In this document: piece by piece, positions 1 to 64,000 of the stretch
How the letters are laid out: every line of letters begins with the position of its first letter
Numbering within the stretch: position 1 is the stretch's first letter
Source of the DNA: a virus
Length of the DNA stretch: 64,000 nucleotides
IMG/VR virus record: IMGVR_UViG_3300024503_000015
Span: 124,001-188,000 of that record
Strand: one strand, 5' to 3'
The notes under the pieces: generated by a model
Database searches by the model: none
Told to the model about the DNA's origin: nothing
What the model saw: the letters and a program-made list of their open reading frames with translations, nothing else
Position numbers and translations under genes: made by a program

Positions 1-3000
1 ATTACACTATTAGAAGAAACAGATACTACTCCTATTGACGGTGAAACTGTACTAGTTACAGACGGCGACAATTTTAAAGGAAAAATGTTCCACTATTCTA
101 GTGGTGCGTGGGTAGAGAGTCAGGACAAAACAGCAGTTAATGTTGCACCATTGTTTGATGTAGTTGATGTAAACGCCACAAGTTTTGGAGATAGAACAAC
201 TTATATTGGTTCTTCATTTATCGGATCTAAAGTTTTTAGTTACCAGCCAGGCGACACATATGATAATATTTTAACACAAAATATTTCTTATAGAAACATT
301 GGTAATATTGGAGATATTGTTTTTGACTTCAATTTACAAAAAGATTCATTTACCTATCAAGGCGAAGTTGAACTTATCACACGAGTGCTTGACCGAGGGT
401 ATCTTCGAATTAATGATAGTCTTTCAGACTATAGACTTGTTAATGGATGGGTCAAATCTGAGTTTCAAACAAAACAACCGGTTATACGACAAATCAATGT
501 CCAGGCAGATTTGTTAAATTTATTCCCTATTGACGTCTATGCAAAGAGCGGAATGTTAGACGACTTAGATGTTAAGGTTTTTGTTAACAATAAGAAACGT
601 ACAGATTATGAAATTTACAGACAAAATAGTATTGCTTACATTCAGTTTACCGCAGATTTAACTGTAGACGATGTTGTAGTTATAGAAACAATGTCTTCTG
701 CTACTAAATTAGATAACATCGGATATTATAAATTCCCAAGTAATCTTGAAAGCAACCCGCAAAATTTAAGTTTAGAAGATTTGACCTTAGGTCAAATTTC
801 TAATCATTTAAAAACTATTTCAGAAAATTTTGTTAAGTTTGAAGGTAACATTCCAGGCATTAGTAATCTGCGCGACCTAGGAAACATATCAGGATATGGT
901 ACACAGATAGTTCAGCATTCTGGACCTTTAGCACCAATCATGTATAGTTTTACAAATAAAAACGTTAACATTATTAAGAGTTTGCGTTATGCCAGAGACG
1001 AATATTCTAAATTCAAACGTAATTTAATTAGAACTGCAACTACATATGGTTACGATGGTATAACTCGTACACATTTAGATTTGGTGCTTAAAGAAGTAAC
1101 CAAAGATAAAACAGTCGAGTCTCCATTTTATCTAAGCGACATGGTTCCGTTTGGAGTTAATTTTGTCTATGAACAAGAAGTTATTGATAATTCCTTCACT
1201 GATTATCCACTGACATTCGATTTTAATTTAGACGAAGCAAGTTCTAAAGCAGTAATGGTATATGTCAACGATGATCTTTTACTGCACGGCAGAGATTACA
1301 TTTTCGTCAATACAAGTTTTGTTAGAATATTATCTGCAATACAAACTGGCGATATATTAAAAATTTATCAATACGATCAAACTGCGGGCTGTTGTGTTCC
1401 ACCGACTCCTACTAAGTTAGGATTGTATCCATTGTTTGAACCAAAGATTTTTGTCGATAACACTTATGTTACTCCTACAAAAGTTATACAAGGTCACGAC
1501 GGTAGTATTACTGTTGCATTTTCAAAACCAGATGAGCCAAATGAATTTAGAGACGAGTTATTACTAGAATTAGAAACACGTATCTATAATAATATTAAAA
1601 TTCGTTACAATCCAGAATTGTTTAATCTTGATACATTAATGACTGGATATTTTAGAAATGCCGATATTACTGTTGACGAATTGAATTCTACACTAAGACA
1701 AGAGTTCTTAAACTGGACTAGTTTAATCAACGACGATTATACTAAACACAGTTTCTTTGATAGAAACGAGCCGTTTACTTATAACTATAAGTCATTTGCT
1801 GACCCGCAAGGAAATCCGTTGCCAGGTTTCTGGAGAGGAATATACAAATATTTCTACGATACAGATCGTCCGCACACACATCCATGGGAGATGTTAGGAT
1901 TCAGTATTAAACCAAAATGGTGGGAGACTACCTACGGTCCAGCACCTTATACTAAAGATAATTTATTACTATGGAATGACCTAGCAGAAGGCCTTGTAAG
2001 AGCTCCGGGTCAGTTACCAACACGAAACAGTTTATATGCTAGACCTGAATTGTTAAAATATGTACCTGTTAATGCGTCAGGAGAATTAATTGACCCACTA
2101 ACTGTTGGACTAGTTTCAGATTTTGTTTCAGTCTTTACAGAAAAAGAATTCACTTTTGGCGATCAAACACCTATTGAAACAGCGTGGAGACGTAGCAGTC
2201 ATTACGCATTTTCTTTAATTACTGCACTTACTCTATTACGTCCTGCAAAAATGTTTGCTTTAGGATTTGATAGAATTCGCCAGTACAGAGATCAAACAGG
2301 ACAAATTGTTTATAAACTTCCTACAGGTAACTTGAGATTTAATACCACAAATATGGTATTCCCAAGTACTGTTAAAGACAGCACAAGAGTGTTTACCAGC
2401 GGACTAGTAAACTATTTGTCAGACTATGGTATTAGCAAATCGTTTGCAATACTTGACAATTTTAAATCAGACTTAACTTCTTTACAAGTAAAAATTTCCA
2501 GCAAATTAGCCGGCTTTACTACTAAAGAAAAATTTAAATTAATTTTAGATAGTCGTAGTCCTTTGAATGAAGGCAATGTATTCATTCCTCAGGAAAACTA
2601 TAACATTATTTTAAACTCTAGCACACCAGTTACTACTATTAACTATAGCGGTGTAATTATTGAAAAAACAACCAGCGGCTTTGTTATTAAAGGTTACGAT
2701 AAATCTATACCAGAATTTAAGTATAAAAAAGCTCTGGATACAGTATCGGACCCGATAATCAATGTGGGCGGAATCTCTGAAACTTATATTGACTGGAATT
2801 CAAATAAATTCTACAGCAAAGGTCAAATTGTTAAGACAGATCAAAACTATTTTAGAGTTACTGTAGCGCATACAAGTACTACGGCATTTGAATCAAAGTA
2901 TTTTGTTAAACTGCCATATCTACCAATTGTTGGCGGACGTCAGATTGTAATAAGAAGAAATTTTGAAAAATCTGTAAGCACATTACACTACGGCGCAGAA

Positions 3001-6000
3001 TTAAGAACAGTACAAGAAGTCGTTGATTTCTTATTAGGTTACGGAAAATATCTAACAGATGCAGGTTTCACATTTGAATATTTTAATCCTAATTTAAAAA
3101 CAGTCACAGACTGGCAAACCAGTGCCAAAGAGTTTGCGTTTTGGACTACACAAAACTGGGCCGAAGGTTCGATTATTACTGTAAGTCCTGCCGCAGAAGA
3201 ATTGATTTACAGACAAGATTATGCTGTAGTTGACAGCATTTACGATCCTTTCTATGAATATAGCCTATTCAAACAAGACGGCGTAGAATTAGAACCAAGT
3301 TTTACTAATAGCATTCGTGAAAATAATAGTTTTAGTCTGCGACCAAAAAATACAGCAGACGGTTTATATCATGCTACATTGAATCTTGTACAAAAAGAAC
3401 ACGTTTTAATTTTAGATGACACTACAATTTTTAATGACATTATCTACGATCAAGTACAGGGCTATAGACAAGAACGTATTAAAGTAGTTGGATATAAAAT
3501 TAGCGACTGGACAGGCGACTTTAGTATTCCAGGGTTTGTCTACGACCGTGCAGTTGTTTCAGAATGGACAGCATGGAAAGACTATGCCTTAGGTGAAACT
3601 GTAAAATACAAAGAATTTTATTATAGTGCCAGAACAAATGTTCCAGGTACAGAATTGTTTGACGACAATAATTGGTACAGACTAGATGGAAGACCACAAA
3701 GTAAATTAATTCCTAACTGGGATTATCGTGCTACACAGTTTGAAGATTTTTATGATTTAGATACAGATAGTTTTGATGTTGACCAACAAAAGTTTGCTCA
3801 ACATTTAATCGGCTATCAAAAGCGCCAATACCTTGAGAATATTATTAATGATGATGTAAGTCAGTACAAGTTCTATCAAGGTATGATTCAAGAAAAGGGT
3901 ACACAAAACAGTTTATCTAAATTGTTTGACGCACTAAACTATGCAAACACAGATAGTTTAGAATTCTTTGAAGAGTGGGCAATTCGCTTAGGACAATACG
4001 GTGCCAGCGGTGGCTACGAGGAAGTAGAATATATTCTTAATGAAGAAAAATTCTTAATTAACCCACAGCCAATTGAATTAGTAAATGCAGTTCCGTTTGG
4101 AGTGAACGATTTTGTTTATAGAATTACTCAGGATCAAGTTTACTTAAAACCTGACGACTATACACACGAGCCGTTCCCAGTACTAGCATCTCAGAAAGAA
4201 TATATTAGAACTGCGGGCTATGTTAACTATGAAGACGTTGACTACATTATTTCTTCTAAAGATGAATTCGCCAACTACAATATTAAAAATCTTGTAGAAG
4301 GTACATATTTCTGGTTAGGATTTGATAACAGTTCTTGGAATGTTTATAGATTTACTAATTTCGCTAAGTCTGTTAAGAGTGTATCAGAAGGTACTAACTT
4401 AAGAATTACTCTTAATACTAAACTACCTGTAGATATAGAAGTTGGATCTTATATTGGAATTAATAATACTAATGCTTCGTTAGAAGGCATTAAACAAGTA
4501 TTAGATACAGGCTTAAACTGGTTTGAAATAACCATGCCTGCTAATTTAGATACTGCGGCAATTGCAGAAATTAATTTATTTTTAAACATTAATTTGTTTA
4601 AATTTACTCCACAACGACTATCGTCAATTAACGATTTAAATTCCTTGCCTGTTTCTGCTAAGAAAAATAATGAAATAGTATGGACAGACGGAGTCAACAA
4701 TGCTTGGAGTGTCTGGAAGTTTGCTAAAACATACACTAGCACAAAAATCACTAGTGAAGAAAATTATTTTGGAAAAGTTATTGCGGTTGATAACACAGAA
4801 ACAGTATTGGCAGCAACATCAACAAATGCAGTTTTGTTCTACAGCAGACCTACATCGACATTTGGATGGGCGTTCCAGGATTCTATTTTCCCATTATCGA
4901 CAGAAACATTTACCGACACTAACGGAAGTTTCGGTGATAGTTTATGCTTTAATGCCGACGGATCTTACTTATTTGTAGGCGCACCGCGTTACGGTATTAC
5001 ATCTGAACCAGGTGCTCTACCAACAGATCCTCCAATCATTACAGAAGTGGATATTGGTTATGTGGCACAGTACACAAAAAATATCTACGGCAGTTACGAA
5101 TTTACAAGAGTAATTCAAAGTGCTACACCAACACAGTTCCAATATTTTGGACAGAAGATACAGGTAAATGGAAATGTATTATACATTGTTTCTAAAGGCA
5201 ATGGATCTTCAGTTCCAGCAGCCGTGTCTGCGTATAACTTAACAACAAACACTTTCCTAGCAACACTAACTCTACCAACAGGTATTAGTATAACTGACAT
5301 AGATATTAGTTCGAGCAATATTGTAGCAATATCTAAAAATGACGAATCTGTTTTAGTTGTTCGTTTAGCAGGAACAGCCTTTACAACAGTACAAGAAATC
5401 AATGTTAGCGATTTTACATCACTAGAAGTTTTAGAAACAGGTAGTAATTTTGGCACATCTGTAGCAATTACAAAAGATTCAACTTTTGTTGCTGTTGGTG
5501 TACCAGGGTATTCAGGCGTAGCATCTAATCAAGGAGCAGTTGCACTATTCAAATTAAATGCTTCAACATACGTTGCTGATGATTTTATTACAAGTCCGCT
5601 AAACCAAGACAGTGAAAAATTTGGATATAGAGTAAGATTTAATCTAGACAATGATAGATTAGTAATTTATAGTTACGGTGGTAGTCAAACAATTGAAACA
5701 ATAATTGACTCCGGCGAAACAACATTTGATTTAAATGTAACTACATTTATCGAAGAACAAGAATTTACTGGCAGTGTTCGTGTTTATGAAAAATACGACG
5801 CCAAGTTCTTAATCGGCGACGAATTAGAACCAACAGCAGTTTCTGGAATTAACTACGGCGATGCGTTTGTTGTAGCAAGAAAAATTTATATTAACGATCA
5901 AACATCGATTAACGGATCATTCCATGAGTTTTCTGGAAGCACTAAATCTTGGACTAAGTTCCGCGAACCGGAACCTAGTGTTAACTTATCTAAGATTAAA

Positions 6001-9000
6001 TCATTGTTCTTATATAATACAAGAACAAACAGCGTAGTTGCCAACTTAGATTTTATCGATCCAATTACAGGAAAGATTTTAGGAATCGCTGAACAAGAAT
6101 TAACATTCAAAACATACTACGATCCAGCAATATATACAGTTGGTGTAGAATCTGTAGTAGTAGATTTACTAATGGGATGGACAACACCTCATGTTGGTAA
6201 ATTATGGTGGGATCTCAGCACTATTAAATTTGCTAATCCCCTACAAGGATCTATTGTATATAAAGCCAACACTTGGAATAATGTCTACAATGATTCCACT
6301 GTGGATATCTACGAATGGGTAGAATCTGAATACACACCGAGCGAATGGGATTCGTTAGCAGATACTGAAACTGGACTAGCATTAGGTATTAGCGGAACAT
6401 CTAAGTACGGCGACCTTGCATACAGTATTAAACAAAAATATGATACTATAAGCAAAACATTTACCAACACTTATTATTTCTGGGTTAAAAATAAAACTAC
6501 AGTACCTGACGTTACCTTTAGAAAAACGTCTGCCAGCGATGTTGCAAATTTAATATCCAATCCTAAAGGTCAGGGCATTCAGTATGCTACTTTATTAGGT
6601 AAAAATCAATTTGCATTAGTGAACTGCAAAGGATTAATCACAGGCAAAGATGTTGCACTAAATGTTCGTTACTGGACAGTGAATAATACTGAAAACAATA
6701 TTCATGCACATTATCAGTTATTAGCAGAAGGAAACACTAATAAAAAACTTAACAAGTATGTTGAACAGAAATGGTTTGACAGTTTAATCGGTTACGATAT
6801 CAACGGCGCAGAAGTGCCAGATCCTAGATTGCCTGCTAAATTGAAATACGGTATTCTAAACAAACCTCGTCAAGGTATGTTTGTTAACAGACTTGAAGCT
6901 CTAAAACAATTTATAGAGCGTGTTAACTCTGTATTAATACAACGTGCAATTATTGACGACTTTGATTTTACAGCATTAAACTCTAAAGAAGAACCTCCGA
7001 CTGAATTATCAGGAAAGTACGATATTGCAATCGACAGTCAAAGTCAAATACGTTTTGTTGGCTCTACAGGATTTATTCAAGCCACTGCTGTTCCGGTAGT
7101 AGAAGCAGGAAAGATTGTACGTGTTGTAGTTACAAATCCAGGCCGTGGATATAAAATTGCTCCAGAAATTATAGTTAATGGTGCAGGCACTGGCGTAAAA
7201 TTAACAGCAAAGATTAACACTATTGGCGAAGTTACTGGTGTAACAGTTGATAACTTTGGCCGAGATTATTTAGATTCTACTACATTGTATATTAGACCAT
7301 TTACAATTTTAGTCAACAATGATGAAACAGCGGCTAATAAATGGAGTTTATACATTTGGGATAGTGTCAAAGGCGACTGGTTCAGATCAAAAACTCAAAT
7401 TTATGATGTAACCAAGCATTGGGATTATGCCGACTGGTATGCCGATGGCTACAGCGCATTTACTAAAGTTGACCATTTAGTTGACTTCTCATATGAAATG
7501 AGTTTCATAGATATTGCTGTAGGCGATTTAGTAAAAATTAAAAATGAAAAATCTGGTGGTTGGATTCTTTTAGAAAGAATTAATACACTAGTTACAGATA
7601 ACATTTCTTTAAATTACACAACAGTAGGTCGTCAAAACGGAACAATCCAATTCAATAGTAATTTGTACAAGTTTACAAATAGTAATATTGGATTTGATAG
7701 TTTTACCTATGATGGCGATGTATACGACGACGAACCAAAAGAAGAATTAAGAATTATTCTCGATGTCATTAAAAATAATTTATTAATAGACGATTTAGAA
7801 GTAGAGTATAATAAGTTATTCTTTGCAAGTCTGCGTTACGTATTCTCAGAACAAACATTTGTTGATTGGGCATTTAAGACTTCGTTCGTTAAGAGTCAAC
7901 ACAACCTTGGCGAATTAAAACAAAAAGTTAATTATAAAAATGACAATCTTGCTAGTTACGAAGAATACATTAATGAAGTAAAACCTTACAGAACTAAAGT
8001 TAGAGAATTTATCAGCAATTACACAGCAACTGATAATACATATACAGGAACTACAGACTTTGACCTTCCAGCACGTTATGATACTGAAGAAGGAAAAATT
8101 CTTCCGTTTGATGTAAAAGTCAATAATTCTGTAATTACATATAACTCATCTGCAATATTAAATGCACCATACAGTGATTGGTTAGATCATGCTGGATATC
8201 GTGTTACAGAAATTGTTGTTGTTGACGGTGGCTCAGGATACCAAGCCGCACCTGCTGTTGAAGTAGTTGGTGTGTGCAAAACTAAAGCCACTGCTAAAGC
8301 GTATATTTCACAAGGATCAGTAACAAAGATTGCAGTAGAAACTAAAGGAGAAGGTTACCTAACTACACCTACTATAGTTATTAGCGGATCAGTTGGCGCA
8401 AGCGGAGTAACAGCCAAGGCTACAGCAATTCTTGGAGAAGGCGTTACAAGAACAAACACCATTGGTGTTAAATTTGACAGAATTATTCCGGAGTATCAAG
8501 TAAGTTCTATTACAATGTCGCAGACATTCGATGGTACAGGATCTAGAACATTGTTCCAGTTAAACTGGCCTATTGATATTAGAACAAACAAGACTGCGGT
8601 AACAGTATCTAACGAAGAATTATTGTCTAGTGATTTTACAGTTTATAATAAGAAAGATACTTCGTTAGGATATACACGTTATATTGGTATATTAGAGTTA
8701 TCTACTGCGGCAGAAGTTGGCAGTTCTAATATTACTGTAACTTATACTAAAGATATAAGACTTCTTACAGCCGCAGATAGAATTCAATATTACTATAGTC
8801 CAATAACAGGACAGATTGGTAAAGACCTAGGACAGTTAATGTCTGGAGTTGACTACGGCGGCGTTGAAATTACAGGGCTAGGATTTGAAATAAGTTCTGG
8901 TTGGGACGGACTTCCATGGTTTACTGCTGGCTGGGACGACTTCGATGAAGATTATACAGACTTTTTAGTTGTATCAGATGGTACAACACGTTCTTATAAT

Positions 9001-12000
9001 CTGCCATATATTCCTGCAGATGGAGAACAGATTAACGTTTATATTAATGGTGTAAGAATTGATGACATTAATTATGACGTTTACACCAGTGCCGAAACTG
9101 CATATAATACCGCAGCCGCATTATTAGAAGTTTATACTGCTGAAGAGATTGCTCTACAAGCAGATAAAGACGCTAAAGAAATAACAGTTAATTCTCTAAC
9201 ACAAGAGCTTATTGATACACAGGCAGTTATTGCTGACTTACAAGCACAGTTAGAAATTACCTCCCCAAGCGATCCTTTATACTTTGCTTTACAAACTACA
9301 TTGGCAGAAAATCAAGCACAGGAAACACAGTTAATTTCAGACTTGACCATTGCCCAAGGCGAACTAGACGATGCAGAAGCATTACTAACAGCCAAACAAG
9401 TACAAGTGGCTAACAAAACTCTTGATGTTGCCGCAAAGTTAGCAACATTAAATGCAACCGATGAAATTACAAATCCAGATGCACAGATGCAGACATTTGT
9501 AGGAGACGGAAGCACTGATACTCCTATAGTCATTCCTGCATACGTAGATGTAAACAGCGGAGATACTATTATCTTCCGTAAGAGTACCAGCGATGGTAGT
9601 TTTAGACCAAACCAGCAATATTTAGACTCTGAAATCAGCGGCGGAGATTTTACATATACTACTGCCCGAGGCATTCGTGCAGAAGACATCAATCTTGACG
9701 GCGACAATTTTGTAACACCAACTAACAGCCATGCACCGGAAGAAGTAGTTACGGGACAGGTTGTAGACTCTGTAGCAATTACAGTCTACCATACTGTAGA
9801 AGACGGTACACCTATTATTGTCACAAGACATTATATAACAACAGAGCCAGAAAACGAGTTCTTAATTGGACAGCGTCCAAACAGCACTCAAGCGGCAGTT
9901 GTTAAATTAAACGGATTAATTAAAAAGCAAGATGTAGATTATACACTAAATTACGCTATGCAAAAAGTTGTGTTCCCAACTAACTTGCCTGTGGGCAGTG
10001 AAGTTGTGATTACTTCTATGAGCAAAAACGGTACAAGCATTCTTGATTCCGATTCATTTACTGGCGATGGTGTTTCTGTAGATTTTGTAACAGTAGCACG
10101 TTGGGATGGAGATTATTCTGCACTAGTTACTGTTAACGGTGTACCAGCCACAGTAACAACATTTGTAACAGATAATACTTACAGCGAAGTTGGAAACATT
10201 GGAATTAGATTTGCTACAGCACCAGTCAATACGGCAATTATCGACTACACGATTATTGGTACAGCATTAAACACAGTAAGTCGTGTTTCAACAGAAACTG
10301 TTGTTTATGACGGCACAAGTCAGGTGTATAGTTTAACAAATACACCGGCCAACTTACGTCCGTTTGATAATAACGTATTAGTTGAATATGCTGGAAGAAT
10401 TTTACGTCCGGCAGATACTGTTTATTTTGATGTCGTAGGAACAGTTCGTACTTACACAGTAAGCACAGTTGACTATGCTATTAATACCATTGATGCAAAC
10501 AAGGTTAGAGTTTTCTTAAACGGCACCGAACTAGCAATTTCAAGACAATTTACTTGGAAGTCATCTAGCAATCAGTTAACAATTAAGCGTGGAGTTGCTA
10601 AAGTTGGCGATAAAATTGCATTGGTAATTTTAGAAAATGCAGAATACTACATTGACGAAGACTCAACAGGTGCTCAATTGCGCTTAGTAGATAGTTACTC
10701 GGTTAACGATAAATTTGCAGTTACTACATTTACTAATCACGATATTTTAGATATCGAACGTAATAGTGATTATATTACATCTGCAAGTATTGTGACTGTA
10801 GGAACTACCGACTACTATAGATTAAATCAATTATTAGCAGGACGCATCCAACTTAGAAACCCTGCGTTGGGCGCACAGTATATTTGGTTAGCATTGAACG
10901 GAGAATTGTTAACTCCTGAAATCGATTATATCTTAGAAGATAATTTAACTTATATTCAAATTGATAGAAACAGAGTGTTAACATCTACAGATGTAATAGA
11001 CCTTATTGTATTCAGTAGCGATGTAACTACTGGTAGACCTTTTGGTTATAGAATATTCAAAGATATGTTAAACAGAACAATCTATAAGAGATTAGATTCT
11101 GAAGCATCGGCAGTATTAGCACAGCCATTAAATTATTATGATACAACTATTGTGTTAGAAGATGCCAGCGGCTTAGTTGAACCATTGCGTAGTCAGAATC
11201 AAGCAGGTATTGTTCTAATTGATAAAGAGCGTATAGAATATCTTGAAAAAGATGGAAATACATTAAAATATCTACGCAGAGGTACACTAGGAACTGGAGT
11301 TCCTGAAGTGCATCCAGTAGGAACAGCAGTACTTGATGCAAGTACAAACCAAACTGTTCCTTATAAAGATGAAACAGAAACTGTTGTTTTAGTTGCTGGC
11401 GGATACTCACAGGCATCTGAAATATATGAAAACAGTTTTGGTATCAATGTTACTTCAGTCAAGTATAATTTTAACAATACTACAGCGTTCCCATTAGGCG
11501 GACAAGTTGTGACTGTAAAAGGAACTGGATTCAAGGAAAACGTTGAAGTTGTTATCGGTGACCCTACACTAAAAACAACATTTGTAGCCACAGAAGTTAA
11601 TTCTGCCAATGAAATAATTGTTAGCAACATCGATAGATTATTTGTAGGCAAGGAAGTTGTATTCAGCGGCGCAGTTTTTGGCGGTATTGATTCTTCTATT
11701 TCTTATTATATTTTAACTTATGGACAGGATGTAGTTACAGAAGAATATTATATTACAGTTAGCGAAACAGTAAACGGCAGTCCGGTGTCATTATCAGTAA
11801 GTACTGGCGAAATGACCGGTTCTCATATGAGAGCTAAGTGCAACACTACTTATGTAAGTAGTACTGAATTGACATTTATCAGTCAAGCAGAAGTAGTTGG
11901 TGCGTACGATTTAGTAATAGTAAATCCGTCGTTTAGTGTTGGACCAGTTACAGTGGCACAAACTAGTTACGTAGCACCAGCGGCTATAAAATATGTACAA

Positions 12001-12567
12001 ATCTTGTTACCGTTTAGCCCAATAGTTAATACTATTACCACAAGAAACCCAGCAGAAACTGGTGAGTGGTATAAGGAAACTGCCGAAATTAGTGTGGCAA
12101 ATATTCAAGTAGGAAGAGGTTATAAGATTAAAACCATTGGTACAACAGATTACATGAGTATCGGCGCAAGTTCTAACACAATTGGTACAGAATTTATAGC
12201 AACAGCAGTGGGTTCAGGCACAGGTACAGTATTAGACTATACAAGTATTCCTTTAGAATACTGGGAAGGTTTGGATATTGAAGTGTTTGTAGCAGGCCGC
12301 CGCTTGCGTAAAAATCCAACATCAGTATGGGACGAAAGTTTAGGCCCAGATAGCCCAAGTGGTGACAAACAATTACAAGCAGAATTTGCAGTAAACAAGA
12401 ATGTGGGTGCTTATGTACGTTTAACAGAGCCTCCAACAAATGGCGCAAAAGTTATTGTACAGAAGAAAGTGGGTCAAGCGTGGGTAGCACAAGGTCAGAG
12501 CCTTGTTGATGCACAAACTGACCAAGCAAAATTCGTTCGTGCAAAGACTGCGAATTTGCCTCGATAA
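1..12567 (+). CDS. Giant modular virion structural protein (5' end outside the window)
   Basis: The frame is open from the first base, so the first in-window ATG (85) is almost certainly internal; about 4,190 codons are visible. Recognisable modules in order: an FG-GAP-like beta-propeller stretch with repeated FG..(V/I) blades (about 4760-5700); repeats of the form GxGYxxxPxIxI (about 7120-7260 and 8215-8440); a predicted coiled coil rich in A, L, E and Q (about 9085-9460); several short beta modules opening with a GDG/DGTG turn (about 8530, 9500, 10060, 10300); an IPT/TIG-like immunoglobulin module (about 11430-11960); and a C-terminal GRGYKIKTIGTTDYMSIG module (about 12110-12240). It lies directly upstream of structural and fibre genes, so a very long baseplate- or tail-associated protein is likely. 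The exact T4 counterpart, if any, is not evident. The stop codon overlaps a late promoter motif for the next gene. Confidence 0.8.
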   Translation: MTLLEETDTTPIDGETVLVTDGDNFKGKMFHYSSGAWVESQDKTAVNVAPLFDVVDVNATSFGDRTTYIGSSFIGSKVFSYQPGDTYDNILTQNISYRNIGNIGDIVFDFNLQKDSFTYQGEVELITRVLDRGYLRINDSLSDYRLVNGWVKSEFQTKQPVIRQINVQADLLNLFPIDVYAKSGMLDDLDVKVFVNNKKRTDYEIYRQNSIAYIQFTADLTVDDVVVIETMSSATKLDNIGYYKFPSNLESNPQNLSLEDLTLGQISNHLKTISENFVKFEGNIPGISNLRDLGNISGYGTQIVQHSGPLAPIMYSFTNKNVNIIKSLRYARDEYSKFKRNLIRTATTYGYDGITRTHLDLVLKEVTKDKTVESPFYLSDMVPFGVNFVYEQEVIDNSFTDYPLTFDFNLDEASSKAVMVYVNDDLLLHGRDYIFVNTSFVRILSAIQTGDILKIYQYDQTAGCCVPPTPTKLGLYPLFEPKIFVDNTYVTPTKVIQGHDGSITVAFSKPDEPNEFRDELLLELETRIYNNIKIRYNPELFNLDTLMTGYFRNADITVDELNSTLRQEFLNWTSLINDDYTKHSFFDRNEPFTYNYKSFADPQGNPLPGFWRGIYKYFYDTDRPHTHPWEMLGFSIKPKWWETTYGPAPYTKDNLLLWNDLAEGLVRAPGQLPTRNSLYARPELLKYVPVNASGELIDPLTVGLVSDFVSVFTEKEFTFGDQTPIETAWRRSSHYAFSLITALTLLRPAKMFALGFDRIRQYRDQTGQIVYKLPTGNLRFNTTNMVFPSTVKDSTRVFTSGLVNYLSDYGISKSFAILDNFKSDLTSLQVKISSKLAGFTTKEKFKLILDSRSPLNEGNVFIPQENYNIILNSSTPVTTINYSGVIIEKTTSGFVIKGYDKSIPEFKYKKALDTVSDPIINVGGISETYIDWNSNKFYSKGQIVKTDQNYFRVTVAHTSTTAFESKYFVKLPYLPIVGGRQIVIRRNFEKSVSTLHYGAELRTVQEVVDFLLGYGKYLTDAGFTFEYFNPNLKTVTDWQTSAKEFAFWTTQNWAEGSIITVSPAAEELIYRQDYAVVDSIYDPFYEYSLFKQDGVELEPSFTNSIRENNSFSLRPKNTADGLYHATLNLVQKEHVLILDDTTIFNDIIYDQVQGYRQERIKVVGYKISDWTGDFSIPGFVYDRAVVSEWTAWKDYALGETVKYKEFYYSARTNVPGTELFDDNNWYRLDGRPQSKLIPNWDYRATQFEDFYDLDTDSFDVDQQKFAQHLIGYQKRQYLENIINDDVSQYKFYQGMIQEKGTQNSLSKLFDALNYANTDSLEFFEEWAIRLGQYGASGGYEEVEYILNEEKFLINPQPIELVNAVPFGVNDFVYRITQDQVYLKPDDYTHEPFPVLASQKEYIRTAGYVNYEDVDYIISSKDEFANYNIKNLVEGTYFWLGFDNSSWNVYRFTNFAKSVKSVSEGTNLRITLNTKLPVDIEVGSYIGINNTNASLEGIKQVLDTGLNWFEITMPANLDTAAIAEINLFLNINLFKFTPQRLSSINDLNSLPVSAKKNNEIVWTDGVNNAWSVWKFAKTYTSTKITSEENYFGKVIAVDNTETVLAATSTNAVLFYSRPTSTFGWAFQDSIFPLSTETFTDTNGSFGDSLCFNADGSYLFVGAPRYGITSEPGALPTDPPIITEVDIGYVAQYTKNIYGSYEFTRVIQSATPTQFQYFGQKIQVNGNVLYIVSKGNGSSVPAAVSAYNLTTNTFLATLTLPTGISITDIDISSSNIVAISKNDESVLVVRLAGTAFTTVQEINVSDFTSLEVLETGSNFGTSVAITKDSTFVAVGVPGYSGVASNQGAVALFKLNASTYVADDFITSPLNQDSEKFGYRVRFNLDNDRLVIYSYGGSQTIETIIDSGETTFDLNVTTFIEEQEFTGSVRVYEKYDAKFLIGDELEPTAVSGINYGDAFVVARKIYINDQTSINGSFHEFSGSTKSWTKFREPEPSVNLSKIKSLFLYNTRTNSVVANLDFIDPITGKILGIAEQELTFKTYYDPAIYTVGVESVVVDLLMGWTTPHVGKLWWDLSTIKFANPLQGSIVYKANTWNNVYNDSTVDIYEWVESEYTPSEWDSLADTETGLALGISGTSKYGDLAYSIKQKYDTISKTFTNTYYFWVKNKTTVPDVTFRKTSASDVANLISNPKGQGIQYATLLGKNQFALVNCKGLITGKDVALNVRYWTVNNTENNIHAHYQLLAEGNTNKKLNKYVEQKWFDSLIGYDINGAEVPDPRLPAKLKYGILNKPRQGMFVNRLEALKQFIERVNSVLIQRAIIDDFDFTALNSKEEPPTELSGKYDIAIDSQSQIRFVGSTGFIQATAVPVVEAGKIVRVVVTNPGRGYKIAPEIIVNGAGTGVKLTAKINTIGEVTGVTVDNFGRDYLDSTTLYIRPFTILVNNDETAANKWSLYIWDSVKGDWFRSKTQIYDVTKHWDYADWYADGYSAFTKVDHLVDFSYEMSFIDIAVGDLVKIKNEKSGGWILLERINTLVTDNISLNYTTVGRQNGTIQFNSNLYKFTNSNIGFDSFTYDGDVYDDEPKEELRIILDVIKNNLLIDDLEVEYNKLFFASLRYVFSEQTFVDWAFKTSFVKSQHNLGELKQKVNYKNDNLASYEEYINEVKPYRTKVREFISNYTATDNTYTGTTDFDLPARYDTEEGKILPFDVKVNNSVITYNSSAILNAPYSDWLDHAGYRVTEIVVVDGGSGYQAAPAVEVVGVCKTKATAKAYISQGSVTKIAVETKGEGYLTTPTIVISGSVGASGVTAKATAILGEGVTRTNTIGVKFDRIIPEYQVSSITMSQTFDGTGSRTLFQLNWPIDIRTNKTAVTVSNEELLSSDFTVYNKKDTSLGYTRYIGILELSTAAEVGSSNITVTYTKDIRLLTAADRIQYYYSPITGQIGKDLGQLMSGVDYGGVEITGLGFEISSGWDGLPWFTAGWDDFDEDYTDFLVVSDGTTRSYNLPYIPADGEQINVYINGVRIDDINYDVYTSAETAYNTAAALLEVYTAEEIALQADKDAKEITVNSLTQELIDTQAVIADLQAQLEITSPSDPLYFALQTTLAENQAQETQLISDLTIAQGELDDAEALLTAKQVQVANKTLDVAAKLATLNATDEITNPDAQMQTFVGDGSTDTPIVIPAYVDVNSGDTIIFRKSTSDGSFRPNQQYLDSEISGGDFTYTTARGIRAEDINLDGDNFVTPTNSHAPEEVVTGQVVDSVAITVYHTVEDGTPIIVTRHYITTEPENEFLIGQRPNSTQAAVVKLNGLIKKQDVDYTLNYAMQKVVFPTNLPVGSEVVITSMSKNGTSILDSDSFTGDGVSVDFVTVARWDGDYSALVTVNGVPATVTTFVTDNTYSEVGNIGIRFATAPVNTAIIDYTIIGTALNTVSRVSTETVVYDGTSQVYSLTNTPANLRPFDNNVLVEYAGRILRPADTVYFDVVGTVRTYTVSTVDYAINTIDANKVRVFLNGTELAISRQFTWKSSSNQLTIKRGVAKVGDKIALVILENAEYYIDEDSTGAQLRLVDSYSVNDKFAVTTFTNHDILDIERNSDYITSASIVTVGTTDYYRLNQLLAGRIQLRNPALGAQYIWLALNGELLTPEIDYILEDNLTYIQIDRNRVLTSTDVIDLIVFSSDVTTGRPFGYRIFKDMLNRTIYKRLDSEASAVLAQPLNYYDTTIVLEDASGLVEPLRSQNQAGIVLIDKERIEYLEKDGNTLKYLRRGTLGTGVPEVHPVGTAVLDASTNQTVPYKDETETVVLVAGGYSQASEIYENSFGINVTSVKYNFNNTTAFPLGGQVVTVKGTGFKENVEVVIGDPTLKTTFVATEVNSANEIIVSNIDRLFVGKEVVFSGAVFGGIDSSISYYILTYGQDVVTEEYYITVSETVNGSPVSLSVSTGEMTGSHMRAKCNTTYVSSTELTFISQAEVVGAYDLVIVNPSFSVGPVTVAQTSYVAPAAIKYVQILLPFSPIVNTITTRNPAETGEWYKETAEISVANIQVGRGYKIKTIGTTDYMSIGASSNTIGTEFIATAVGSGTGTVLDYTSIPLEYWEGLDIEVFVAGRRLRKNPTSVWDESLGPDSPSGDKQLQAEFAVNKNVGAYVRLTEPPTNGAKVIVQKKVGQAWVAQGQSLVDAQTDQAKFVRAKTANLPR

Positions 12568-12570
12568 ATA
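12563..12570 (+). promoter_or_regulatory. T4-type late promoter motif GATAAATA
   Basis: Overlaps the stop codon of the giant structural gene, 22 bases before the ATG at 12592. Confidence 0.6.
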
Positions 12571-12591
12571 TAGAATACAGGTGATTTTAAC

Positions 12592-13206
12592 ATGACAACA
12601 AAACCAAACGAAAATTCAGGAATCCGAGTACAAGGACATATAAAAATATTTGATCCAACTACTAAGGAAGTCTTTATTGATAAGAAAAACGCTATTCACT
12701 ACGAAAATATGAGTATAGCCCTGGCAGAAAGTCTTGCAAACGCAGGCAAAGGGTTTATATATGAGATGGTGTTTGGCAATGGCGGCACTTCGGTGGACCC
12801 AACAGGAGTTATTACATACCTTACTCCTAACAGCACAGGGTCTAATGCCAGTTTATACAACGAAACATACACTAAAGTAGTTGATGATAGAAGCACAAAT
12901 AATTTAGATCCAACTAGAAATAAGATAGAAACACGTCATGTTACTGGTACAAACTACACAGACATCTTAATCACTTGTTTATTAGACTACGGCGAGCCTA
13001 GCAATCAAGACGCATTTGACAACGCCACGTACACAGACGGCGAATATGTGTTTGATGAACTAGGTTTAAGAGGTTACGATCCTGCTGGAACAGGTCGTTT
13101 ACTAACACACGTTATCTTCCACCCTGTACAAAAGAGTTTAAACCGTTTAATTCAAATAGACTACACAGTTAGAGTACAGAGCTTAACCGGTTTTAATGAG
13201 GCTTAA
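12592..13206 (+). CDS. Virion structural protein, probably tail/baseplate
   Basis: 204 residues, soluble, no membrane segment. It starts at an ATG behind GGTGATTTTAAC and 22 bases after a late promoter motif, and ends two bases before the first fibre gene. The N-terminal part (residues 12-35, GIRVQGHIKIFDPTTKEVF) looks like a beta-strand pair, and the middle contains a Gly/Thr-rich segment. Position between the giant structural protein and the fibre genes suggests a connector or baseplate component. No family was recognised, so the structural role is inferred from context. Confidence 0.7.
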   Translation: MTTKPNENSGIRVQGHIKIFDPTTKEVFIDKKNAIHYENMSIALAESLANAGKGFIYEMVFGNGGTSVDPTGVITYLTPNSTGSNASLYNETYTKVVDDRSTNNLDPTRNKIETRHVTGTNYTDILITCLLDYGEPSNQDAFDNATYTDGEYVFDELGLRGYDPAGTGRLLTHVIFHPVQKSLNRLIQIDYTVRVQSLTGFNEA

Positions 13207-13208
13207 TT

Positions 13209-15521
13209 ATGTCATACCAAGTTAGATATACAGATTCAACAAATTTAGACAAACCAGCATTAACGGTAGAAGATAATACCATTAATGATTCAACATCGTT
13301 ACAATTTCCAGGTCGTAATGTTACTGGTTATGGCACAATTATTGCAGAAAACTTTTTACACTTATTAGAAAATTTTGCTAACGACAGCGCACCAACAAAT
13401 CCAATAGAAGGACAATTATGGTACGATAATACTGCTGGTGTTAACCAACTAAAAGTGTGGGACGGTACTAGTTGGTCTAGTGCTGGCGGTTTAAAGAAAG
13501 GCAACGTTGAGCCAGAATTGGCAACTAGTTTACCAGGAGACCTATGGGTAAACACCGATACACAACAATTATACCTATACACAGGTTCAGGTTGGATCTT
13601 AGTTGGTCCAAGATTTAGTGAAGGTGCTCGTACTGGTGCTGAACCAGAGTTTATCGAAGACACATTAAGCAACGCTCAGCCAGTGGTTTCTAACTATATT
13701 AATGGTGAGCGTGTTTGTATTATTAGTAAAACAGCGTTTACACCAAAAACTTTAATCACAGGCTTTCAAACAATCAAAGCAGGTGTTAATTTAAACTCTA
13801 ACTACAATACATATTGGGGTACTGCTGAAAAGGCAGCGGCGCTGTTAGTAGGTACCACTACAGTTTCTGCATCAAACTTCCTAAGAGGCGATGCAACTAG
13901 TAATACAACATTTCCAATCAACGTTAGAAATGCAGGCGGTATTGCAATCGGTGAAGATACTCAGTTAAATTTAGGTATTGACGGTGCCGCAGGTGTAATT
14001 TTTCACAAAACATCTGGTAGTAACTTAGATATTCGTATGAACAACAACGGTGCTATCCGTACAGTTGTTCGTGTTGACAGTTCAGAGCGTGTTGGTATTA
14101 ATAATATTAACCCACAGACTGACTTAGATGTAGGCGGAGACTTTAACGCATCCGGTAACATTACCGCAGACGGTAGTGCTACATTTGGCGGCGGACTTAC
14201 AGTAACAGGCGCATTAGATATTGCAGGTGATGTATCGTTTGGTACAGACAATACAAATACAGTAACAGTATCTGGTGTTATTTTACCAGACGTAAACTTA
14301 GGTGCAGATATTGGTACTGTAGATAAAAAGTTTCAAAGAATTTGGAGTTCACGCTTTGACGGTGAATTTTATGGAAACGTGTTTGGTTCGTTAACTGGTA
14401 ATGCCAGCGGATCGTCTACTAAACTAGCATCTCCAACAATCTTTGACTTAGACGGTGACATTACATCTAACGAAGTTGAATTTGATGGACAAACAGGTAC
14501 TCCGACACTTAATACTCTAACAGCATCAGGTACAGGCACAGAAGCAACATTGACATTTGTGGCACAGACAGTTGCTCCGTATCCAACAGGATCTACTATT
14601 GTAGTATCTGGTGTTGCTCCAACAGGATATCGCGGAACTTACACAGTTACAGACGGTGGACTAGACTATGTTAAGTATGCTAGTACACAAACTGGCCCAC
14701 AAACATCGGCAGGTGCTGTTTCAAGATTTGGGTTATCAGGAAATAGAAAACGTTTTTACACACAATTAAGCGAAACCTTTATTGCAGATAAACCAGAAGT
14801 TACAAGTATTCAAGAAGGTGATGAATTTGTTGTACAGCGTGGAGCAGAAGGTCTTAAAAAGATTACAAAACAAAGTCTGTGGACAGCAATACCTGTAACA
14901 CCTTGCGGAGTAGTGCTACCATTTGCTGGTTTAGTTGCACCTACAGGATGGCTATTCTGCGACGGTTCAGAAGTATTAATATCGAGCTACCCAGAATTGT
15001 TTGATATCATAGGATATCAGTTCGGCGACATTACTACATTATTAGGACTTGGTACTTTCAAACTTCCAGATATGCGAGGCAGAATGGCTCTTGCTATGGA
15101 TAGTATGAATAATGGTATTACAGTTCCAAGCAAATTAGATCCAACACAGCAAATTAGCACAGGCGGCGGCGCCGCAAATAGAGTAACAGATGCAACTGCT
15201 GATATTGTTGGCCAAGGCGGCGGCGTTGAGAAGAAGTTAATTGACACTTCTGAAATACCAGATCACGTACACGATTTAATCGGCGACGATGAAAACAAAT
15301 ACTATGCGTTTAGAAACGTTCCAGGAGATCCAACTGATACTAATGCTATTAGCGGAGAAGGTTCTACTACTACAGCCCGAGGACAATACATGTCAGACTC
15401 TGGTGGCATTTTAGGATATCCAAAAACTGCTGGCGGCGAATCTATACAATCACAATTCAATGTTATGAATCCATACTTAACATTGAACTACATTATTAAT
15501 ACTGGACGAAACGTACTATGA
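13209..15521 (+). CDS. Tail fibre protein with phage tail collar domain
   Basis: 770 residues. Residues 1-145 form the module shared with the next two genes (GxNVTGYG..ENFLHLLENFA, then GQLWYD and GDLWVN motifs). The middle is fibre-like, with repeated G-N-A-S-G and VGINNINPQTDLDVGG stretches (about 295-420). The C-terminal third holds a Phage Tail Collar domain (about 567-640: GVVLPFAGLVAPTGWLFCDG and TFKLPDMRGRM), the fold of T4 gp12 short fibres. It probably binds the cell surface, with its N-terminus on the baseplate. Its stop overlaps the start of the next fibre gene (ATGA), so all three fibres are probably made from linked transcripts. Confidence 0.85.
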   Translation: MSYQVRYTDSTNLDKPALTVEDNTINDSTSLQFPGRNVTGYGTIIAENFLHLLENFANDSAPTNPIEGQLWYDNTAGVNQLKVWDGTSWSSAGGLKKGNVEPELATSLPGDLWVNTDTQQLYLYTGSGWILVGPRFSEGARTGAEPEFIEDTLSNAQPVVSNYINGERVCIISKTAFTPKTLITGFQTIKAGVNLNSNYNTYWGTAEKAAALLVGTTTVSASNFLRGDATSNTTFPINVRNAGGIAIGEDTQLNLGIDGAAGVIFHKTSGSNLDIRMNNNGAIRTVVRVDSSERVGINNINPQTDLDVGGDFNASGNITADGSATFGGGLTVTGALDIAGDVSFGTDNTNTVTVSGVILPDVNLGADIGTVDKKFQRIWSSRFDGEFYGNVFGSLTGNASGSSTKLASPTIFDLDGDITSNEVEFDGQTGTPTLNTLTASGTGTEATLTFVAQTVAPYPTGSTIVVSGVAPTGYRGTYTVTDGGLDYVKYASTQTGPQTSAGAVSRFGLSGNRKRFYTQLSETFIADKPEVTSIQEGDEFVVQRGAEGLKKITKQSLWTAIPVTPCGVVLPFAGLVAPTGWLFCDGSEVLISSYPELFDIIGYQFGDITTLLGLGTFKLPDMRGRMALAMDSMNNGITVPSKLDPTQQISTGGGAANRVTDATADIVGQGGGVEKKLIDTSEIPDHVHDLIGDDENKYYAFRNVPGDPTDTNAISGEGSTTTARGQYMSDSGGILGYPKTAGGESIQSQFNVMNPYLTLNYIINTGRNVL

Positions 15522-17365
15522 CATATAGAATTAACAAAACTGACGGCAATCAATTAACAGATATCCCAGACGGTACGTTTGATACCAGCACAACATCACT
15601 AACGTTAATTGGTAAAAACGTTACAGCATTTGGAGAAGCATACAATGAGAACTTGGTAAAGTTGCTAGAAAACTTTGCTAGTTCTAGCGCACCAGAATCG
15701 GCATTAAAAGGGCAGTTGTGGTACGATACTGGTAGTGGAAGATTAAATGTATATGACGGCAGCGACTTTAGAGCAGCCGGTGGTCCTATTGTTAGTAACA
15801 GAGAACCAACTAATTTAGTTGCAGGAGATTTGTGGATCAACAATGAAACTAATCAGTTATGGTTTTATGATGGCACTGACTTAACACTTGCTGGTCCTAT
15901 ATACAACAATATTCAAGGTACTACAGGATTTGTAGTAGAAACAGTACTGGACAACTTTAATAGAGGCCATACAGTTGCAAAATTATATGTGGCCAGCACT
16001 TTACTAGGGTTGTTTAGTAAAGATGCATTTACACCTGCACAGCCAATTGTTGGATATGCAGAAGGAATCAAAGATATTCAAGTTGGATTTAATGCTGGTT
16101 CGTTAACAGACATGAAATTTGATGCTATTGTGACTCGTGCTGAAAATATTTTAACAGCAGTAGGTGATTTAAAATCAGCAGAACAAATTGTCTATAACGA
16201 CGAAGATCAGGTTATTGTTGGTAGTTTAACACTACAATCAGATGCAGGGTTAATCATAGGTTCTTCAGAAGACGTTGATTTAAAAGTTGATGGCGGAAAA
16301 TTTACCATTGAGCACAAACTTACAGGACAAGATATTGGTATTAAAATTAAATCACCAACAGGTACTATTGAAGCCATTACTATAGATTCAGTGAATTCAA
16401 GAGTTGGTATTTTCCAAGAAATTCCAACATCGACTATGGACATCAACGGCAATTTAAAAGTTGCAGGGGACTTATTTGTTGGAGGAGATACTGTAACATT
16501 AAACACTACAGTACTTGAAGTTGAAGATAAAAACATAGTTTTAGGTAAAACACTTAGCACACCTACAGATTCGTCAGCCGATGGCGGTGGTATTATATTA
16601 CAAGGAACTACTGATAAAAGTATCTTGTATGATTTAGCAACTGTAAGTTGGAGTTCTAATCTTAATTGGAATTTAACAACAGGAAACTCTTATAGAGTTA
16701 ACAATGTTTCTGTACTGTCTAACAATACCCTGGGCGCAGGTGTGTTATATTCTAGTTTACAAACATTAGGAGCACTACAAACTCTTAACGTTGATGATGC
16801 TACCTATATCAATAATACAACTATTAGTACCTCTGCAAATAATTTAATTTTAAATCCTGCAGATAACGTTGCAATTAGCAGTAAAAGAATTGTTGACCTA
16901 GCAGATCCTGTAGATGAACAGGATGCGGCTACTAAAAATTATACAGATGCTCGTGTGTTTGACCGCGGTCTTTCTATGAGCATGGACGTAACTGGATTAT
17001 CAAACAACCAAATTGCTACAATTTTAGATACTATTGCTCCGTATTATGATCCAATAACAGCGCCAGAAGGTGTAGCCAAAGACGGTACTAGACTTCGTTT
17101 ACATGCAACTACACTATCAGCGTCTTCAGGAAATATTACATACAGTCCTACAGTGGGCGTAGAGTTCCAGACTATTTTAGTTGATAAAGCAGGCGGTTCA
17201 GAAAATCAAGCAGTTGTAAGCGACCTAGCAGTAGGACAAACTATTACTGGTCCTAGCGTGTCAATTAGCGTAGTTAGACAGGATAAATTATTTGTTATGG
17301 GCGGTGGTTTAACACCTACTCCAGGACAATGGGGATTTGAGAGCGATATCAATGCACCTTATTAA
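15518..17365 (+). CDS. Tail fibre protein, second paralogue
   Basis: 615 residues. The N-terminal ~130 residues are a clear paralogue of the genes on both sides (GKNVTAFGEAYNENLVKLLENFA; KGQLWYDTGSGRLNVYDGSD; GDLWINNETNQLWFYDG). The body has fibre-type VGIFQEIPTSTMDINGNLKV and VLEVEDKNIVLGK motifs (about residues 288-345), which resemble trimeric fibre shaft and stalk segments. There is no collar domain. The C-terminus is beta-rich and unlike those of its neighbours. Translation overlaps the upstream fibre gene by 4 bases. Probably a virion fibre or fibre adaptor. Confidence 0.8.
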   Translation: MTYRINKTDGNQLTDIPDGTFDTSTTSLTLIGKNVTAFGEAYNENLVKLLENFASSSAPESALKGQLWYDTGSGRLNVYDGSDFRAAGGPIVSNREPTNLVAGDLWINNETNQLWFYDGTDLTLAGPIYNNIQGTTGFVVETVLDNFNRGHTVAKLYVASTLLGLFSKDAFTPAQPIVGYAEGIKDIQVGFNAGSLTDMKFDAIVTRAENILTAVGDLKSAEQIVYNDEDQVIVGSLTLQSDAGLIIGSSEDVDLKVDGGKFTIEHKLTGQDIGIKIKSPTGTIEAITIDSVNSRVGIFQEIPTSTMDINGNLKVAGDLFVGGDTVTLNTTVLEVEDKNIVLGKTLSTPTDSSADGGGIILQGTTDKSILYDLATVSWSSNLNWNLTTGNSYRVNNVSVLSNNTLGAGVLYSSLQTLGALQTLNVDDATYINNTTISTSANNLILNPADNVAISSKRIVDLADPVDEQDAATKNYTDARVFDRGLSMSMDVTGLSNNQIATILDTIAPYYDPITAPEGVAKDGTRLRLHATTLSASSGNITYSPTVGVEFQTILVDKAGGSENQAVVSDLAVGQTITGPSVSISVVRQDKLFVMGGGLTPTPGQWGFESDINAPY

Positions 17366-17391
17366 GCACAGACTTCAAATAAGCAGGCAGC

Positions 17392-17399
17392 GATAAATA
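17392..17399 (+). promoter_or_regulatory. T4-type late promoter motif GATAAATA
   Basis: In the 56-base gap between the second and third fibre genes, 23 bases before the ATG at 17422. Confidence 0.65.
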
Positions 17400-17421
17400 A
17401 CATATATTAGGGGTTATAAGA

Positions 17422-19365
17422 ATGGCGTACACAATAAACCGATGGGACGGAACAGCGATTGCAGTAATCGAAGACGGTACCGTCAATCAAAGTTTAGACA
17501 TTAAGTTAATCGGTAAAAATTATGCCGGCTACGGTGAAATTCAGAACGAAAACACAGTATTCATGTTGGAGAATTTCGCAAGCGGAACAAGTCCAGCAAA
17601 CGCAGTACGTGGACAGTTATGGTACGATAGCGGTAATAAAAAGTTAAAGATTTATACAGGCGATATAGTCGGTGCTGTAAAGCAATGGAAGCAAATTGGC
17701 GGAGCAGAATACGGCAGCACAGAACCAAGTTATCCTAACAACGGTGATTTTTGGTTTGATGTAAATCGAGATCAACTTAAAGTAAGAAACGGAGATAGTT
17801 GGCTAGCAATCGGACCTCAAAGTGCTGGTGCTGGCGTAACGCAAATGGTTTCTAAGCAAGTTCGTGGATTCCCTGTAGGCAGTACAACTCCTCAAACTTA
17901 TTCTATCATTATTGCTAATATTAATGATATTCCTGTTTATATTACTTCTAGAGAAGAATTTACACTAGATACTAGCGACCCTGATTCTATTATTGTTGGT
18001 TTTAATCTAATTAAGAAAGGTTTAACACTACAAGAAGTAGACGATACAACCGGTGTCAGCGGAACTCCAACATACTTATATTGGGGTACATCTAGTAACG
18101 CATTACGACTAGGCGGATTCCTAGCATCAGATTATGTACGTTCAGGTAGTTCAAACTTTACAGCCACAGTTCGTTTTAGCGATTTAGGCTATACCGTAGG
18201 CGACAGTAACGACCTGGCAGTATTCATTGAAACAGGTACAGAGCCAGTAATTCAAAATACTACAGGTCCCAGAGTTTATTTTAGAGTTAGAGACGGTTCA
18301 GATGTTAAGAACCCATTAACAATTAATGCAACTAAACTTGAACCAGGTGTTGATAACACATTTAGTATCGGTACTAGTCTTAAAAAATGGAAAGAAGTTT
18401 ATGCTACAAACTTCTACGGTATTGCAGATAATGCAAATGCACTTCAAGTAGAAGCAGGAGTTTATCGTGTAGCCAGCACAAGTGCAGGTGTTAATACTAT
18501 TGCCGCTCGCGACAGCAGTGGTAATTTAACAGCAAATACATTTAATGGTAACGCTACTAGTGCTACTAAATTAGCAACTATTAGAACTATTAACGGTGTA
18601 AACTTTGATGGTACTACAAATATTATTATCGAAGACGATACAAAAGTTAGAATAGACGGTAGTACAATGACTGGCTATTTGACTTTAAATGGCGATCCAA
18701 CATCATTAAATCATGCCGCTACAAAAAACTATGTTGATGCACAGTTTGGTGTAGGCGGTGTATTAAGTATTGCAAGAGGTGGTTCTGGTGCAAGCACAGC
18801 CGCTAATGCTAGATCTAACTTAGACGTTCCAACACGCACAGGTGGAGACGCCAGTGGTACATGGAACATTAACATTTCTGGATCAGCCGCACAATTAAAC
18901 GGATATGCAAGTTCAACATCTGCGACAGGCGATACTATTGCTAGACGAGATAGTAGTGGTAATTTAACTGCTAACGTGTTTAGCGGTACTGCTACTTCAG
19001 CACGTTACGCTGACTTGGCAGAAAAGTATATTCCAGATAACAATTACGAAGTTGGAACAGTTGTAATGGTAGGCGGCGAAAAAGAAGTCACTGCGTGTAC
19101 ATTTGGCTCACGTGCAATCGGCGCAATATCTGGTAACCCTGCTTATATGATGAACAGCGGCTTAGAAGGCGGCGTATATGTTGCACTAAAAGGTCGTGTT
19201 CCAGTTAAAGTAACTGGCCGTGTTAAGAAAGGTGATCGCATGATTGCTAGTGAAGGCGGTGTTGCTATAGCAGGTCAATTCCACTCAAACGCAGATGTAT
19301 TTGCCATTGCGTTAGAATCAAACGATAATATAGATATTAAAATAGTGGAGTGTTTAATTCTTTAA
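17422..19365 (+). CDS. Tail fibre protein, third paralogue, with G2-like C-terminal domain
   Basis: 647 residues. Residues 1-130 repeat the shared module (GKNYAGYGEIQNENTVFMLENFA, RGQLWYDSG). The shaft carries typical fibre repeats (NGNATSATKLATIRTINGV; SATGDTIARRDSSGNLTANV). The end has YADLAEKYIPDNNYEVGTVV followed by a beta-rich VALKGRVPVKVTGRVKKGD segment, resembling the intramolecular-chaperone/peptidase-G2 type domains at the ends of many phage fibres. It has its own late promoter motif (17392-17399), unlike the second fibre. The stop overlaps the convergent thyA stop by 4 bases. Confidence 0.82.
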   Translation: MAYTINRWDGTAIAVIEDGTVNQSLDIKLIGKNYAGYGEIQNENTVFMLENFASGTSPANAVRGQLWYDSGNKKLKIYTGDIVGAVKQWKQIGGAEYGSTEPSYPNNGDFWFDVNRDQLKVRNGDSWLAIGPQSAGAGVTQMVSKQVRGFPVGSTTPQTYSIIIANINDIPVYITSREEFTLDTSDPDSIIVGFNLIKKGLTLQEVDDTTGVSGTPTYLYWGTSSNALRLGGFLASDYVRSGSSNFTATVRFSDLGYTVGDSNDLAVFIETGTEPVIQNTTGPRVYFRVRDGSDVKNPLTINATKLEPGVDNTFSIGTSLKKWKEVYATNFYGIADNANALQVEAGVYRVASTSAGVNTIAARDSSGNLTANTFNGNATSATKLATIRTINGVNFDGTTNIIIEDDTKVRIDGSTMTGYLTLNGDPTSLNHAATKNYVDAQFGVGGVLSIARGGSGASTAANARSNLDVPTRTGGDASGTWNINISGSAAQLNGYASSTSATGDTIARRDSSGNLTANVFSGTATSARYADLAEKYIPDNNYEVGTVVMVGGEKEVTACTFGSRAIGAISGNPAYMMNSGLEGGVYVALKGRVPVKVTGRVKKGDRMIASEGGVAIAGQFHSNADVFAIALESNDNIDIKIVECLIL

Positions 19366-20207
19366 ACAGCCATATCTGCTTTAATAGCAGGATCTGGATT
19401 ATAGTTTTCCAACATAAAATCGTCGACTACATAGTCGGCGATTTTTTTTCCTACTGTAATAAACAATGTTGGTAATTGCTTTGGGGTGCGGGCTAGTTGT
19501 TCATTGACTGCGTCAATATGATTATTGTAGATGTGACAGTCTCCCCCAGTCCATACAAAATCGCCTACTTTTAAATTACACTCTCTAGCAATAATATGTG
19601 TAAGTAAACTGTAACTGGCAATGTTAAATGGTACACCTAAGAACATATCGCAACTACGTTGATATAGTTGACAACTTAGATACCCGTCAGTAACATTAAA
19701 TTGACTTAATATATGACATGGCGGTAATGCCATTTGATCGAGCTCTCCGGGATTCCATGCAGTCATAATATGTCTACGACTACCTGGATCTTTCTTAATC
19801 CCTTCGATTAAATTCTCAAGTTGATCGATGTCGGAGTTTAGAAAAGGTCGTTGCCAATGACGCCATTGTACTCCGTAAACCCGACCTAGATCGCCTTCGA
19901 ACTTTGCTTTTGGTTTCCAGTAATCTGCTTCTGCATTAGCAGTCCAAATAGTATTTTTACTGGAGTCTCTTGTGCCATGTAGGATTTCTGCAAGACGGCG
20001 TTCGTCGCCGCTACCTTCTAAAAACCAAAGAAGTTCCGAAACTACTGCTCGCCAAGCGAGCTTCTTAGTAGTAACTGCGGGAAAACCTTCTTGCAGATTA
20101 AAACGCATTTGATAACCAAACACGCTACGAGTACCTACACCCGTCCTATCAGTCTTGTTCTTTCCGTTTTCTAGTATTTGTTTTAGTGCTTCGTGATATT
20201 GTTTCAT
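19362..20207 (-). CDS. thyA: Thymidylate synthase
   Basis: 281 residues, full length for ThyA, which methylates dUMP to dTMP using methylene-tetrahydrofolate. Visible signatures are RTGVGTRSVFG (21-31), SELLWFLEGSG (57-67), RRH at 144-146, the catalytic cysteine C164 in PPCH, RSCDMFLGVPFN (184-195) and CHIYNNHIDAV near the C-terminus. The start lies inside folA, with a 59-base overlap, so the two folate-linked enzymes are tightly coupled. The 3' end meets the structural operon tail to tail with a 4-base overlap and no visible terminator. Confidence 0.97.
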   Translation of the reverse strand: MKQYHEALKQILENGKNKTDRTGVGTRSVFGYQMRFNLQEGFPAVTTKKLAWRAVVSELLWFLEGSGDERRLAEILHGTRDSSKNTIWTANAEADYWKPKAKFEGDLGRVYGVQWRHWQRPFLNSDIDQLENLIEGIKKDPGSRRHIMTAWNPGELDQMALPPCHILSQFNVTDGYLSCQLYQRSCDMFLGVPFNIASYSLLTHIIARECNLKVGDFVWTGGDCHIYNNHIDAVNEQLARTPKQLPTLFITVGKKIADYVVDDFMLENYNPDPAIKADMAV

Positions 20208-20682
20208 TGTGATATTCTTCTACTATACAGGTTCCTAAGTTAACAGTTTGATGTAATTTCATACCATCTAAGAACTCTGTTAAATCTATACTAGTATCGT
20301 TTAAGTATTCGCCTTGTATTCTAGTTAAGTAAACTTTATCTAAAACTGGTTTGCTTTGTAATAGTAAATTTGGTCCACCGATTACAAATATGTTTTTGCG
20401 TCTATTTGTCTGTTTTAAACTTTTTAATGCTTCGCAGGCATCGCCGCGAATTTGTTCTATATCTTCACGTTCTAAAAACTTGTTAGTAAAAAGAACATTT
20501 AATCGTCCAGGTAATGGGCTAGGCATATCGGGACTTTCCCAAGTCTTACGACCCATAACAACGACTTGATTTTGTGTAACGGATTTAAACCATTTCATAT
20601 CGTCCTTGTTACTAGGCCACGGTAACGACCCTTTCCACCCCATACCACCTATATCATCTACTGCAAATAAAGCCGCTATCAT
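20149..20682 (-). CDS. folA: Dihydrofolate reductase
   Basis: 177 residues. N-terminal MIAALFAVDDIGGMGWKGSLPW is the DHFR cofactor/Met20 region; D28 in NKDDMKWFK is the likely proton-donor acidic residue; VVMGRKTWES (41-50) and FVIGGPNLL near residue 110 bind NADPH. It regenerates tetrahydrofolate used by ThyA, which overlaps its 3' end. The C-terminal 20 residues are basic and hydrophilic and lie in the overlap with thyA, so they may be a recent extension of the reading frame. Confidence 0.95.
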   Translation of the reverse strand: MIAALFAVDDIGGMGWKGSLPWPSNKDDMKWFKSVTQNQVVVMGRKTWESPDMPSPLPGRLNVLFTNKFLEREDIEQIRGDACEALKSLKQTNRRKNIFVIGGPNLLLQSKPVLDKVYLTRIQGEYLNDTSIDLTEFLDGMKLHQTVNLGTCIVEEYHNETISRSTKTNTRKRKEQD

Positions 20683-20685
20683 AAT

Positions 20686-21000
20686 TTATTTTTTTGGTTT
20701 TTTAAGAAAACTCTTTGTTTGTTTCATTACATCTTTCTTCACACGCTCAACGTCTAACCTGAAGTCTATATGTTCAATAGAATCCTCATAGGTTGTGATT
20801 AGTTCAGAAAGATGTGCTTCAAGATCGTCTATGCTGTTTTTTCTAGCGTGATCGTCGATGTTAATATCCCATACCTTCCCATCTTTGAAGATGATTCTCA
20901 TCGAATACAAATATGGGATAGGTATTGCTTTTACATCTACATCGCTAAAAACCTCTGGCCATTGATCTACAACATCTTTTGGCAGAGATTTTTTCTTCAC
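20686..21000 (-). CDS. Conserved hypothetical protein
   Basis: 104 residues, hydrophilic, with a central beta-rich SMRIIFKDGKVWDINID segment and a long helix ending in a basic tail (KKDVMKQTKSFLKKPKK). No enzymatic motif. The start overlaps the upstream stop by ATGA and the gene ends 3 bases before folA, so it belongs to the same transcript. Function unknown. Confidence 0.7.
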   Translation of the reverse strand: MKKKSLPKDVVDQWPEVFSDVDVKAIPIPYLYSMRIIFKDGKVWDINIDDHARKNSIDDLEAHLSELITTYEDSIEHIDFRLDVERVKKDVMKQTKSFLKKPKK

Positions 21001-21614
21001 GCTTCAGCAGTAGCCTTCTTCTTAGTCGGTACCAGTGCTTCTGCTTGACGACGAAGTTCAGCGGCTTCTTTGCTCAAACGATCTGCTTGGCTTCGATAAG
21101 ACTTTGCTAGGTCCTCGTCAGATAAAGGTTGCTCATTAATTTTTGCAACTTGGCTTTCGGCTACAACATCTGTCTTAGTAGTTTCTGTAATGTCTTTTAC
21201 AGTAGCAACTTCAGTGGCTTGGGATCCATTGCCCAGTGCTAAGTCATTAACACTAATGCCTCTTTGCTCTGCAATGATTTGATTAAGTTGATCTAAACTA
21301 ATAGTCGACTGCATCGTTGGAATCATTTCAATTTCAGATGTTTTAACTTTAAGCAATTTGCTATTAAAATGCAAATTGGCAAGCATGATACTACCGTCTG
21401 GGAAATTTGTACGAGCCATTGCTTCTGCAAATTCGTATGCACTTTGTCCTGCTGGGCTTTCGACTAATTTAATAAGAGAATCATGTTGATCATCAGATAA
21501 ACTAGCAGTATCGATAACTAGTGCGGCATCACTTTCACCGGGTAGTGTTCTATAAGCAACGATAACTTTACGTCCGTTTGCTTTAATGCGTCCTACGTGT
21601 TTTAAATTAACCAT
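20997..21614 (-). CDS. Hypothetical protein with C-terminal coiled coil
   Basis: 205 residues from the ATG at 21614, which follows AAGGAC; a TTG 24 bases upstream is possible but has no better ribosome site. The N-terminal part (VNLKHVGRIKANGRKVIVAY) looks like a small beta fold. The middle is helical, and the C-terminal ~35 residues (SYRSQADRLSKEAAELRRQA) form a short coiled coil with a basic end. It overlaps the upstream 77-residue gene by 8 bases. A virion or assembly role is possible, but nothing in the sequence proves it. Confidence 0.7.
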   Translation of the reverse strand: MVNLKHVGRIKANGRKVIVAYRTLPGESDAALVIDTASLSDDQHDSLIKLVESPAGQSAYEFAEAMARTNFPDGSIMLANLHFNSKLLKVKTSEIEMIPTMQSTISLDQLNQIIAEQRGISVNDLALGNGSQATEVATVKDITETTKTDVVAESQVAKINEQPLSDEDLAKSYRSQADRLSKEAAELRRQAEALVPTKKKATAEA

Positions 21615-21840
21615 TTTGTTGTTGTCCTTGTTTAGCAACGCCCTCTAAAAATCCATTGAGTTTGTTATAAACTCCGCCCACGGCCGCCATTTCGCCAGGT
21701 TTAAATGCACCACGCTGTGCCGCAAGGTCGATGATGCTTCTTAGTAGGTTTAAATCTTGAACATTTAAGTCTACTGATTGTTGCGCTTCTGCTGGCGCAG
21801 GTTGTTGTGCTACTTCTTGAGTTTCGGTTTTTTCGGTCAT
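21607..21840 (-). CDS. Small conserved hypothetical protein
   Basis: 77 residues behind an AAGGAG site. The first 25 residues are E/Q/A/P-rich and probably disordered, followed by a compact helical region (LNVQDLNLLRSIIDLAAQRG and a second helix VYNKLNGFLEGVAKQ). Short proteins of this pattern are familiar from T4-like phages of aquatic bacteria, without a known function. It starts the transcript segment running through folA and thyA. Confidence 0.7.
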   Translation of the reverse strand: MTEKTETQEVAQQPAPAEAQQSVDLNVQDLNLLRSIIDLAAQRGAFKPGEMAAVGGVYNKLNGFLEGVAKQGQQQNG

Positions 21841-21872
21841 AATTATACTCCTTTGTATTATTATATATGCAG

Positions 21873-22157
21873 TTAATTATTTAGATACTTTAAATGTGAA
21901 CACGCCAGTAAAAAGAAACTGGCTTCTTTTGGCTCTTCAAAACCAACTTTAATTTTGGTTTGATATTGATTATTTTCTAACACTAAACACTCGCCAATAT
22001 AAAATCGGTGTTTAAGATTTTCGTAAATCCAATCCTTAACGGATGCTACAATATTATATTTTAGATCCAAATAGTAGTAATGGAAATAGGGAGGCGGATC
22101 CTGCACCTCCCTACAGCCTAACACATTAAGTGGATTTATTTTAGCATTATTTGCCAT
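21873..22157 (-). CDS. Hypothetical protein
   Basis: 94 residues, soluble, aromatic-rich (PPPYFHYYYLDL near residue 21). No known motif. It begins inside the stop of the VWA metallopeptidase gene (TAATG), so it is probably translated by reinitiation after it and may work with that protein. Confidence 0.65.
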   Translation of the reverse strand: MANNAKINPLNVLGCREVQDPPPYFHYYYLDLKYNIVASVKDWIYENLKHRFYIGECLVLENNQYQTKIKVGFEEPKEASFFLLACSHLKYLNN

Positions 22158-23335
22158 TATTTCTTATCAGGAAACTCGTAGTATGCGTATGTACCAAATG
22201 GCGGAACAATAGTGTCGTTACCGTGAATAATAAAAATTGTATCACAGTAATCTTCATCACCCCAACTGTCCCAAGGATAACCGTCTGTGAACATGATAAA
22301 CTTCTTAGGGTTAATGTCATGTTCTTTCATGTATTCCCAGTTACAATCAAAGTCAGTGCCGCCACCGCCCATTAATTCATACTCGCCAATTTCTTCAGAA
22401 GTATATCCGTTAAAGTCTTGTTCATTATATACCTTAGTGTCAAAGCACCAGATTTTAATGTTGAAGTCTTTAAACTCTTCCATAATGCCTTTAATTTCGC
22501 CTAGGAAGTCTGAACCCATAGCATCAGTAATACTACCAGACATATCCAAAGATACACAAATATCGATGCTAGTATCAAAATTACAACCAGGCAAAATTGC
22601 GCCAGTCATTTGACCTTTGCGACTTGGACGAGCCCAACTAAAGTCGTTTTTAATTGTGCTCTGGATTTGCTGACGTAACAGTTCACGCCAGTTCATCTTT
22701 GGTTCAGTCATTTCCTTAATCATACGAGCAATATCACCAGGCACATTACCTGCGCCTGCGGCCTGTGCGGCTTGAATCATTGCTTCTTTGATTTCGTCGC
22801 GAATCTTTTTCAATTCTTCTTTACTATATTTTGGACCTTTGCCGTCGCCGTCTTTATCCGGATCCAAATGTTCGTCCAACAGTTCGCCAAGTGCGGCTAA
22901 TTGTTCATCGTCGTATTTGCTATAGATTTCGTCATACACTTGTTCCGCACTCCAACCGTCATACTTGCGGTCATAGAAAAATTTAACTGGAGGATCGTCT
23001 CCGATACGTTCGCGTTTTAGCAAACCGTTTACGCAATAGTCAGCGGCAATATTCCAAACTTTCTTATCGCGACTTTCTACACGCATCATATGGTCATAAA
23101 CACAATGCAAAATTTCGTGTGCTACAACGAATTCAACTTGTCTAGGAGTCATCTTTTCGAAGAACTCTCTGTTAAAGTAAAAATTACGGAAGTCTGTTGC
23201 GGCAGTGGGCAACCAATCGCTTGCATCGACAAGTTTCATGCGAGTAGCCATATTGCCAAAAAATGGATGACGTAATAGCAAACCAACTCGTGCTACAACA
23301 ATCTTGTCGATAATTGGATCTAGTGAATGTGACAT
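22157..23335 (-). CDS. VWA-domain protein with N-terminal metallopeptidase motif (CobT/DUF2201-like)
   Basis: 392 residues. The N-terminal half carries a zinc-peptidase-like HEILH (73-77) in an EFVVAHEILHCVYDHMMR helix, as in DUF2201 proteins. An acidic linker (about 150-175, KDGDGK) follows. The C-terminal half is a von Willebrand A domain with MIDAS residues DxSxS at 264-268 (VSLDMSGSIT) and FTDGYPW later. Proteins of this build act as adaptors of MoxR/CobS-type AAA+ ATPases, and such an ATPase lies immediately upstream. A consensus sigma70 promoter sits 31-59 bases before the ATG. Whether the protein cleaves peptides or only coordinates metal is not decided by the sequence. Confidence 0.85.
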   Translation of the reverse strand: MSHSLDPIIDKIVVARVGLLLRHPFFGNMATRMKLVDASDWLPTAATDFRNFYFNREFFEKMTPRQVEFVVAHEILHCVYDHMMRVESRDKKVWNIAADYCVNGLLKRERIGDDPPVKFFYDRKYDGWSAEQVYDEIYSKYDDEQLAALGELLDEHLDPDKDGDGKGPKYSKEELKKIRDEIKEAMIQAAQAAGAGNVPGDIARMIKEMTEPKMNWRELLRQQIQSTIKNDFSWARPSRKGQMTGAILPGCNFDTSIDICVSLDMSGSITDAMGSDFLGEIKGIMEEFKDFNIKIWCFDTKVYNEQDFNGYTSEEIGEYELMGGGGTDFDCNWEYMKEHDINPKKFIMFTDGYPWDSWGDEDYCDTIFIIHGNDTIVPPFGTYAYYEFPDKK

Positions 23336-23365
23336 TTATGCTCCGTTTCTTTACTGTATGTTTAT

Positions 23366-23394
23366 ATTATACAGTCACTTCTATACTTTGTCAA
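23366..23394 (-). promoter_or_regulatory. Sigma70-type promoter before the VWA gene
   Basis: On the - strand TTGACA (23394-23389), a 17-base spacer, then TATAAT (23371-23366): a perfect consensus. It serves the VWA gene starting at 23335. Confidence 0.85.
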
Positions 23395-23397
23395 GGT

Positions 23398-23421
23398 TAG
23401 AGGTGCATCTCTGCACCTCTA
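23398..23421 (-). other. Perfect 10-bp hairpin between the AAA+ and VWA genes
   Basis: Stem TAGAGGTGCA/TGCACCTCTA with a 4-base loop, between the AAA+ stop and the next promoter's -35 box. On the - strand it is not followed by a T run, so it may be a weak terminator, an RNA processing or stability element, or an operator adjoining the promoter. Confidence 0.6.
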
Positions 23422-23427
23422 TTTTGG

Positions 23428-24528
23428 TTATCGCTTGTCCTGAGCGGCCGCGATGTACTTACCAAACTTTTCGTGGAACTCATCGAAACACTCGATTTCG
23501 TCTGGATCTAACGGAAGTTGATATTGGGTAAGTGCAAGTTTGGTGCCCATAACAACCAATTCAGTTTCAAAATTATCCATCATAAAACGGAAGAAGTTAT
23601 TAACCTTCTCGTCAAATTTCTTGTCTTGCTTTTCGGTTGCATCTTTCAACTCGTAGCACATAGACACAGTCAAAGAATACATAGCAGAAATTTCAATTTT
23701 GGAATCTAATTTCTTAACTTTACCGGCCAAAATATCTTCTGGCTTAGGCAGTTTGCTAGACACTTTTCGGTGTGCCATAAACTTAAGAGCAAGACCTTCA
23801 CCCACTGCACCGGAAATCAAATCCATCAGCGTTTCATCGTTTGTGTCATCTTCCTCTAAAAGCTCAGAAACGAAACTCCAAGAACGGGGTGTTGCAAATG
23901 CACGGCTTGAAGACTTAGGATCGAAGTCGTACAAGTCTTTCTTGGCAAAAGTAACGTAGCCGACAACATCTTTGTGTACACGGTTGTTAGTAGCCCACAA
24001 AGACCAGTCATCAAAGTCTACACGCATTTCCAAGTGAACGAAACGATTAGCCAACGGTGCTGGCATACGATATGTAACACCTTTGTCTGCTTCGCGGTTA
24101 CCAGCCGCAACAATCAAAACGTTATCTGGCAGTTTGTACTGTCCCACACGACGGTTCAAAATAAGTTGATAAGCGGCGGCTTGTACGCTAGGAGCCGCAG
24201 AGTTCATTTCGTCCAAGAACAAAATTACATTAGGGAATTTAGATGCAAGTTCTTCGGTGGGTAGTTCGCTTGGGCTACCCCAAACCATAGTGCCTGAATT
24301 GGTATCAAAATATGGAATACCTTTGATATCTGTAGGTTCCCAAAGGCTTAGGCGAATGTCAATGACATGGGCACCCATCTCTGCACCAATTTGGTGAATA
24401 ATATCGGATTTACCAATGCCCGGAGGACCCCAAAGGAACAACGGACGCTGTTTCTTAAATGCCTTACGAATAGCGTTCTTTGCACCGTTCGGGCTAACTT
24501 GACGATTGACTACTTCTGCTTTTGCCAT
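23428..24528 (-). CDS. MoxR/CobS-like AAA+ ATPase
   Basis: 366 residues from the ATG at 24528, chosen because AGGAGC lies 6 bases upstream (an in-frame start 30 bases earlier has no such site). Walker A GPPGIGKS at 34-41, Walker B VILFLDEMNS at 101-110, and a sensor-1-like VLIVAAGNREAD stretch around 140. The single AAA+ module and the adjacent VWA gene fit the MoxR-VWA chaperone pairing. Phage homologues are often labelled CobS because of similarity to the cobaltochelatase subunit, but nothing here points to cobalamin synthesis. The pair more likely remodels a phage or host protein complex. Confidence 0.85.
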   Translation of the reverse strand: MAKAEVVNRQVSPNGAKNAIRKAFKKQRPLFLWGPPGIGKSDIIHQIGAEMGAHVIDIRLSLWEPTDIKGIPYFDTNSGTMVWGSPSELPTEELASKFPNVILFLDEMNSAAPSVQAAAYQLILNRRVGQYKLPDNVLIVAAGNREADKGVTYRMPAPLANRFVHLEMRVDFDDWSLWATNNRVHKDVVGYVTFAKKDLYDFDPKSSSRAFATPRSWSFVSELLEEDDTNDETLMDLISGAVGEGLALKFMAHRKVSSKLPKPEDILAGKVKKLDSKIEISAMYSLTVSMCYELKDATEKQDKKFDEKVNNFFRFMMDNFETELVVMGTKLALTQYQLPLDPDEIECFDEFHEKFGKYIAAAQDKR

Positions 24529-24577
24529 TACATGCTCCTGTGTTAAAAATGATTGCAATTAATTTCGCAGTATCATT

Positions 24578-24606
24578 AGTATAACGCCACTCCGCAGGAA
24601 TGTCAA
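24578..24606 (-). promoter_or_regulatory. Sigma70-type promoter before the AAA+ gene
   Basis: On the - strand TTGACA (24606-24601), a 17-base spacer, TATACT (24583-24578). The leader to the ATG at 24528 is about 45 bases. Confidence 0.8.
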
Positions 24607-24614
24607 CGTGATTT

Positions 24615-25016
24615 TTAAAAAGTTTTGTGGGTTTTTGGTAATTCGCGCTTCATAGCCTTAATCAAACCATATTTTCGAACATCGCCCGAAAATAAGTGTA
24701 GTTCTATGGCTTTACGCTCGCTCAAAACTGTAATTGAGTCTTCTGTAAGATGATATGGACAGTCCAAAAATTTGTCCAAATATAATAGTACCTGTGGTTT
24801 TAAATCCAAATCAGGTGGAAACGGAACTTCGTAAACTTTGATATCCAAAACTTCAGTTATGTAACGCAGGCCTTCGTCTGTTAGTCTGAGACTTTCACGC
24901 TCTTTGGCTCTGTTGTTTTTCCACCACAATCTTGTTTTAATTTTAAGATTTTCTTCGCTCAAAGCCTCTCCAGATTCTTTAATAAAAATCTTAGTATAGG
25001 CCTGCTTGGTGTTCAT
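24615..25016 (-). CDS. Conserved hypothetical protein
   Basis: 133 residues, basic, soluble, mixed alpha/beta. Features are KTRLWWKNNRAKERESLRLT (27-46), resembling a DNA- or RNA-contacting segment with many basic and aromatic residues, and ELHLFSGDVRKYGLIKA near the C-terminus. The start overlaps the upstream stop by ATGA. No family recognised. Confidence 0.65.
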   Translation of the reverse strand: MNTKQAYTKIFIKESGEALSEENLKIKTRLWWKNNRAKERESLRLTDEGLRYITEVLDIKVYEVPFPPDLDLKPQVLLYLDKFLDCPYHLTEDSITVLSERKAIELHLFSGDVRKYGLIKAMKRELPKTHKTF

Positions 25017-25297
25017 TTAAGTTCTTCGCCAGTGGTTAGTTTGTAAACAGCAAAGTCGGTTGAATTGAAAAGTGTATTAAGTTTCTTTGCCAAATTGTGT
25101 GCATGGCCAGGATTGCTAAAACTAACTTTTTTATATTTGCTTCCTGGATAACCGCTAAGACTATTTTGACTTTTTAAGTTAAAAGGTTTACCCTGATAGA
25201 ATACCGCCCAAATTGCCTCGGCTTCTAAAATTTGGTCACTTTTAAATGTCTTCTTGTTAATTTTTTCCAATACAACTGTTGGCTTTGGGCGACTCAT
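25013..25297 (-). CDS. Small hypothetical protein
   Basis: 94 residues from the ATG at 25297, which has GAGGAAC 6 bases upstream; an in-frame start 39 bases earlier would lie over the late promoter motif and has no ribosome site. Basic, with a SNPGHAHNLAKKLNTLF helix. Function unknown. Transcription probably starts at the late motif 25326-25333. Confidence 0.65.
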   Translation of the reverse strand: MSRPKPTVVLEKINKKTFKSDQILEAEAIWAVFYQGKPFNLKSQNSLSGYPGSKYKKVSFSNPGHAHNLAKKLNTLFNSTDFAVYKLTTGEELK

Positions 25298-25325
25298 ATA
25301 TACGTTCCTCAATAATATACGTATA

Positions 25326-25333
25326 TATTTATC
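25326..25333 (-). promoter_or_regulatory. T4-type late promoter motif GATAAATA
   Basis: Motif on the - strand 29 bases before the ATG at 25297. It matches the core of the T4 late promoter (TATAAATA), recognised in T4 by the phage sigma gp55 with gp33 and the clamp. Confidence 0.6.
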
Positions 25334-25339
25334 CAAAAA

Positions 25340-25585
25340 TTACATCTTTTGGTCCCAACTTCCTCCGTCCATTTCGACCTTAACTACAGTATCGTCCTTG
25401 CGAGATTCTTGTATTAGACCTTCATAGTTACCTGCTAGTCTAGTCATAACCATACCTAATGTATAGGCAAGATTTTTAGCAGTAGCCATGTCGAATCTAA
25501 CTTCTCTTTGATTGCCTAAATCGGCACCCTTAATGGTTTGAAGCACCTGTTGTATTACCGCGGTATTGATTTTATTTTCTTGCAT
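25340..25585 (-). CDS. Small hypothetical protein
   Basis: 81 residues, largely helical (VIQQVLQTIKGADL; NLAYTLGMVMTRLAGNYEGL). No cysteines or catalytic motifs. It overlaps the next upstream gene by 14 bases. Function unknown. Confidence 0.6.
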   Translation of the reverse strand: MQENKINTAVIQQVLQTIKGADLGNQREVRFDMATAKNLAYTLGMVMTRLAGNYEGLIQESRKDDTVVKVEMDGGSWDQKM

Positions 25586-26114
25586 TTGATAACCTGTGTT
25601 TCATTTCTATTTCTGTTTTAAACGGTCCTTCATACGGATAACGTTCGATAGTAATTAGTTTAGGACAGAAACTACGCACCCAACCTTTATCAAATTTAAT
25701 AATATAATATCCGGCGCAGTAAACACTTTTAGATTTATTACTCTTTGTAAACAACGGTAAATGACGTTTAACATCGAATAACGGATTGTATGGAAGTGTG
25801 CTAGTTGGATAACCGTGTACTTCTAAATCTTCTTCGGACTTAACTTTCTTTTCTAAAGTTTTCTTTATAAAAAATTCAGGACCAAATCGTTCTACAATTT
25901 TCTTTTTTGTATCGAATGTAGTAATAGCATTTTTAGAACTAAAGATATATTTCTTTTGTTCGGTGATTTTTAATACACCTACTTTATTGCCATTTTCTTC
26001 TACTATCCAAAACTTACCATCGACTACGGGTTTGGCGTGTATCTCTGTCATATTAGGACTCCAACAATTTTCTGTTTTGTTTTCACAAGTATCTTCGTAC
26101 TGGCAAATTTTCAT
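25572..26114 (-). CDS. Conserved hypothetical protein with N-terminal cysteine cluster
   Basis: 180 residues. It begins MKICQYEDTCENKTENCWSP, three cysteines within 14 residues that could bind a metal or form disulphides. The rest is a beta-rich fold with basic stretches (KKIVERF, KKTLEKKVK) and further cysteines near SVYCAGYYIIKFD and SFCPKL. It begins in the stop codon of the RNase H gene (ATGA), so it is translationally coupled to it. A later in-frame ATG (residue 22) is an alternative start. Confidence 0.65.
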   Translation of the reverse strand: MKICQYEDTCENKTENCWSPNMTEIHAKPVVDGKFWIVEENGNKVGVLKITEQKKYIFSSKNAITTFDTKKKIVERFGPEFFIKKTLEKKVKSEEDLEVHGYPTSTLPYNPLFDVKRHLPLFTKSNKSKSVYCAGYYIIKFDKGWVRSFCPKLITIERYPYEGPFKTEIEMKHRLSNARK

Positions 26115-27079
26115 TTATGATATCTCGCATTGAGTGGTTCGGCATACTGCTGTGCTTGATCTGAAATCTTTTTAAGATCATATAATTGACAAAACTTAAG
26201 AAGACGTATACCGACCTGGCTTACATTCTTTTCTTTGTCGATATTATCTTTAATGGTACCGAAGATTTTTTCTTTAATATCGCTAGGTTGTGCCGCTAAA
26301 TCTATTAACTGTCTATTACGTTCGTAGTCATCTTTAACACGATGTTCGACTCCGTTATGGTCTACCCAACGTTGCAACATGAGATTGTTCCAAGCGAATC
26401 CCTGTGCTTCTCTGTCTTTAAATGCTTCTTGTAGTTTGTTTACACGCACCTTAGGATATGCACTAAACACGTTATCGCTACTATCTCCACGAATACATTT
26501 TTCAAACAATAACCACTTTGGATCAGGAATTGCCTTAGGTTCTTTAGTTTTGTTATCTATAACAAGTTTACCTTTCTTGTCAAAGATACCTTCGTGTGTA
26601 ATATGATGTTCTTGAACACCGTTATACTGACTCACGTTGGGCGCAATTAACTGTACAAAATCGCTGTCTGTTGAGATAATCACGTGCTTGTCTTCTGGAT
26701 GACTCTGAATCCACCCAGCAATTAAGTCATCTGCTTCTAGTTCGCCGTGCTGTAGTACAGTACAGTTAGTTTTTTCAATAATAAATTCTTTGAACTTATC
26801 AAAACTTTCCCAGAATAGTTGATCCTCTTCTTGTTCTTTGACAGTTAATGCCGCACGAGCATCGCTACGATTGCGTTTGTACGGTTCGTAGTAATCTTTG
26901 CGCCATGAGCGACCTTCGAGGCAGAATACTACATGGCTACCGCCAAAGTCTTGCCAGGCCTTTTTGATACTGTTTAAAGTGATGTGAAACGCCATGCCAA
27001 GTTTAATGTCAGCATCGCCCTTAATTACGTGTCTAGCACGAAAGAATGTGTTAGCAGTATCTACTAAAATATATGTCAT
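26111..27079 (-). CDS. rnh: T4 RNase H-type 5'-3' nuclease (FEN family)
   Basis: 322 residues, close to T4 RNase H in length. Metal-binding motifs of the FEN family are present: MTYILVDTAN at the N-terminus, GELEADDLI (112-120), STDSDFVQL (136-144) and RGDSSDN (197-203). The YEPYKRNR segment (64-71) is the helical-arch region. The role in T4-like phages is removal of RNA primers and flap processing on the lagging strand, next to gp43 and clamp action. Overlaps both neighbours by ATGA. Confidence 0.92.
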   Translation of the reverse strand: MTYILVDTANTFFRARHVIKGDADIKLGMAFHITLNSIKKAWQDFGGSHVVFCLEGRSWRKDYYEPYKRNRSDARAALTVKEQEEDQLFWESFDKFKEFIIEKTNCTVLQHGELEADDLIAGWIQSHPEDKHVIISTDSDFVQLIAPNVSQYNGVQEHHITHEGIFDKKGKLVIDNKTKEPKAIPDPKWLLFEKCIRGDSSDNVFSAYPKVRVNKLQEAFKDREAQGFAWNNLMLQRWVDHNGVEHRVKDDYERNRQLIDLAAQPSDIKEKIFGTIKDNIDKEKNVSQVGIRLLKFCQLYDLKKISDQAQQYAEPLNARYHK

Positions 27080-27528
27080 GAAACCTCAGACTTGCCTTCG
27101 GCAATCTTTTTAACATTAATAAATCCAGCACCTCTATCTGACATATCGATGCCCTCTTCGCTGGCTACATTTTTGCATAGTTCTCTAAACCAACGATCCA
27201 CAATTTCTTCATCAGGATCGCCATCAAATCCATAACCCGCTTGTTTTAATTGTACTACAAATTCATCGTTCCAGTCAATCTCGAAGAAACCATTCTTTAA
27301 GTTATCTTTATTGACATGTGTCTCCAAAACAGCGACCCAAGGTTCTCCTTTGGCTGTAGCACGGTCTTTTGGAGTCATTTTAGCCAATTCTTCTTCGCGT
27401 TTGGCTACTGCTTCTTTGGCTGTTGCTTCTTCAGCACGGGCAAGTGCTTCTGCACGTTCTTTTTCTAGACGTTCTTTTTCTGCTTCTAATTTGTCTATGC
27501 CAAATAATTTTTTAATAATTGCTTTCAT
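27076..27528 (-). CDS. Hypothetical protein with N-terminal coiled coil
   Basis: 150 residues from the ATG at 27528, preceded by GGGGGAA; a longer frame upstream lies inside the 2OG oxygenase gene and is not used. Residues 14-55 are a highly charged coiled coil (EAEKERLEKERAEALARAEE). The C-terminal domain is acidic (FEIDWNDEFVVQLKQAGYGF). No family recognised. Confidence 0.7.
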   Translation of the reverse strand: MKAIIKKLFGIDKLEAEKERLEKERAEALARAEEATAKEAVAKREEELAKMTPKDRATAKGEPWVAVLETHVNKDNLKNGFFEIDWNDEFVVQLKQAGYGFDGDPDEEIVDRWFRELCKNVASEEGIDMSDRGAGFINVKKIAEGKSEVS

Positions 27529-28195
27529 GTTTCCCCCATACCCGCGATTGCGGATAAAAAAATGCGTTTTCGTTTTGCCCCATATCCCAAATAATACTGC
27601 CCATTGTATTTCTTTCATTTAGTGGCAACGATTGAATAAAAGTATTTGTACTATAACGAACACCTTTAGTTATTGGTTTAACTTCGTGTACCCAAAGAGG
27701 ATCTGCTGGAAAAATCATAGCATCTCCTTTATTCAATTTAACTTCGTATCTGCCATTCCAAAAAGTAAATTCGCCACCTTCATAGTCGTCATTTAATGAA
27801 ATAGTACAACTGGCGTGAATCATTTCCTCCCAATCCACATGAGGATGTATCCATTCGCCGACTTCGTATTTCATAAGTCGGTGCATGTGGGAAAATCTTA
27901 AAGATTTTTTTAATGCTGTAGTGTGAAACGCTTTAAACTCTTCTAGATATGTTATCCAATCTTCGATAATTTTATTTGTATGATTATGTACTACTAAAAA
28001 GTTTTCTGTATCAGGAATTAACTCTACTCTTTTAAAAGTAGAAGTAGTCATTTTATTAGTTACGGCGTGTATGCAACTTTCTTGAACCGCACTGGCAGAA
28101 CGCAATTCGTATTCGTCAATTAACGAATTGCATTGGTCTTCTGTTAATGCGTTTCTAACAACAAAAATTAAATCGGATAACTTTATATCTTCCAT
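27512..28195 (-). CDS. 2-oxoglutarate/Fe(II)-dependent oxygenase (prolyl-4-hydroxylase-like)
   Basis: 227 residues. The iron-binding facial triad is visible as H119-V-D121 (HPHVDWE) and H170 (WVHEV), and R180 ten residues later fits the 2OG carboxylate anchor. Core strands FTFWNGRYEVKLNKGDAMIF complete the jelly roll. Aquatic T4-like phages often carry such enzymes and their substrate is generally unknown. Here the gene directly follows queE and lies near folE, so hydroxylation of a modified base or its precursor is possible, but protein hydroxylation is equally allowed. Confidence 0.85.
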   Translation of the reverse strand: MEDIKLSDLIFVVRNALTEDQCNSLIDEYELRSASAVQESCIHAVTNKMTTSTFKRVELIPDTENFLVVHNHTNKIIEDWITYLEEFKAFHTTALKKSLRFSHMHRLMKYEVGEWIHPHVDWEEMIHASCTISLNDDYEGGEFTFWNGRYEVKLNKGDAMIFPADPLWVHEVKPITKGVRYSTNTFIQSLPLNERNTMGSIIWDMGQNENAFFYPQSRVWGKHESNY

Positions 28196-29059
28196 TTATG
28201 TTCCCCACTCATTTTTAAAGAGTGGAACTTGTAATCTATCGCTGTAGCGTAAACCGTTTTTCATTGCTAGTTCCGCTACACGCCTGTTGTTAAGAGTATA
28301 GACACTTTCAACGCCACCCACGGGCATAAGATATATAGGACCGGTAAAACCATTTTCTCTATAAATGTCAGCAGTTTCAATTGCTTCCTCCGCATCTTCT
28401 TCTGTGGCCACTACAAATTTAAGATATGTATGACCGTATTCTTCGTATTCACAAACTACGTCTGGACGAATTGCTTCGTGACGTTCTTCACCGGAGCAAC
28501 TTAATTTAGCACTAACACTAAATGTAACTTCTCGCCAAAAATCTTTATCGCTGTGATATTTCCATGTGTGCAGATATTGCTTGAACTCGTCGGTGAGTTT
28601 TTGAGTACCATTCGTTTCAAATGTAATCTCTTTTAAGTTTGTCATTTTTGGATGGTCGAGCAAGTCTGGATACGCTCGTTGCCATCCAAGCAAAGGTTCC
28701 CCTCCGGTAATGACCAAGTGTTCGTCTCGCCATTCGTTGAAGGGTAGAATCTCTGCGATCCTGTCTGCGATGGCGTCTGAAGTGAGCATTGGACTAAGAT
28801 CCTTAAAGCGAGGATCCCAACTAGCATAACTATCACAGCCCGTAGATACCAAAGGAAGTTCTTCATATTTTTTATATGGGGTTCGTTCATGTTGGATTGC
28901 AATATCTTCAACTTCTGTACTTAGTTCACCTTTTGGTAATCCAAAGCCAGCACATTTAAAGTTACAACCAAATGTTCTCAAGAAAACAGACGGTACACCC
29001 ATGTAACGTCCTTCGCCTTGAATACTATAAAATAATTCTGCAATTTTTAATTTGCTCAT
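28196..29059 (-). CDS. queE: 7-carboxy-7-deazaguanine synthase-like radical SAM enzyme
   Basis: 287 residues. QueE converts 6-carboxy-tetrahydropterin to CDG, the second pathway-specific step to preQ0. Seen: IAELFYSIQGEG (7-18), VFLRTFGCNFKCAGFG (25-40), ITGGEPLLGW for SAM binding near 117-126, FETNGT, and LMPVGG near residue 245. The cluster cysteines are unusual: C32 and C36 (CxxxC) are followed not by the usual xxC but by an insertion, with the next candidate cysteine at C75 (STGCDSY). folE, the first pathway step, lies four genes upstream. Confidence 0.88.
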   Translation of the reverse strand: MSKLKIAELFYSIQGEGRYMGVPSVFLRTFGCNFKCAGFGLPKGELSTEVEDIAIQHERTPYKKYEELPLVSTGCDSYASWDPRFKDLSPMLTSDAIADRIAEILPFNEWRDEHLVITGGEPLLGWQRAYPDLLDHPKMTNLKEITFETNGTQKLTDEFKQYLHTWKYHSDKDFWREVTFSVSAKLSCSGEERHEAIRPDVVCEYEEYGHTYLKFVVATEEDAEEAIETADIYRENGFTGPIYLMPVGGVESVYTLNNRRVAELAMKNGLRYSDRLQVPLFKNEWGT

Positions 29060-29520
29060 ATACAGTCACCTTGTTCTGCCAGTTTACTGGCGCTTGATTT
29101 TTCTTTACCTGCTTGTCTAAACAGTTTAACATCTTTAATTGCAGATTTCAATGTTTCGGCATAATTCAGTGCCTGTTGTTCAGTCATAGAAATAGTTGTT
29201 TCAACGGTCACTGCACCAGTTGTCCAAAGTTGCCAAGTTACTTTCAAACGAGTCCATAGCCCATTAATTAAATCTTTAACAAACCAATCAATCTCTTGTA
29301 GATACGGACTATCAATATCGTATCTTTTTTCAACTAGTTCAGACCAATAATCAGTTTTAGCAGTTGCGTAAATGTTTACATTAATACCAGTCTCACTAGA
29401 TTCAACTTCTACATTGTGATCGTGATACTCTTGCCCGCAACCGCAGACAATTTGATAAAACTTAGTGTCGCCAAAGTCACTGCGTTTTAGAATTCCTTCT
29501 GCTGGTTGCTCTAATTTCAT
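29056..29520 (-). CDS. Conserved hypothetical protein between folE and queE
   Basis: 154 residues, beta-rich N-terminal half with a CGCGQEYHDH segment (26-35) that could bind metal, then a helical C-terminal part (TEQQALNYAETLKSAIKDV). Overlaps queE by ATGA. No family recognised. Its place in the folE-queE transcript suggests, but does not show, a link to base metabolism. Confidence 0.65.
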   Translation of the reverse strand: MKLEQPAEGILKRSDFGDTKFYQIVCGCGQEYHDHNVEVESSETGINVNIYATAKTDYWSELVEKRYDIDSPYLQEIDWFVKDLINGLWTRLKVTWQLWTTGAVTVETTISMTEQQALNYAETLKSAIKDVKLFRQAGKEKSSASKLAEQGDCI

Positions 29521-29837
29521 TGTTTGAACATCTCTAAGTTAATAATTTTAGCAACACGCTCGCCAATATCTTCTCCGTTAGGAATCACATAAGTTTGACT
29601 TTCGTGTCTATCTTTACGGTCATCGTAGTGTCTTACATTTAAAATTTTACCACCGACGGCGGTGCTTAATTCGAAAGTGATTCGTCCTTCACCTTCTGCA
29701 CGACCGCGTTCTATTGCTTGTGCTGTTCCGATTGCCAATTTATACTCTCTTTCTTTCATAGTTGCTTCTTCGTACTTGTGTCGATTATCCCACATATCGC
29801 GGACTTTTCCATACAACCATTTATCGACAAAATTCAT
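29517..29837 (-). CDS. Small conserved hypothetical protein
   Basis: 106 residues from the ATG at 29837, which overlaps the upstream stop (ATGA) and lies 8 bases after GGAG; two in-frame ATGs slightly upstream are less well placed. N-terminal helix rich in K/E/R (NRHKYEEATMKEREYKLAIG), then a beta hairpin region. Function unknown. Confidence 0.6.
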   Translation of the reverse strand: MNFVDKWLYGKVRDMWDNRHKYEEATMKEREYKLAIGTAQAIERGRAEGEGRITFELSTAVGGKILNVRHYDDRKDRHESQTYVIPNGEDIGERVAKIINLEMFKQ

Positions 29838-30049
29838 TTGCATGTCTCCAACCATTTATCAAGAATATTTACAGCATCATTGAAATCGATACCATATACT
29901 TCTGCACTGATAACATTGTCTTTGATTTGTATATCAAACGGAACAGTTCCGTTAAATCGAAAATCTTCGGGAACATCTGTCTCTACAATATACTTGTGTA
30001 GATTTTTTGCTCTATTAATTAAATTAGTCGCCATGTCTACTGAATTCAT
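29834..30049 (-). CDS. Small hypothetical protein
   Basis: 71 residues, acidic, helix-strand pattern (MATNLINRAKNLHKYI; FDIQIKDNVISAEVYGIDF). It starts inside the folE stop (ATGA) and ends inside the next start, so it is part of a coupled run folE to queE. Function unknown. Confidence 0.6.
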   Translation of the reverse strand: MNSVDMATNLINRAKNLHKYIVETDVPEDFRFNGTVPFDIQIKDNVISAEVYGIDFNDAVNILDKWLETCK

Positions 30050-30744
30050 CTTGGTGCAAACTCCTGTTGTAGTTTAATGTTATCAAAGAACTCTTTCTTT
30101 GTACCAGCATCGTCTTTGAACGCACCTTTAAGTACAGTAGTTTGAGTTAATGAACTATGTGCCATAATGCCACGATTCTCACAGCATCCATGAACTGCCT
30201 GAATATAAACGCCAATATCACTTGCGCCAGTGGCCTTTTCAATTTCTCTGGCTATGTCGTTACACAATTCTTCCTGTAAGGTACCACGACGAGCGCACCA
30301 TTGCGCGATTCGTGTGTATTTTGACAGCCCAATGAGTTTTTGGGCGGCGATGATTCCGATGTAGGCAACACCAGAAACAGGCTGATGATGATGACTACAC
30401 ATACTACGAAGCTCACTCCTAACCACCAACATACCCTCATAACGATCTTCGCTATCGTTAGGAAACGCTGTTGCATCTGGTGCTGGTTCATATCTTCCTG
30501 CCATTATTTCGTTAAAGTACATTTTTGCTAATCGTTTCGCTGTACCGTGCGAGTTAGGATCTGTCTCTCTGTCAATAAGAAGTTTGTCTAAAACACTTTC
30601 AAATGCCTCAGTTGCTTCTTTGATTAGTTGTTCTTTGACTAGATCAGATTCGATGTATTCGCTGATGTTATCTCCTGCCCAGAATCTTTTTCCGTCTAGG
30701 ACCATCTTTTCGCGAATCGCTTGTGCTAAATTTTTTTCTGACAT
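30046..30744 (-). CDS. folE: GTP cyclohydrolase I
   Basis: 232 residues. It converts GTP to dihydroneopterin triphosphate, the shared first step of folate and preQ0 synthesis. Zinc and active-site motifs are SMCSHHHQPVSG (C116, H118/H119) and VHGCCENRG (C187, C188). The usual CEHH is CSHH here. Many phages encode FolE together with QueE for 7-deazaguanine synthesis, and queE lies downstream in the same run. It also stands beside the folA/thyA folate theme. Transcribed from a sigma70-type promoter with a short leader hairpin. Confidence 0.93.
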   Translation of the reverse strand: MSEKNLAQAIREKMVLDGKRFWAGDNISEYIESDLVKEQLIKEATEAFESVLDKLLIDRETDPNSHGTAKRLAKMYFNEIMAGRYEPAPDATAFPNDSEDRYEGMLVVRSELRSMCSHHHQPVSGVAYIGIIAAQKLIGLSKYTRIAQWCARRGTLQEELCNDIAREIEKATGASDIGVYIQAVHGCCENRGIMAHSSLTQTTVLKGAFKDDAGTKKEFFDNIKLQQEFAPR

Positions 30745-30781
30745 TATTTCTCCGAGTTATAGACGAGGATGTCTATGTAAT

Positions 30782-30810
30782 ATAATATAGTTTATTTAGG
30801 TTTTTGTCAA
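30782..30810 (-). promoter_or_regulatory. Sigma70-type promoter before folE
   Basis: On the - strand TTGACA (30810-30805), a 17-base spacer, TATTAT (30787-30782). The leader contains a 6-bp inverted repeat ATAGAC/GTCTAT (30759-30776) just before the ribosome site. Confidence 0.8.
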
Positions 30811-31023
30811 CTAAGTGCGTATACTTTTCTTATCAATATGTTGTTGTTCATATCGTAATCTACGGCATTCTTCCCTGACTGTATTAGGGATATCAGGATG
30901 CCATTCTGCCATCCCGCAATCATAGATGCGAGTTTGACTACCGTAATCGGTAAAAATAAGAATAAGCACAGCCGCTATTAAAGCGACTGCGGCTGTAATC
31001 TTTCCGATAATAGTATCCGACAT
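30811..31023 (-). CDS. Small membrane-anchored protein
   Basis: 70 residues. Residues 7-25 (GKITAAVALIAAVLILIFT) form one membrane segment with the short N-terminus probably inside. The soluble part (DCGMAEWHPDIPNTVREECRR) holds two cysteines and a basic C-terminus. Similar one-pass peptides occur in T4-like phages without assigned roles. It overlaps the upstream gene by 46 bases. Confidence 0.65.
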   Translation of the reverse strand: MSDTIIGKITAAVALIAAVLILIFTDYGSQTRIYDCGMAEWHPDIPNTVREECRRLRYEQQHIDKKSIRT

Positions 31024-31211
31024 AAGTCAGCATCCTTTTTTGATTTGAATGTAAATTTCATGTAGTCGTGTTGTGGATGACTTTCGTATCTTCCGCCAGG
31101 TAGGCCAAATACTTCGAGCACCATGGCGCAAGTTTCATTCCACCAAAAACCTGATTGCCCGTCCCAATGGACGTAGATATTATTCTGATCTTCCACTGGT
31201 GCAACTATCAT
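30978..31211 (-). CDS. Small hypothetical protein
   Basis: 77 residues, Trp-rich (IYVHWDGQSGFWWNETC). No transmembrane segment. The C-terminus resembles a small ferredoxin-like beta-alpha-beta end (YMKFTFKSKKDADLCRILL). Overlaps both neighbours, so coupled translation is likely. Function unknown. Confidence 0.6.
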   Translation of the reverse strand: MIVAPVEDQNNIYVHWDGQSGFWWNETCAMVLEVFGLPGGRYESHPQHDYMKFTFKSKKDADLCRILLSERLQPQSL

Positions 31212-31380
31212 TCCAAAGTTCTTGTGCTCTGCGCTTATAGTCTTCTAATTCCCACACGGCTAATTTTTCACGAAATACTTCTTCGCTTAATCCGTGCCAG
31301 CCGATACAGTCTCCTGTAGGACTACGACCACAACCGCAAGTTCCAATTTTCTTTCCTTCTTCAGGTACTCTTACTTGCAT
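31180..31380 (-). CDS. Small CDGSH-like iron-sulphur protein (variant motif)
   Basis: 66 residues from the ATG at 31380 with AAAGGA upstream; an in-frame start further back lies inside the HIT gene. Residues 15-29 read CGCGRSPTGDCIGWH, a close variant of the CDGSH 2Fe-2S site (C-x-C-x2-S-x3-P-x-C-D-G-x-H) with ligand candidates C15, C17, C25 and H29, but one residue shorter and with IGW in place of DG(S). The rest is a charged helix. A redox or electron-transfer helper role is possible. Confidence 0.65.
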   Translation of the reverse strand: MQVRVPEEGKKIGTCGCGRSPTGDCIGWHGLSEEVFREKLAVWELEDYKRRAQELWNDSCTSGRSE

Positions 31381-31744
31381 TTTTATAATTTCCTTTACTT
31401 GGTATAACGTGACGAACCCCGCCACGAGGGTCTTCCATATCACCCTTGCGTCTAGGGATCATGTGTATATGAGGATACATTACTGTTTGGCCAGCAGTCT
31501 CGCCACAGTTTTGTCCGACATTAAAAGCGTCCCAACGTTCAGATTGGACACCATCGAACCCGAACTTGTATGCTCCTTTGAAACATTCGACGATGTTGGT
31601 AAAACGTTCATAGGTTGGCACAAAAAGCAAATGTCCTTCCGTAACTGGGTAGGCATCGTTGAAGACCCAATAGTCTTTTGTTCTGTACTCGATACTAGTC
31701 CATGGTGCTCTGCGTTCATCTAGTGCCCTTTCTAAATCAGTCAT
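31361..31744 (-). CDS. HIT-family nucleotide hydrolase/transferase
   Basis: 127 residues from the ATG at 31744, which overlaps the upstream stop (ATGA). The histidine-triad signature is visible as QTVMYPHIHMIPRRKGD with H92 and H94, and the N-terminal YWVFNDAYPVTEGHLLFVPT strand region fits the fold. HIT proteins act on dinucleoside polyphosphates, nucleoside phosphoramidates or nucleotidylated molecules. It is cotranscribed with a phosphoribosyltransferase, suggesting nucleotide salvage or signalling clean-up. Confidence 0.85.
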   Translation of the reverse strand: MTDLERALDERRAPWTSIEYRTKDYWVFNDAYPVTEGHLLFVPTYERFTNIVECFKGAYKFGFDGVQSERWDAFNVGQNCGETAGQTVMYPHIHMIPRRKGDMEDPRGGVRHVIPSKGNYKNASKST

Positions 31745-32292
31745 AACCAAAATTCTTCCCAAGGATAAACAAGCCAACAATCTTCTTGTCGCTTGTCTAC
31801 GGTCCAAACATGATAGTCTGGATCTTTAAACTCACTGCCGTAATTATGTGTTAATACAGCAAAACGAACATTGTCTCCCCATACTTGATTCCATGCTTCA
31901 TCGTTAGGAAAACAACCACTGGGCCAATCTTTCTTAATCCAATTAAGAGTAGATCCTTGATCGTTAATATCGTCTACAATTAAGATTTTCTTTTTAAGAC
32001 GTTCTAAATGTTTGTGATCGCCCCAAATGTGCCTTTCGTCATTGGGAACAACTCCCAAGGCATCTTCGGCCATCCAAAGATTACTTTCGCAATCGTTTTT
32101 ATTATCGCGAAGGCTGACATTAAGTGTGTGCATCTTAATGCCAGTATATTGACTTAGTAAGTTAGCCGGAACAAGACCACCGCGTGTAATACCTACAATA
32201 TAGTCAGGCCTCCAATTATGTTCAGACATTTGGCGAGCAATTTCTAAACATGCGCCTTCAACTTGTGACCAACTGTAGTATACTTTCTTCAT
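31741..32292 (-). CDS. Phosphoribosyltransferase
   Basis: 183 residues from the ATG at 32292 (ATGA overlap with the upstream stop). The PRPP-binding loop is ILIVDDINDQGST (103-115), and GITRGGLVPANLLS (34-47) matches the substrate/hood region of purine-type enzymes such as xanthine or guanine phosphoribosyltransferase. It may salvage purine bases from degraded host nucleotides or act on a modified base. The exact base cannot be told from sequence. Confidence 0.85.
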   Translation of the reverse strand: MKKVYYSWSQVEGACLEIARQMSEHNWRPDYIVGITRGGLVPANLLSQYTGIKMHTLNVSLRDNKNDCESNLWMAEDALGVVPNDERHIWGDHKHLERLKKKILIVDDINDQGSTLNWIKKDWPSGCFPNDEAWNQVWGDNVRFAVLTHNYGSEFKDPDYHVWTVDKRQEDCWLVYPWEEFWL

Positions 32293-32519
32293 GCAGTTAA
32301 CCCATAGGCCAATGATTGACATTCTTCTTTAGTCATAAAGAAATTATAAGTTTGTGTACCAACAACTTCACCGTCTTTAAGACTTTCTTGAACCATATCG
32401 ATACTAAACAAACCTTTAGGGCTTAGTACTTCGTGTTTCTTTAATGTTAGCCTAAAACCGGCGTGTTCTTTGACAACCATTTCTTTATAAGTATCTCTAA
32501 CTGATTCATGTAGTTCCAT
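32289..32519 (-). CDS. Small hypothetical protein
   Basis: 76 residues from the third of three consecutive ATG codons, which is best spaced from AAAGGAG. Beta-rich middle (HAGFRLTLKKHEVLSPKGLF), no cysteine apart from one near the C-terminus. Stop overlaps the phosphoribosyltransferase start. Function unknown. Confidence 0.6.
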   Translation of the reverse strand: MELHESVRDTYKEMVVKEHAGFRLTLKKHEVLSPKGLFSIDMVQESLKDGEVVGTQTYNFFMTKEECQSLAYGLTA

Positions 32520-32958
32520 CATCATCTCCTTTAATTGCGTCCCACGTTCTATATTTGGCTAATGCCTTAATATAGTCATCATACATCTTTTTTAACTTTG
32601 GATGCTTCTTTTCTAGTTTAACATCTCGCTCGGGAATTTGCAAGACTTTTTCAATTGTGTTTAACCTTTCTTCTAGGTCAACACCATTTAATACCATTCG
32701 ACCTTTAACTTCTAACTCCGGTGGATCGTTTTTGGCAACCATCACCGGATTGGTAGTAGGATTAGCCCAAGTTACATTTGTACCTGTAGTATAAGTTAAC
32801 GGCACAGATGTAGTGCCGGCTCCGGTTGAAATCGTATATCCACTGCCAGAGCCGCCTGTGCCGTTCGATACTAAAACACTACCTGAACCGGCACCGGAAC
32901 CTGCTATGCCGCCGGCTGTATTAAGTATTACGCTTCCGTGATTGTAAGTATAGCTCAT
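32506..32958 (-). CDS. Gly/Ser-rich protein with conserved helical C-terminus
   Basis: 150 residues in two parts. Residues 10-65 are Gly/Ser/Thr-rich (GSGAGSGSVLVSNGTGGSGS), like a fibre or disordered tether. Residues 75-145 are charged and helical (LNGVDLEERLNTIEKVLQIP; KHPKLKKMYDDYIKALAKYR). The mix suggests a virion-associated or scaffolding protein, but this is inference. The start overlaps the cupin gene by 38 bases. Confidence 0.65.
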   Translation of the reverse strand: MSYTYNHGSVILNTAGGIAGSGAGSGSVLVSNGTGGSGSGYTISTGAGTTSVPLTYTTGTNVTWANPTTNPVMVAKNDPPELEVKGRMVLNGVDLEERLNTIEKVLQIPERDVKLEKKHPKLKKMYDDYIKALAKYRTWDAIKGDDDGTT

Positions 32959-33376
32959 TTGGTATCCATTTATTATTAACGAGAAATCCCCATTCTCTCT
33001 TTTGCGGACCTGGCATAAAAAGTGTCCAACACTCTACGTTGGGATCAATTTCAATTCTATGAAAACTGTTGGCACTACAAATTCTAAAGTGTCCAGGCTT
33101 TCTCCATTTGGCAATTTCACAGACCTTTACTCCCTGGCTGTTAAATTGAGGAATCCATTCCCAATAGCCACCTTTTAGAATAAGTGTGGCATAAGGCCAT
33201 GGGTGATCATGCACATCATCTGGATCACCTTTATGAAACTTGTGTAAGAATACATTAAATGGAAACCATTTACGATCCTTTAAAAATAGATAATAACGTG
33301 TAAGTAACGGCTCGTCACAGGTACGATCCATAATAATACGCTTGCGACCGAGACGTTCTAACAGTTTTAATATCAT
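32921..33376 (-). CDS. Cupin-like protein
   Basis: 151 residues. HKFHKGDPDDVHDHPWPYAT (45-64) followed by a glycine turn (ILKGGYWEW), and a later FRICSANSFHRIE strand, match the two cupin motifs with histidines able to hold a metal. Cupins of this kind include dioxygenases, isomerases and sugar epimerases. It overlaps the glycosyltransferase gene by ATGA, so a role in making or changing a sugar donor or product is plausible. It is unproven. Confidence 0.7.
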   Translation of the reverse strand: MILKLLERLGRKRIIMDRTCDEPLLTRYYLFLKDRKWFPFNVFLHKFHKGDPDDVHDHPWPYATLILKGGYWEWIPQFNSQGVKVCEIAKWRKPGHFRICSANSFHRIEIDPNVECWTLFMPGPQKREWGFLVNNKWIPNELYLQSRKRNT

Positions 33377-34446
33377 ACAAGTCTTTCTAAGAGTCCATTT
33401 GCAGAAAAGAAATTTTCAGTTAAGTCTTGAGTTTGTTTTCTAAGTTGTGGTAAAAACTTTTCATAGTTATCCATATACTGGATAATCTTTGCACATATTT
33501 CTGGACGGTGTGCTTTATATGCTTCGAAACTTTCAGTCCATTCACTAGGATACTTAAAAGTATCATAGCCCATTTCACTGTAACTAAGTCTATCTGGCAC
33601 CATAGGAATAGCATCTACAACAGCGCCTTCATACCAACTAATCCCTAATGTCTCTTGTAAGTTTGCAGAGAACACTAATTTCGATTCGCCTAACAAGTTA
33701 TGATATTCATTTTTTGTTAGTTGTTGATCCTGACAGACTACGAACTCGTACTGTGGCAAGTGTTCTTTTAAATCTCTAAAAATTTCAACTTGCTTCTCGG
33801 GTGCGATGCGATGAGGGAAAAGAATTAAATCACGTTTTTTCATCCCTTTATATGGAGTTAATGTATCTTCCATATACTCCATTGGCCAACCTGTGCGTAC
33901 AATTTTTCCTTTATCGATATATGATGCTTTTGCAGTATCGTAATCTATGTTTAAAAGATTATGACAAAACATTTCAATATGGAATGTTGTAGCAAAGTAG
34001 TTATGATCTATAGCATGAAAGAAACTCTTTTCAGCATTTCTGACCCAAGGAGCATCGCCAATTAGACGACCTAAAAAGTCCTGTGGATCGTAACTACCGG
34101 CATGCCATAGTGCGTGAATAGTTACAGGAATCTGTAACAGTTCACTCATATACTTTAGGTTGATGATACCAGGGTGCCAAGCATCAGTAAAGATGAAGTG
34201 ATCATTAGGAGCCACTGATCCGGCGCAAAACAACCTACCCATTTGCTCAACTTGAGCAGACTTGTATATATTGGTGCCACCAAAATTAAGAAAAGCACCA
34301 GGAGTAGTGGCTGAAGGAATATCCGTAGGCCCAGATAAAACTTGAACATCGTGTCCTCTCTTTCTCAGGATAGCCGGTAGGTGGGTCTTCCACTGCGCTG
34401 TATAGCGTGTTTCTACCGGCTCAAGGTCTACTAAGTAGACGGTCAT
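33373..34446 (-). CDS. Glycosyltransferase, GT-B fold, GT4-like
   Basis: 357 residues. The C-terminal domain shows the retaining GT4 pattern: PHRIAPEKQVEIF (211-223) and an E-x7-E motif, E265 to E273 (ETLGISWYEG), for binding the nucleotide-sugar. The N-terminal domain supplies the acceptor side (FTDAWHPGIINLKYMSELL). In T4 the alpha-glucosyltransferase that decorates DNA also has a GT-B fold. Here the gene sits in one operon with a DpdA-like base transglycosylase and oxidoreductases, so DNA-base or small-molecule glycosylation should be considered besides surface glycan changes. Confidence 0.85.
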   Translation of the reverse strand: MTVYLVDLEPVETRYTAQWKTHLPAILRKRGHDVQVLSGPTDIPSATTPGAFLNFGGTNIYKSAQVEQMGRLFCAGSVAPNDHFIFTDAWHPGIINLKYMSELLQIPVTIHALWHAGSYDPQDFLGRLIGDAPWVRNAEKSFFHAIDHNYFATTFHIEMFCHNLLNIDYDTAKASYIDKGKIVRTGWPMEYMEDTLTPYKGMKKRDLILFPHRIAPEKQVEIFRDLKEHLPQYEFVVCQDQQLTKNEYHNLLGESKLVFSANLQETLGISWYEGAVVDAIPMVPDRLSYSEMGYDTFKYPSEWTESFEAYKAHRPEICAKIIQYMDNYEKFLPQLRKQTQDLTENFFSANGLLERLV

Positions 34447-34676
34447 TGGCGACCATTCCTGTAGTTGTTATTGTACCCGTTGTTATTACGGGGACGATTT
34501 TCAAATCGTCTGTCGTTGTTATAACGACGAGGACGCTTAGACGCCTCGTAAGCCTGCCAAGTTTTACTTTGGCGGTTATACAAGTCTGCCTCATTGTAAG
34601 GCAGAAGGTTGAATCTGCAAAAATCTAGCAGATTGTCAAGATCGTCAAAAATTTGAACGACTTCTTTTTTCATCAT
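34443..34676 (-). CDS. Small protein with Asn/Arg-rich tail
   Basis: 77 residues; two adjacent ATGs, either could start. Residues 1-45 are helical and acidic to neutral. Residues 48-77 are Arg/Asn/Tyr-rich (RPRNNNGYNNNYRNGRQ), a disordered tail likely to bind nucleic acid or to phase-separate. The start is 4-7 bases after AAAGGA. No family recognised. Confidence 0.65.
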   Translation of the reverse strand: MMKKEVVQIFDDLDNLLDFCRFNLLPYNEADLYNRQSKTWQAYEASKRPRRYNNDRRFENRPRNNNGYNNNYRNGRQ

Positions 34677-34684
34677 TGTTTCCT

Positions 34685-35080
34685 TTAGTATTTGATGAAT
34701 GAACCATTTTCTCCGTCTTCGGAGACCTCAATCCAAATCTCGCGATTTGGATACTTCTTGCTAATGATGTCATGTAATTCGTCAGACATCATTTCACAAC
34801 TCTTGTAGTCAAGGCTTATAGTGGCACCTTGACCATTATACAACGACTCGAGCCATCGTTTGAATTGGATGAATTCGATGTCCCTGTCATTGTGTTGCAC
34901 ACTGATCCACACCCTGAAATGAAAGATGTGGCGATGAGGGTGACCCAAAAACGATACGTCATATTCGTCTCCTGTTGCTAGATTAGGATCTGTTAGTGCC
35001 GCAGGATACTTATGGATACCTTCTTTGCGGAAAGTTACCCAGATCATTTTGTTTGGTCTAATGTCTTGTTTGATAATCAT
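34685..35080 (-). CDS. Probable divergent QueD/PTPS-like protein
   Basis: 131 residues from the ATG at 35080 (ATGA overlap). QueD makes 6-carboxy-tetrahydropterin and has three zinc histidines in the order H...HxH. Here GIHKYPAAL is followed about 25 residues later by HRHIFHFRVWISV, then RDIEFIQFKRWLESL in the position of the QueD DFxxLK segment, and a C-terminal REIWIEVSEDGENGSF in place of VWET. Order and spacing fit the tetrahydropterin-synthase fold, but overall likeness is weak. It would fill the gap between FolE and QueE. Confidence 0.45.
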   Translation of the reverse strand: MIIKQDIRPNKMIWVTFRKEGIHKYPAALTDPNLATGDEYDVSFLGHPHRHIFHFRVWISVQHNDRDIEFIQFKRWLESLYNGQGATISLDYKSCEMMSDELHDIISKKYPNREIWIEVSEDGENGSFIKY

Positions 35081-35616
35081 GTTGGTGTATCTTGAGTGTA
35101 CAAATCCCAATGAGTATACTTGTCTTTAGTCATTAGGCTTTGTAAATGATGTGTCCACACACCTGGATTTGTAGCACCCCAAGTTCGGTCATCCAGTTTG
35201 AGTGTGGCATTGTAGTTGAGTTGATTAATGTAGGGTAACTTGACACTAATCATAGGTACAAACTTGGGATATTCGTTATAAGCAGACTCTAGTACGCCTT
35301 CGATGTGTTCAACACCAAAGTCTAGAGCTACCCAATAGCCTGCTTTTAGACAGCCTATAATAACTTCGTCCCATGCTTTGTATTCTTCGTGTGAAATACT
35401 TTTAGGATTAAAACTTTGACTAGTGCCAAAGTAAATTTGTTTAATGCGTTTGTTTTCGTCTAAGTATGCTTGTGTGTCACCAGCAATACGTAGTATTTCT
35501 TCTAGCGGAGGAGTGCCTACTACAAATAGTGTATACATACCATAGCAAATAGTATGTTCGACTTCGTAGCCTGTAAAGTAGACAATGTCTTGTCTTTCTT
35601 CAGTGTTTAATCCCAT
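35077..35616 (-). CDS. Conserved protein of unknown function in the modification operon
   Basis: 179 residues, mixed alpha/beta (YGMYTLFVVG; AGYWVALDFGVEHIEGVL; FVPMISVKLPYINQLNYNAT). No cysteine cluster and no ATP-binding loop, so it is not QueC. Overlaps the QueD-like gene by ATGA and the dehydrogenase gene by 10 bases. Conservation of this neighbour pair across phages would be informative. No function assigned. Confidence 0.7.
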   Translation of the reverse strand: MGLNTEERQDIVYFTGYEVEHTICYGMYTLFVVGTPPLEEILRIAGDTQAYLDENKRIKQIYFGTSQSFNPKSISHEEYKAWDEVIIGCLKAGYWVALDFGVEHIEGVLESAYNEYPKFVPMISVKLPYINQLNYNATLKLDDRTWGATNPGVWTHHLQSLMTKDKYTHWDLYTQDTPT

Positions 35617-36497
35617 TTAATATAACCTCTGCTATAACCATTTGGACGATCCACACCATCCGCAAATGCTTGTTGCCATTCTGTGTTACGATTATAACCT
35701 TTTGTCCAGAAAGAATCAACCTCTAGTTTACCGTTTTCAATCATCCAACGTGCTTCAAACATAGCACCAATAAATTCTTCTGTTCTTGGACTTGGTTTAA
35801 CTGTAGTAACAGCCTTCCAAAGTTGTTGTTGTGCTTCTTCTTTACTTACTGCTTTACCAACAGCATCAATGATTACTGCATTGTTATTTAGATTAATGTC
35901 GGTACCTAGTTGATATTTTCCAGATAAATCTACTATCAAATCGTAACTGTCGGTAGTACCTAACAGTAACGCATCTCCCCAAAGTTCCTGATTACTAGAA
36001 CCTAGTACATCTACTTCAAGTTCTGGAAAATGATGTGCCAGGTTATTAAAAACTACCCATGCAAGGAAACCACTACCTAGGATTAAGCATTTACCATTTT
36101 GTCTACGTTCAAAAAGAGTATACGCTTGTCTAATACAGTTAACACCACAGGCCACTGGTTCTAAAATGTAACGTGGATGTAGTTCTAAAACTGTTACAAA
36201 CTCACCGTCACGACAGTTGTAATAATCTGCGTATGCTGGTTCGCCGCGGGTAGCAACATAATCGCCTACTTTAACACCTAATACACTGGCACCGACTTTA
36301 GTTACGATTCCTAGACCTTCGTGACCTTGCATGTGTAGTGGTAAAGGTCCAAAGTTGCCCTGCATCATATCTATGTCACTGCGACATACACCAGTCATAA
36401 CTGCTTTAACTTCAATTTCAGTTGACGTAGGTTCTGGCTTTGCATATTCTACTTCTTCAAAGTAACCTTGTCCAGTTGTTTGTAGACAGCGTGTCAT
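35607..36497 (-). CDS. Medium-chain zinc dehydrogenase-like protein
   Basis: 296 residues from the ATG at 36497 (ATGA overlap). Catalytic-zinc candidates are C38 (MTGVCRSD) and H59-E60 (QGHEGLG), with an LEPVACGVNCIRQ segment mid-protein. KCLILGSGFLAWVVF starts the nucleotide-binding domain. Shorter than typical 340-residue alcohol dehydrogenases, and the four-cysteine structural-zinc loop is missing. It may oxidise or reduce a sugar or alcohol on a base, together with the following Gfo/Idh/MocA enzyme. Confidence 0.8.
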   Translation of the reverse strand: MTRCLQTTGQGYFEEVEYAKPEPTSTEIEVKAVMTGVCRSDIDMMQGNFGPLPLHMQGHEGLGIVTKVGASVLGVKVGDYVATRGEPAYADYYNCRDGEFVTVLELHPRYILEPVACGVNCIRQAYTLFERRQNGKCLILGSGFLAWVVFNNLAHHFPELEVDVLGSSNQELWGDALLLGTTDSYDLIVDLSGKYQLGTDINLNNNAVIIDAVGKAVSKEEAQQQLWKAVTTVKPSPRTEEFIGAMFEARWMIENGKLEVDSFWTKGYNRNTEWQQAFADGVDRPNGYSRGYIKWD

Positions 36498-37372
36498 AGT
36501 TTTTCTATTCTTTCGTGTATCCAAAGGTCAATTTCTAACTGTACTTTCCAGTACTCGTCATTATTTAGGTTTTCTACAGCATCTTTAATCATATTTAGGT
36601 ACGCTTCTTCTGGACACCAGCCTAACTCAAATACATCTTTGGTATTATCTTGATTAATAAATGTAATAGCACTACGTTCAACAGTCATACTGCGCCAGTT
36701 AGCACGGCAGTTCCATTTAGAACCAAATCCAATGTGACACTGGTCGTCTACATCATAAGTTCCATTTGGGTTTACAGTACCATACTCTGTGCTTTCGATA
36801 TCTTTTAACAGCCATGATTGTATAGATGATTCGCCGTTAACTTTTTCTATGCGCCAGTCTGGATGTAGTGCAATATACAAACTTAATAAGTGTGGCATTA
36901 AGTCCCTACTAACTCCGCCAAATGCTAGTTTGCGTGTAGTAAACCAACTACCTGGGCTAGGAATACAGTTCTTTCTAATCCATTCGATGTCTACATTCTT
37001 TGCTACTTTAGCCTTTTCCTGTAATTCTGCAATATTGTCACGCCACATATTATTTTTAACCATCATAAATCGTGTGCGTGGAAATCTTTTACATAATTTA
37101 GCCCATTCGTTTCTATTAATCAGTCCAGGCTTTTCAATAAAGACAATTTTACTGATAGGAGCCAGTTTAACGGCTAATTCTAAATGCGTAAAATTTGGTG
37201 TGCAAATATGTACGGTGTCAAAAGACCCGTGAAGTAATATGGCTGGTTCTATACTAGGGAAGTCGGCATTTTTATTAATGTCTGTATCGACAGTACAAAC
37301 TTCATAACCTAATTGAGTTAGGACAGATTTATATAACTGTCCTATTCCCATTCCTACAACTAAACTTTTCAT
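36494..37372 (-). CDS. Gfo/Idh/MocA-family oxidoreductase
   Basis: 292 residues. SLVVGMGIGQLYK (3-15) is a variant NAD(P) glycine motif, VHICTPNFTHLELAV (54-68) and EKPG (80-83) are the family's dinucleotide and catalytic-lysine motifs. Family members oxidise or reduce sugars, inositols and related compounds. It overlaps the zinc dehydrogenase by ATGA, so the two probably act in sequence on one substrate. Confidence 0.85.
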   Translation of the reverse strand: MKSLVVGMGIGQLYKSVLTQLGYEVCTVDTDINKNADFPSIEPAILLHGSFDTVHICTPNFTHLELAVKLAPISKIVFIEKPGLINRNEWAKLCKRFPRTRFMMVKNNMWRDNIAELQEKAKVAKNVDIEWIRKNCIPSPGSWFTTRKLAFGGVSRDLMPHLLSLYIALHPDWRIEKVNGESSIQSWLLKDIESTEYGTVNPNGTYDVDDQCHIGFGSKWNCRANWRSMTVERSAITFINQDNTKDVFELGWCPEEAYLNMIKDAVENLNNDEYWKVQLEIDLWIHERIEKL

Positions 37373-37626
37373 CTATATGTTGGTAGTTCGTTAACACATT
37401 TAATAAGAGATCCGGATTGTTTGCCCGCTAATTGATGTAGCGCATAATCCGGAGAGGATACACAGGCTTCGTGCCCATTGAATTTATCTGCTAGGGCAAT
37501 GGTGTTGCCAGTTTCTGCAAATTTAATTACAAGATAGTAGTCGTTTGGACCCACGGCATCTGCCGTTTTATAAAACAAACCAAAACTTAATACTGCTAAA
37601 ACACCAATGCCTAGTAGTTTTTTCAT
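37369..37626 (-). CDS. Small exported protein
   Basis: 85 residues. A classical Sec signal peptide is visible (KK, then LLGIGVLAVLSFGLF, then TADA cleavage near residue 24). The mature part of about 60 residues has two cysteines (HEACVSS, LIKCVNE) that could form a disulphide in the periplasm. It lies between the DpdA-like and Gfo genes. A superinfection-exclusion or envelope role is conceivable. Function unknown. Confidence 0.7.
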   Translation of the reverse strand: MKKLLGIGVLAVLSFGLFYKTADAVGPNDYYLVIKFAETGNTIALADKFNGHEACVSSPDYALHQLAGKQSGSLIKCVNELPTYR

Positions 37627-39170
37627 TTTACGCCTTCTTCGAGTTCGTCAAGTTTAGCAATTTCATCATCGGTAAATTCTTCACCGTGCTCTAATTGTAC
37701 ACTCTCTTCCTCTACTTCGTCAAACAGTTTGGCAAATTGTGTACTTGCGTTTACAGTCTTCTTACCTACTGCTCCGCGAGTTCCAATAATACTTTGCCAA
37801 AATTTATTATACTCTTCAACGACTTTGTCTGCTTCTGCACGACTACTAGTAGCAAAAATGGCTTCTACTACATCTTTAAAGAATAGTCTATCAAACCGTT
37901 CTTCTACTAACATAGCAGGAACAATGCCCAAATCGTATTGACGATTGGCTTCTTGTACAGCATTAATGTGCATCCAAACATTATGGCCCATTAAGATAGC
38001 GTAACTAAAACTATCCCACGAAGTTTTACCTTCCTTGCCAATCTTGTTTAGATCCCCGGGCCCGTAAATACAAACATCTTTAATTTGAACCCCGTCAATA
38101 ATTGGACTATTGTCAAAGTTTTTAAAATGTCCGTCCTGTACTACTGCATCGCGGAATAGTCTAGTATCTTTACTATATTTTTTATTATCGATACTAGGTA
38201 ACATTCTATATACCCACTTAGTTCTGTCTTGTGTTTCTGTTTGAACGTATACTTGTCCGTTTGCAGTTGCTAAGAATGGACTAGCACAGTCGAAACTAAT
38301 TGTAAAGTTAGGATTGTGATACTTGCGTACAGCACGTTGAATGTCTGTTAATAAACAAGCCCACTCTAATTTACTAGTACCTAAGAAGTGCATCCAGTCT
38401 TGTTTGCCCTGTTCAAGTAATCCGTCAAATCGTAATGCTACTAGGCGTTTTAATACCAAGTGTACATCACACATATTCTGACCACCCATGGCCCAACCGT
38501 TAAATGCACGGTCACCGTAGACAGTAGGATCGCAGTACTTCTTCATTCGGTCATACCAATCGTCTGCATCGGTATGATTTTCACCTTGGAGAACGTTTAA
38601 GAATTTACAATTACCATTGCGATTGTTTACAAACCAATCGTTGTTAATGTAAGTACCTTGAACTGCTTCTGCGTATGTAGTAATGCCTGTGGCTTTTTGT
38701 CCAGCAGGGCTACGAGCTACCCAAGCAGGGATATCAAGACACATACCATAGTCCATTAGACTATCCATCCACTTAAGAACCTGTTCACGTTTCTTTTGTG
38801 CTTTAGGACAGTTGGGATTCTTCCAATCGCCTTCCCATACACCTTTACCAATTTGGAAACCACCGGAGTCGCCTAGTACCCAACTAGTACTGCGATCTCT
38901 ATTACGAAACATATCTTCGCTGTGATCAACTTTGTTAAGGTCTAGATTAGCATGACCTGCACTATACAAGCAGTGGTCATAGTAGAACGCACCTTTTTCC
39001 GGTTCTAAGTAGTTTAGACTTTCTACTCCGTTTTTAAAACTAGCAGGAACTCTTGCCGGATCAACATAGTTTCCATATCTTTGTTTACCTATAAAGGTAC
39101 TATAGAAACCGCTAGTTGCCGGCAAAAAGTATGCGTAGTCGTTTTGTGTTGCGGTTAAATTTTTATTCAT
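37623..39170 (-). CDS. dpdA: DpdA-like 7-deazaguanine DNA transglycosylase (TGT superfamily)
   Basis: 515 residues. TGT signatures are clear: LGDSGGFQIGKG with nucleophile/acid candidate D101, NVLQGE (192-197, as VQGG), GWAMGGQ (225-231, as AIGGL) and ISFDCASPF with second aspartate D294. The spacing of the two aspartates is similar to bacterial TGT (89 and 264 in E. coli). The TGT C-terminal zinc cluster CxCxxC..H is absent, as in DpdA, which inserts preQ0-type bases into DNA. The C-terminal 50 residues are acidic. With folE, queE and a QueD-like gene nearby, exchange of guanine for a 7-deazaguanine in phage DNA is the best interpretation. A tRNA target is the alternative. Confidence 0.82.
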   Translation of the reverse strand: MNKNLTATQNDYAYFLPATSGFYSTFIGKQRYGNYVDPARVPASFKNGVESLNYLEPEKGAFYYDHCLYSAGHANLDLNKVDHSEDMFRNRDRSTSWVLGDSGGFQIGKGVWEGDWKNPNCPKAQKKREQVLKWMDSLMDYGMCLDIPAWVARSPAGQKATGITTYAEAVQGTYINNDWFVNNRNGNCKFLNVLQGENHTDADDWYDRMKKYCDPTVYGDRAFNGWAMGGQNMCDVHLVLKRLVALRFDGLLEQGKQDWMHFLGTSKLEWACLLTDIQRAVRKYHNPNFTISFDCASPFLATANGQVYVQTETQDRTKWVYRMLPSIDNKKYSKDTRLFRDAVVQDGHFKNFDNSPIIDGVQIKDVCIYGPGDLNKIGKEGKTSWDSFSYAILMGHNVWMHINAVQEANRQYDLGIVPAMLVEERFDRLFFKDVVEAIFATSSRAEADKVVEEYNKFWQSIIGTRGAVGKKTVNASTQFAKLFDEVEEESVQLEHGEEFTDDEIAKLDELEEGVK

Positions 39171-39387
39171 TAAGTTGTATCCAAATTTCGTAGTAAGGGT
39201 CGTAAGCCCAGCCTAACGGAGGATCCAACGGATCATAATGCTCTGGATGCGTCAGGGGAGTTACTGAAATTTTATAACGCTTATTATAAGCCTCGTATAT
39301 TTCTTTTCTAACAGACGCATTAGTATAATCGTGAGCCATTGGACCTTCAGTTATTGTTTCGTAACGATTCCAATTAAATAGTTTCAT
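39163..39387 (-). CDS. Small hypothetical protein
   Basis: 74 residues from the ATG at 39387 (ATGA overlap with the membrane protein gene). Aromatic- and Pro-rich C-terminus (LDPPLGWAYDPYYEIWIQ). No motif recognised. Overlaps dpdA by 8 bases. Confidence 0.55.
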   Translation of the reverse strand: MKLFNWNRYETITEGPMAHDYTNASVRKEIYEAYNKRYKISVTPLTHPEHYDPLDPPLGWAYDPYYEIWIQLNE

Positions 39388-39737
39388 TTTATTAAATGCT
39401 GTGCCAATACCATACAACTAATCCAAGTCCATACAGTATTAAACCCTACTAAAGTTGGCAAAAACTTTTTATTACTGGCCCAAATTAATGCTAGACTAGT
39501 AGCCAAAGTCAAAAAGTACAACCACCAAAGGCTAATGCCAAAGATTAATCCTGGCACAATAATCAATGCCTTAGCAAACCAACTTACAAATTCTACAGTA
39601 TTATAATTAGTCCAATACTCTTTTGTAAACCACATGCCGTAGCATTCTTTAACTTTTTGCCAACCTGTTCTATGATAAACGATAACCAATAAAACTACGG
39701 CGGCAATGTTAGCGTATAGTAATTGTTCAATAGTCAT
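39384..39737 (-). CDS. Integral membrane protein
   Basis: 117 residues with about four hydrophobic segments (4-21 LLYANIAAVVLLVIVY; 54-72 AKALIIVPGLIFGISLW; 73-88 LYFLTLATSLALIW; 96-115). No signal peptide or catalytic motif. It opens the operon that runs through dpdA and the oxidoreductases, just downstream of the clamp gene. Function unknown. Confidence 0.7.
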   Translation of the reverse strand: MTIEQLLYANIAAVVLLVIVYHRTGWQKVKECYGMWFTKEYWTNYNTVEFVSWFAKALIIVPGLIFGISLWWLYFLTLATSLALIWASNKKFLPTLVGFNTVWTWISCMVLAQHLIK

Positions 39738-39739
39738 GA

Positions 39740-40474
39740 TTATTTGCTCTGTGCTGGCAAGATGTAATCATATACAGCAACACCGCTGTCAACAGTAATC
39801 TGCATAGCACCTGCATCTGCAATCTTCATAGTAATATTACCATCGAGATTTAAAATGCTTTGTACTTGTGCAACAGGCCATGACCATGTGTGCTTTAACT
39901 TGCCGCCAACATCGTGTTGGAATACAAAAGAACCTGCGTGTGTACTTGCATCACCGAAGAAGAATACAAGATTGTTATCTTCTGTACGAACTTGGAAAAC
40001 AGTTTCTTCACTGTGTGCCGCACTTTGTAACTTCAAACGACCAATTGCCGCCATGCTTGGTTCAAACTCAACTTCCCATGTTGCACCTTTGAACTTAACA
40101 GATTTTAGTTTTTCGTTAATAAGTTCTGATGCCATGAAACGATAATCGTTTTGGAAGTCACCTGCTTGGTTTTCAAAGTGCAAACCTACTGGAACTGTGT
40201 TGCCGTTACGTTCCGCAGTAACTACATCGATCTTTGCGTTTTCTTTATACTCTGGATTCTTCAAGTGAAGATTTAACTTGTCCAAGTTTGGCATACCAAA
40301 TGTGCCATCAAACTCTGATACTGGCTTGTGTGCAGTAGCAGTAACAATAACGCTACGATCCTCTGCCATTGATTCGATAGTTGTGCTATCTTTAGCACCT
40401 GTAATTTTTACCAAAGGCAAAAAGCCTAGGCTATGTGTATGTGCTACGATGTCGGTTAGAATATCTTTAATCAT
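39740..40474 (-). CDS. DNA polymerase sliding clamp (gp45-like)
   Basis: 244 residues, matching the ~220-230 residues of T4-type trimeric clamps. All-beta/alpha pattern with repeated amphipathic strands, and a C-terminal MQITVDSGVAVYDYILPAQ like the clamp's last strands. It lies directly downstream of the polymerase gene. In T4 the clamp both tethers gp43 and activates late transcription at ATAAATA promoters, which this phage also has. A strong promoter with an AAGGAG ribosome site precedes it, in line with high copy need. Confidence 0.75.
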   Translation of the reverse strand: MIKDILTDIVAHTHSLGFLPLVKITGAKDSTTIESMAEDRSVIVTATAHKPVSEFDGTFGMPNLDKLNLHLKNPEYKENAKIDVVTAERNGNTVPVGLHFENQAGDFQNDYRFMASELINEKLKSVKFKGATWEVEFEPSMAAIGRLKLQSAAHSEETVFQVRTEDNNLVFFFGDASTHAGSFVFQHDVGGKLKHTWSWPVAQVQSILNLDGNITMKIADAGAMQITVDSGVAVYDYILPAQSK

Positions 40475-40495
40475 TTATAGTTCTCCTTAATGTTG

Positions 40496-40524
40496 ATTAT
40501 ATTTAGGTTTTTGGTCAAAGTCAA
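40496..40524 (-). promoter_or_regulatory. Sigma70-type promoter before the clamp gene
   Basis: On the - strand TTGACT (40524-40519), a 17-base spacer, TATAAT (40501-40496). The clamp ATG follows after about 20 bases with AAGGAG. Confidence 0.8.
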
Positions 40525-40528
40525 GTCT

Positions 40529-43198
40529 TTAAAACTCAAACAGTTGATTAAATGTGTTCTTTTCTTCTGTGGATTTAATATCCCAGTTAAGAACTCCAAT
40601 TAAGTTTTCTAGTTTGTTATCTATAATAGTTTGTTCCATTTCTGCATCGTCGAATGGAAGTTCCATAAACCATTTAGGCAAACGTAGTTCGTCTACAGGA
40701 TATGCTACCGATGTGTACCCTAGCGGATTTGCTTTGAGTTTACATACAATAACTTTTTGGCCGTCTGTGACCTGCATACTATACTTGTCCGAATTCATTC
40801 GACGCAGAGTATTCCAATTAATACTTGCACGAACGTGTCCAGGCATATTAGCCTTGCCCTGTTTCTTTTCTTTGGCTTCGTACTCAGTAATGTTGTTGGC
40901 TCGCTTAGGAGAACCTTTCTCCCAACCAGGACGGGCCTTAAACTCTGTACGGAATTGAGTAATGTGATCTAATACTTGTTCTTCTGTAGCACCAGTTAGA
41001 ACTTTCTCAAGTACATCACTTAAAAAGTCTTGAATAAATGCAGGAGTATCACTGCGCTTCAAGTCTAAGCCCATGGCCTTGATCTTGCCTGGTTTACCAT
41101 CTACGTCTGCACGTTTGCCTTCTTTATCATAGTAAAGTACAGCATAACGTTTCTTAGTAATAAACAATCCTTTACTAGCAACAATTTCTCGACCTGCTCG
41201 AATAACATCACCACGACTTGGCGGGCAATGAAATGCCTGCTCCATAAACTTAACGAATGTACTGTTTACTTCCTCGCCAATTTGGTCATAGAGTGCAGTA
41301 ACGTTTTCCTTAGTCCAAGGAATAACTCCAGATTCGATGTCTTTCTTTAATGTAGTATATGCACTGAAATAACAAGAGTCTGTATCACCATAGATAACTG
41401 CCTTACCTACGTGATTGTATTCACCTGTGATAATTTCATTTACTTTACTAGCCATGTGTTTGGCAATTTGTCTACCGACTAGAGTAGTTGACTGTCCAAT
41501 ACGTTTATCGAAGAATCTACAACCTGGGTTAAGAATAGCACCATACAAACTGTTCAAGTTAATCTTTTTAACTAACTGACGTTTATCCCAATACTCTTCT
41601 TCGACCTTGTTACCTGCCTGAATACATTCTTTTAATTTGGCCTGCATTTCTTTACGTTCAGCATACCAACGCTTTAACAGTCCAGGAATAATACCTTCCT
41701 TTTCGTAGGTAAAGATTGTACCATTTGCCGAAAGCATCCAAGGCTGATGACTATCAAAAATAACTTTATATACTTCTGCACCACTGTGTACAGTACTGTT
41801 GCCATCTTCCCAGTCTATGGTAATTTCCACATCTTTACGTTGTGCCATAACTGCTTCGTATTCGTCAGTTCCAAACTTGCCTTCCCAACTGCCTGCAAAC
41901 GATTTCTTTTTAAGAGTCATTTGTTCATGGATAAATGCTTCTGTCATTGTAGGACGTAATTGACCTACAATAGTTTCCGGACCCATGTTAAGCGCACGAA
42001 TGGCGCTTGGATAAAGACTGTTAATATCCAGCGATCCAATCCAATCTTGCAGACCTTCTTTCGGATGTGCTACATAAGCACCAGCAGCCGCAGTATTTTC
42101 ATCGTCATCTCGTTTAGGACGATTAGGAACTTGGAAACCTCTACGATGCGCTTCGTTAATAATAGCCTGTTCGGTAACAGCCACAGCACCCATTGTAGTC
42201 TGTAATAATACAGTATTTTCATGTGCAATTTTATTAGCAAGGTCAATGAATTTAAGTTTTTCATCTAGTTTGTTTAATAGTGCAACGTCTTGTCTGTTAT
42301 ACACAATAAATCTTTTAAAGTCATTGTTGTATAGTTGATCAAGTGTGCCTTCGTAAACAGTTTTGTTCTCGCCAATTTCCATTTCACCGATGGCATCTAA
42401 TCGATAGGTGTGTCGTTCTTCGTAGGTAAACTTGCGATAAAGTTCTAGACTGTCTAAGTGTACACGACCAATTAAGTCATATGTTTGTGCAGTCTTGCCA
42501 TACTTTTCATATTCTCTACGTTTAGGAAATTGATTCCATAGACAGAAACGTCTTGTATCTTCTTTACTTAACACCTGTGTCACACGGTTAACAGTATAAG
42601 GAATATCATAGCCTTCGCTGTTCCAACCTGTGATAATGTCTGCATCTTGAATTAAATCTAAGAATGTTTCCAACATATCTGCTTCATTAGTAAACAGATG
42701 TGTATCTGGAATATCGGCTACTAACGCTTCGGCTTCAGCAAAGGTTAATGTCTTTGGAGGAAGAGCCAGTGTAATTAATTTGTCTAACCATTTTAGGTGA
42801 ACTGTGATAGCAGTAATTGGCATAAACGCATCTTCAGGAGTGCTATAGCCGCGTTCTGGATCGAAGTCCACCTCAATGTCGAAGAAGCAAATATTTAGAT
42901 TAGGTGCATCTTGATTTAGATAGTTTTCGCTTAGATGTACAAAAATTGGATTGATGTCGCTTTCGTATAAGTCCTTACCACTGTTAATGGCTAATTCTTT
43001 TCGAAAGTCTTTGGTGTTTTTACAAACTACCCTAGTCAGCGGATCGCCGTAAATGCTAGTAAACTTGCCTTTTTGATCCGGATAGTAAAACGTGTAGCGT
43101 ACAGGATGTTCTTTGAAAACCCGTTCGCCTTGGTCGTTTCGCTCTACGACCTTAATAATATCATTCTCTCTGTCAAAGAGAGCGTCAACGTAACTCAT
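40529..43198 (-). CDS. DNA polymerase, family B (gp43-like)
   Basis: 889 residues, T4 gp43 size. The 3'-5' exonuclease motifs are intact: FFDIEVDF (D107, E109), TGWNSEGYDIPY and YNRQDVALLNKL. Polymerase motifs follow: A, SLDINSLYPSAIRALNMGPE near 390; B, KKINLNSLYGAILNPG; C, YGDTDSCYFSA near 600. The C-terminal LNQLFEF fits the clamp-binding tail of gp43-type enzymes. It replicates the phage genome with the downstream clamp. The leader carries a 5-bp stem, 8-base loop hairpin just before the ribosome site. Confidence 0.97.
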   Translation of the reverse strand: MSYVDALFDRENDIIKVVERNDQGERVFKEHPVRYTFYYPDQKGKFTSIYGDPLTRVVCKNTKDFRKELAINSGKDLYESDINPIFVHLSENYLNQDAPNLNICFFDIEVDFDPERGYSTPEDAFMPITAITVHLKWLDKLITLALPPKTLTFAEAEALVADIPDTHLFTNEADMLETFLDLIQDADIITGWNSEGYDIPYTVNRVTQVLSKEDTRRFCLWNQFPKRREYEKYGKTAQTYDLIGRVHLDSLELYRKFTYEERHTYRLDAIGEMEIGENKTVYEGTLDQLYNNDFKRFIVYNRQDVALLNKLDEKLKFIDLANKIAHENTVLLQTTMGAVAVTEQAIINEAHRRGFQVPNRPKRDDDENTAAAGAYVAHPKEGLQDWIGSLDINSLYPSAIRALNMGPETIVGQLRPTMTEAFIHEQMTLKKKSFAGSWEGKFGTDEYEAVMAQRKDVEITIDWEDGNSTVHSGAEVYKVIFDSHQPWMLSANGTIFTYEKEGIIPGLLKRWYAERKEMQAKLKECIQAGNKVEEEYWDKRQLVKKINLNSLYGAILNPGCRFFDKRIGQSTTLVGRQIAKHMASKVNEIITGEYNHVGKAVIYGDTDSCYFSAYTTLKKDIESGVIPWTKENVTALYDQIGEEVNSTFVKFMEQAFHCPPSRGDVIRAGREIVASKGLFITKKRYAVLYYDKEGKRADVDGKPGKIKAMGLDLKRSDTPAFIQDFLSDVLEKVLTGATEEQVLDHITQFRTEFKARPGWEKGSPKRANNITEYEAKEKKQGKANMPGHVRASINWNTLRRMNSDKYSMQVTDGQKVIVCKLKANPLGYTSVAYPVDELRLPKWFMELPFDDAEMEQTIIDNKLENLIGVLNWDIKSTEEKNTFNQLFEF

Positions 43199-43216
43199 AT
43201 TTTAATTTTTCTCCTA

Positions 43217-43234
43217 TGCCATTTAGGGCTGGCA
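43217..43234 (-). promoter_or_regulatory. Putative gp43 translational-operator hairpin in the polymerase leader
   Basis: On the - strand TGCCA-GCCCTAAA-TGGCA: a 5-bp stem with an 8-base loop ending 2 bases before the GGAG ribosome site (43214-43211) of the polymerase gene. T4 and RB69 gp43 repress their own translation by binding a hairpin of the same stem and loop size beside the gene 43 ribosome site. The loop sequence is different here. Confidence 0.45.
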
Positions 43235-43278
43235 AATACCAAACAAGTCATTTGTGGCTGACTAAACCTTTCTTTATA

Positions 43279-43572
43279 TTAGTTAATTAGCATTCTGATC
43301 AAGCCAACTGTGTCGATAGTGGTTAGCAAGATATAGTTGGCTAGCATACCAAATGATTTTCTAGTATAAGCGGCCCACGCATACATCGCACAGCCGCTAA
43401 TCCATACAGGATACAGAGCAAGCAATGGCGGATTAGGTACAGTAACGGCCATAGTAATACTACAGCCAATACTAACAGCCCAGGCAAGTAACTCAACAAT
43501 AAATCGAAATGGATGACTATTCCAGTCATCCTTGATCCATTGTATAGTTGGCCCAAAAATAGCGTCTATCAT
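43279..43572 (-). CDS. Small membrane protein
   Basis: 97 residues with three hydrophobic segments (24-44 FIVELLAWAVSIGCSITMAV; 49-68 LLALYPVWISGCAMYAW; 77-95 LANYILLTTIDTVGLIRML). The N-terminal 20 residues are amphipathic. Such a protein next to gp43 is common in T4-like phages of aquatic bacteria. Function unknown. Overlaps the DsbA-like gene by ATGA. Confidence 0.7.
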   Translation of the reverse strand: MIDAIFGPTIQWIKDDWNSHPFRFIVELLAWAVSIGCSITMAVTVPNPPLLALYPVWISGCAMYAWAAYTRKSFGMLANYILLTTIDTVGLIRMLIN

Positions 43573-43829
43573 TTGTCTTTGCCAACAGTAACGATAATTG
43601 TTTCTAAATCATCGAAATCACTGAATACATCGTTCCAGTTGCCTTTGTGTGCAATACTGATTGCTTTGTTAATTAGTGCAGGTTTGATTTCTAATTCTTC
43701 TGCTACTGCCTTAACTGTTTCTTTTAAGCCTTCTGTCAGACTTTCAATTTCATATTTGACTTGAACGCCTTCGTTAATTAGTCGCTCTAGTTTGGCCTTT
43801 TCTTCTGGTCCATAGGTTCTATTGCCCAT
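43569..43829 (-). CDS. DsbA-like dsDNA-binding protein (T4 late-transcription helper type)
   Basis: 86 residues, charged and helical (KAKLERLINEGVQVKYEIES; LEIKPALINKAISIAHKG). Length and layout resemble T4 DsbA: an N-terminal helix, an EL(G/E)xxxxxxNKxLxxxxK core and an acidic C-terminus. In T4, DsbA binds DNA at late promoters. Likeness is moderate. A sigma70-type promoter and AAGGAG site precede it. Confidence 0.55.
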   Translation of the reverse strand: MGNRTYGPEEKAKLERLINEGVQVKYEIESLTEGLKETVKAVAEELEIKPALINKAISIAHKGNWNDVFSDFDDLETIIVTVGKDK

Positions 43830-43853
43830 GATATCTCCTTAGTAATAAGTTTA

Positions 43854-43882
43854 ATTATATATGTTTATTTGATCAGAGTCAA
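43854..43882 (-). promoter_or_regulatory. Sigma70-type promoter before the DsbA-like gene
   Basis: On the - strand TTGACT (43882-43877), a 17-base spacer, TATAAT (43859-43854). It probably drives the DsbA-like, membrane-protein and polymerase genes. Confidence 0.8.
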
Positions 43883-43904
43883 CGAATATTTTGTCAAAAG
43901 ACAA

Positions 43905-43928
43905 AAAAAGCGGCCGAAGCCGCTTTTT
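43905..43928 (-). terminator. Intrinsic terminator after the peptidoglycan-binding-domain gene
   Basis: Stem AAAAAGCGGC/GCCGCTTTTT with a TTCG loop on the - strand, continuing in a T run (seven T in all). It sits 14 bases after the stop of the upstream late gene and before the next early promoter. The AT flanks make it potentially bidirectional. Confidence 0.9.
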
Positions 43929-43941
43929 AAGTGTTAGTATT

Positions 43942-45720
43942 TTACTTTGCTGGAGCCGCAGGTGCTGCCGCAGGAGCCGCAGGTTGTTGTCCGCCTGCTG
44001 CCTTAGCCTTTTTAAGTTTGTCTAACTTGGAAATTACAACATCTAGACGTTTTTGGACATCTGCTGGTAAGCCTGCTTTGATTGCAGGATCTTGTCCATA
44101 TTGATCTAGAACTTTCAAATGCTTCTGTAGTTCTGCTAGATCTTTTGGATCCATTTCAATGTCACCGCCGCTAAATGCTTTCCATAGTGCGCCTAGTGCC
44201 AATGCCCCACCAACAGCGGCAGTTGCAATAGCCGCTTTTGGATTCTTTAGTACACCAAGTGCCTTTGATCCTGCGCCTTTGACAAAGTCCATGGCACGTT
44301 GTCCCCAACTTGGTTTTGGAGTAATGTCTCTGAATGGAACATCGATGACGTTTGGATTAGCACCACCTGGTGTAGATAGTGCCGGTAGTTTGCCGCCAGG
44401 ACCAGGTAGTGCTGGCACAGGTGCTTCACTTAGATAATCTCTTGTAATAGCAATTTGTTCTGCTTCGCTAAAGTATTTGATATTTTTCATAACAAACGCT
44501 CTTGCTTCGTTTTCAGTCATTGCTAATACATCTTCTTCAGTTACACTTTCAGAAATTTTGTACTTAGTAACGATTGCTTCGATAGCAGTTAATGATTGTG
44601 TTAACTGACTACGTGCAACGATATTTTTACCGTCTGCCAATAGTGTAGATAGTTCAGGAGTAACTTTACCAGTTTCTGGTTTGCCTGCCATCTTTTCAAA
44701 TGCTTTAATACCAGCAACAGTTTTAGGACCCATCTTACCATCGATTGGACCAGGGTCAACACCTAATGCTTTTAGTTGTTCTTGAATTTTCTGAATTGCA
44801 GGATCTGCACCAGCAGTCTTCTTATCTTGTGCAGTCTTATCTTGTGCAGTCTTGTCTTGAGATGCTTTAGTATCAGCGGCAACTTTATCTGCTTCTGCAC
44901 TTGCGGCATCTAAGTCTTTATCCATCTTTGCATCGTATTTTGCTTTTTCGGCTGCTTCAACATCTGCAACAGTTTTCTTAGCATCATCGATTGCTTTACG
45001 TACTTCTGGATCATCTCCTAAAGTTTCTAATTCGTCAATTAACGCATTAATTTGATCTGCCACTGCCTTGGCTTCTGGACTTAGTTGCTCTTGCATTGGT
45101 ACATCACCAACTACGTCTTGGAATTCTCTCATCAATGATTCAAAGATACTTCCTTCACCAACTTTTAATCCACCAAGTTTTGGAGCATTAGCAGTCATGC
45201 CTGGCATCTTAAGTCCAGTTCCGCTACTTGCTGTTCCGGTATCTGATCCACCAGTAATAGATTGTAACTTTTTAACCAAGTCCGCTAATTGCGGAAGTTT
45301 TTCTGCTTTAATTTCGGCAGTCTGGCGATCTTTATTAACTTTGTCACTAGTACCTTTAACTGCGGTATCGTGTTCGCCTTTGTCGTCGCCACGGAACATA
45401 CGTCCTAGTGCTGTAGATGTTTTTGCGTTTTGTGGAACTAAACCTAGATCTGCAAGTGTTTTATCTGCGCTTGATGTTGCAGTTGCGGCAATACTGTATT
45501 TGCCACCCATGCTGTTTGGCTGTCCTTGCTTGCCAACAAAGTAACCGCTAACAGGATCATACAAACCTGGTAGTTTGTGTTTCCATGCTAGGTCATTAAG
45601 GATCTCTGCACGTTCTTGCTCGTCTGATTTACCAGCAACTGCGGCTTCAACGTCTTTGATTGTGATAGCCTCTGCAAGTACTACAGTATCCAATTTGTTT
45701 AGAATTGATCTAATATCCAT
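43942..45720 (-). CDS. Late virion-associated protein with peptidoglycan-binding domain
   Basis: 592 residues. N-terminal MDIRSILNKLDTVVLAEA resembles a T4 capsid-targeting peptide with an LxE processing site (LAE|A). Residues about 215-300 are a long charged coiled coil containing a short TAQDK repeat. Residues about 305-365 form a peptidoglycan-binding domain type 1 (IQKIQEQLKALGVDPGPIDG). A single hydrophobic helix follows near 500-516 (AAIATAAVGGALALGALW), and the end is Ala/Pro-rich. A late promoter motif precedes the gene and a strong terminator follows. It is probably packaged or virion-bound and may help wall contact during infection or scaffold the head. Confidence 0.75.
   Translation of the reverse strand: MDIRSILNKLDTVVLAEAITIKDVEAAVAGKSDEQERAEILNDLAWKHKLPGLYDPVSGYFVGKQGQPNSMGGKYSIAATATSSADKTLADLGLVPQNAKTSTALGRMFRGDDKGEHDTAVKGTSDKVNKDRQTAEIKAEKLPQLADLVKKLQSITGGSDTGTASSGTGLKMPGMTANAPKLGGLKVGEGSIFESLMREFQDVVGDVPMQEQLSPEAKAVADQINALIDELETLGDDPEVRKAIDDAKKTVADVEAAEKAKYDAKMDKDLDAASAEADKVAADTKASQDKTAQDKTAQDKKTAGADPAIQKIQEQLKALGVDPGPIDGKMGPKTVAGIKAFEKMAGKPETGKVTPELSTLLADGKNIVARSQLTQSLTAIEAIVTKYKISESVTEEDVLAMTENEARAFVMKNIKYFSEAEQIAITRDYLSEAPVPALPGPGGKLPALSTPGGANPNVIDVPFRDITPKPSWGQRAMDFVKGAGSKALGVLKNPKAAIATAAVGGALALGALWKAFSGGDIEMDPKDLAELQKHLKVLDQYGQDPAIKAGLPADVQKRLDVVISKLDKLKKAKAAGGQQPAAPAAAPAAPAK
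44821..44850. repeat. 15-bp tandem repeat coding for TAQDK
   Basis: Two exact adjacent copies of CTTATCTTGTGCAGT, with a diverged third copy starting at 44851. In frame inside the coiled-coil region of the peptidoglycan-binding-domain gene. Likely a slippage-prone length polymorphism. Confidence 0.75.
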
Positions 45721-45746
45721 TTGTTTGTCCCCAAAATCTTATTAAG

Positions 45747-45754
45747 TATTTATC
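45747..45754 (-). promoter_or_regulatory. T4-type late promoter motif GATAAATA
   Basis: Motif on the - strand 27 bases before the start of the peptidoglycan-binding-domain gene. Confidence 0.65.
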
Positions 45755-45842
45755 AGTGCTCACTTTAAATCGTCAGGGTAGCGAATCCGTTGATTAGCCC
45801 AGCAGCCGGGCACATAACCCCAAACGGTCCTAGGGTATGTTC

Positions 45843-45941
45843 TTACAATTCATAAGGAATTCCGGCTAATCCGCATCCAAAGCGAGCTAACCCTTCTACA
45901 ATGTCATTAAACAGGGCTGTAAGGGTTTCTCGGACGGTCAT
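45843..45941 (-). CDS. Possible 32-residue peptide
   Basis: Reads MTVRETLTALFNDIVEGLAR then FGCGLAGIPYEL. GAGGAAG lies 7 bases before the ATG, a good ribosome site, and the peptide is an amphipathic helix. It occupies much of the only sizeable gap in the late region (45721-45980). A competing 24-residue frame (45907-45981) starts in the Dps stop as TAATG. At most one is likely to matter. Confidence 0.35.
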   Translation of the reverse strand: MTVRETLTALFNDIVEGLARFGCGLAGIPYEL

Positions 45942-45980
45942 AGCCATCTTCCTCTGGGTAAACTGGATATTCGTTTTCCA

Positions 45981-46415
45981 TTATTTTAGAGTTGCTCGCA
46001 ACATCCATGAATGTTTGCGATGAGCATCTTGACGATCTGCTAGGAAATTAGCAAGACCAAATTCATTGTTTGTTTCTGCAATTTTGTACACTAGGCCAAA
46101 TAAGTTAGCCATTTTATCAGAGTCTTCTAATAAAATTTGTGTCATAGATAGTGCATCTGGAATCTCTGTTTCATCATCAATTTTAGTAAGCATAGTGAAA
46201 CGTTCAAAACTACCAGGAGTGTAACTACCACTCTTGCGAATATTTTCTGCAAAAGTATCTATACTTCCATATACTTCTTCGTAGATGTTACCAAATAGTT
46301 CATGAAATTCTGCAAAATCAGGTCCTTCTACGTTCCAGTGAAAGTAGTGTGCCTTTAGATAAAAACTAAATTCTGATGCGAATACTATTTTAAGTGCTTT
46401 TGCTAATTCTTCCAT
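45981..46415 (-). CDS. Dps/ferritin-like protein
   Basis: 144 residues, about the size of Dps. The ferroxidase signature is complete: AHYFHWNVEGPDF (H26-W27), H38, then D53 and E57 in GSIDTFAENIR. Dps dodecamers store iron, quench peroxide and bind DNA. Here the gene belongs to a late run with virion proteins, so it may protect or compact DNA late in infection or be packaged. The gene starts in direct contact with the stop of the preceding small gene. Confidence 0.85.
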   Translation of the reverse strand: MEELAKALKIVFASEFSFYLKAHYFHWNVEGPDFAEFHELFGNIYEEVYGSIDTFAENIRKSGSYTPGSFERFTMLTKIDDETEIPDALSMTQILLEDSDKMANLFGLVYKIAETNNEFGLANFLADRQDAHRKHSWMLRATLK

Positions 46416-46649
46416 TTATGCCACCTGTGCTACTGCGTATACGGCTGTGACTAACATAGTTTTTAAATTTATGTCGTCTGCCTCTTCTTCTAATTTATCT
46501 GTTCTGACTAGGTCTAGCATTAATTCTCTAAACTCGTCTTCGCCTATTTGTCCTTGCTGACGTGCTTCACATATCTGCAATGCCACTGCGGCACGTTCAG
46601 CCGCCCATGGGCGACCACATTGTGTTAACATCTGCAACTGTTCTATCAT
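46416..46649 (-). CDS. Small hypothetical helical protein
   Basis: 77 residues, helical (WAAERAAVALQICEARQQGQ; DEFRELMLDLVRTDKLEEEA). It overlaps the lipoprotein gene by one base and directly precedes the Dps gene, forming a coupled trio. No family recognised. Confidence 0.65.
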   Translation of the reverse strand: MIEQLQMLTQCGRPWAAERAAVALQICEARQQGQIGEDEFRELMLDLVRTDKLEEEADDINLKTMLVTAVYAVAQVA

Positions 46650-47035
46650 TAGAATCTCCCAAGAACTGCACTAGCGGCTTTATCCGCTTGTGTAGCCATT
46701 AATTTCTTTTTAATTTCGCAGTAAGTTTCGCTACCCTGCTTTTCTGTACTGCGTTTATAAAAGTCATCTACAGTTTCCTGCATAGGTTTAACTAACTTAA
46801 GAACGTCCTGTTGACGCCAACCTTTGCTTTCACTATAAAGTTGAAACCATTCTAAATTATCTTTGATAATTTTAACCTGTGGTGCGTGTGCTTGTTTACA
46901 ATCTAATTGTGCTACACTTTGACGCACGTCTATAATACGTGCTGATTGATTAGGATCGCTGAAACTAGGAATCCAACTCTTAACAGTAGCGCAACCTGTT
47001 AATGATATTGCTAATGCTAAGACAAGGGCTCTCAT
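46649..47035 (-). CDS. Predicted lipoprotein
   Basis: 128 residues. The signal peptide ends in a lipobox (LALAISLTGCA, lipidated Cys near residue 15). The mature part is helical with two cysteines (LDCKQAH, ETYCEIK) and basic C-terminus. It is separate from the spanin pair near 61.3 kb, so a second envelope function (for example exclusion or additional lysis control) is possible. Overlaps its upstream neighbour by ATGA. Confidence 0.75.
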   Translation of the reverse strand: MRALVLALAISLTGCATVKSWIPSFSDPNQSARIIDVRQSVAQLDCKQAHAPQVKIIKDNLEWFQLYSESKGWRQQDVLKLVKPMQETVDDFYKRSTEKQGSETYCEIKKKLMATQADKAASAVLGRF

Positions 47036-47901
47036 TTTCCATCCTTGACACAGTTATCAACAGTCTTACCGCCTTTCTGTTTGGTACCCATACGTTTGTA
47101 ACCATCCCAGCAAGCCTTACCATCGACACCTTTTTGCTTTTCTTCTGCTAATGTAAGGTAGTCTAAGAAAGATTTTTTAGTTTCCATAGTTGCTGGTTGT
47201 TGCTGTTGTACTACGTGTGTGGCAGCACCGTCAGGAACAGATGCTGTATTAGTTACATTCTTGTTAGCATCTTGTTGACGTCTAACTTTTGCAACACCTA
47301 AATCGTATTCGGCATCACTGGCACCTGTTTCCTTGCCAGTTTTGTCATAGGTCTTAACAACATTTAATGGACCGTTCATATACTTTACAGTAATATTGCC
47401 AGTGACTAAATCGTGTTCCTGACTATAGCCGTTAAACATTGGACTAGAATATTTGATTGCTTTACCTGCTTTGTCGTAGGTAAATGAACCAAACCCGCTA
47501 TCGTGTACTCTAGTACCGTCTTGCTTTACTGTAAGTTTCTCACCGCCTTCTAAATCGTAACGACCTGGTTTAGAAAAATCGCCCTGTGGAAATGCAGGAG
47601 CATTTGGAATTTGTAGATTGGGTTTAAAACCCGGCTCCCCAGGTCTGCCTGCTTCTTCTAGATCGCTGTCTTCTTTTTTATTTGCAGTTTTAATATTATA
47701 CATCTTAGCCACTGCTTTTTCATCATACGGTCTAAAGTCGCTGAGTTTTTCTTTTGCGGCATCAGCGGCAGACGCAACTTTGTCAGCAACTGTTTTTAAT
47801 GTATTGTTTTCCTGCACAATAGACACGAAACGGCGCATGTCATTTGCGCCTTCTACTCTACGACTAGATGCTTTATCTAGTGCTTGTAAAATTTGTTTCA
47901 T
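47032..47901 (-). CDS. Late protein with N-terminal targeting-like peptide and C-terminal Cys motif
   Basis: 289 residues from the second of two close in-frame ATGs (the first is at 47907). It begins MKQILQALDKASSRRVEGAN, like the capsid-targeting peptides of neighbouring genes. The middle has beta repeats of YDxxGK type (SFTYDKAGKAIKYSS; VVKTYDKTGKETG), as in RHS/MORN-like proteins. The end carries DGKACWDGYKRMGTKQKGGK, a compact Cys/Gly/Lys motif that may bind DNA or metal. Probably a virion-internal protein. Confidence 0.7.
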   Translation of the reverse strand: MKQILQALDKASSRRVEGANDMRRFVSIVQENNTLKTVADKVASAADAAKEKLSDFRPYDEKAVAKMYNIKTANKKEDSDLEEAGRPGEPGFKPNLQIPNAPAFPQGDFSKPGRYDLEGGEKLTVKQDGTRVHDSGFGSFTYDKAGKAIKYSSPMFNGYSQEHDLVTGNITVKYMNGPLNVVKTYDKTGKETGASDAEYDLGVAKVRRQQDANKNVTNTASVPDGAATHVVQQQQPATMETKKSFLDYLTLAEEKQKGVDGKACWDGYKRMGTKQKGGKTVDNCVKDGK

Positions 47902-47911
47902 GTCCATGATA

Positions 47912-49327
47912 TTATAGGCCTGATAAGAATTTCAAACGAGATAAGTCAGTAGATTCTTTAACTGTTTCTTTTTTCTTATCTGCTTTGCCGCCCATTTCGT
48001 CTTTGCCTAAACGACCAGCAACTACATCACCTTTGGTTACTTTGTCATATGGTTTAGCATTGTTGGCTAAGTTACCATCGCCCTTTTTCTTTTCAGCAAC
48101 AACTTTTCTAACAATAGACTTAACTAGGTTAGATTCTTGTACTGCTGGCGTAGGAGCAGTTGTACCACCTTCGGCTTCTAATTTCTTTCTAAGAGCACTA
48201 ATAGTTCTTGCTAAGTTTGTCTTATCGGCACCTGTAGCAGTTTTGTATTGTTCTTCGTATTTTGCGAGTGCTTTTGCAGTTGGGCTATCTGCTTCAGCAC
48301 CTTCTTTAAATGCTGGATTTGTAGGACCAGGAGTCTTTTCGCTCCACTCTTTACCCTTGTTTGGACCAGAAGTTACTTTTGGATACTTGCCAGTCTTTGG
48401 ATCTTTCTTAGGAGCGGCTGTAGCACCATCTGGTGGGCTCATTACTTGACCTTCGTCAGTTTTCTTTTTCTTTTCTGGAAGACCTTTATGCTTTGTACTA
48501 GCAAAGTCTTTGGCATCTTTGTCTTTCATGCCTTTAGCAACTTTAGCAACTTCCTTACTGGCTGGCTTTTCGCCTTTCTTTGCGGCGTGTACCATGCCCA
48601 TAAATTTTTGTTGTGCTTTGCTTACAGCCTTTTCGACTACTTGTGTAAGGGCTTCCTTAATCATCTTGTCTTTTTCTTTCTTGTTCTTGGCGTCTTTTTC
48701 AGCCTTGGCAATTTTTTCTGCGGCTTCGTCGATTTCATCCTTAACACGGATGCTGGCCACAGTCCAACCTGGATTGTCGCGTTTCATACGATCACGTACT
48801 TCGCCTTGGCTTTCGCCTTCGTCGGCAACAGTAGTAACACCACGAGTTTTGTTATCTTTTTCAAGTTTAACAAAGTATTGTTTCTTTTCTGATTTATCAA
48901 CTTGACCTTTCTTTTTGTCAGTTGCACGTACACCAGACGCTTCTTTAACAGCACCTTCTAACAAGGATGCTAATTTTTGTTCATATGTAGTCATTTCGTC
49001 AATTTTCCTTTCTTCGTCATCCATGTCAGACACTGGCTCTTCGCTTGGTAGCTCTTGTTCAGCATCACCTGTAATGTCGTCGATGTTGGATGCGTTGCTG
49101 CCATCGCCGAACTTAACTTGGTACTCCATATAGTGATATACACTATCTAAGTAATCTGCAGATTTAGTAATTTTAGCCTGTACCCAACCTTCTAAATCTT
49201 GTCCGTCTTGAATCATTTGGAACAATTTCATAGAGTACTTTGCGGCTCTATATAGTTCTGAACGTGCCATAGCCCCTTCGTGGTCGTCCACTGGTCCTGG
49301 CATAACTGGTCTCATCTGGTCGTGCAT
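47912..49327 (-). CDS. Late Lys-rich protein with DUF3008-like segment
   Basis: 471 residues, very rich in Lys, Glu and Ala. Residues about 245-300 (KAVSKAQQKFMGMVHAAKKG; KDFASTKHKGLPEKK) match the DUF3008 pattern of small basic proteins. The rest is low-complexity and probably disordered with basic patches, typical of internal head proteins that bind packaged DNA. It starts at an ATG behind AGGAGA with a late promoter motif 22 bases upstream. Confidence 0.75.
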   Translation of the reverse strand: MHDQMRPVMPGPVDDHEGAMARSELYRAAKYSMKLFQMIQDGQDLEGWVQAKITKSADYLDSVYHYMEYQVKFGDGSNASNIDDITGDAEQELPSEEPVSDMDDEERKIDEMTTYEQKLASLLEGAVKEASGVRATDKKKGQVDKSEKKQYFVKLEKDNKTRGVTTVADEGESQGEVRDRMKRDNPGWTVASIRVKDEIDEAAEKIAKAEKDAKNKKEKDKMIKEALTQVVEKAVSKAQQKFMGMVHAAKKGEKPASKEVAKVAKGMKDKDAKDFASTKHKGLPEKKKKTDEGQVMSPPDGATAAPKKDPKTGKYPKVTSGPNKGKEWSEKTPGPTNPAFKEGAEADSPTAKALAKYEEQYKTATGADKTNLARTISALRKKLEAEGGTTAPTPAVQESNLVKSIVRKVVAEKKKGDGNLANNAKPYDKVTKGDVVAGRLGKDEMGGKADKKKETVKESTDLSRLKFLSGL

Positions 49328-49348
49328 GGTTAAAATCTCCTGGTGTTG

Positions 49349-49356
49349 TATTTATC
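49349..49356 (-). promoter_or_regulatory. T4-type late promoter motif GATAAATA
   Basis: Motif on the - strand 22 bases before the DUF3008-like late gene. It overlaps the 3' end of the preceding gene. Confidence 0.65.
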
Positions 49357-50011
49357 GTTTTGCTATACTGCCGCCTGTTAACAGATTAGCCTTCATATCT
49401 AGGGCATTTTTAGCAGTACCGTCTTTATTTTTAGGTGTTTTTCCGGCTTTATTTTTGTATACAGGACCCACACTAACCATACCTGCACTAGTGCCTCCCG
49501 GTGTTGCAGTTTCGTCAAACTTATCGATTCCACGACTCTGCATTCCGCCCTTCTTACGTTTAGCGGCTAATTCTTCTAAACCGTGACGTACTTGCTCTAA
49601 ATTCTGTTCTAAACCCATGAACATGCCGCCTTTGGCTAACTTAGTAATTTGATGCCAAGTTGCTAGGTCATCGCTTTCTGCCATACGTGCTAATTCTTGT
49701 AACTGTTTACGTGTTTGCAAAATGCGTCCTTTTAACGTCATAGGATTTGCTTTATTGTGACTGTGAATCATAGGATCCATAGGATCATCTGTAGCGGCAA
49801 TAGGTGCTTCTAAGGTAAGTTGATCTGCAACAGTTTCGCTCATCTGTGCCATTTGTACAGCCTGCGCGGCCAATCTTGCAGGAATACCTTCTTTAACAAG
49901 TTTATCCTGTGCTTGTTGTTCGCTTAGTCCTTGTGCTAATAATGCCTTGGCACGTTTAGCCAAAGCCATCATATCAATAACACCTTCGTTTATAATGTCT
50001 ATCAATCTCAT
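49352..50011 (-). CDS. Late helical protein with capsid-targeting-like N-terminus
   Basis: 219 residues. MRLIDIINEGVIDMM opens with a targeting-like peptide and an IxE site (INE|G). Residues 15-60 are Ala/Gln-rich helices (ALLAQGLSEQQAQDKLVKEG, resembling a UBA-like pair), and a second helical block covers 95-150. The C-terminus is basic and glycine-rich. Overlaps the HAD-peptidase gene by ATGA. Likely virion-internal; no enzymatic motif. Confidence 0.7.
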   Translation of the reverse strand: MRLIDIINEGVIDMMALAKRAKALLAQGLSEQQAQDKLVKEGIPARLAAQAVQMAQMSETVADQLTLEAPIAATDDPMDPMIHSHNKANPMTLKGRILQTRKQLQELARMAESDDLATWHQITKLAKGGMFMGLEQNLEQVRHGLEELAAKRKKGGMQSRGIDKFDETATPGGTSAGMVSVGPVYKNKAGKTPKNKDGTAKNALDMKANLLTGGSIAKR

Positions 50012-51753
50012 TTCTTTTTTCCTTGACGCATATTAATTTGCCAGTGTGCTAATTGTTTTTTACGTGGACTAGCAGAATCGCTACTGCGTATCTTTTTTAA
50101 CTGTGCTATGCTCATGCCTTTAGTGATGCCGTGACGTTTACTATCACCTTTATCTTGTGGATTTTTTCCATCGGCAAAGTTTTCATCTACATTAAATGTC
50201 GGATCAACTTTTTGACGCGGCATATTCTTAGGCCGCTTTGGATCAACCGGGTCAATGTCTGTGGTATCAAGGCCCAACTTTTTCAAAGCCGCAATATATT
50301 TGTGCTCTTCTTCTTCACTGCCAAAAGATACAATAGTACTAGGAGGCCCTTTACCAAAATCTTTATTTGATAAATTTTTTAAGTTGGCAATATTCTTACC
50401 TAACTTGTACCAATCATACACATCACTTACATCAACTCTAACAGTGCCTCTAGGCATTGTAGGTTTAATTTCAGGACCTCTTGGTTTTTCATTAGGGTGC
50501 TGGTCTTCTTCTGCGTGTTTAAAATATTGTACTTGACGTTCACGTTTCTCTGCACCGGCGCGAGTTGGATACTTACCTAAGTTCTTATTACCATGTTTGC
50601 TTTTTAATTCGTAACCGCCTTTAACTTTAACAATATGTTCGTTAAACTGTTCTGGATTCATTTTACCCCAGTAACGTAGCAATACTCCAGCAAGAGCATT
50701 GGCTTCGTTTTCGTCTGGACTGCCAGTTGCACCATCTAATTCTCTTGCTTCGTTTTGTTTGCGATGCACTAATTCGTGTGCTAGTGTTCGCATAATATCC
50801 ATTTGATGTCTATCTTTAACAGATACAACTATGTCTTGTGTTTCAGGATCAAAGTATCCAAGTGCAGTAGTCTTTGTATCACCTACTAATTTAATACGTG
50901 GTGCTTGTTCTATTTCTAAAAGTTTGATAGCCCATAATGCAAAGTCTTTGATACGTTGCTTTTTATCTGGAGTCCATGCTTCCATCAATCCGCCGCCGTC
51001 ACCGCCGTCTCCCGCAGGCACACTACCTACACCACTGTAGCCTGCATCGGTACCATATAGTCCGTAAGGACCTGGTCCATATAACGCACCGTATTTGTTT
51101 CTGCGTTTTTTCTTACGACCTTCGTCTACATCTTTGTCACCACTAGTGGCAATTAATTTTCCTTGACTTCTATCTAGACTTTTTAACTGCTGTGGTTCGT
51201 GTTCTTCTTCACCTTGTCCCACACGTTTAGCACGTTTAAGTCCATCTAATATTACTTGTAAACTATCTTCGTCTGCTTGATATTTGATACCAATACCGCC
51301 AGCGGCTTCCCAAGCACTGATATTACTACCTCTGTCGTCAATTAATACGTTAGGCATTCCGCTAGGATTTCTAGCGTACTTGGCTTTGTTTGAAACAATG
51401 TAAATGTTGTCTGGCAGTTGATTTAAGTGTTCATCGATCCAAATACGTTTGTATTTTTCACTGCCTTCGTGGTCGCCGCGTAATGGGCTAGAACAAATAT
51501 TGTAGCCACCGGCCACATCAACTACAATATCAATTAGTTTGTCTGCTGTAGGAAACTTTGGTAGACGTGCAAAAAAGTCTGTTCCTACCATTTTGTTTAA
51601 TGTAGGATCAGTCTTCGCTGGTGGAATGTCTCTGTAGTTTCCGCTTTTAATGCCAGCAAGTTTAGCATACTCTGTGAAAAAGTCTGCAAGAACTCCGTCC
51701 ATGTCTACATAGACTTCCATGCCTTGGGGTAATTCTAAATCGCTTGCTCTCAT
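50008..51753 (-). CDS. HAD phosphatase fused to a zincin metallopeptidase
   Basis: 581 residues. N-terminal HAD domain: MEVYVDMDGVLADFF (D17, D19) is motif I, NICSSPLRGD is motif II, and NVLIDDRGSNISAWEAAGG is motif IV, the pattern of 5'(3')-deoxyribonucleotidases. After a Gly/Tyr-rich linker (about 215-255) a second domain has TLAHELVHRKQNE (H326, E327, H330) and ENEANALAG (E348/E350), a minimal zinc-peptidase site. The C-terminal 200 residues are basic, with a K-rich end. MRASDLELPQ may be a targeting peptide. The two activities in one late, possibly packaged, protein are unusual. Confidence 0.82.
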   Translation of the reverse strand: MRASDLELPQGMEVYVDMDGVLADFFTEYAKLAGIKSGNYRDIPPAKTDPTLNKMVGTDFFARLPKFPTADKLIDIVVDVAGGYNICSSPLRGDHEGSEKYKRIWIDEHLNQLPDNIYIVSNKAKYARNPSGMPNVLIDDRGSNISAWEAAGGIGIKYQADEDSLQVILDGLKRAKRVGQGEEEHEPQQLKSLDRSQGKLIATSGDKDVDEGRKKKRRNKYGALYGPGPYGLYGTDAGYSGVGSVPAGDGGDGGGLMEAWTPDKKQRIKDFALWAIKLLEIEQAPRIKLVGDTKTTALGYFDPETQDIVVSVKDRHQMDIMRTLAHELVHRKQNEARELDGATGSPDENEANALAGVLLRYWGKMNPEQFNEHIVKVKGGYELKSKHGNKNLGKYPTRAGAEKRERQVQYFKHAEEDQHPNEKPRGPEIKPTMPRGTVRVDVSDVYDWYKLGKNIANLKNLSNKDFGKGPPSTIVSFGSEEEEHKYIAALKKLGLDTTDIDPVDPKRPKNMPRQKVDPTFNVDENFADGKNPQDKGDSKRHGITKGMSIAQLKKIRSSDSASPRKKQLAHWQINMRQGKKK

Positions 51754-52037
51754 TTTTTATTTACCGGTTTTTCGCCTGTCATGTAAGGTAAACTAAACCA
51801 TAACTGAAACCACTCAGGTGTTCCAGGTTTAATGTTTTGTTCTCTCTGTATTCTGCCTTTATCACTGCCAGTAACACTGATGTTACTGCCCTGATACTCG
51901 TGTAGTCTTGCGGCATGACCTAAGCCTGCAAGATACTGCATAGATTTAATTTCGTATATAGGATCAGAAGGATCAAGTAAGCAGTCGTCTGGACTGTCTT
52001 GATTTAAATTTTCTGTACTGATTCTATATTGTTTCAT
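51750..52037 (-). CDS. Small conserved late protein
   Basis: 95 residues. Middle segment DPIYEIKSMQYLAGLGHAAR resembles a leucine-rich processing or docking peptide, and the end has GTPEWFQLWFSLPYM, similar to GSAEWFSWMQGVVEG at the end of the pol-beta gene at 54159. The shared Glu-Trp-Phe motif may mark partners or a common docking site. Overlaps the HAD fusion by ATGA. Function unknown. Confidence 0.65.
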   Translation of the reverse strand: MKQYRISTENLNQDSPDDCLLDPSDPIYEIKSMQYLAGLGHAARLHEYQGSNISVTGSDKGRIQREQNIKPGTPEWFQLWFSLPYMTGEKPVNKK

Positions 52038-52040
52038 TTA

Positions 52041-53012
52041 TTATGAAACCTTAACAACAGTAAATCCTGCTTTTACGTAGTGATCGTGAGCATAATTCTT
52101 TGCGTGTTCGCGACCTTTAGTAGTAGTTACACGGGGTGTTCTTTCAACTTCATTTCCGTCCTTGTCAATAAGAGTAAAACGGAATGAATACTCTTCTGGA
52201 TCCGGTCCATTAACATATTCATCATCTTCGCGTTCACGACGTCCAAAGCCTGTGCGACTAGAATCGTAATCGCGTTGATACGCATCGTAACTACCGTAAC
52301 GGCCTTCTTCTAATTCTGACATTTTCATAGCATCTTTTTCCTTCTTAGGTTCTTTTTCTTTTTTAGGCTCTTCTTTTTTCTTAGGTTCTTCTTTTTTCTT
52401 AGAATCTTTTTTCTTTGCTTTTTCCTTCGCCTTTTCTTCATAGGGCATCAAGTACTCGGCAACTAAGTCAAAGAATGGTTTACCCATAACAGGTGTTTCT
52501 GAACTTACGCCAGCGGCATCGCTAAATGCTTGTCTGTCGCCTTTGGCTACTGCTTCACGTAAACTTGTAGCAGAGCTCTTACGTAATTCTAATTTTGCTT
52601 CTTCTATACTGTCGTGGAACAGTCTAATTTCTGGAAAATTGTATTCGCCGTGCGGACCAGACTTTCCATTATAATCTTGTACAGTAGGAACTACCCATGC
52701 TTCGTCAGTAACGATGATTAATTTTACTGCACCGTGTTTCTGATATACATAACTGGCTAATGTTAACCAACTTGTTTCGGCAACAATATGTCCTGTAACA
52801 TCAGGCCAAATAACTTTCATACATTCTGTTTTTACATTGTATGGCAGTGGGTCTTTTGGTCCTACAGTACTTTCATTAGTACCAACGTACCATACATCTT
52901 TAGTAGCGGCAGTTTCCCAAGCGGCTTTATGTCCTTTGTGCGGAGGATTGAATCGACCAAATATAATGGCTACTTCACTTGTTTTATTTTCAAATAAATT
53001 TCTTAATCTCAT
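52041..53012 (-). CDS. NMNAT/HIGH-type adenylyltransferase-like protein with capsid-targeting-like N-terminus
   Basis: 323 residues. MRLRNLFE|NK is a targeting-like peptide with an LFE site. The domain starts VAIIFGRFNPPHKGH (14-28), the GxFxPxHxGH motif of nucleotidylyltransferases such as NMN adenylyltransferase and NadR. SSATSLREAVAKGD (148-161) fits the ISSTxIR motif. A Lys/Glu-rich linker (KKEEPKKKEEPKKEKEPKKE) leads to a C-terminal SFRFTLIDKDGNEVERTP beta domain. Adenylylation of NMN or a related phosphate is likely, possibly supporting NAD late in infection or inside the virion. Confidence 0.8.
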   Translation of the reverse strand: MRLRNLFENKTSEVAIIFGRFNPPHKGHKAAWETAATKDVWYVGTNESTVGPKDPLPYNVKTECMKVIWPDVTGHIVAETSWLTLASYVYQKHGAVKLIIVTDEAWVVPTVQDYNGKSGPHGEYNFPEIRLFHDSIEEAKLELRKSSATSLREAVAKGDRQAFSDAAGVSSETPVMGKPFFDLVAEYLMPYEEKAKEKAKKKDSKKKEEPKKKEEPKKEKEPKKEKDAMKMSELEEGRYGSYDAYQRDYDSSRTGFGRREREDDEYVNGPDPEEYSFRFTLIDKDGNEVERTPRVTTTKGREHAKNYAHDHYVKAGFTVVKVS

Positions 53013-53013
53013 A

Positions 53014-54162
53014 TTATTCCCCAGGAGTCCACTGGTCTCTGTTTACTAACTTTACATTACCGAATTTCTTTTCAGGGCCAGCATAGCGTACACGACCTTC
53101 TCCGTTTGTGTCCCAGATATCTCCTTGCTCGCCTTCAACCTGTGCAAGTATTTGGTTTTTCATTGATTGTATTTGTTTAACTAGAGAAAATATAGCATCT
53201 ACAGCGTTAGGATGGGCTTCTATTTTAGCCTGTATTTTTTCTTGTTTTCCTGCACTAACTTTTGACTTTTCCAACCATGCGTTAAAATTCTGTAAACCTA
53301 AACTGCTTAACTGTTTAGCTCTTGCTGTTTGATTTACATAGGTGTAGAATATATTCTTAAGGTCACTTAACCCAGCAGTATCGGACAAGAATCCTTCGAT
53401 TTGTTCTGCGTGTTGTTGTGCATAACCTTCAATGTTATCAATCATCTTAGTATCGATACTAACAGATTTTTTATTGTATATCGGACCTTGTACAATTAAT
53501 TTAGGATTAGCATTAAATTGATCAAAATCGTCTAACGGTTCTTGTTCACTGTCATCCATTCCAAATTGTGGGAAATAAGCATGACCGACAACCATTACAT
53601 CTGCATAAGCAATACGCTTACCTAAATCACTGTCGCCTCTGACATGATAACAAGTTTGTGATTTAGGATTTGGACAGAATGTGTATACTCCGTCTTTTAA
53701 ATCGGGCCTGTTTAAAAATAATGCGTCAGCATAGACAAAGCCTACAAAATCTTTTGGAGTTGCCGCATCAAATGCTGGATATAAATTTGCAAACTTGGCG
53801 GCAAATTCTTCACGTTGTTTACGCTCTTCTTCTGTCTTAGGTGTACCGCTCTTGTTAGCAATAAAATCTTTTACTGCTTCTGGATTATCTGTCTTAGCAC
53901 CACGTGCCCAACCGTTGTGTCCTGCTAGAATTAATGGTCCATTCTTTGTTTCACGACCCCAATAGATTTGAGGATTACCGTCCCATTTCATGCGAATGCT
54001 TTCAGAACCTTCTTGTGTAGCGATTTCTTTAACGTGGTCTAATGCTTCGATGGTACCGTCGATGCCGTAGAAGAAAACTAGATCTTCGAGATGGTTGAAT
54101 GCACGGCCCAGTTTCTTTTTAACTGTTTCTGTGGATTCAACAAATAGTTCTCTTAATCTCAT
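53014..54162 (-). CDS. KWDG nucleotidyltransferase/ligase-like protein (DUF6267 type)
   Basis: 382 residues. MRLRELFVES is the targeting-like start. The core shows IRMKWDGNPQIYWGR with K59-x-D61-G62, the KxDG adenylation motif of ATP-dependent ligases, followed by AGHNGWARG like motif Ia and DFVGFVYADALFLN in the region of motif III. The usual arginine after KxDG is missing, so the activity may be altered. It overlaps the pol-beta nucleotidyltransferase by ATGA, suggesting joint work on nucleic-acid ends. Confidence 0.55.
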   Translation of the reverse strand: MRLRELFVESTETVKKKLGRAFNHLEDLVFFYGIDGTIEALDHVKEIATQEGSESIRMKWDGNPQIYWGRETKNGPLILAGHNGWARGAKTDNPEAVKDFIANKSGTPKTEEERKQREEFAAKFANLYPAFDAATPKDFVGFVYADALFLNRPDLKDGVYTFCPNPKSQTCYHVRGDSDLGKRIAYADVMVVGHAYFPQFGMDDSEQEPLDDFDQFNANPKLIVQGPIYNKKSVSIDTKMIDNIEGYAQQHAEQIEGFLSDTAGLSDLKNIFYTYVNQTARAKQLSSLGLQNFNAWLEKSKVSAGKQEKIQAKIEAHPNAVDAIFSLVKQIQSMKNQILAQVEGEQGDIWDTNGEGRVRYAGPEKKFGNVKLVNRDQWTPGE

Positions 54163-55013
54163 TCTTCGCCCCTTGACTGCTTGGGACCTTTACGTTGTTT
54201 CCATTTTTTATCTGTACTGCACCAGTAACGTCCATAAGTACCTTCTACTACGCCTTGCATCCATGAGAACCATTCGGCAGAACCTTCTTTAACATCTTCA
54301 GGCTTTTTGCCTTCGTTGCCAGGCCAGTTCTCATCGGCTAGTGCGTGTTGAATTTTTGGATTTTGTTCTTTACCTGGTAGTGCGGCAATAATTCTTTCTA
54401 CATTACCTAAGTCAGCGGCAGTAGCATGAGCACCGATTAAAATTTTAGCAACTTCGTCTGCATTGTGAGAAACAAAGTCTGCCTTCTTTCCATTTTCATC
54501 TCGGGCAAACAGCCCTTGGAATCCGCTCCACATTAGTCCGTAAGGATATCTTTGGTTACGAGTTTCTTTAGCAATACTGGAAAGTAGTATGTGCTTATGT
54601 AAACCTTTGAATGGAGTATTTTCAATGCTATAATCGTGTTGATGAAATTTACTAACAGAGCCAGCATCTTTAACAAACATAATATCTGCTTGTGCAAACT
54701 TATCGCCGTTAGGAACTTTAATGTGTACATTGATGCCAGTTAGTGCAGATTCGGTGCCTCTATCTTGAAAGTATGTTTTTAATTTTTGTCTTGCTTCTTT
54801 GGCTGTCTTAACTTTAAAAAAGTCTAACATGGACTGCTCGTCGACCATTAAGTCCATGTCTCCAGAACTGGCTTTATGGCCGGCACTGCCAACAGGAATT
54901 AAATCAATGCCCTGCGGCATCATTGATTGCGCCTTGGCTAGTACTTCCTTGGCTTCATCCTTGCCAAATGGTTCTACATCAGGAAATACATTTCCACCTT
55001 CTAATAGGATCAT
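54159..55013 (-). CDS. Pol-beta superfamily nucleotidyltransferase
   Basis: 284 residues. PVGSAGHKASSGDMDLMVD (40-58) gives the GS...DxD motif with D52 and D54, and KFAQADIMFV supplies the third acidic residue. Residues 150-185 (ETRNQRYPYGLMWSGFQGLF) and the C-terminal GSAEWFSWMQGVVEGTYGR follow. Enzymes of this superfamily add nucleotides to RNA, DNA, small molecules or proteins. Here it lies beside ligase-like and NMNAT-like genes. It overlaps its upstream neighbour by ATGA. Confidence 0.78.
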   Translation of the reverse strand: MILLEGGNVFPDVEPFGKDEAKEVLAKAQSMMPQGIDLIPVGSAGHKASSGDMDLMVDEQSMLDFFKVKTAKEARQKLKTYFQDRGTESALTGINVHIKVPNGDKFAQADIMFVKDAGSVSKFHQHDYSIENTPFKGLHKHILLSSIAKETRNQRYPYGLMWSGFQGLFARDENGKKADFVSHNADEVAKILIGAHATAADLGNVERIIAALPGKEQNPKIQHALADENWPGNEGKKPEDVKEGSAEWFSWMQGVVEGTYGRYWCSTDKKWKQRKGPKQSRGEE

Positions 55014-55354
55014 TCATCTCTCCCATCATAAACACCGTTTTCGATGTTATGTTTTTCTTCGTGGAACATTTTAACAGCCAAGTCCTGTACTTCTTCGGGA
55101 TCGAATAATACTTTTGGGTTTTGGGTGATTTTGAATTTATTGCAATAAACTGGTATGGCTTTATCGATGCAGGGCATAAATGACATTTCGTTGCACTTGC
55201 CGCCGGATTTCAACTTGCCTTTTAATTCAGCGATTACAGGATAAACTACCTTACGATAAAAACGTGGGTCGTTGTGCATAAAAAACTTTAAATCATCGAC
55301 GAAATCGACGTCTTTAAACTGTTCTGCTTGCTTATCTACATCATTTATTTTCAT
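55010..55354 (-). CDS. Small conserved protein
   Basis: 114 residues from the ATG at 55354; a GTG 45 bases earlier would sit only 9 bases after the late motif and is less likely. Helical, with two cysteines (GKCNEMSFMPC) and a long acidic end (DLAVKMFHEEKHNIENG). It opens the pol-beta/ligase/NMNAT/HAD run. Function unknown. Confidence 0.65.
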   Translation of the reverse strand: MKINDVDKQAEQFKDVDFVDDLKFFMHNDPRFYRKVVYPVIAELKGKLKSGGKCNEMSFMPCIDKAIPVYCNKFKITQNPKVLFDPEEVQDLAVKMFHEEKHNIENGVYDGRDE

Positions 55355-55407
55355 ATAATCACCATGTTCTGCATAGAGCCGCGGATATACATACTCCACT
55401 AATAGAG

Positions 55408-55415
55408 TATTTATG
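55408..55415 (-). promoter_or_regulatory. T4-type late promoter motif CATAAATA
   Basis: Motif on the - strand 54 bases before the ATG at 55354. It probably starts the transcript covering the pol-beta, ligase-like, NMNAT-like and HAD-peptidase genes. Confidence 0.55.
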
Positions 55416-55431
55416 CTATTTTACAACTGTA

Positions 55432-56076
55432 TTAAATTTCGCTGATTAGGTACATTTCGTCCACTCTGCGTATCTTATTGCCCAGGAATAGTCTGCACAT
55501 TCCTAGGGTCTTTTCATTTGCGGCGTAAAAGTAGCCTTCGGAGTGGTATGTACGCTTTAGCAGTTTAATGCTGGGAATCTGCTCTGCCCATGCGTGGAAA
55601 CTTTCGCTAGAATCACGTAGAGGATTTACAGTTACTCTATACTTGTGCGTATACTTTTTAGATATAATACAGTTAGGGTTAGTTAATAGAAACTTCCTAA
55701 CTTTATCGTCTGCAGGTTTAGTTACTTCTTTAACATGTCCTAATAGTTGAACAGCATCTAATAAAGAATCACTGTTGGTGTAAATGCTTAATGTGTCGCT
55801 TTCTACACGCAACAAAAAATCAGTTTCTTTATTAAGTAAATCTACAAGTTTGTTTATGTAGATTACATCACTGACTGTAGCATATTTCTTACGCCAGGAT
55901 CTAAGTTGTACTCTACCATCCGGGACGGCTTCAATTTGATCACTAAGAATCTTGATTGAAGCCATTGCCCGAGCGATAGTTCTGCTACGAAACTCCGAAG
56001 CAAAAACATTTATTACACTAATCTTGTTGACATATTTGTCAAAAAACAATTTAGATGTTTGCTTGTACAGTTTCAT
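55432..56076 (-). CDS. Conserved hypothetical protein downstream of the ClpA-like gene
   Basis: 214 residues from MKLYKQTSKLFFDKY; in-frame ATGs 24 and 36 bases upstream are possible and lie within the ClpA-like gene. Basic, mixed alpha/beta, with strong helices (RSRTIARAMASIKILSDQIE) and strands (DFLLRVESDTLSIYTNSDSLL; KYRVTVNPLRDSSESF). It resembles an RNA- or protein-binding factor but no family is recognised. It overlaps the unfoldase gene, so it may be its adaptor. Confidence 0.65.
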   Translation of the reverse strand: MKLYKQTSKLFFDKYVNKISVINVFASEFRSRTIARAMASIKILSDQIEAVPDGRVQLRSWRKKYATVSDVIYINKLVDLLNKETDFLLRVESDTLSIYTNSDSLLDAVQLLGHVKEVTKPADDKVRKFLLTNPNCIISKKYTHKYRVTVNPLRDSSESFHAWAEQIPSIKLLKRTYHSEGYFYAANEKTLGMCRLFLGNKIRRVDEMYLISEI

Positions 56077-58291
56077 TCTGTAATTCGAGTTTAATTTCAT
56101 CGTCTTCAACATTGATGTTTACTGCTCCACCCTGTTTCAGACCACCAAACAACATAAGTTTGGATAATGGACGCTTAATATCCTTATCGATTACACGTTG
56201 CAATGGGCGAGCACCCATCTTCTTATCAAAGCCCTTATCTACCAAGTAGTCAATTGCTTCGTTGCTGATTGTAATCTTAATGCCCTTATCCTTGACCTGT
56301 GTTTTTAACTCAACTAAGAACTTGCCAACAATTTTAATCATTGTTTCTTTGCTTAGTTTACCAAATGTAACAACACCATCTAAACGATTGCGGAACTCTG
56401 GAGCGAAGAATTTCTTAAGTTCTTTATCTTCGTAGTCATTATCTTGACTACCAAAACCAATAACGTTCTTTTCAGCATCTTGTGCGCCAAGGTTAGTAGT
56501 CATAATCAAAATAATGTTACGAGCATCTGCTACTTTACCATTAGATCCTGTTACAAAACCATTGTCCATAATCTGTAATAGGATAGTTGCTACATCTGGA
56601 TGTGACTTTTCAATTTCGTCTAACAATAGAACACAATGTGGATTCTCTTGTAGTTTAGTAATCAACAAGCCAGCGTTTTCTTCAAAGCCAACATATCCAG
56701 GAGGGCTACCAATCAACTTAGATACGCTGTGTTTTTCTTGATACTCCGACATGTCAAAGCGAATAAGTGGAACACCTAACTGTTTACTAAGTTGTTTTGC
56801 GGCTTCAGTCTTACCAACACCAGTTGGCCCCATGAATACAAAACTACCCACTGGTTTATTATCAGATTTAAGTCCTGCTTGTGCTACAAGAATCTTATCA
56901 ACGATTTCGTCAATGGCTTCATCTTGCCCATAAACTTCACCTTTAAGGTTCTTTTCAAGGTTAACAAGATTTTCGTTTTCTTTTTCCTTGACTGTGTCTT
57001 CGGGAAGTTTAACCATTTTTGCTAATTCGTATTGAATCTCAGGAACATCGACAATCTTATGTTCTGCGTTCTTAATATTGAAACGACTACAAGCCACATC
57101 AATTAGATCAATTGCTTTATCTGGTAATTTCTTATCTGTCATATATTTTACAGATAATTTAACTGCTGTTTCAATAGCCGCATCTGTAATTTCAGCACCG
57201 TGATGTTTTTCGTAATACTTCTTAATACCTTTAAGAATATCTACTGCTACTTCTGGAGTAGGCTCGTCAACAGTGATGCGTTGGAAACGGCGCATTAACG
57301 CACGATCCTTTTCAAAGTACTTACGATATTCTTCCCAAGTAGTAGATGCAACTACTTTAATGTTGCCTTTGCTTAGAGCAGGCTTCATCATATTAGCCAA
57401 GTCATTGGCATTACCTTGTCCACCTGCGCCTGCGCCACTAATCATGTGTGCTTCATCGATGAACAATACAGTTTTGCCTTTGCCTGTTAGTGCCTTAAGT
57501 ACTAATTTAAAACGTTCTTCAAAGTCACCGCGATATTTACTACCAGCAAGCATAGCACTAATGTCTAAGTTATAGACTGTATATTCTTTTAAGAAGTCAG
57601 GAACAGCACCATTAATAATATTATGTGCTAGGCCTTCTGCGATAGCAGTCTTACCTACACCAGGGTCGCCTACTAACAATACATTATTTTTAGTTCTGCG
57701 ACCGAGCCCTAGCGCAATTTGTTCTAGTTCTTCAGTTCTACCGATAACTGGATCGATTTTATTTTTCTTGACTTGGTCATTGAGGTTAGTAGTAAATGCT
57801 TTCAGTGCTTTTTCACTTTGTGCATCTGTGACCTGTTCTTCTTCGTCTTCATCGATTTCGCTGTTAATAAAATCAGCAAACTTTTCACGATCCACGCCGC
57901 CCTTATTAATATAGAATACAGCGTAACTGCGCTTTTCGCTAAGTGCGCTCATAAACACATCTACAAGCTCAATGCTTTGACGTCCGCTGAAAAGGACTTG
58001 TGTGAATGCACGATTAAGAACACGCTCAACAGTTTGAGTCTTCTTAGGTTTAAATCCTTTGGGAATTGGATCTATTTTAATTTCGTCTAATTGATTTTTA
58101 AGATAGTGTTCGAGATTCTTTTTAATGTAATCCCCGTCACCACCGAAGTTTACAAGAAGTTCGTAGAACTTTTCTTCGCAGAGCATAGCAAAAATAAGAT
58201 GCTCTAGCGTGACATATTCGTGTCCTAATTTTTTACAGTCTGCAACAGCCTTTTCAAAAACTACTTGCAGTTGATCACTTGGTTCTACCAT
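56051..58291 (-). CDS. clpA: ClpA-like AAA+ unfoldase
   Basis: 746 residues, ClpA size (E. coli 758). An N-domain (1-140) and two AAA+ modules are present: Walker A GDPGVGKT (208-215) with TVLFIDEAH, and GPTGVGKT (488-495) with CVLLLDEIEKS. The pore segment KYRGDFEER and PPGYVGF (530-536) are intact. IGF at 611-613 stands where ClpA has the ClpP-docking IGL loop, so docking to host ClpP is likely retained. No ClpB middle domain. It could redirect host proteolysis or refold phage proteins, with DnaJ and peptide deformylase in the same run. Confidence 0.9.
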   Translation of the reverse strand: MVEPSDQLQVVFEKAVADCKKLGHEYVTLEHLIFAMLCEEKFYELLVNFGGDGDYIKKNLEHYLKNQLDEIKIDPIPKGFKPKKTQTVERVLNRAFTQVLFSGRQSIELVDVFMSALSEKRSYAVFYINKGGVDREKFADFINSEIDEDEEEQVTDAQSEKALKAFTTNLNDQVKKNKIDPVIGRTEELEQIALGLGRRTKNNVLLVGDPGVGKTAIAEGLAHNIINGAVPDFLKEYTVYNLDISAMLAGSKYRGDFEERFKLVLKALTGKGKTVLFIDEAHMISGAGAGGQGNANDLANMMKPALSKGNIKVVASTTWEEYRKYFEKDRALMRRFQRITVDEPTPEVAVDILKGIKKYYEKHHGAEITDAAIETAVKLSVKYMTDKKLPDKAIDLIDVACSRFNIKNAEHKIVDVPEIQYELAKMVKLPEDTVKEKENENLVNLEKNLKGEVYGQDEAIDEIVDKILVAQAGLKSDNKPVGSFVFMGPTGVGKTEAAKQLSKQLGVPLIRFDMSEYQEKHSVSKLIGSPPGYVGFEENAGLLITKLQENPHCVLLLDEIEKSHPDVATILLQIMDNGFVTGSNGKVADARNIILIMTTNLGAQDAEKNVIGFGSQDNDYEDKELKKFFAPEFRNRLDGVVTFGKLSKETMIKIVGKFLVELKTQVKDKGIKITISNEAIDYLVDKGFDKKMGARPLQRVIDKDIKRPLSKLMLFGGLKQGGAVNINVEDDEIKLELQNETVQANI

Positions 58292-58802
58292 TTAATTTCC
58301 TCTGTTTTTTCAGTGCTAAATCTAACTTTAACTTACTTACTCTTTTGGTAAAAGTAATGCCGTCTAAGTGGTCAATTTCATGTTGAATACACTTGGCGTC
58401 ATAACCACTTAATGTAATTGTACATTCTTTTGCTGTCTTGTCAAGATATTTTATTGTAATATTATTAAATCTGTTAATCTTTATGAACAAATTTGGAAAA
58501 CTCAAACAGCCTTCCTCGTCTATACACTCGTCGGATCCGCTGACAATTTCGGGATTAAACATGGCAAATGGTTCTTGCCCACTAGGTTTGACTACAACAA
58601 CTCTGCGATCAAATCCAACTTGATTAGCGGCAATGCCGATGCCACGGCCGCCTAGCATTATCTCGACCATGGCTTGTTCTATTTGGTTAGGATCGATGCC
58701 GCAATTAAAATCAAAGGGCTCTAATTTTGTATAGAGTATTGGGTCTGGATCTGTTCTAAGATAAAAATCTTTAGGTTCTGTAACGGTCTGAAAGTTGCTC
58801 AA
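58275..58802 (-). CDS. def: Peptide deformylase
   Basis: About 175 residues from a TTG at 58802, chosen because this gives the family's usual length and a small overlap with dnaJ; an ATG at 58913 would add 37 residues lying wholly in the dnaJ frame. Metal and catalytic motifs are [10 protein letters not shown] (54-63), EGCLS with C99, and HEIDH (141-145). It removes the formyl group from new proteins. Aquatic phages often carry it, probably to help fast turnover or folding of phage or host proteins. Overlaps the ClpA-like gene by 17 bases. Confidence 0.9.
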
Positions 58803-59595
58803 TTTGAATCTTATCTTCCGTGAATAGTATTTTGGGAATTGTAATTTGTACTTGTATAAACAAATTTCCTCTTTGATGATTGTGTGGACCGACTGGAAGT
58901 CCGTAACTATCACACTTAATCATTTGACTAGGTTGTATGCCTGCCGGAACTTTGATTTCTAATTCTTTGTCTTCTAATGTTTTAAAGCGGATTGTTTTTC
59001 CTAACATAGCATCAAACGCAGAAATTTCTACTTCTGCATATAAGTTCCTGCCATCACGTTTGAATCTTGGATGTGGAAGTTCAATAATTTGTGCTATTAC
59101 ATCGCCCCTAGGCATATTAGGAATGCTGTCGTCTCCTAATCCTCTAAAACGAATTGAGTCACCGTTTTGTACACCTGCAGGAATACTTAATTGTAGTGCC
59201 TGTTCTTTTCCACTAGGTAATCTGATACTGCCAGTAACTTCTTTGCCGACAAGTATTTCTTCTAAAGTCATTTCGACACGGATATTGATATTCCTGTTCT
59301 TTCTGGACTGCTGTCTAAAGCCAGCACCAAAGGGATTAGCACCAAACATGGCACCAAACAAATCATTCATGTCGTTCATATTGCCAGTATGAAAACTATA
59401 CTGTGGCATTGGGTTGTCGTATTGAGCTCGTTTTTGGTCATCACTAAGGGTGCGATATGCTTCTTCAATTTGTTGAAATTTAGAAGTATCGCCGCCTCTG
59501 TCAGGATGGTGCTTTGAAGCCAATTTACGATATGCTTTTTTGATATCGTCTTGGCTAGCAGATTTTGAAACTCCTAGTATTGAATAATAATCCAT
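58771..59595 (-). CDS. dnaJ: DnaJ-like co-chaperone
   Basis: 274 residues. J domain at 1-65 with H30-P31-D32 (KHHPDRGG) to stimulate host DnaK; a short Gly/Phe-Asn-rich linker (about 75-105); then a DnaJ C-terminal domain ([40 protein letters not shown]). No cysteine zinc finger, so CbpA/type II in build. It probably delivers clients to DnaK and works with the adjoining unfoldase and deformylase. Its promoter has perfect sigma70 boxes overlapped by a 12-bp inverted repeat. Confidence 0.92.
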
Positions 59596-59609
59596 AGTGT
59601 ATGATGAAA

Positions 59610-59640
59610 AAAGGTATAGTAGTAATTATACTATACCTTT
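59610..59640 (-). terminator. Inverted repeat with T run, overlapping the dnaJ promoter
   Basis: Perfect 12-bp arms AAAGGTATAGTA/TACTATACCTTT with a 7-base spacer; on the - strand the right arm continues into a run of six T in all. It would act as an AU-rich terminator for the upstream transcript. It also spans the -10 box and start point of the dnaJ promoter, so it could be an operator instead. Confidence 0.5.
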
Positions 59641-59653
59641 CTTAGGATGTCAA
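59625..59653 (-). promoter_or_regulatory. Sigma70-type promoter before dnaJ
   Basis: On the - strand TTGACA (59653-59648), a 17-base spacer, TATAAT (59630-59625): a perfect consensus. It serves the dnaJ-def-clpA run. Confidence 0.85.
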
Positions 59654-59657
59654 GAAT

Positions 59658-59870
59658 TTATTTCTTAGTCGCTGTATCTGGCTTAGTACCTTCTACTTTG
59701 GTACCTTCGTGCTTTTTGTGTACTTTGACTGTTTTACAAACTTCTTTTTCCTTACCAGTTTTTGCGTCCTTTTGAGTTACGCAAGCCTTTTTAGTTTTTG
59801 GTGCTTCTTCAGCAGCCATTGTTGGCATTGCAAATGCCGCTGTTAATAATAATGCTAAGAATGTTTTCAT
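59658..59870 (-). CDS. Small exported Lys-rich protein
   Basis: 70 residues. Sec signal peptide with a probable AMA-A type cleavage (FLALLLTAAFAMPTMAAEE, near residue 20). The mature ~50 residues are Lys/Thr-rich with two cysteines (KACVTQ, EVCKTV). The pattern recalls small periplasmic proteins of Betaproteobacteria, a hint about the host only. It sits between the dnaJ promoter and the holin gene. Function unknown. Confidence 0.7.
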   Translation of the reverse strand: MKTFLALLLTAAFAMPTMAAEEAPKTKKACVTQKDAKTGKEKEVCKTVKVHKKHEGTKVEGTKPDTATKK

Positions 59871-59882
59871 TTGTCTCTCCTT

Positions 59883-60404
59883 TTAGAGTTCTGGTTGTTC
59901 TGGTTGTACAGGCATTGGTTTGCCACTGCTTGAGAATCCTACTGCTGGCGCTGGAGTTGCCTTAGGTGTGCTTCCAAACCCGCCTCCGCCAAAGCCACTT
60001 GGTGCTGGTGCTGGGCTTGGTGTTGCAGAACCGAAAGTCCCAGGTGCGGCACCAAATCCTGTTGAAGGTGCGCTAGGTGCTGTAAAGCCGCTTGGTGCTG
60101 TGGTTGGTGCTCCGCCATTGTTTGCTCCTGCTAATTTTTCTTGTGTGCGACCCATTGCCGCGATACCTAGAACAGCACCCATTGCGATGTGGAATAATCC
60201 AGCACCTTGTAATGTCAATGGTTGCCATTGTGTAATTTGTGATACGTGCATAATTGCTTGTAACATTGACCATAGGATTGGAAATAGAACGAAGTCAAAT
60301 GCACAAACGCCCATGTATAACCAGCCCATCATTGGACGCCATTTACTGTTCATCCAATCTTCTTTTTTCTTTTCTGAATCACTCATATCTTTATACTCGC
60401 TCAT
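59883..60404 (-). CDS. Holin-like membrane protein (3TM type)
   Basis: 173 residues. WRPMMGWLYMGVCAFDFVLF (22-41) plus two further hydrophobic segments match the three-transmembrane holin family found with gene-transfer agents and phages. The C-terminal ~80 residues are Gly/Pro/Ala/Ser-rich and cytoplasmic or disordered (GFGAAPGTFGSATPSPAPAP). It lies in the same run as the spanins and endolysin, so it is the best holin candidate. Confidence 0.75.
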   Translation of the reverse strand: MSEYKDMSDSEKKKEDWMNSKWRPMMGWLYMGVCAFDFVLFPILWSMLQAIMHVSQITQWQPLTLQGAGLFHIAMGAVLGIAAMGRTQEKLAGANNGGAPTTAPSGFTAPSAPSTGFGAAPGTFGSATPSPAPAPSGFGGGGFGSTPKATPAPAVGFSSSGKPMPVQPEQPEL

Positions 60405-60422
60405 ATTCGCTCCTTTTAATTT

Positions 60423-60986
60423 TTAGAACCAGAGGAATAAACCGTTTAGGCTTAATACTAGTCCGATACCTGCTACTACAAAACTGCTCCAAAACATTGC
60501 CATACTAACTGCAAGAATACTTGCTGATAGAACAACAATGGCTAACTGATATGCTGTACTAGCATAACCAATCCATGGACTAGATTTTTTAGCGTGTTCA
60601 CGCTCTGCTTCCATCTTACGTGCATTTACAGCAATTTCTTTCTTATCACTGTCCATGCGTTCTGCTTCTGCTTTAAACTCTGCACGTAGTTTAGGATCGC
60701 TAGTAGTCTTACTAGCAATTTCGTAACTAACTAAACGATTGTTTTTCGCTTGATATTGTGCCCAAGCATTGTTAGCACCTAGTGTATTGTTTAAAACTGT
60801 ACTAGACAATTTACCACCGTACCAACTGTTTACTGCTAGGAATAATGCAAATACAGAAATAACCATACCTGCTTTATCTTTAATCTTTGCTTCACGCTCA
60901 CTGCGAGAACCGGGTGCTGGCTTTGGTGCGCTTTCGTCCTTAGGTTCTTTATTGATTAGTTTTAAAATTGAATCATGTAATGCCAC
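60423..60986 (-). CDS. DUF4337-like membrane protein
   Basis: 187 residues. A first hydrophobic segment (42-58, MVISVFALFLAVNSWYG) is followed by NTLGANNAWAQYQAKNNR, the DUF4337 signature, a charged helical central part (about 90-130) and two C-terminal membrane segments (145-187). Located between the holin and spanin genes, so an accessory lysis or envelope role is possible. The family has no known biochemical function. Confidence 0.75.
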   Translation of the reverse strand: MALHDSILKLINKEPKDESAPKPAPGSRSEREAKIKDKAGMVISVFALFLAVNSWYGGKLSSTVLNNTLGANNAWAQYQAKNNRLVSYEIASKTTSDPKLRAEFKAEAERMDSDKKEIAVNARKMEAEREHAKKSSPWIGYASTAYQLAIVVLSASILAVSMAMFWSSFVVAGIGLVLSLNGLFLWF

Positions 60987-61011
60987 TTCTCGGCTCCTTT
61001 ATAATATACTA

Positions 61012-61272
61012 TTATTTAACACTATCTCTGATTTTTTTCTGCCCGTTGTACCATTCGATCCAATCGTCAACTTTAGCCTTACAGTCGTAGTATTGTTTGT
61101 AGTTATCTGCTACAGTATCTACAATAGTGCTTAATTTGTCGTTTTGTGGATCTACAGTTTTTAAGTCTGGGCAAGCCTCCAGCAATTCTTTAGGAACTTC
61201 AGGAAATGGTGGAATTGTTGTTAAACAACCAGTTAACAATACTGCGGGAATCAATAGGAGTAATCTTTTCAT
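61012..61272 (-). CDS. Outer-membrane spanin lipoprotein (Rz1-like)
   Basis: 86 residues. Lipobox LIPAVLLTGCLTT (lipidated C16), followed by a Pro-rich stretch (IPPFPEVPKELLEACPDL), a pattern seen in many o-spanins, and a helical end. It overlaps the coiled-coil membrane protein gene by ATGA, the arrangement of an i-spanin/o-spanin pair that fuses inner and outer membranes after wall digestion. Confidence 0.75.
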   Translation of the reverse strand: MKRLLLLIPAVLLTGCLTTIPPFPEVPKELLEACPDLKTVDPQNDKLSTIVDTVADNYKQYYDCKAKVDDWIEWYNGQKKIRDSVK

Positions 61273-61730
61273 TTTGCCTCCGGATTCTTAGCGGCTTTGT
61301 TAATTAGATCATTGACTTTAGGATCTAACTTACAATCTGCGTTAATTTGTTTTTCAACTTCTTTAATTTCAGTTTTAACGGTGTTGTAATATTCAACACG
61401 AACTTTTTGTTTTTTCTTTCGTTCGTCTTCTAACTTTTTATTAAGTTCTGTGGACTGGTCGTTCATTTTAGCAACTTGAAGTTCTAGTTCTGCAACTTTA
61501 GCTCTCCAACTTGCTTCTGTGTCGTATCCACCTTTGAAATAAACACCGCCTACTAATAAAGTCACGCTGACTATTTGAATTAATAAGTGATATGGTGCTA
61601 ATGCTGGAAACCAGCGAACAATTCTATGTAATAAAAAGAAACTTAGAACTGTTCCTACAATACCTGCCAGAAGAACTGTATGAATAATCCACAGTAAAAA
61701 ACTATCTGGTACCCACGCAAGTAGCCACAT
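61269..61730 (-). CDS. Inner-membrane spanin-like protein (Rz-like)
   Basis: 153 residues. Two to three hydrophobic segments at the N-terminus (about 2-32 and 46-66), then a periplasmic coiled coil (WRAKVAELELQVAKMNDQST; KKLEDERKKKQKVRVEYYNT) like Rz-type i-spanins. More membrane segments than the single one of classical Rz, so this is a variant. Its stop overlaps the start of the lipoprotein gene. Confidence 0.7.
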   Translation of the reverse strand: MWLLAWVPDSFLLWIIHTVLLAGIVGTVLSFFLLHRIVRWFPALAPYHLLIQIVSVTLLVGGVYFKGGYDTEASWRAKVAELELQVAKMNDQSTELNKKLEDERKKKQKVRVEYYNTVKTEIKEVEKQINADCKLDPKVNDLINKAAKNPEAK

Positions 61731-61731
61731 A

Positions 61732-62358
61732 TTATGCTCCTAATACGTGTAGTGCGTGATTGTAATGCTTGATACGGTCTTCTAAACCAATTGTTCCGCC
61801 GTTAATGCGTTTTGTTAATGTAAGGATGTCGCCCTTGTCTGCCCATTGGTTTAGGTTATTTGTTTCCCAGAACCAGCAGGCACTTTGTACAGCACCTTCA
61901 AATGTTTCTAGGTATTCTGATGCTTCTTCAACTGGGATTTCAAGGCTAGCGGCAAACCAACTGTAATTGTCTTTTCCGGTAAGTTGGATAAGACCTCTGC
62001 CACAGTAGCGGAAACCATCTCCGGACTCTTCTGGTCCGTTACCCATGCGGTTGCCATAAATTCTGTTAGCGATTTTCTCTGGTTTCTTTTCATATGCTTG
62101 TGCTAATTCATCTGTTGGAAAATACTTAGGAAATACTTTGCGTAAACTTGCGGCTTTGTAATTTAAATTTTCTTTTAAGAATTTGAACCCACCACTTTCA
62201 TGAGCGCATTGTGCTAGGAAAGCCGCTACACGTTCTGGAGTATTAATATCATACTCTGGAAGTATTTCGCATAACGCATGATACCAGTGATCCACATAAG
62301 GATTGCCATGAATAATATCTGCTAAATGCTCTTTCTTAAAATCAAACGTAAAACTCAT
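61732..62358 (-). CDS. GH19 chitinase-like endolysin
   Basis: 208 residues. CAHESGGFKFLKENLNY (51-67, catalytic E54) and the YCGRGLIQLTGKDNY segment are GH19/lysozyme-fold signatures. It degrades peptidoglycan at the end of infection. No signal peptide, so it depends on the holin. Single-domain, no wall-binding module. Overlaps its upstream neighbour by one base. Confidence 0.93.
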   Translation of the reverse strand: MSFTFDFKKEHLADIIHGNPYVDHWYHALCEILPEYDINTPERVAAFLAQCAHESGGFKFLKENLNYKAASLRKVFPKYFPTDELAQAYEKKPEKIANRIYGNRMGNGPEESGDGFRYCGRGLIQLTGKDNYSWFAASLEIPVEEASEYLETFEGAVQSACWFWETNNLNQWADKGDILTLTKRINGGTIGLEDRIKHYNHALHVLGA

Positions 62359-63101
62359 TATAGTTTCTCCAAAATAACTGCACGGCCTTTGTTTTCAAAC
62401 ATGAACTTGTTGCCCAGTTTGGTAATGTTGTAGTTGCCAATGTACTTGGTTAAAAACATAACTTCGGCCATGTCGTTGTATGAGACAGCAATCCTGTCTT
62501 CGACACTTTCTAATACTTCTCTTGTACCGCCGGAAACTAGATATTTGAACTTTAATGGCTCAGCGTACACCTTTTTAAATTCAATAATGTCGCCGTGCAT
62601 ACGAACACTTTCTAACATACTATTGTTGAAGAACTGTTCGTAACTATTTAGTTCCTGTTCCTGCATACGTTGTTTGTACAACATAGGATTAGTAGGAATA
62701 ATTTCATCTAGTTTTTCTTGATTAGCCTCTAGGCTATCAAAACTCTTATGATATCTAAAAGCAAACTTGTCAATGCCTGCTAGTTTAGAAATACCATATA
62801 ACATATCGCTGATTTGTTCTGTAACTTTACTTGTTCTTTGTAATTCTACAAACACACGATATTTTCCATCTTCTAATTCACCGGGACTCATGTCAGCATC
62901 TAGAACAAAGTCGTAACCTTTTTCTACAAAACTAACTAAGTCTTCTGCCGGACTGCGACTTTCCACAGTAAAACTTAAAACAACGACATCTTCGTCGTCG
63001 CCCATTTTAGATTTATAATTGTCTACTTCGAATACACGATTTACTAGATTAACTAGATCGTTGGCTAGTAAACTTGTTTCATTAAGCGGCTGGTGGGGCA
63101 C
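62358..63101 (-). CDS. Conserved late protein, GTG start
   Basis: 247 residues. The start is a GTG at 63101, preceded by a strong AGGAGGAG (63115-63108) inside the upstream gene; an ATG at 63200 has no ribosome site and would give a low-complexity His/Gln extension. Residues 8-45 are helical (LLANDLVNLVNRVFEVDN), then beta strands DVVVLSFTVESRSPAEDLVS and GYDFVLDADMSPGELEDGKY. Such proteins recur in aquatic T4-like phages without known function. Late expression is inferred from the upstream promoter. Confidence 0.8.
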   Translation of the reverse strand: MPHQPLNETSLLANDLVNLVNRVFEVDNYKSKMGDDEDVVVLSFTVESRSPAEDLVSFVEKGYDFVLDADMSPGELEDGKYRVFVELQRTSKVTEQISDMLYGISKLAGIDKFAFRYHKSFDSLEANQEKLDEIIPTNPMLYKQRMQEQELNSYEQFFNNSMLESVRMHGDIIEFKKVYAEPLKFKYLVSGGTREVLESVEDRIAVSYNDMAEVMFLTKYIGNYNITKLGNKFMFENKGRAVILEKL

Positions 63102-63648
63102 TTGCTTCTCCTCCTGGTGCTGGAGCGGCTGCGGCCGCTGGTGGTGCGCCTGCTGTGGCTTCACCTGCTGGTGGAGGTGTAAGCTCTGGCGCCTTTTCAT
63201 TATTTGCTGGCTCTAGTTCGTCCATTAATTGGTTATGATATCCACGGAAAATTTCTAACATTAACTTCTTAGGCATCTGTACTTCTACAATCCAAATTGG
63301 ATGCTCGTCTAGTTTACCAAGTTTTGTACCTGGACGAATGTCGTCAGGTTCTTTAATTTCTCTAGGCTTGACTAATGTATCTTTTTTGTAAATTACTCGA
63401 CAGCCGTATTCCATCAAACGCTTTGCGGCCTGCGGGTTAGGCATTTGTTTGTGAGGCCACATAAAACTAGCACTGACCCAATGACGGTCAACGACAGGTC
63501 CTTTGATAAGTTCTCCATCGCGCCAGTTTTCAAATACATACATATCCAACTCGTCAAATACACGCTCGAAATCCTTAAGGATTGCAAGGCTACTATTGTT
63601 GTTATATATGGTGTTGATGTTTTCTATAATATCTAAAATATCGTGCAT
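63082..63648 (-). CDS. Conserved late protein with Ala/Pro-rich tail
   Basis: 188 residues. MHDILDIIENINTIYNN at the start, then a mixed fold with conserved-looking NWRDGELIKGPVVDRHWVSA, FMWPHKQMPNPQAAKRL and PDDIRPGTKLGKLDEHP stretches. The last 40 residues are Ala/Pro/Gly-rich and overlap the next gene by 20 bases. Late promoter motif 24 bases upstream. Pairs with the following gene; the two may form one assembly factor. Function unknown. Confidence 0.75.
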   Translation of the reverse strand: MHDILDIIENINTIYNNNSSLAILKDFERVFDELDMYVFENWRDGELIKGPVVDRHWVSASFMWPHKQMPNPQAAKRLMEYGCRVIYKKDTLVKPREIKEPDDIRPGTKLGKLDEHPIWIVEVQMPKKLMLEIFRGYHNQLMDELEPANNEKAPELTPPPAGEATAGAPPAAAAAPAPGGEASAPPAA

Positions 63649-63671
63649 TTTTCAGTCATCCCTCGATGAAG

Positions 63672-63679
63672 TATTTATC
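63672..63679 (-). promoter_or_regulatory. T4-type late promoter motif GATAAATA
   Basis: Motif on the - strand 24 bases before the ATG at 63648, in the divergent region. Confidence 0.65.
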
Positions 63680-63733
63680 TAGACGATTTTGATATAGTAT
63701 CAGTTCTATTTTTCTTCTAGATGTTAAATATTT

Positions 63734-63760
63734 TTGTAGGACCTCTCAGTTGTCCTACAA
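63734..63760 (+). promoter_or_regulatory. Perfect 9-bp inverted repeat in the leader of the phoH-like gene
   Basis: Arms TTGTAGGAC/GTCCTACAA with a 9-base spacer, 46 bases before the start at 63807. No T run follows on either strand, so it is not an intrinsic terminator. An operator or RNA leader element is more likely. Confidence 0.5.
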
Positions 63761-63806
63761 GAAGTGTGACAATATGACGTCCTACGCCTCAAAAGGAGAG
63801 CAGTTA

Positions 63807-64000
63807 ATGACGACAAAAAGAGCCAAAAAACGTTTTGCCAACGAGGGCTATAATAATCCTCGAGCAAATGTTATTGAGTTTCAACCATTTCAACACACAC
63901 TTCCTCAAAGTCTTCCACAGAAGAAAAAGAGCGTACACGTAATTCCGCGCAACCGTAATCAGGAAGAATATCTATTTAAACTATTAGACCCATCAAAAAA
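63807..64000 (+). CDS. phoH: Probable PhoH-like P-loop protein, N-terminal fragment
   Basis: 64 complete codons, cut by the window end. AAAGGAGAG lies before the ATG at 63807; an in-frame ATG 33 bases earlier lacks such a site. The basic start (MTTKRAKKRF) is followed by SVHVIPRNRNQEEYLFKLLD, the segment that in PhoH proteins comes just before the GPAGTGKT loop. PhoH is a predicted ATPase often carried by aquatic phages. The P-loop itself is outside the window, so the call depends on the short pre-loop segment. Transcribed away from the - strand late genes. Confidence 0.55.
   Translation, partial: MTTKRAKKRFANEGYNNPRANVIEFQPFQHTLPQSLPQKKKSVHVIPRNRNQEEYLFKLLDPSK

Follow-up and report, generated by a model that had tools for sequence, protein, structure and literature searches.

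The closest described relatives of the system considered here are found in phages. DpdA2 of the large Vibrio phages nt-1 and KVP40 is a DNA-guanine transglycosylase of the TGT superfamily, and phage nt-1 has dPreQ0 in its DNA (Hutinet 2019, PMC6884629). The genomes of both phages encode FolE, QueD and QueE together with a canonical QueC, and lack a homologue of the glycosyltransferase described below. Enterobacteria phage 9g, which has archaeosine in its DNA, carries FolE, QueD, QueE and QueC beside its transglycosylase (DpdA1, about 317 amino acids) and a sliding clamp. For phage PA5oct, a deazaguanine synthesis and incorporation system has already been predicted, with the gene, its subfamily and the linked glycosyltransferase left unnamed in the available part of that paper (Iyer 2021, PMC7824862).

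The DNA analysed in this study, referred to as the window, is a stretch of 64,000 nucleotides (positions 124,001 to 188,000 of IMG/VR record IMGVR_UViG_3300024503_000015), and its source is a large phage of freshwater type. This phage probably (at roughly 80%) possesses a 7-deazaguanine DNA-modification system with a new subfamily of DpdA, the base of which is perhaps glycosylated. That a FolE-QueD-QueE pathway feeds a DpdA-type enzyme, as proposed in the initial annotation of the window, is supported by the fold of the enzyme, by its catalytic residues, by its resemblance to DpdA2 at the profile level and by how strongly the genes co-occur. The gene originally assigned as QueD did not hold up, the actual one being located outside the window.

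The DpdA-like transglycosylase

The gene at positions 37623-39170 (minus strand) encodes a DpdA-like transglycosylase of 515 amino acids, here labelled DpdAx as it belongs to an unnamed DpdA subfamily. The protein had no match in Pfam, PHROG, NCBIfam or PADLOC, and the Pfam TGT model (PF01702) found nothing in the whole record, so its link to the TGTs rests on fold and profile-profile comparison. Sequence searches of the PDB, using the protein or its family profile as query, returned only chance matches to mite allergens. The AF2 model (pLDDT 83, pTM 0.80) has the predicted TIM-barrel fold of the TGT type: all 50 of the 50 Foldseek matches listed against the PDB were TGTs (probability 1.00, best E 1.7e-6), with moderate TM-scores of about 0.38 by query length and 0.50 by target length.

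The protein had been described as a TGT-superfamily enzyme possessing DSGGFQ (at D101), GWAMGGQ and D294 without a zinc cluster, and both the motifs and an alignment of its homologues bear this out. Residues D101, D146 and D294, the equivalents of the TGT catalytic residues D102, D156 and D280, are invariant across 265 distinct phage homologues; among 67 bacterial homologues D101 and D146 are likewise invariant and D294 is present in 66 (one gap). As DSGGFQ served as one of the patterns with which homologues were fetched, its count is partly biased, while D146 was in none of these patterns. Classification as a PF01702 TGT was rejected, with no Pfam match in the record and the TGT zinc motif (CxCxxC...H) in none of the 332 homologues (265 phage and 67 bacterial).

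Profile searches, suggested at the time of the initial annotation, were thus negative for the TGT model and gave a remote match to DpdA2. Against a DpdA2 alignment, hhalign gave P 1.6e-7 for DpdAx (best of 36 control ORFs, 0.034), with D101 and D294 lining up with DpdA2, and D294 with TGT also. The two enzymes have the same order of motifs (DSGG-Q, D-P, QG, HxLG, S-D). The match required an alignment, as single-sequence hhalign against nt-1 DpdA2 failed; by sequence alone, DpdAx against the single E. coli TGT gave a weak P of 9e-4. Neither did tblastn with the window protein recover the nt-1 group, nor did the DpdAx profile (A6) recover the enzymes of nt-1, ACP17, Moby, X1 and BUCT-ZZ01. Membership of the DpdA2 subfamily was therefore rejected, the relationship being remote and detectable by profile-profile comparison only. 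DpdA1 was rejected also, with hhalign against the 9g enzyme giving P 0.33 and controls doing no worse. In phage CP220, the A6 profile gave no match at E <= 1, and the DpdA3 gene was itself not located; DpdA3 is the subfamily of Campylobacter phages.

By these sequence comparisons, DpdAx is a distant relative of the phage DNA enzyme DpdA2, its nearest profile, and forms a large subfamily of its own, recorded in at least 598 IMG/VR stretches. Its closest named homologue is that of PA5oct (33% identity). A search of IMG/VR with the PA5oct protein as query gave no matches. The DpdA superfamily thereby gains a group of proteins that is very common among environmental phages and is missed by Pfam, PHROGs and NCBIfam.

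Precursor genes and gene neighbourhood

Two precursor genes named in the initial annotation were confirmed within the window, namely FolE (GTP cyclohydrolase I; 30046-30744, minus strand; PF01227, E 1.4e-38) and the radical SAM enzyme QueE (7-carboxy-7-deazaguanine synthase; 28196-29059, minus strand; PHROG 2076, E 2.1e-54). QueE matched the NCBIfam QueE models at 1e-10 to 1e-13, under their cut-offs; it possesses the cluster cysteines C32, C36 and C75 and a long insert in common with QueE of nt-1 and PA5oct. The pathway genes are scattered across the genome of this phage, with QueD (record positions 209,559-210,116, minus strand; PF01242, E 2.4e-27) and a divergent QueC-like gene lying outside the window on the same record.

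The ORF at 29056-29520 (minus strand), once taken for QueD on account of its H...HxH order, is not QueD. It showed nothing above chance in Pfam (PF01242 included), NCBIfam, PADLOC or the phage collection, its best PHROG match (0.0045) was to a family of unknown function, and no library provided a QueD match. Of the near relatives, 16 of 23 have this ORF; of the 53 distant ones, none does. The earlier remark that no QueC was visible is true of the window. A search of the rest of the genome, as had been advised, identified a short divergent QueC-like PP-loop protein (record positions 36,756-37,355, plus strand; PF06508, E 1.9e-6; PHROG 1550, E 1.2e-18), so the missing QueC is partly an effect of the window. 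The PF06508 score of this protein was 28 bits against a cut-off of 22 when searched as a protein, and under the cut-off in the genome search. It has SGGLDS (signature SGGxDS) and a zinc site of C(x)12CxxCxxC, compared with C(x)8CxxCxxC in the signature, whereas phage 9g has a strong QueC match. A PP-loop gene of phage X1 was considered as its analogue and rejected, as the two are not similar.

Among relatives with at least 9 kb of sequence downstream of DpdAx, FolE is present in 65 of 76 and QueE in 63 of 76. All four phages in which the DpdAx family was first found encode FolE, QueD and QueE. QueE was identified in 19/19 long DpdAx records and QueD in 10/19, these records being incomplete; homologues of the window QueE occur in 211 of 50,697 phage records. 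The usual neighbours of DpdAx are FolE, QueE, DNA polymerase and sliding clamp. In the window, a sliding clamp homologue (39740-40474, minus strand; 33% identity, E 1e-41, to a Phosso gene annotated as sliding clamp) adjoins DpdAx, and upstream of it lies an 889-amino-acid ORF (40529-43198, minus strand) read as DNA polymerase by its motifs. This gene order of polymerase, clamp and DpdAx is conserved in relatives, and the position beside polymerase and clamp parallels that in phage 9g.

The linked glycosyltransferase

A gene at 33373-34446 (minus strand), overlooked in the initial annotation, encodes a glycosyltransferase of the GT4/GT-B type linked to DpdA families. PF00534 is matched by 12 of the 17 members of its family (best 8e-12), the window member being assigned via the family only, and its Foldseek matches are weighed as weak support because the AF2 model is poor (pLDDT 57). 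The protein is 41% identical to the product of a PA5oct gene that overlaps DpdAx. Homologues were found in 20 of 50,697 phage records. Of the 17 checked for a transglycosylase, 16 have DpdAx or DpdA2 and one has a third transglycosylase; the other three records are near-twins of this last one. The glycosyltransferase is on the DpdAx strand in 167/167 loci, and the widespread DpdAx is almost always accompanied by it. Canonical QueC is mostly absent from isolated phages with the glycosyltransferase; DpdA phages without it encoded QueC in 8/8 tested. Mobile elements of bacteria contain eight cassettes, possibly protective, in which a VUT/YhhQ-type transporter (PF02592) is combined with the glycosyltransferase and DpdAx.

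Given this linkage, the modified guanine may bear a sugar coat as well, and the presence of the glycosyltransferase suggests that the final base is decorated further. Dedicated glycosyltransferases put a sugar on a modified base in T4 glucosyl-hydroxymethylcytosine and in vertebrate glycosylated queuosine, which differ from the proposed product in being, respectively, another base and a tRNA modification. The literature searched contained no report of a glycosylated deazaguanine in DNA.

Proposed pathway and alternatives

FolE and QueD would convert GTP to carboxytetrahydropterin, from which QueE would form 7-carboxy-7-deazaguanine (CDG); the divergent QueC-like protein may then convert CDG to an amide or nitrile. 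DpdAx is predicted to replace guanines of the phage DNA with the deazaguanine base, most likely in close association with replication, and the resulting DNA would be shielded from nucleases. The base is most likely tailored by the linked glycosyltransferase. In a more tentative version, to which we give somewhat less than even odds, the glycosyltransferase replaces QueC: DpdAx would insert CDG or CDG amide, to which a sugar is then added, yielding glycosylated 7-deazaguanine in phage DNA, and the pair with a base importer would constitute a compact mobile-element cassette of Alphaproteobacteria.

We infer that the substrate of DpdAx is DNA rather than tRNA. Its fold is that of tRNA TGTs and its precursors are common to queuosine synthesis, as would be expected of a phage tRNA-guanine transglycosylase modifying tRNA during infection; the zinc motif is missing in all 332 homologues, however, the nearest profile is DpdA2, no QueA was found in seven DpdAx-type phages examined and the gene adjoins polymerase and clamp, making this reading improbable. 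Less probable still is a route in which a nearby phosphoribosyltransferase (31741-32322, minus strand; PF00156, E 2.2e-13) makes the deazaguanine nucleotide and the DNA polymerase inserts it, the transglycosylase playing a secondary part. Of 76 relatives with sufficient flanking sequence, 56 have the gene for this possible partner linked, and in BUCT-ZZ01 it adjoins QueE. The transglycosylase gene, however, is conserved more constantly, and the phosphoribosyltransferase might just as well recycle the guanine that the exchange sets free, which we infer to be its role.

A stronger competitor, though a doubtful one, places the glycosyltransferase outside the deazaguanine pathway, its target being for example surface sugars of the host or a different base in DNA, with its linkage reflecting only conserved phage gene order. 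Many IMG/VR relatives have a long core-gene block in common, so linkage among them is not independent, and the structure model of the glycosyltransferase is poor. Against this, phages that are not related to one another have the gene next to members of two distinct DpdA families (in PA5oct and ACP17 it overlaps the DpdA gene), and the bacterial cassettes unite it with DpdAx and the PF02592 transporter. A hydroxymethylcytosine pathway as its purpose was rejected, as the window shows only a thymidylate synthase of ordinary type (PF00303) and no sign of such a pathway.

If the phage DNA does carry a sugar-coated 7-deazaguanine, this hypermodified base would be new and could escape standard nucleoside screens for known deazaguanines; the prediction is testable in the isolated phages PA5oct, Paride, Phosso, ACP17 and X1, and would point to enzymes writing sugar-tagged bases into DNA. 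Two further conserved genes lie in the interval between DpdAx and the glycosyltransferase: a small protein (34685-35110, minus strand; PHROG 17812, unknown function) present in 74 of 76 relatives, and a 179-amino-acid protein (35077-35616, minus strand; no family match) present in 68 of 76.

A transglycosylase family related to DpdA2

The 515-residue enzyme encoded at 37623-39170 (minus strand), termed DpdAx, has no match in Pfam, PHROGs, NCBIfam or PADLOC. An AF2 model of it, built on the window protein plus environmental homologues (28 sequences in all), has a pLDDT of 83 and a pTM of 0.80; among the PDB matches listed for this model, 50/50 are tRNA-guanine transglycosylases (TGT; E-values down to 1.7e-6, probability 1.00). 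The kinship to TGT and DpdA suggested by the initial annotation was partly borne out by profile alignment, where the DpdAx family was linked to DpdA2 (P 1.6e-7; DpdA and DpdA2 were described earlier, PMC6884629) and to E. coli TGT (P 9e-4), but not to DpdA1 (P 0.33); among 36 control ORFs the lowest P was 0.034. Motifs paired between DpdAx and DpdA2 are DSGGFQ/DSGGLQ, LDIP/FDEIP, LQGE/QGN, HFLG/HMLG and ISFD/ISYD, and the alignment with TGT pairs FDCASPFLATANG with FDCVMPTRNARNG.

Residues D101 and D146 are invariant among 265 phage and 67 bacterial homologues, the count for D101 being biased by use of the DSGGFQ pattern to fetch part of the sample, while no pattern included D146. D294 is kept in 265/265 phage and 66/67 bacterial homologues (one gap) and the TGT zinc motif occurs in none of the 332.

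Named homologues in the phage collection (50,697 records) are those of 11 PA5oct-like Pseudomonas phage records, Sinorhizobium phage Phosso and Vibrio phage 2.275.O, annotated as hypothetical throughout; in IMG/VR, at least 598 stretches match, together with many distant ones. DpdAx is treated as a separate subfamily because its profile misses the enzymes of phages 9g, nt-1, ACP17, Moby, X1 and BUCT-ZZ01 and has no match in CP220. Further DpdA subfamilies, DpdA3 and DpdA4, were reportedly defined by Cui et al. in 2023.

Deazaguanine pathway genes and their order

The window spans bases 124,001-188,000 of a 270,181-base IMG/VR phage record, so that adding 124,000 to a window coordinate gives its place in the record; the rest of the record was also scanned. 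Family searches showed the proposed FolE (30046-30744, minus strand) and QueE (28196-29059, minus strand) to be genuine. The ORF at 29056-29520, previously taken as QueD-like, was rejected: no library recognises it, it has no homologue in the phage collection, and it is present in 16/23 near and 0/53 distant relatives of the locus. The real QueD lies at record 209,559-210,116 (minus strand; CRHLHGH, PF01242 at 2.4e-27). The absence of QueC holds for the window but may not hold for the record, where a short QueC-like protein with YSGGLDS and a C-terminal CGRCDTC is encoded at 36,756-37,355 (plus strand); its zinc site is spaced C(x)12CxxCxxC, whereas that of canonical QueC is C(x)8CxxCxxC (PMC13329287). 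A 165-residue ORF without a Pfam match (record 36,274-36,771; L002:16274-16771) overlaps the start of this gene and its product may be a partner of the QueC-like protein. Neither QueF nor QueA was found in the 270,181-base record.

The cluster cysteines of QueE are C32, C36 and C75, the third lying 38 residues past the second instead of two; the long insert is common to BUCT-ZZ01, PA5oct, Vibrio 2.275.O, nt-1 and Moby and is absent in 9g. Homologues of this QueE occur in 211/50,697 records of the phage collection. A 2OG-Fe(II) oxygenase-like gene follows it (27512-28195; PF13640, 1.9e-11), one being present in only three fetched loci, and thymidylate synthase (PF00303, 2.5e-108) and dihydrofolate reductase (PF00186, 8e-25) genes adjoin at 19362-20682.

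FolE, QueD and QueE are all encoded by the present phage, PA5oct, Phosso and Vibrio 2.275.O, and QueE by 19/19 long records with DpdAx. Where at least 9 kb downstream was available, FolE was found in 21/23 near and 44/53 distant loci and QueE in 20/23 and 43/53. A common order is DNA polymerase, clamp (assigned by 33% identity to the annotated sliding clamp of Phosso), DpdAx, small proteins, glycosyltransferase, FolE, phosphoribosyltransferase and QueE; a clamp adjoins dpdA in 9g and R7M as well. In this phage (35607-37372) and some relatives (11/23 near and 5/53 distant), the genes separating DpdAx from the glycosyltransferase include one for a Gfo/Idh/MocA oxidoreductase and one resembling alcohol dehydrogenase, which possibly serve sugar metabolism, and a HIT-domain protein and a 'cysteine dioxygenase' PHROG match (31361-33376) often stand between FolE and the glycosyltransferase.

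A glycosyltransferase linked to DpdA families

The glycosyltransferase (33373-34446, minus strand) is 41% identical to the product of a PA5oct gene overlapping DpdAx. PF00534 matched 12/17 members of its family (best 8e-12) and did not match the window protein alone. Homologues occur in 20 records of the phage collection. Eleven PA5oct-like phages and Phosso all carry DpdAx, the Phosso copy lying near clamp, FolE and QueE and far from its DpdAx. Four further records carry DpdA2: two of ACP17 and one of X1, where the genes are adjacent, and one of BUCT-ZZ01, with one gene between. The final four belong to similar Xanthomonas/Erwinia phages (weakest match 25% over 65% of length); PhiXhv-12, the one examined, encodes far from its glycosyltransferase a 570-residue DSGGFQ protein (DpdAx profile 3e-8), apparently another type of transglycosylase. 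This protein (L356:493-2205) contains a CTCPIC motif similar to the zinc site of TGT.

Among IMG/VR glycosyltransferase loci, which share long core blocks and are therefore not independent, DpdAx is present in 55/55 near loci with enough upstream DNA, DpdAx or DpdA2 in 43/44 distant loci, and FolE in 44/44 of the latter. The slot directly downstream of DpdAx holds the glycosyltransferase in PA5oct, whereas in Vibrio 2.275.O, which has canonical QueC and QueF, it holds a weak amidoligase match (L015:10723-11835; PF12224, 1.8e-4), perhaps another tailoring enzyme.

QueC distribution, predicted modification and bacterial cassettes

DpdA phages lacking the glycosyltransferase (nt-1, KVP40, pf16, Moby, 9g, R7M, BcepGomr and Vibrio 2.275.O) have a strong QueC match in 8/8 cases (E-value 7e-45 or better). 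Among those with it, QueC had no match in ACP17, BUCT-ZZ01, PA5oct and Phosso, and is partial in X1, divergent in the present phage and strong in PhiXhv-12. The difference (1/7 versus 8/8; Fisher p ~0.0014, ignoring kinship and for records picked by their search rank) suggests that, where the glycosyltransferase is present, 7-carboxy-7-deazaguanine (CDG) rather than preQ0 is often the base; alternatively, host QueC could supply the missing step. Judged from gene content, fold, residues and linkage, the most likely mechanism is one in which CDG would be synthesised, optionally converted by the QueC-like protein, and exchanged by DpdAx into DNA close to the replication fork, and in which the base would also receive a sugar. 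A deazaguanine synthesis and incorporation system is already attributed to PA5oct by Iyer et al. 2021 (PMC7824862), and no mention of glycosylated deazaguanine in DNA was found in the literature searched.

A scan of bacterial and archaeal genomes gave 78 loci. A few are probably phage contigs within metagenome bins; most others are from Alpha-, Beta- or Gammaproteobacteria and frequently have recombinases close by. Bacterial DpdAx loci (L457-L522) are mostly without the glycosyltransferase, which is present in 14 loci. Eight of these 14 hold a compact cassette of a PF02592 (VUT/YhhQ-type) transporter, glycosyltransferase and DpdAx, the PF02592 match having been checked on one transporter and the others identified by similarity to it. 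YhhQ is the preQ0 transporter (PMC6884629), and these cassettes point, as largely independent evidence, to an association of the glycosyltransferase with a deazaguanine base. About 30 bacterial DpdAx loci, with recombinases near, also encode a conserved protein of ~576 residues, assigned to no family, ~1.7 kb upstream.

Follow-up and report, generated by a model that had tools for sequence, protein, structure and literature searches.

The window analysed here is a stretch of 64,000 nucleotides, positions 124,001 to 188,000 of IMG/VR record IMGVR_UViG_3300024503_000015. The 270-kb record is that of a phage, a giant bacterial virus. Between 32.9 and 39.2 kb, the minus strand carries in one direction all nine genes that a preliminary description of this DNA had named as an operon (Table 1). 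The same description had every gene overlapping the next. This holds for seven of the eight junctions from the DpdA-like gene to the cupin gene, six with 4-nt overlaps and one, the zinc dehydrogenase (ADH)/179-residue pair, with a 10-nt overlap, but an 8-nt gap separates the PTPS-like gene from the N/R-rich gene. These counts use homologue-supported starts, namely ATG 35080 for the PTPS-like gene and ATG 36497, moved from TTG 36524, for the zinc dehydrogenase. The nine genes proved to be part of a larger 7-deazaguanine cluster spanning 28.2–39.2 kb, with FolE and QueE genes downstream in the same direction. Since the arrangement is conserved in hundreds of contigs, we regard it as an operon and not a chance assembly. 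No tRNA genes were found in the window.

Table 1 Genes of the cluster and the distant QueD gene
Feature	Position (nt)	Strand	Evidence or remark
QueE-type radical SAM 7-carboxy-7-deazaguanine synthase	28196..29059	-	PF04055 4.9e-5; inter-cysteine insertion
FolE, GTP cyclohydrolase I	30046..30744	-	PF01227 1.4e-38; first step to 7-deazaguanine
HIT-domain protein	31361..31807	-	PF01230 1.1e-7
Purine-type phosphoribosyltransferase	31741..32322	-	PF00156 2.2e-13
Cupin, 151 aa	32921..33376	-	phrog_4786 4.6e-35
GT-B/GT4-type glycosyltransferase (predicted), 357 aa	33373..34446	-	EX7E intact; AF2/Foldseek
77-aa protein, N/R-rich tail	34443..34676	-	Conserved between PTPS-like gene and glycosyltransferase
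PTPS-like (QueD-like) protein, 131 aa	34685..35080	-	phrog_17812 6.5e-34; core glycosyltransferase partner
Conserved 179-aa protein, LKIDDxxFxxTNPGVW motif	35077..35616	-	Core partner; fold unrecognised
Zinc alcohol dehydrogenase-type oxidoreductase, 296 aa	35607..36497	-	PF08240 46.4 bits (cut-off 23.5), 5.1e-12
Gfo/Idh/MocA oxidoreductase, 292 aa	36494..37372	-	PF01408 25.8 bits (cut-off 24), 1.9e-5
85-aa peptide, apparent signal sequence	37369..37626	-	Not conserved
DpdA-like DNA-guanine transglycosylase (putative), TGT superfamily, 515 aa	37623..39170	-	Profile comparison
Canonical QueD	G000:C1:209577-210104 (outside window)		PF01242 93.9 bits

Searching the phage genomes with PF01702 returned no tRNA-guanine transglycosylase (TGT), and we therefore used profile–profile comparison with controls. 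In hhalign, the DpdA-like protein matched bacterial TGT at 90.6% (E 1.3e-6), while unrelated controls reached at most 0.9%. The alignment spans the DSGGFQ, QG, GG, HFLG and FDC motifs, and residues D101 and D294 are invariant across 27 sequences. Judged by sequence, the 515-residue protein is a divergent TGT relative with both catalytic aspartates kept, which bears out the initial DpdA-like call. It has no PF01702 match even at E ≤ 10, nor any other Pfam match, so that assigning it DNA and not tRNA as substrate is an analogy with the family. The CxCxxC zinc motif, present in four of the six bacterial TGTs compared, is absent. It was further compared with the X1, ACP17 and BUCT-ZZ01 TGT-like proteins, here termed DpdA2-like; hhalign scored this comparison at 4.6% initially and at 95.7% once DpdAs of bacterial islands were added.

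The glycosyltransferase (GT) of the window has no Pfam match and no Glycos_transf_1 match over the cut-off; its BUCT-ZZ01 homologue passes PF00534 narrowly (26.5 bits, cut-off 26.4). The EX7E motif named in the preliminary description is intact (E265, E273) and, together with an R213/K218 pair, is kept in 32–33 of 33 relatives. Foldseek matched the AF2 model (pLDDT 76) to the GT-B enzymes GlgM (6tvp, 8.6e-7) and BshA (5d01, 7.7e-6), as well as to T4 AGT with DNA (1ya6, 9.2e-5). Motif and model together thus identify the protein as a predicted GT-B/GT4-type enzyme. It has no sequence family match to the T4-type AGT/BGT family, the modelled likeness to AGT being at the level of the fold. Structural matches of the GT-B kind do not by themselves prove a substrate. 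PDB sequence-profile searches with alignments of the DpdA, GT, PTPS-like and 179-residue families gave nothing significant.

FolE, QueD and QueE are all encoded by the window phage. FolE is 59% identical to its Phosso homologue, and QueE, which matches TIGR03365 at 3.4e-13 under the curated cut-off, is 48.6% identical to that of BUCT-ZZ01. A search for QueC in this phage yielded only a 199-residue PP-loop protein (18.7 bits, below the cut-off of 22), and no Gat-QueC fusion was found. Most of these phages lack a QueC over the curated cut-off, which makes the identity of the inserted base uncertain. The phosphoribosyltransferase is recurrent, with homologues in the Paride and BUCT-ZZ01 clusters, and could possibly salvage guanine freed by DpdA. 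The HIT-domain gene is a frequent neighbour (41 of 80 loci).

Across related loci, the GT is accompanied by the PTPS-like and 179-residue proteins. Homologues of the PTPS-like protein in Phosso, Paride, ACP17, X1 and BUCT-ZZ01 are 37–66% identical to it. The protein has three invariant His and SCE and ED motifs, with H23, H49, H51, E96 and E121 invariant. The protein has no PF01242 or TIGR03367 match. Compared with QueD by hhalign it scored 54% over the C-terminal part only, other families giving at most 2%; the QueD profile scored 10% against the 179-residue family. The likeness to QueD that had been proposed is remote and tentative, and we describe the protein as a second, divergent PTPS-like protein, not the canonical QueD. 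The 179-residue gene occurs in 72 of the 80 nearest loci, with homologues in Paride (Par_169, 41%) and ACP17 (26%); its AF2 model is fair (pLDDT 75) and matched no PDB structure below E 0.065. The N/R-rich gene is found in 78/80 nearest loci, 55/80 of locus set C and 45/80 of set B. The cupin gene is frequent, not universal (73/80 nearest loci, 3/80 sister-clade loci). The exported peptide listed as an operon member is encoded here but is rare among related loci (3 of the 80 nearest, 11 overall).

Profile matches (Table 1) back the original cupin, zinc dehydrogenase and Gfo/Idh/MocA calls. The two oxidoreductases occur as a pair in 29 of 103 dereplicated loci, co-occurring in 29 of 29, and among 80 loci found through Gfo/Idh alone the ADH is adjacent in 80 and DpdA present in 78. 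The pair is thus linked to DpdA as described, but it is an optional accessory found almost only in that company and not part of the core. Among 40 dereplicated complete loci of a sister GT clade, 38 have a GalE-type epimerase in the cluster (one example scores 297.8 bits against an equivalog cut-off of 262.3) and 8 have UDP-glucose dehydrogenase. GalE beside the sister-clade GT points to nucleotide-sugar donors. Because GalE-type UDP-glucose 4-epimerase, and sometimes UDP-glucose dehydrogenase, adjoins this GT, the oxidoreductases are more likely to tailor a sugar than to reduce or oxidise a 7-deazaguanine as first suggested. We set aside preQ0 reduction by these enzymes, the pair being optional and seeming to alternate with sugar-nucleotide genes, an exclusivity that partly reflects clade and query choice and is weak evidence. 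The second GT of BUCT-ZZ01 and an NAD-dependent epimerase were both sought in the window genome and neither was found, so this phage probably takes its donor from the nucleotide sugars of the host, which the Gfo/Idh–ADH pair may alter.

The linkage of GT, DpdA and partners is conserved across unrelated genomes, and the sugar-nucleotide genes beside the GT vary. Two GT queries retrieved 160 viral loci, every one of which contains 7-deazaguanine genes, and of the well-covered loci 28/28 and 38/38 have DpdA; near-identical IMG/VR loci among these are not independent. Two different queries each gave at least 599 matches, which places the GT system in no fewer than several hundred environmental viral contigs. 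The GT lies beside preQ0-pathway and/or DpdA genes, in differing gene orders, in six unrelated phage groups: Paride/PA5oct, Phosso, ACP17, X1, BUCT-ZZ01 and, weakly, PhiXhv-12. Paride has the order DpdA–GT–PTPS-like, and PhiXhv-12 has Gat-QueC, a PIG-L deacetylase, GT and Gfo/Idh consecutively, its GT being only 25% identical. Alphaproteobacterial islands hold a reduced unit of a queuosine-precursor-transporter-like protein, GT and DpdA. When viral contigs were scanned, the GTs of X1 and PhiXhv turned up no relatives, and that of ACP17 matched ACP17 itself only; such single-protein scans reach close relatives only. The co-occurrence with dpdA that had been named as a check was observed in all well-covered GT loci and in nearly all Gfo/Idh loci. 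The proposal of a hypermodified base gains from the GT linkage to 7-deazaguanine genes, which withstood an attempt at refutation, but the oxidoreductases it invoked are optional.

We consider it probable that these genes form a phage DNA-hypermodification operon for a glycosylated 7-deazaguanine, with donor-tailoring genes varying between phages. FolE, canonical QueD and QueE would produce 7-carboxy-7-deazaguanine, which host QueC or the divergent phage PP-loop protein probably takes to preQ0. DpdA would put the 7-deazaguanine in place of guanine in the phage DNA, and once it is there the nucleotide-sugar-dependent GT would add a sugar to its side chain. As conserved partners, the PTPS-like and 179-residue proteins probably ready the acceptor or assist the GT, and the optional Gfo/Idh–zinc dehydrogenase module most likely tailors the sugar. 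We infer the product, acceptor atom, sugar, step order and DNA substrate; a role in evading restriction and CRISPR is likewise conjectural. Against a glycosylated 7-deazaguanine, preQ0 has no obvious glycosyl acceptor, and in roughly one in four dereplicated loci the cluster lacks a sugar-nucleotide gene. On balance, we lean towards 7-deazaguanine being glycosylated after insertion in these phages and some bacterial islands, with interchangeable modules making the sugar differ by lineage. The modules in question are GalE, UDP-glucose dehydrogenase, Gfo/Idh with zinc dehydrogenase, and the PIG-L deacetylase.

The constant company of GT, DpdA and base-synthesis genes, and the bacterial islands joining a queuosine-precursor-type transporter to GT and DpdA, would also fit a GT that acts before insertion, on 7-deazaguanine as a free base or nucleotide, with DpdA then placing the sugared base in DNA. 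We think this unlikely, as known TGT/DpdA enzymes insert small bases that are decorated later (PMC6884629), QTMAN and QTGAL sugar the Q base of tRNA (PMC12518689), and T4 AGT, which acts on DNA, is among the matches of the GT model, with the reservation on substrate given above. The GT, cupin, Gfo/Idh and ADH might instead make or modify a sugar destined for the lipopolysaccharide or capsule of the host, their adjacency to dpdA being accidental. Glycans are frequent GT4 substrates, and Iyer et al. 2021 (PMC7824862) describe such enzymes as typical of phage polysaccharide clusters. This surface-glycan alternative of the preliminary description nevertheless appears very improbable: GT and Gfo/Idh homologues sit with dpdA/preQ0 genes, not lipopolysaccharide genes, in all or nearly all loci of unrelated genomes with rearranged orders, the bacterial GT homologues accompany the transporter, and the recurrent neighbours of the clusters include no recognisable polysaccharide polymerase, flippase or additional GT family.

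Phage DNA glycosylations of which we know are on pyrimidines, and the GT could target another modified base such as a hydroxymethylpyrimidine, placing two DNA modifications side by side. Several DNA-modification systems are predicted for PA5oct by Iyer et al. 2021 (PMC7824862). However, no pyrimidine hydroxymethylase was recognised among the recurrent neighbours and the minimal bacterial units contain DpdA, GT and the queuosine-precursor-type transporter, making this the least probable of the four alternatives. Only a little more credible, and more doubtful than a surface glycan, is a glycosylated queuosine-like base made in tRNA by the TGT-like enzyme and GT, as in animal galQ/manQ. TGT superfamily membership speaks for it, as do the glycosylated 7-deazaguanines known to us, which are in tRNA (PMC12518689), but the DpdA-like protein lacks the CxCxxC motif, its phage relatives DpdA and DpdA2 act on DNA (PMC6884629), and the window has no detected tRNA gene.

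A sugared 7-deazaguanine in DNA, if true, would add a new class to the known DNA hypermodifications and would probably affect resistance to restriction and CRISPR. To our knowledge, sugared DNA bases are all pyrimidines, and 7-deazaguanines in DNA carry small groups only; no published glycosylated 7-deazaguanine in DNA was found in the literature searched. It would also give candidate functions to two families without one, phrog_17812 and the 179-residue protein. The full set is present in Pseudomonas phages that can be cultured, Paride among them, which makes the question directly testable.

The phage DpdA/DpdA2 systems of Hutinet et al. 2019 (PMC6884629) likewise combine a TGT-superfamily DpdA with FolE, QueD and QueE for DNA base exchange. 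In contrast, the DpdA here is divergent, with no Pfam TGT match, canonical QueC is mostly missing, and the cluster holds a conserved GT, PTPS-like and 179-residue proteins and sugar-nucleotide genes; the word stem 'glycosyl' does not appear in the text of that study. Of its Gat-QueC clusters (archaeosine route), the PhiXhv-12 locus is reminiscent, its Gat-QueC adjoining a PIG-L deacetylase, a distant GT and Gfo/Idh. A deazaguanine system is predicted in the jumbo phages PA5oct and Motura by Iyer et al. 2021 (PMC7824862), whose main text mentions glycosyltransferases only for polysaccharide clusters and not for that system; the Paride group, PA5oct included, shares the DpdA, GT, PTPS-like, Gfo/Idh, ADH and 179-residue proteins. 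QTMAN and QTGAL add mannose or galactose to queuine, which is a 7-deazaguanine base of tRNA (PMC12518689), but they are animal enzymes acting on tRNA queuosine, and later queuosine genes are not seen in these phage clusters. T4 AGT is a phage enzyme as well; it glycosylates bases in DNA and shares the predicted GT-B fold (model match 1ya6), yet it acts on 5-hydroxymethylcytosine and is ~10% identical to the GT, and no hydroxymethylase was recognised here. A sugared 7-deazaguanine, if confirmed, would be the purine counterpart of the glucosyl-hydroxymethylcytosine of T4.

The nine genes of the preliminary description were all found on the minus strand of the window, which covers positions 124001-188000 of a 270-kb viral record. 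The statement that all of them overlap held at seven of the eight junctions from DpdA to the cupin (six by 4 nt) and failed at one, an 8-nt gap. Beyond the cupin, genes for a phosphoribosyltransferase, a HIT protein, FolE (1.4e-38) and a QueE-type radical SAM protein continue in the same direction of transcription. The system therefore exceeds the extent first assigned to it (32921-37372), which was too short.

Coordinates of the features discussed (window positions unless a locus is named)
Feature	Position	Strand	Remark
2OG-Fe(II) oxygenase	27512-28195		directly downstream of QueE; in only 2/80 nearest loci
QueE-type protein	28196-29059	-	~40 residues between second and third cysteine of presumed cluster motif
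Glycine/serine-rich protein	32506-32958		150 aa; C-terminal segment conserved; small proteins resembling it recur in these loci, one in the Paride cluster (Par_118)
Cupin	32921-33376	-	
Glycosyltransferase (GT)	33373-34446	-	357 aa
PTPS-like protein	34685-35080	-	131 aa; start (35080) set from homologues
179-aa protein	35077-35616	-	
Zinc dehydrogenase (ADH)	35607-36497	-	start (36497) set from homologues
Gfo/Idh/MocA oxidoreductase	36494-37372	-	
DpdA	37623-39170	-	515 aa
PP-loop protein, same phage genome	L004:1069-1668		199 aa; SGGLDS, C-terminal CGRCDTC; weakly QueC-like; overlaps a 165-aa gene without assigned function
Gat-QueC fusion, PIG-L deacetylase, GT and Gfo/Idh, Xanthomonas phage PhiXhv-12	L087:9669-13755		fusion annotated as aminotransferase
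Second GT4, cyanophage BUCT-ZZ01	L088:5001-6344		32% identity to that of L267
Second GT4, alphaproteobacterial island	L267:14278-15534		

DpdA matched no Pfam or PHROG family, and PF01702 was not matched even at E 10. Profile comparison, using an alignment broadened with relatives from bacterial islands, paired it with bacterial TGT at 90.6% (E 1.3e-6, catalytic motifs in register), while in 12 controls, each setting one of the two profiles against an unrelated family, the score never exceeded 0.9%. The two catalytic aspartates are fully conserved. DpdA lacks the CxCxxC motif that four of the six TGTs used for comparison possess. Gfo/Idh and the zinc dehydrogenase score above Pfam cut-offs. 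The protein previously called QueD-like is phrog_17812, which has no PTPS match by Pfam; in a remote comparison its profile scores 54% with QueD (C-terminal part only; at most 2% against other families). Canonical QueD is encoded elsewhere in the same phage genome.

Scanning with the window GT returned at least 599 candidate stretches, and in the 80 loci fetched from these DpdA, the 179-aa protein, the PTPS-like protein, FolE and QueE recurred; the Gfo/Idh-ADH pair occurred in only 7 or 8. With the BUCT-ZZ01 GT as second query, 80 loci were obtained; they belong to a sister clade and share this core. All 160 loci carry 7-deazaguanine genes, and DpdA is present in every well-covered locus of the two sets (28/28 and 38/38). 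Gfo/Idh alone, as third query, yielded 80 loci, all with ADH and 78 with DpdA; of the two exceptions, one locus opens with the Gfo/Idh gene itself, and the other, L205, lacks DpdA in its 2.6 kb of upstream sequence. The original interpretation is well supported as regards the association of GT, DpdA and 7-deazaguanine genes, while the chemistry of the hypermodified base stays a proposal. Loci L109, L240 and L242 each hold two members of the 179-aa family, which in L240 and L242 lie on either side of the Gfo/Idh-ADH pair.

Because fetched environmental loci are related, complete loci were dereplicated at 95% GT identity, leaving 103. GalE is present in 38 of 40 sister-clade loci (the one example tested exceeds the TIGR01179 equivalog cut-off), some of which also carry UDP-glucose dehydrogenase, a nucleotidyltransferase or a DegT-type aminotransferase. 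Of the 63 window-clade loci, 29 have Gfo/Idh-ADH, 9 have UDP-glucose dehydrogenase and 26 have none. Gfo/Idh and GalE coincide in one locus, a near-exclusivity to which clade and query choice contribute. In our reading, these modules are interchangeable and each determines which sugar is donated.

GT relatives in annotated phages (20 records, six groups) differ in arrangement: Paride and PA5oct have DpdA, then GT directly, then the PTPS-like protein; Phosso has the PTPS-like protein, GT, then FolE and QueE, with DpdA elsewhere; and ACP17, X1 and BUCT-ZZ01 group GT with FolE, QueE and the PTPS-like protein, their DpdA2-like protein belonging to a different subfamily. These differing orders and two DpdA subfamilies are not explained by common descent of one locus. 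BUCT-ZZ01 has a DpdA2-like enzyme whereas environmental relatives of its GT (L100-L179) have the window type, so DpdA appears to have been swapped while the GT and PTPS-like pair stayed constant. In PhiXhv-12, the weakest GT relative (one of four records of its group inspected), Gat-QueC, a PIG-L deacetylase, GT and Gfo/Idh are consecutive, which suggests an amino-sugar on a 7-deazaguanine. The second GT4 has 7-deazaguanine context in BUCT-ZZ01 and the alphaproteobacterial island, and in X1 lies away from the cluster; a second sugar is possible.

GT also occurs on 16 cellular contigs, several of them MAG contigs resembling phage loci. Alphaproteobacterial genomes (L264, L265, L267, L268, L269, L271, L273) hold a compact transporter-like/GT/DpdA unit; in six of the seven, GT adjoins both a DpdA and a Vut_1/TIGR00697-like queuosine-precursor transporter, called by Pfam in four (weak to moderate scores) and by near-identical sequence in two. 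The PTPS-like protein is present in three of the seven. A phage integrase gene lies near the unit in Shimia; the L267 stretch includes a phage integrase gene and the second GT4. Reduced to importer-like protein, GT and DpdA, the unit gives the strongest individual reason to think that GT acts on behalf of the base being inserted. We found no description of this island type.

FolE, QueD and QueE constitute the established route to 7-carboxy-7-deazaguanine, which the phage enzymes would make. QueC above cut-off is absent from the window genome and most relatives, so preQ0 is probably supplied by host QueC or a divergent PP-loop protein. DpdA would insert the base and GT then add a sugar. The least secure point of this scheme is the acceptor atom: a nitrile does not directly accept a glycosyl group, and a further side-chain change is therefore needed, with the PTPS-like and 179-aa proteins as candidates. 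Guanine set free by DpdA may be recovered by the phosphoribosyltransferase that recurs in these clusters.

Hutinet 2019 (PMC6884629) defined DpdA and DpdA2 and leaves glycosyl transfer unmentioned; the main text of Iyer 2021 (PMC7824862) predicts the PA5oct deazaguanine system and treats glycosyltransferases only within polysaccharide clusters; deazaguanine goes unmentioned in the paper on Paride (PMC10761892). We found no report of glycosylated 7-deazaguanine in phage DNA in literature covering few subscription papers, so novelty is likely rather than certain. The GT itself has the EX7E motif and R/K pair, and its AlphaFold2 model (pLDDT 76, pTM 0.75) matches GT-B enzymes including BshA, GlgM, PglA and T4 AGT with DNA, its likeness to the DNA-bound T4 structure being one of fold.
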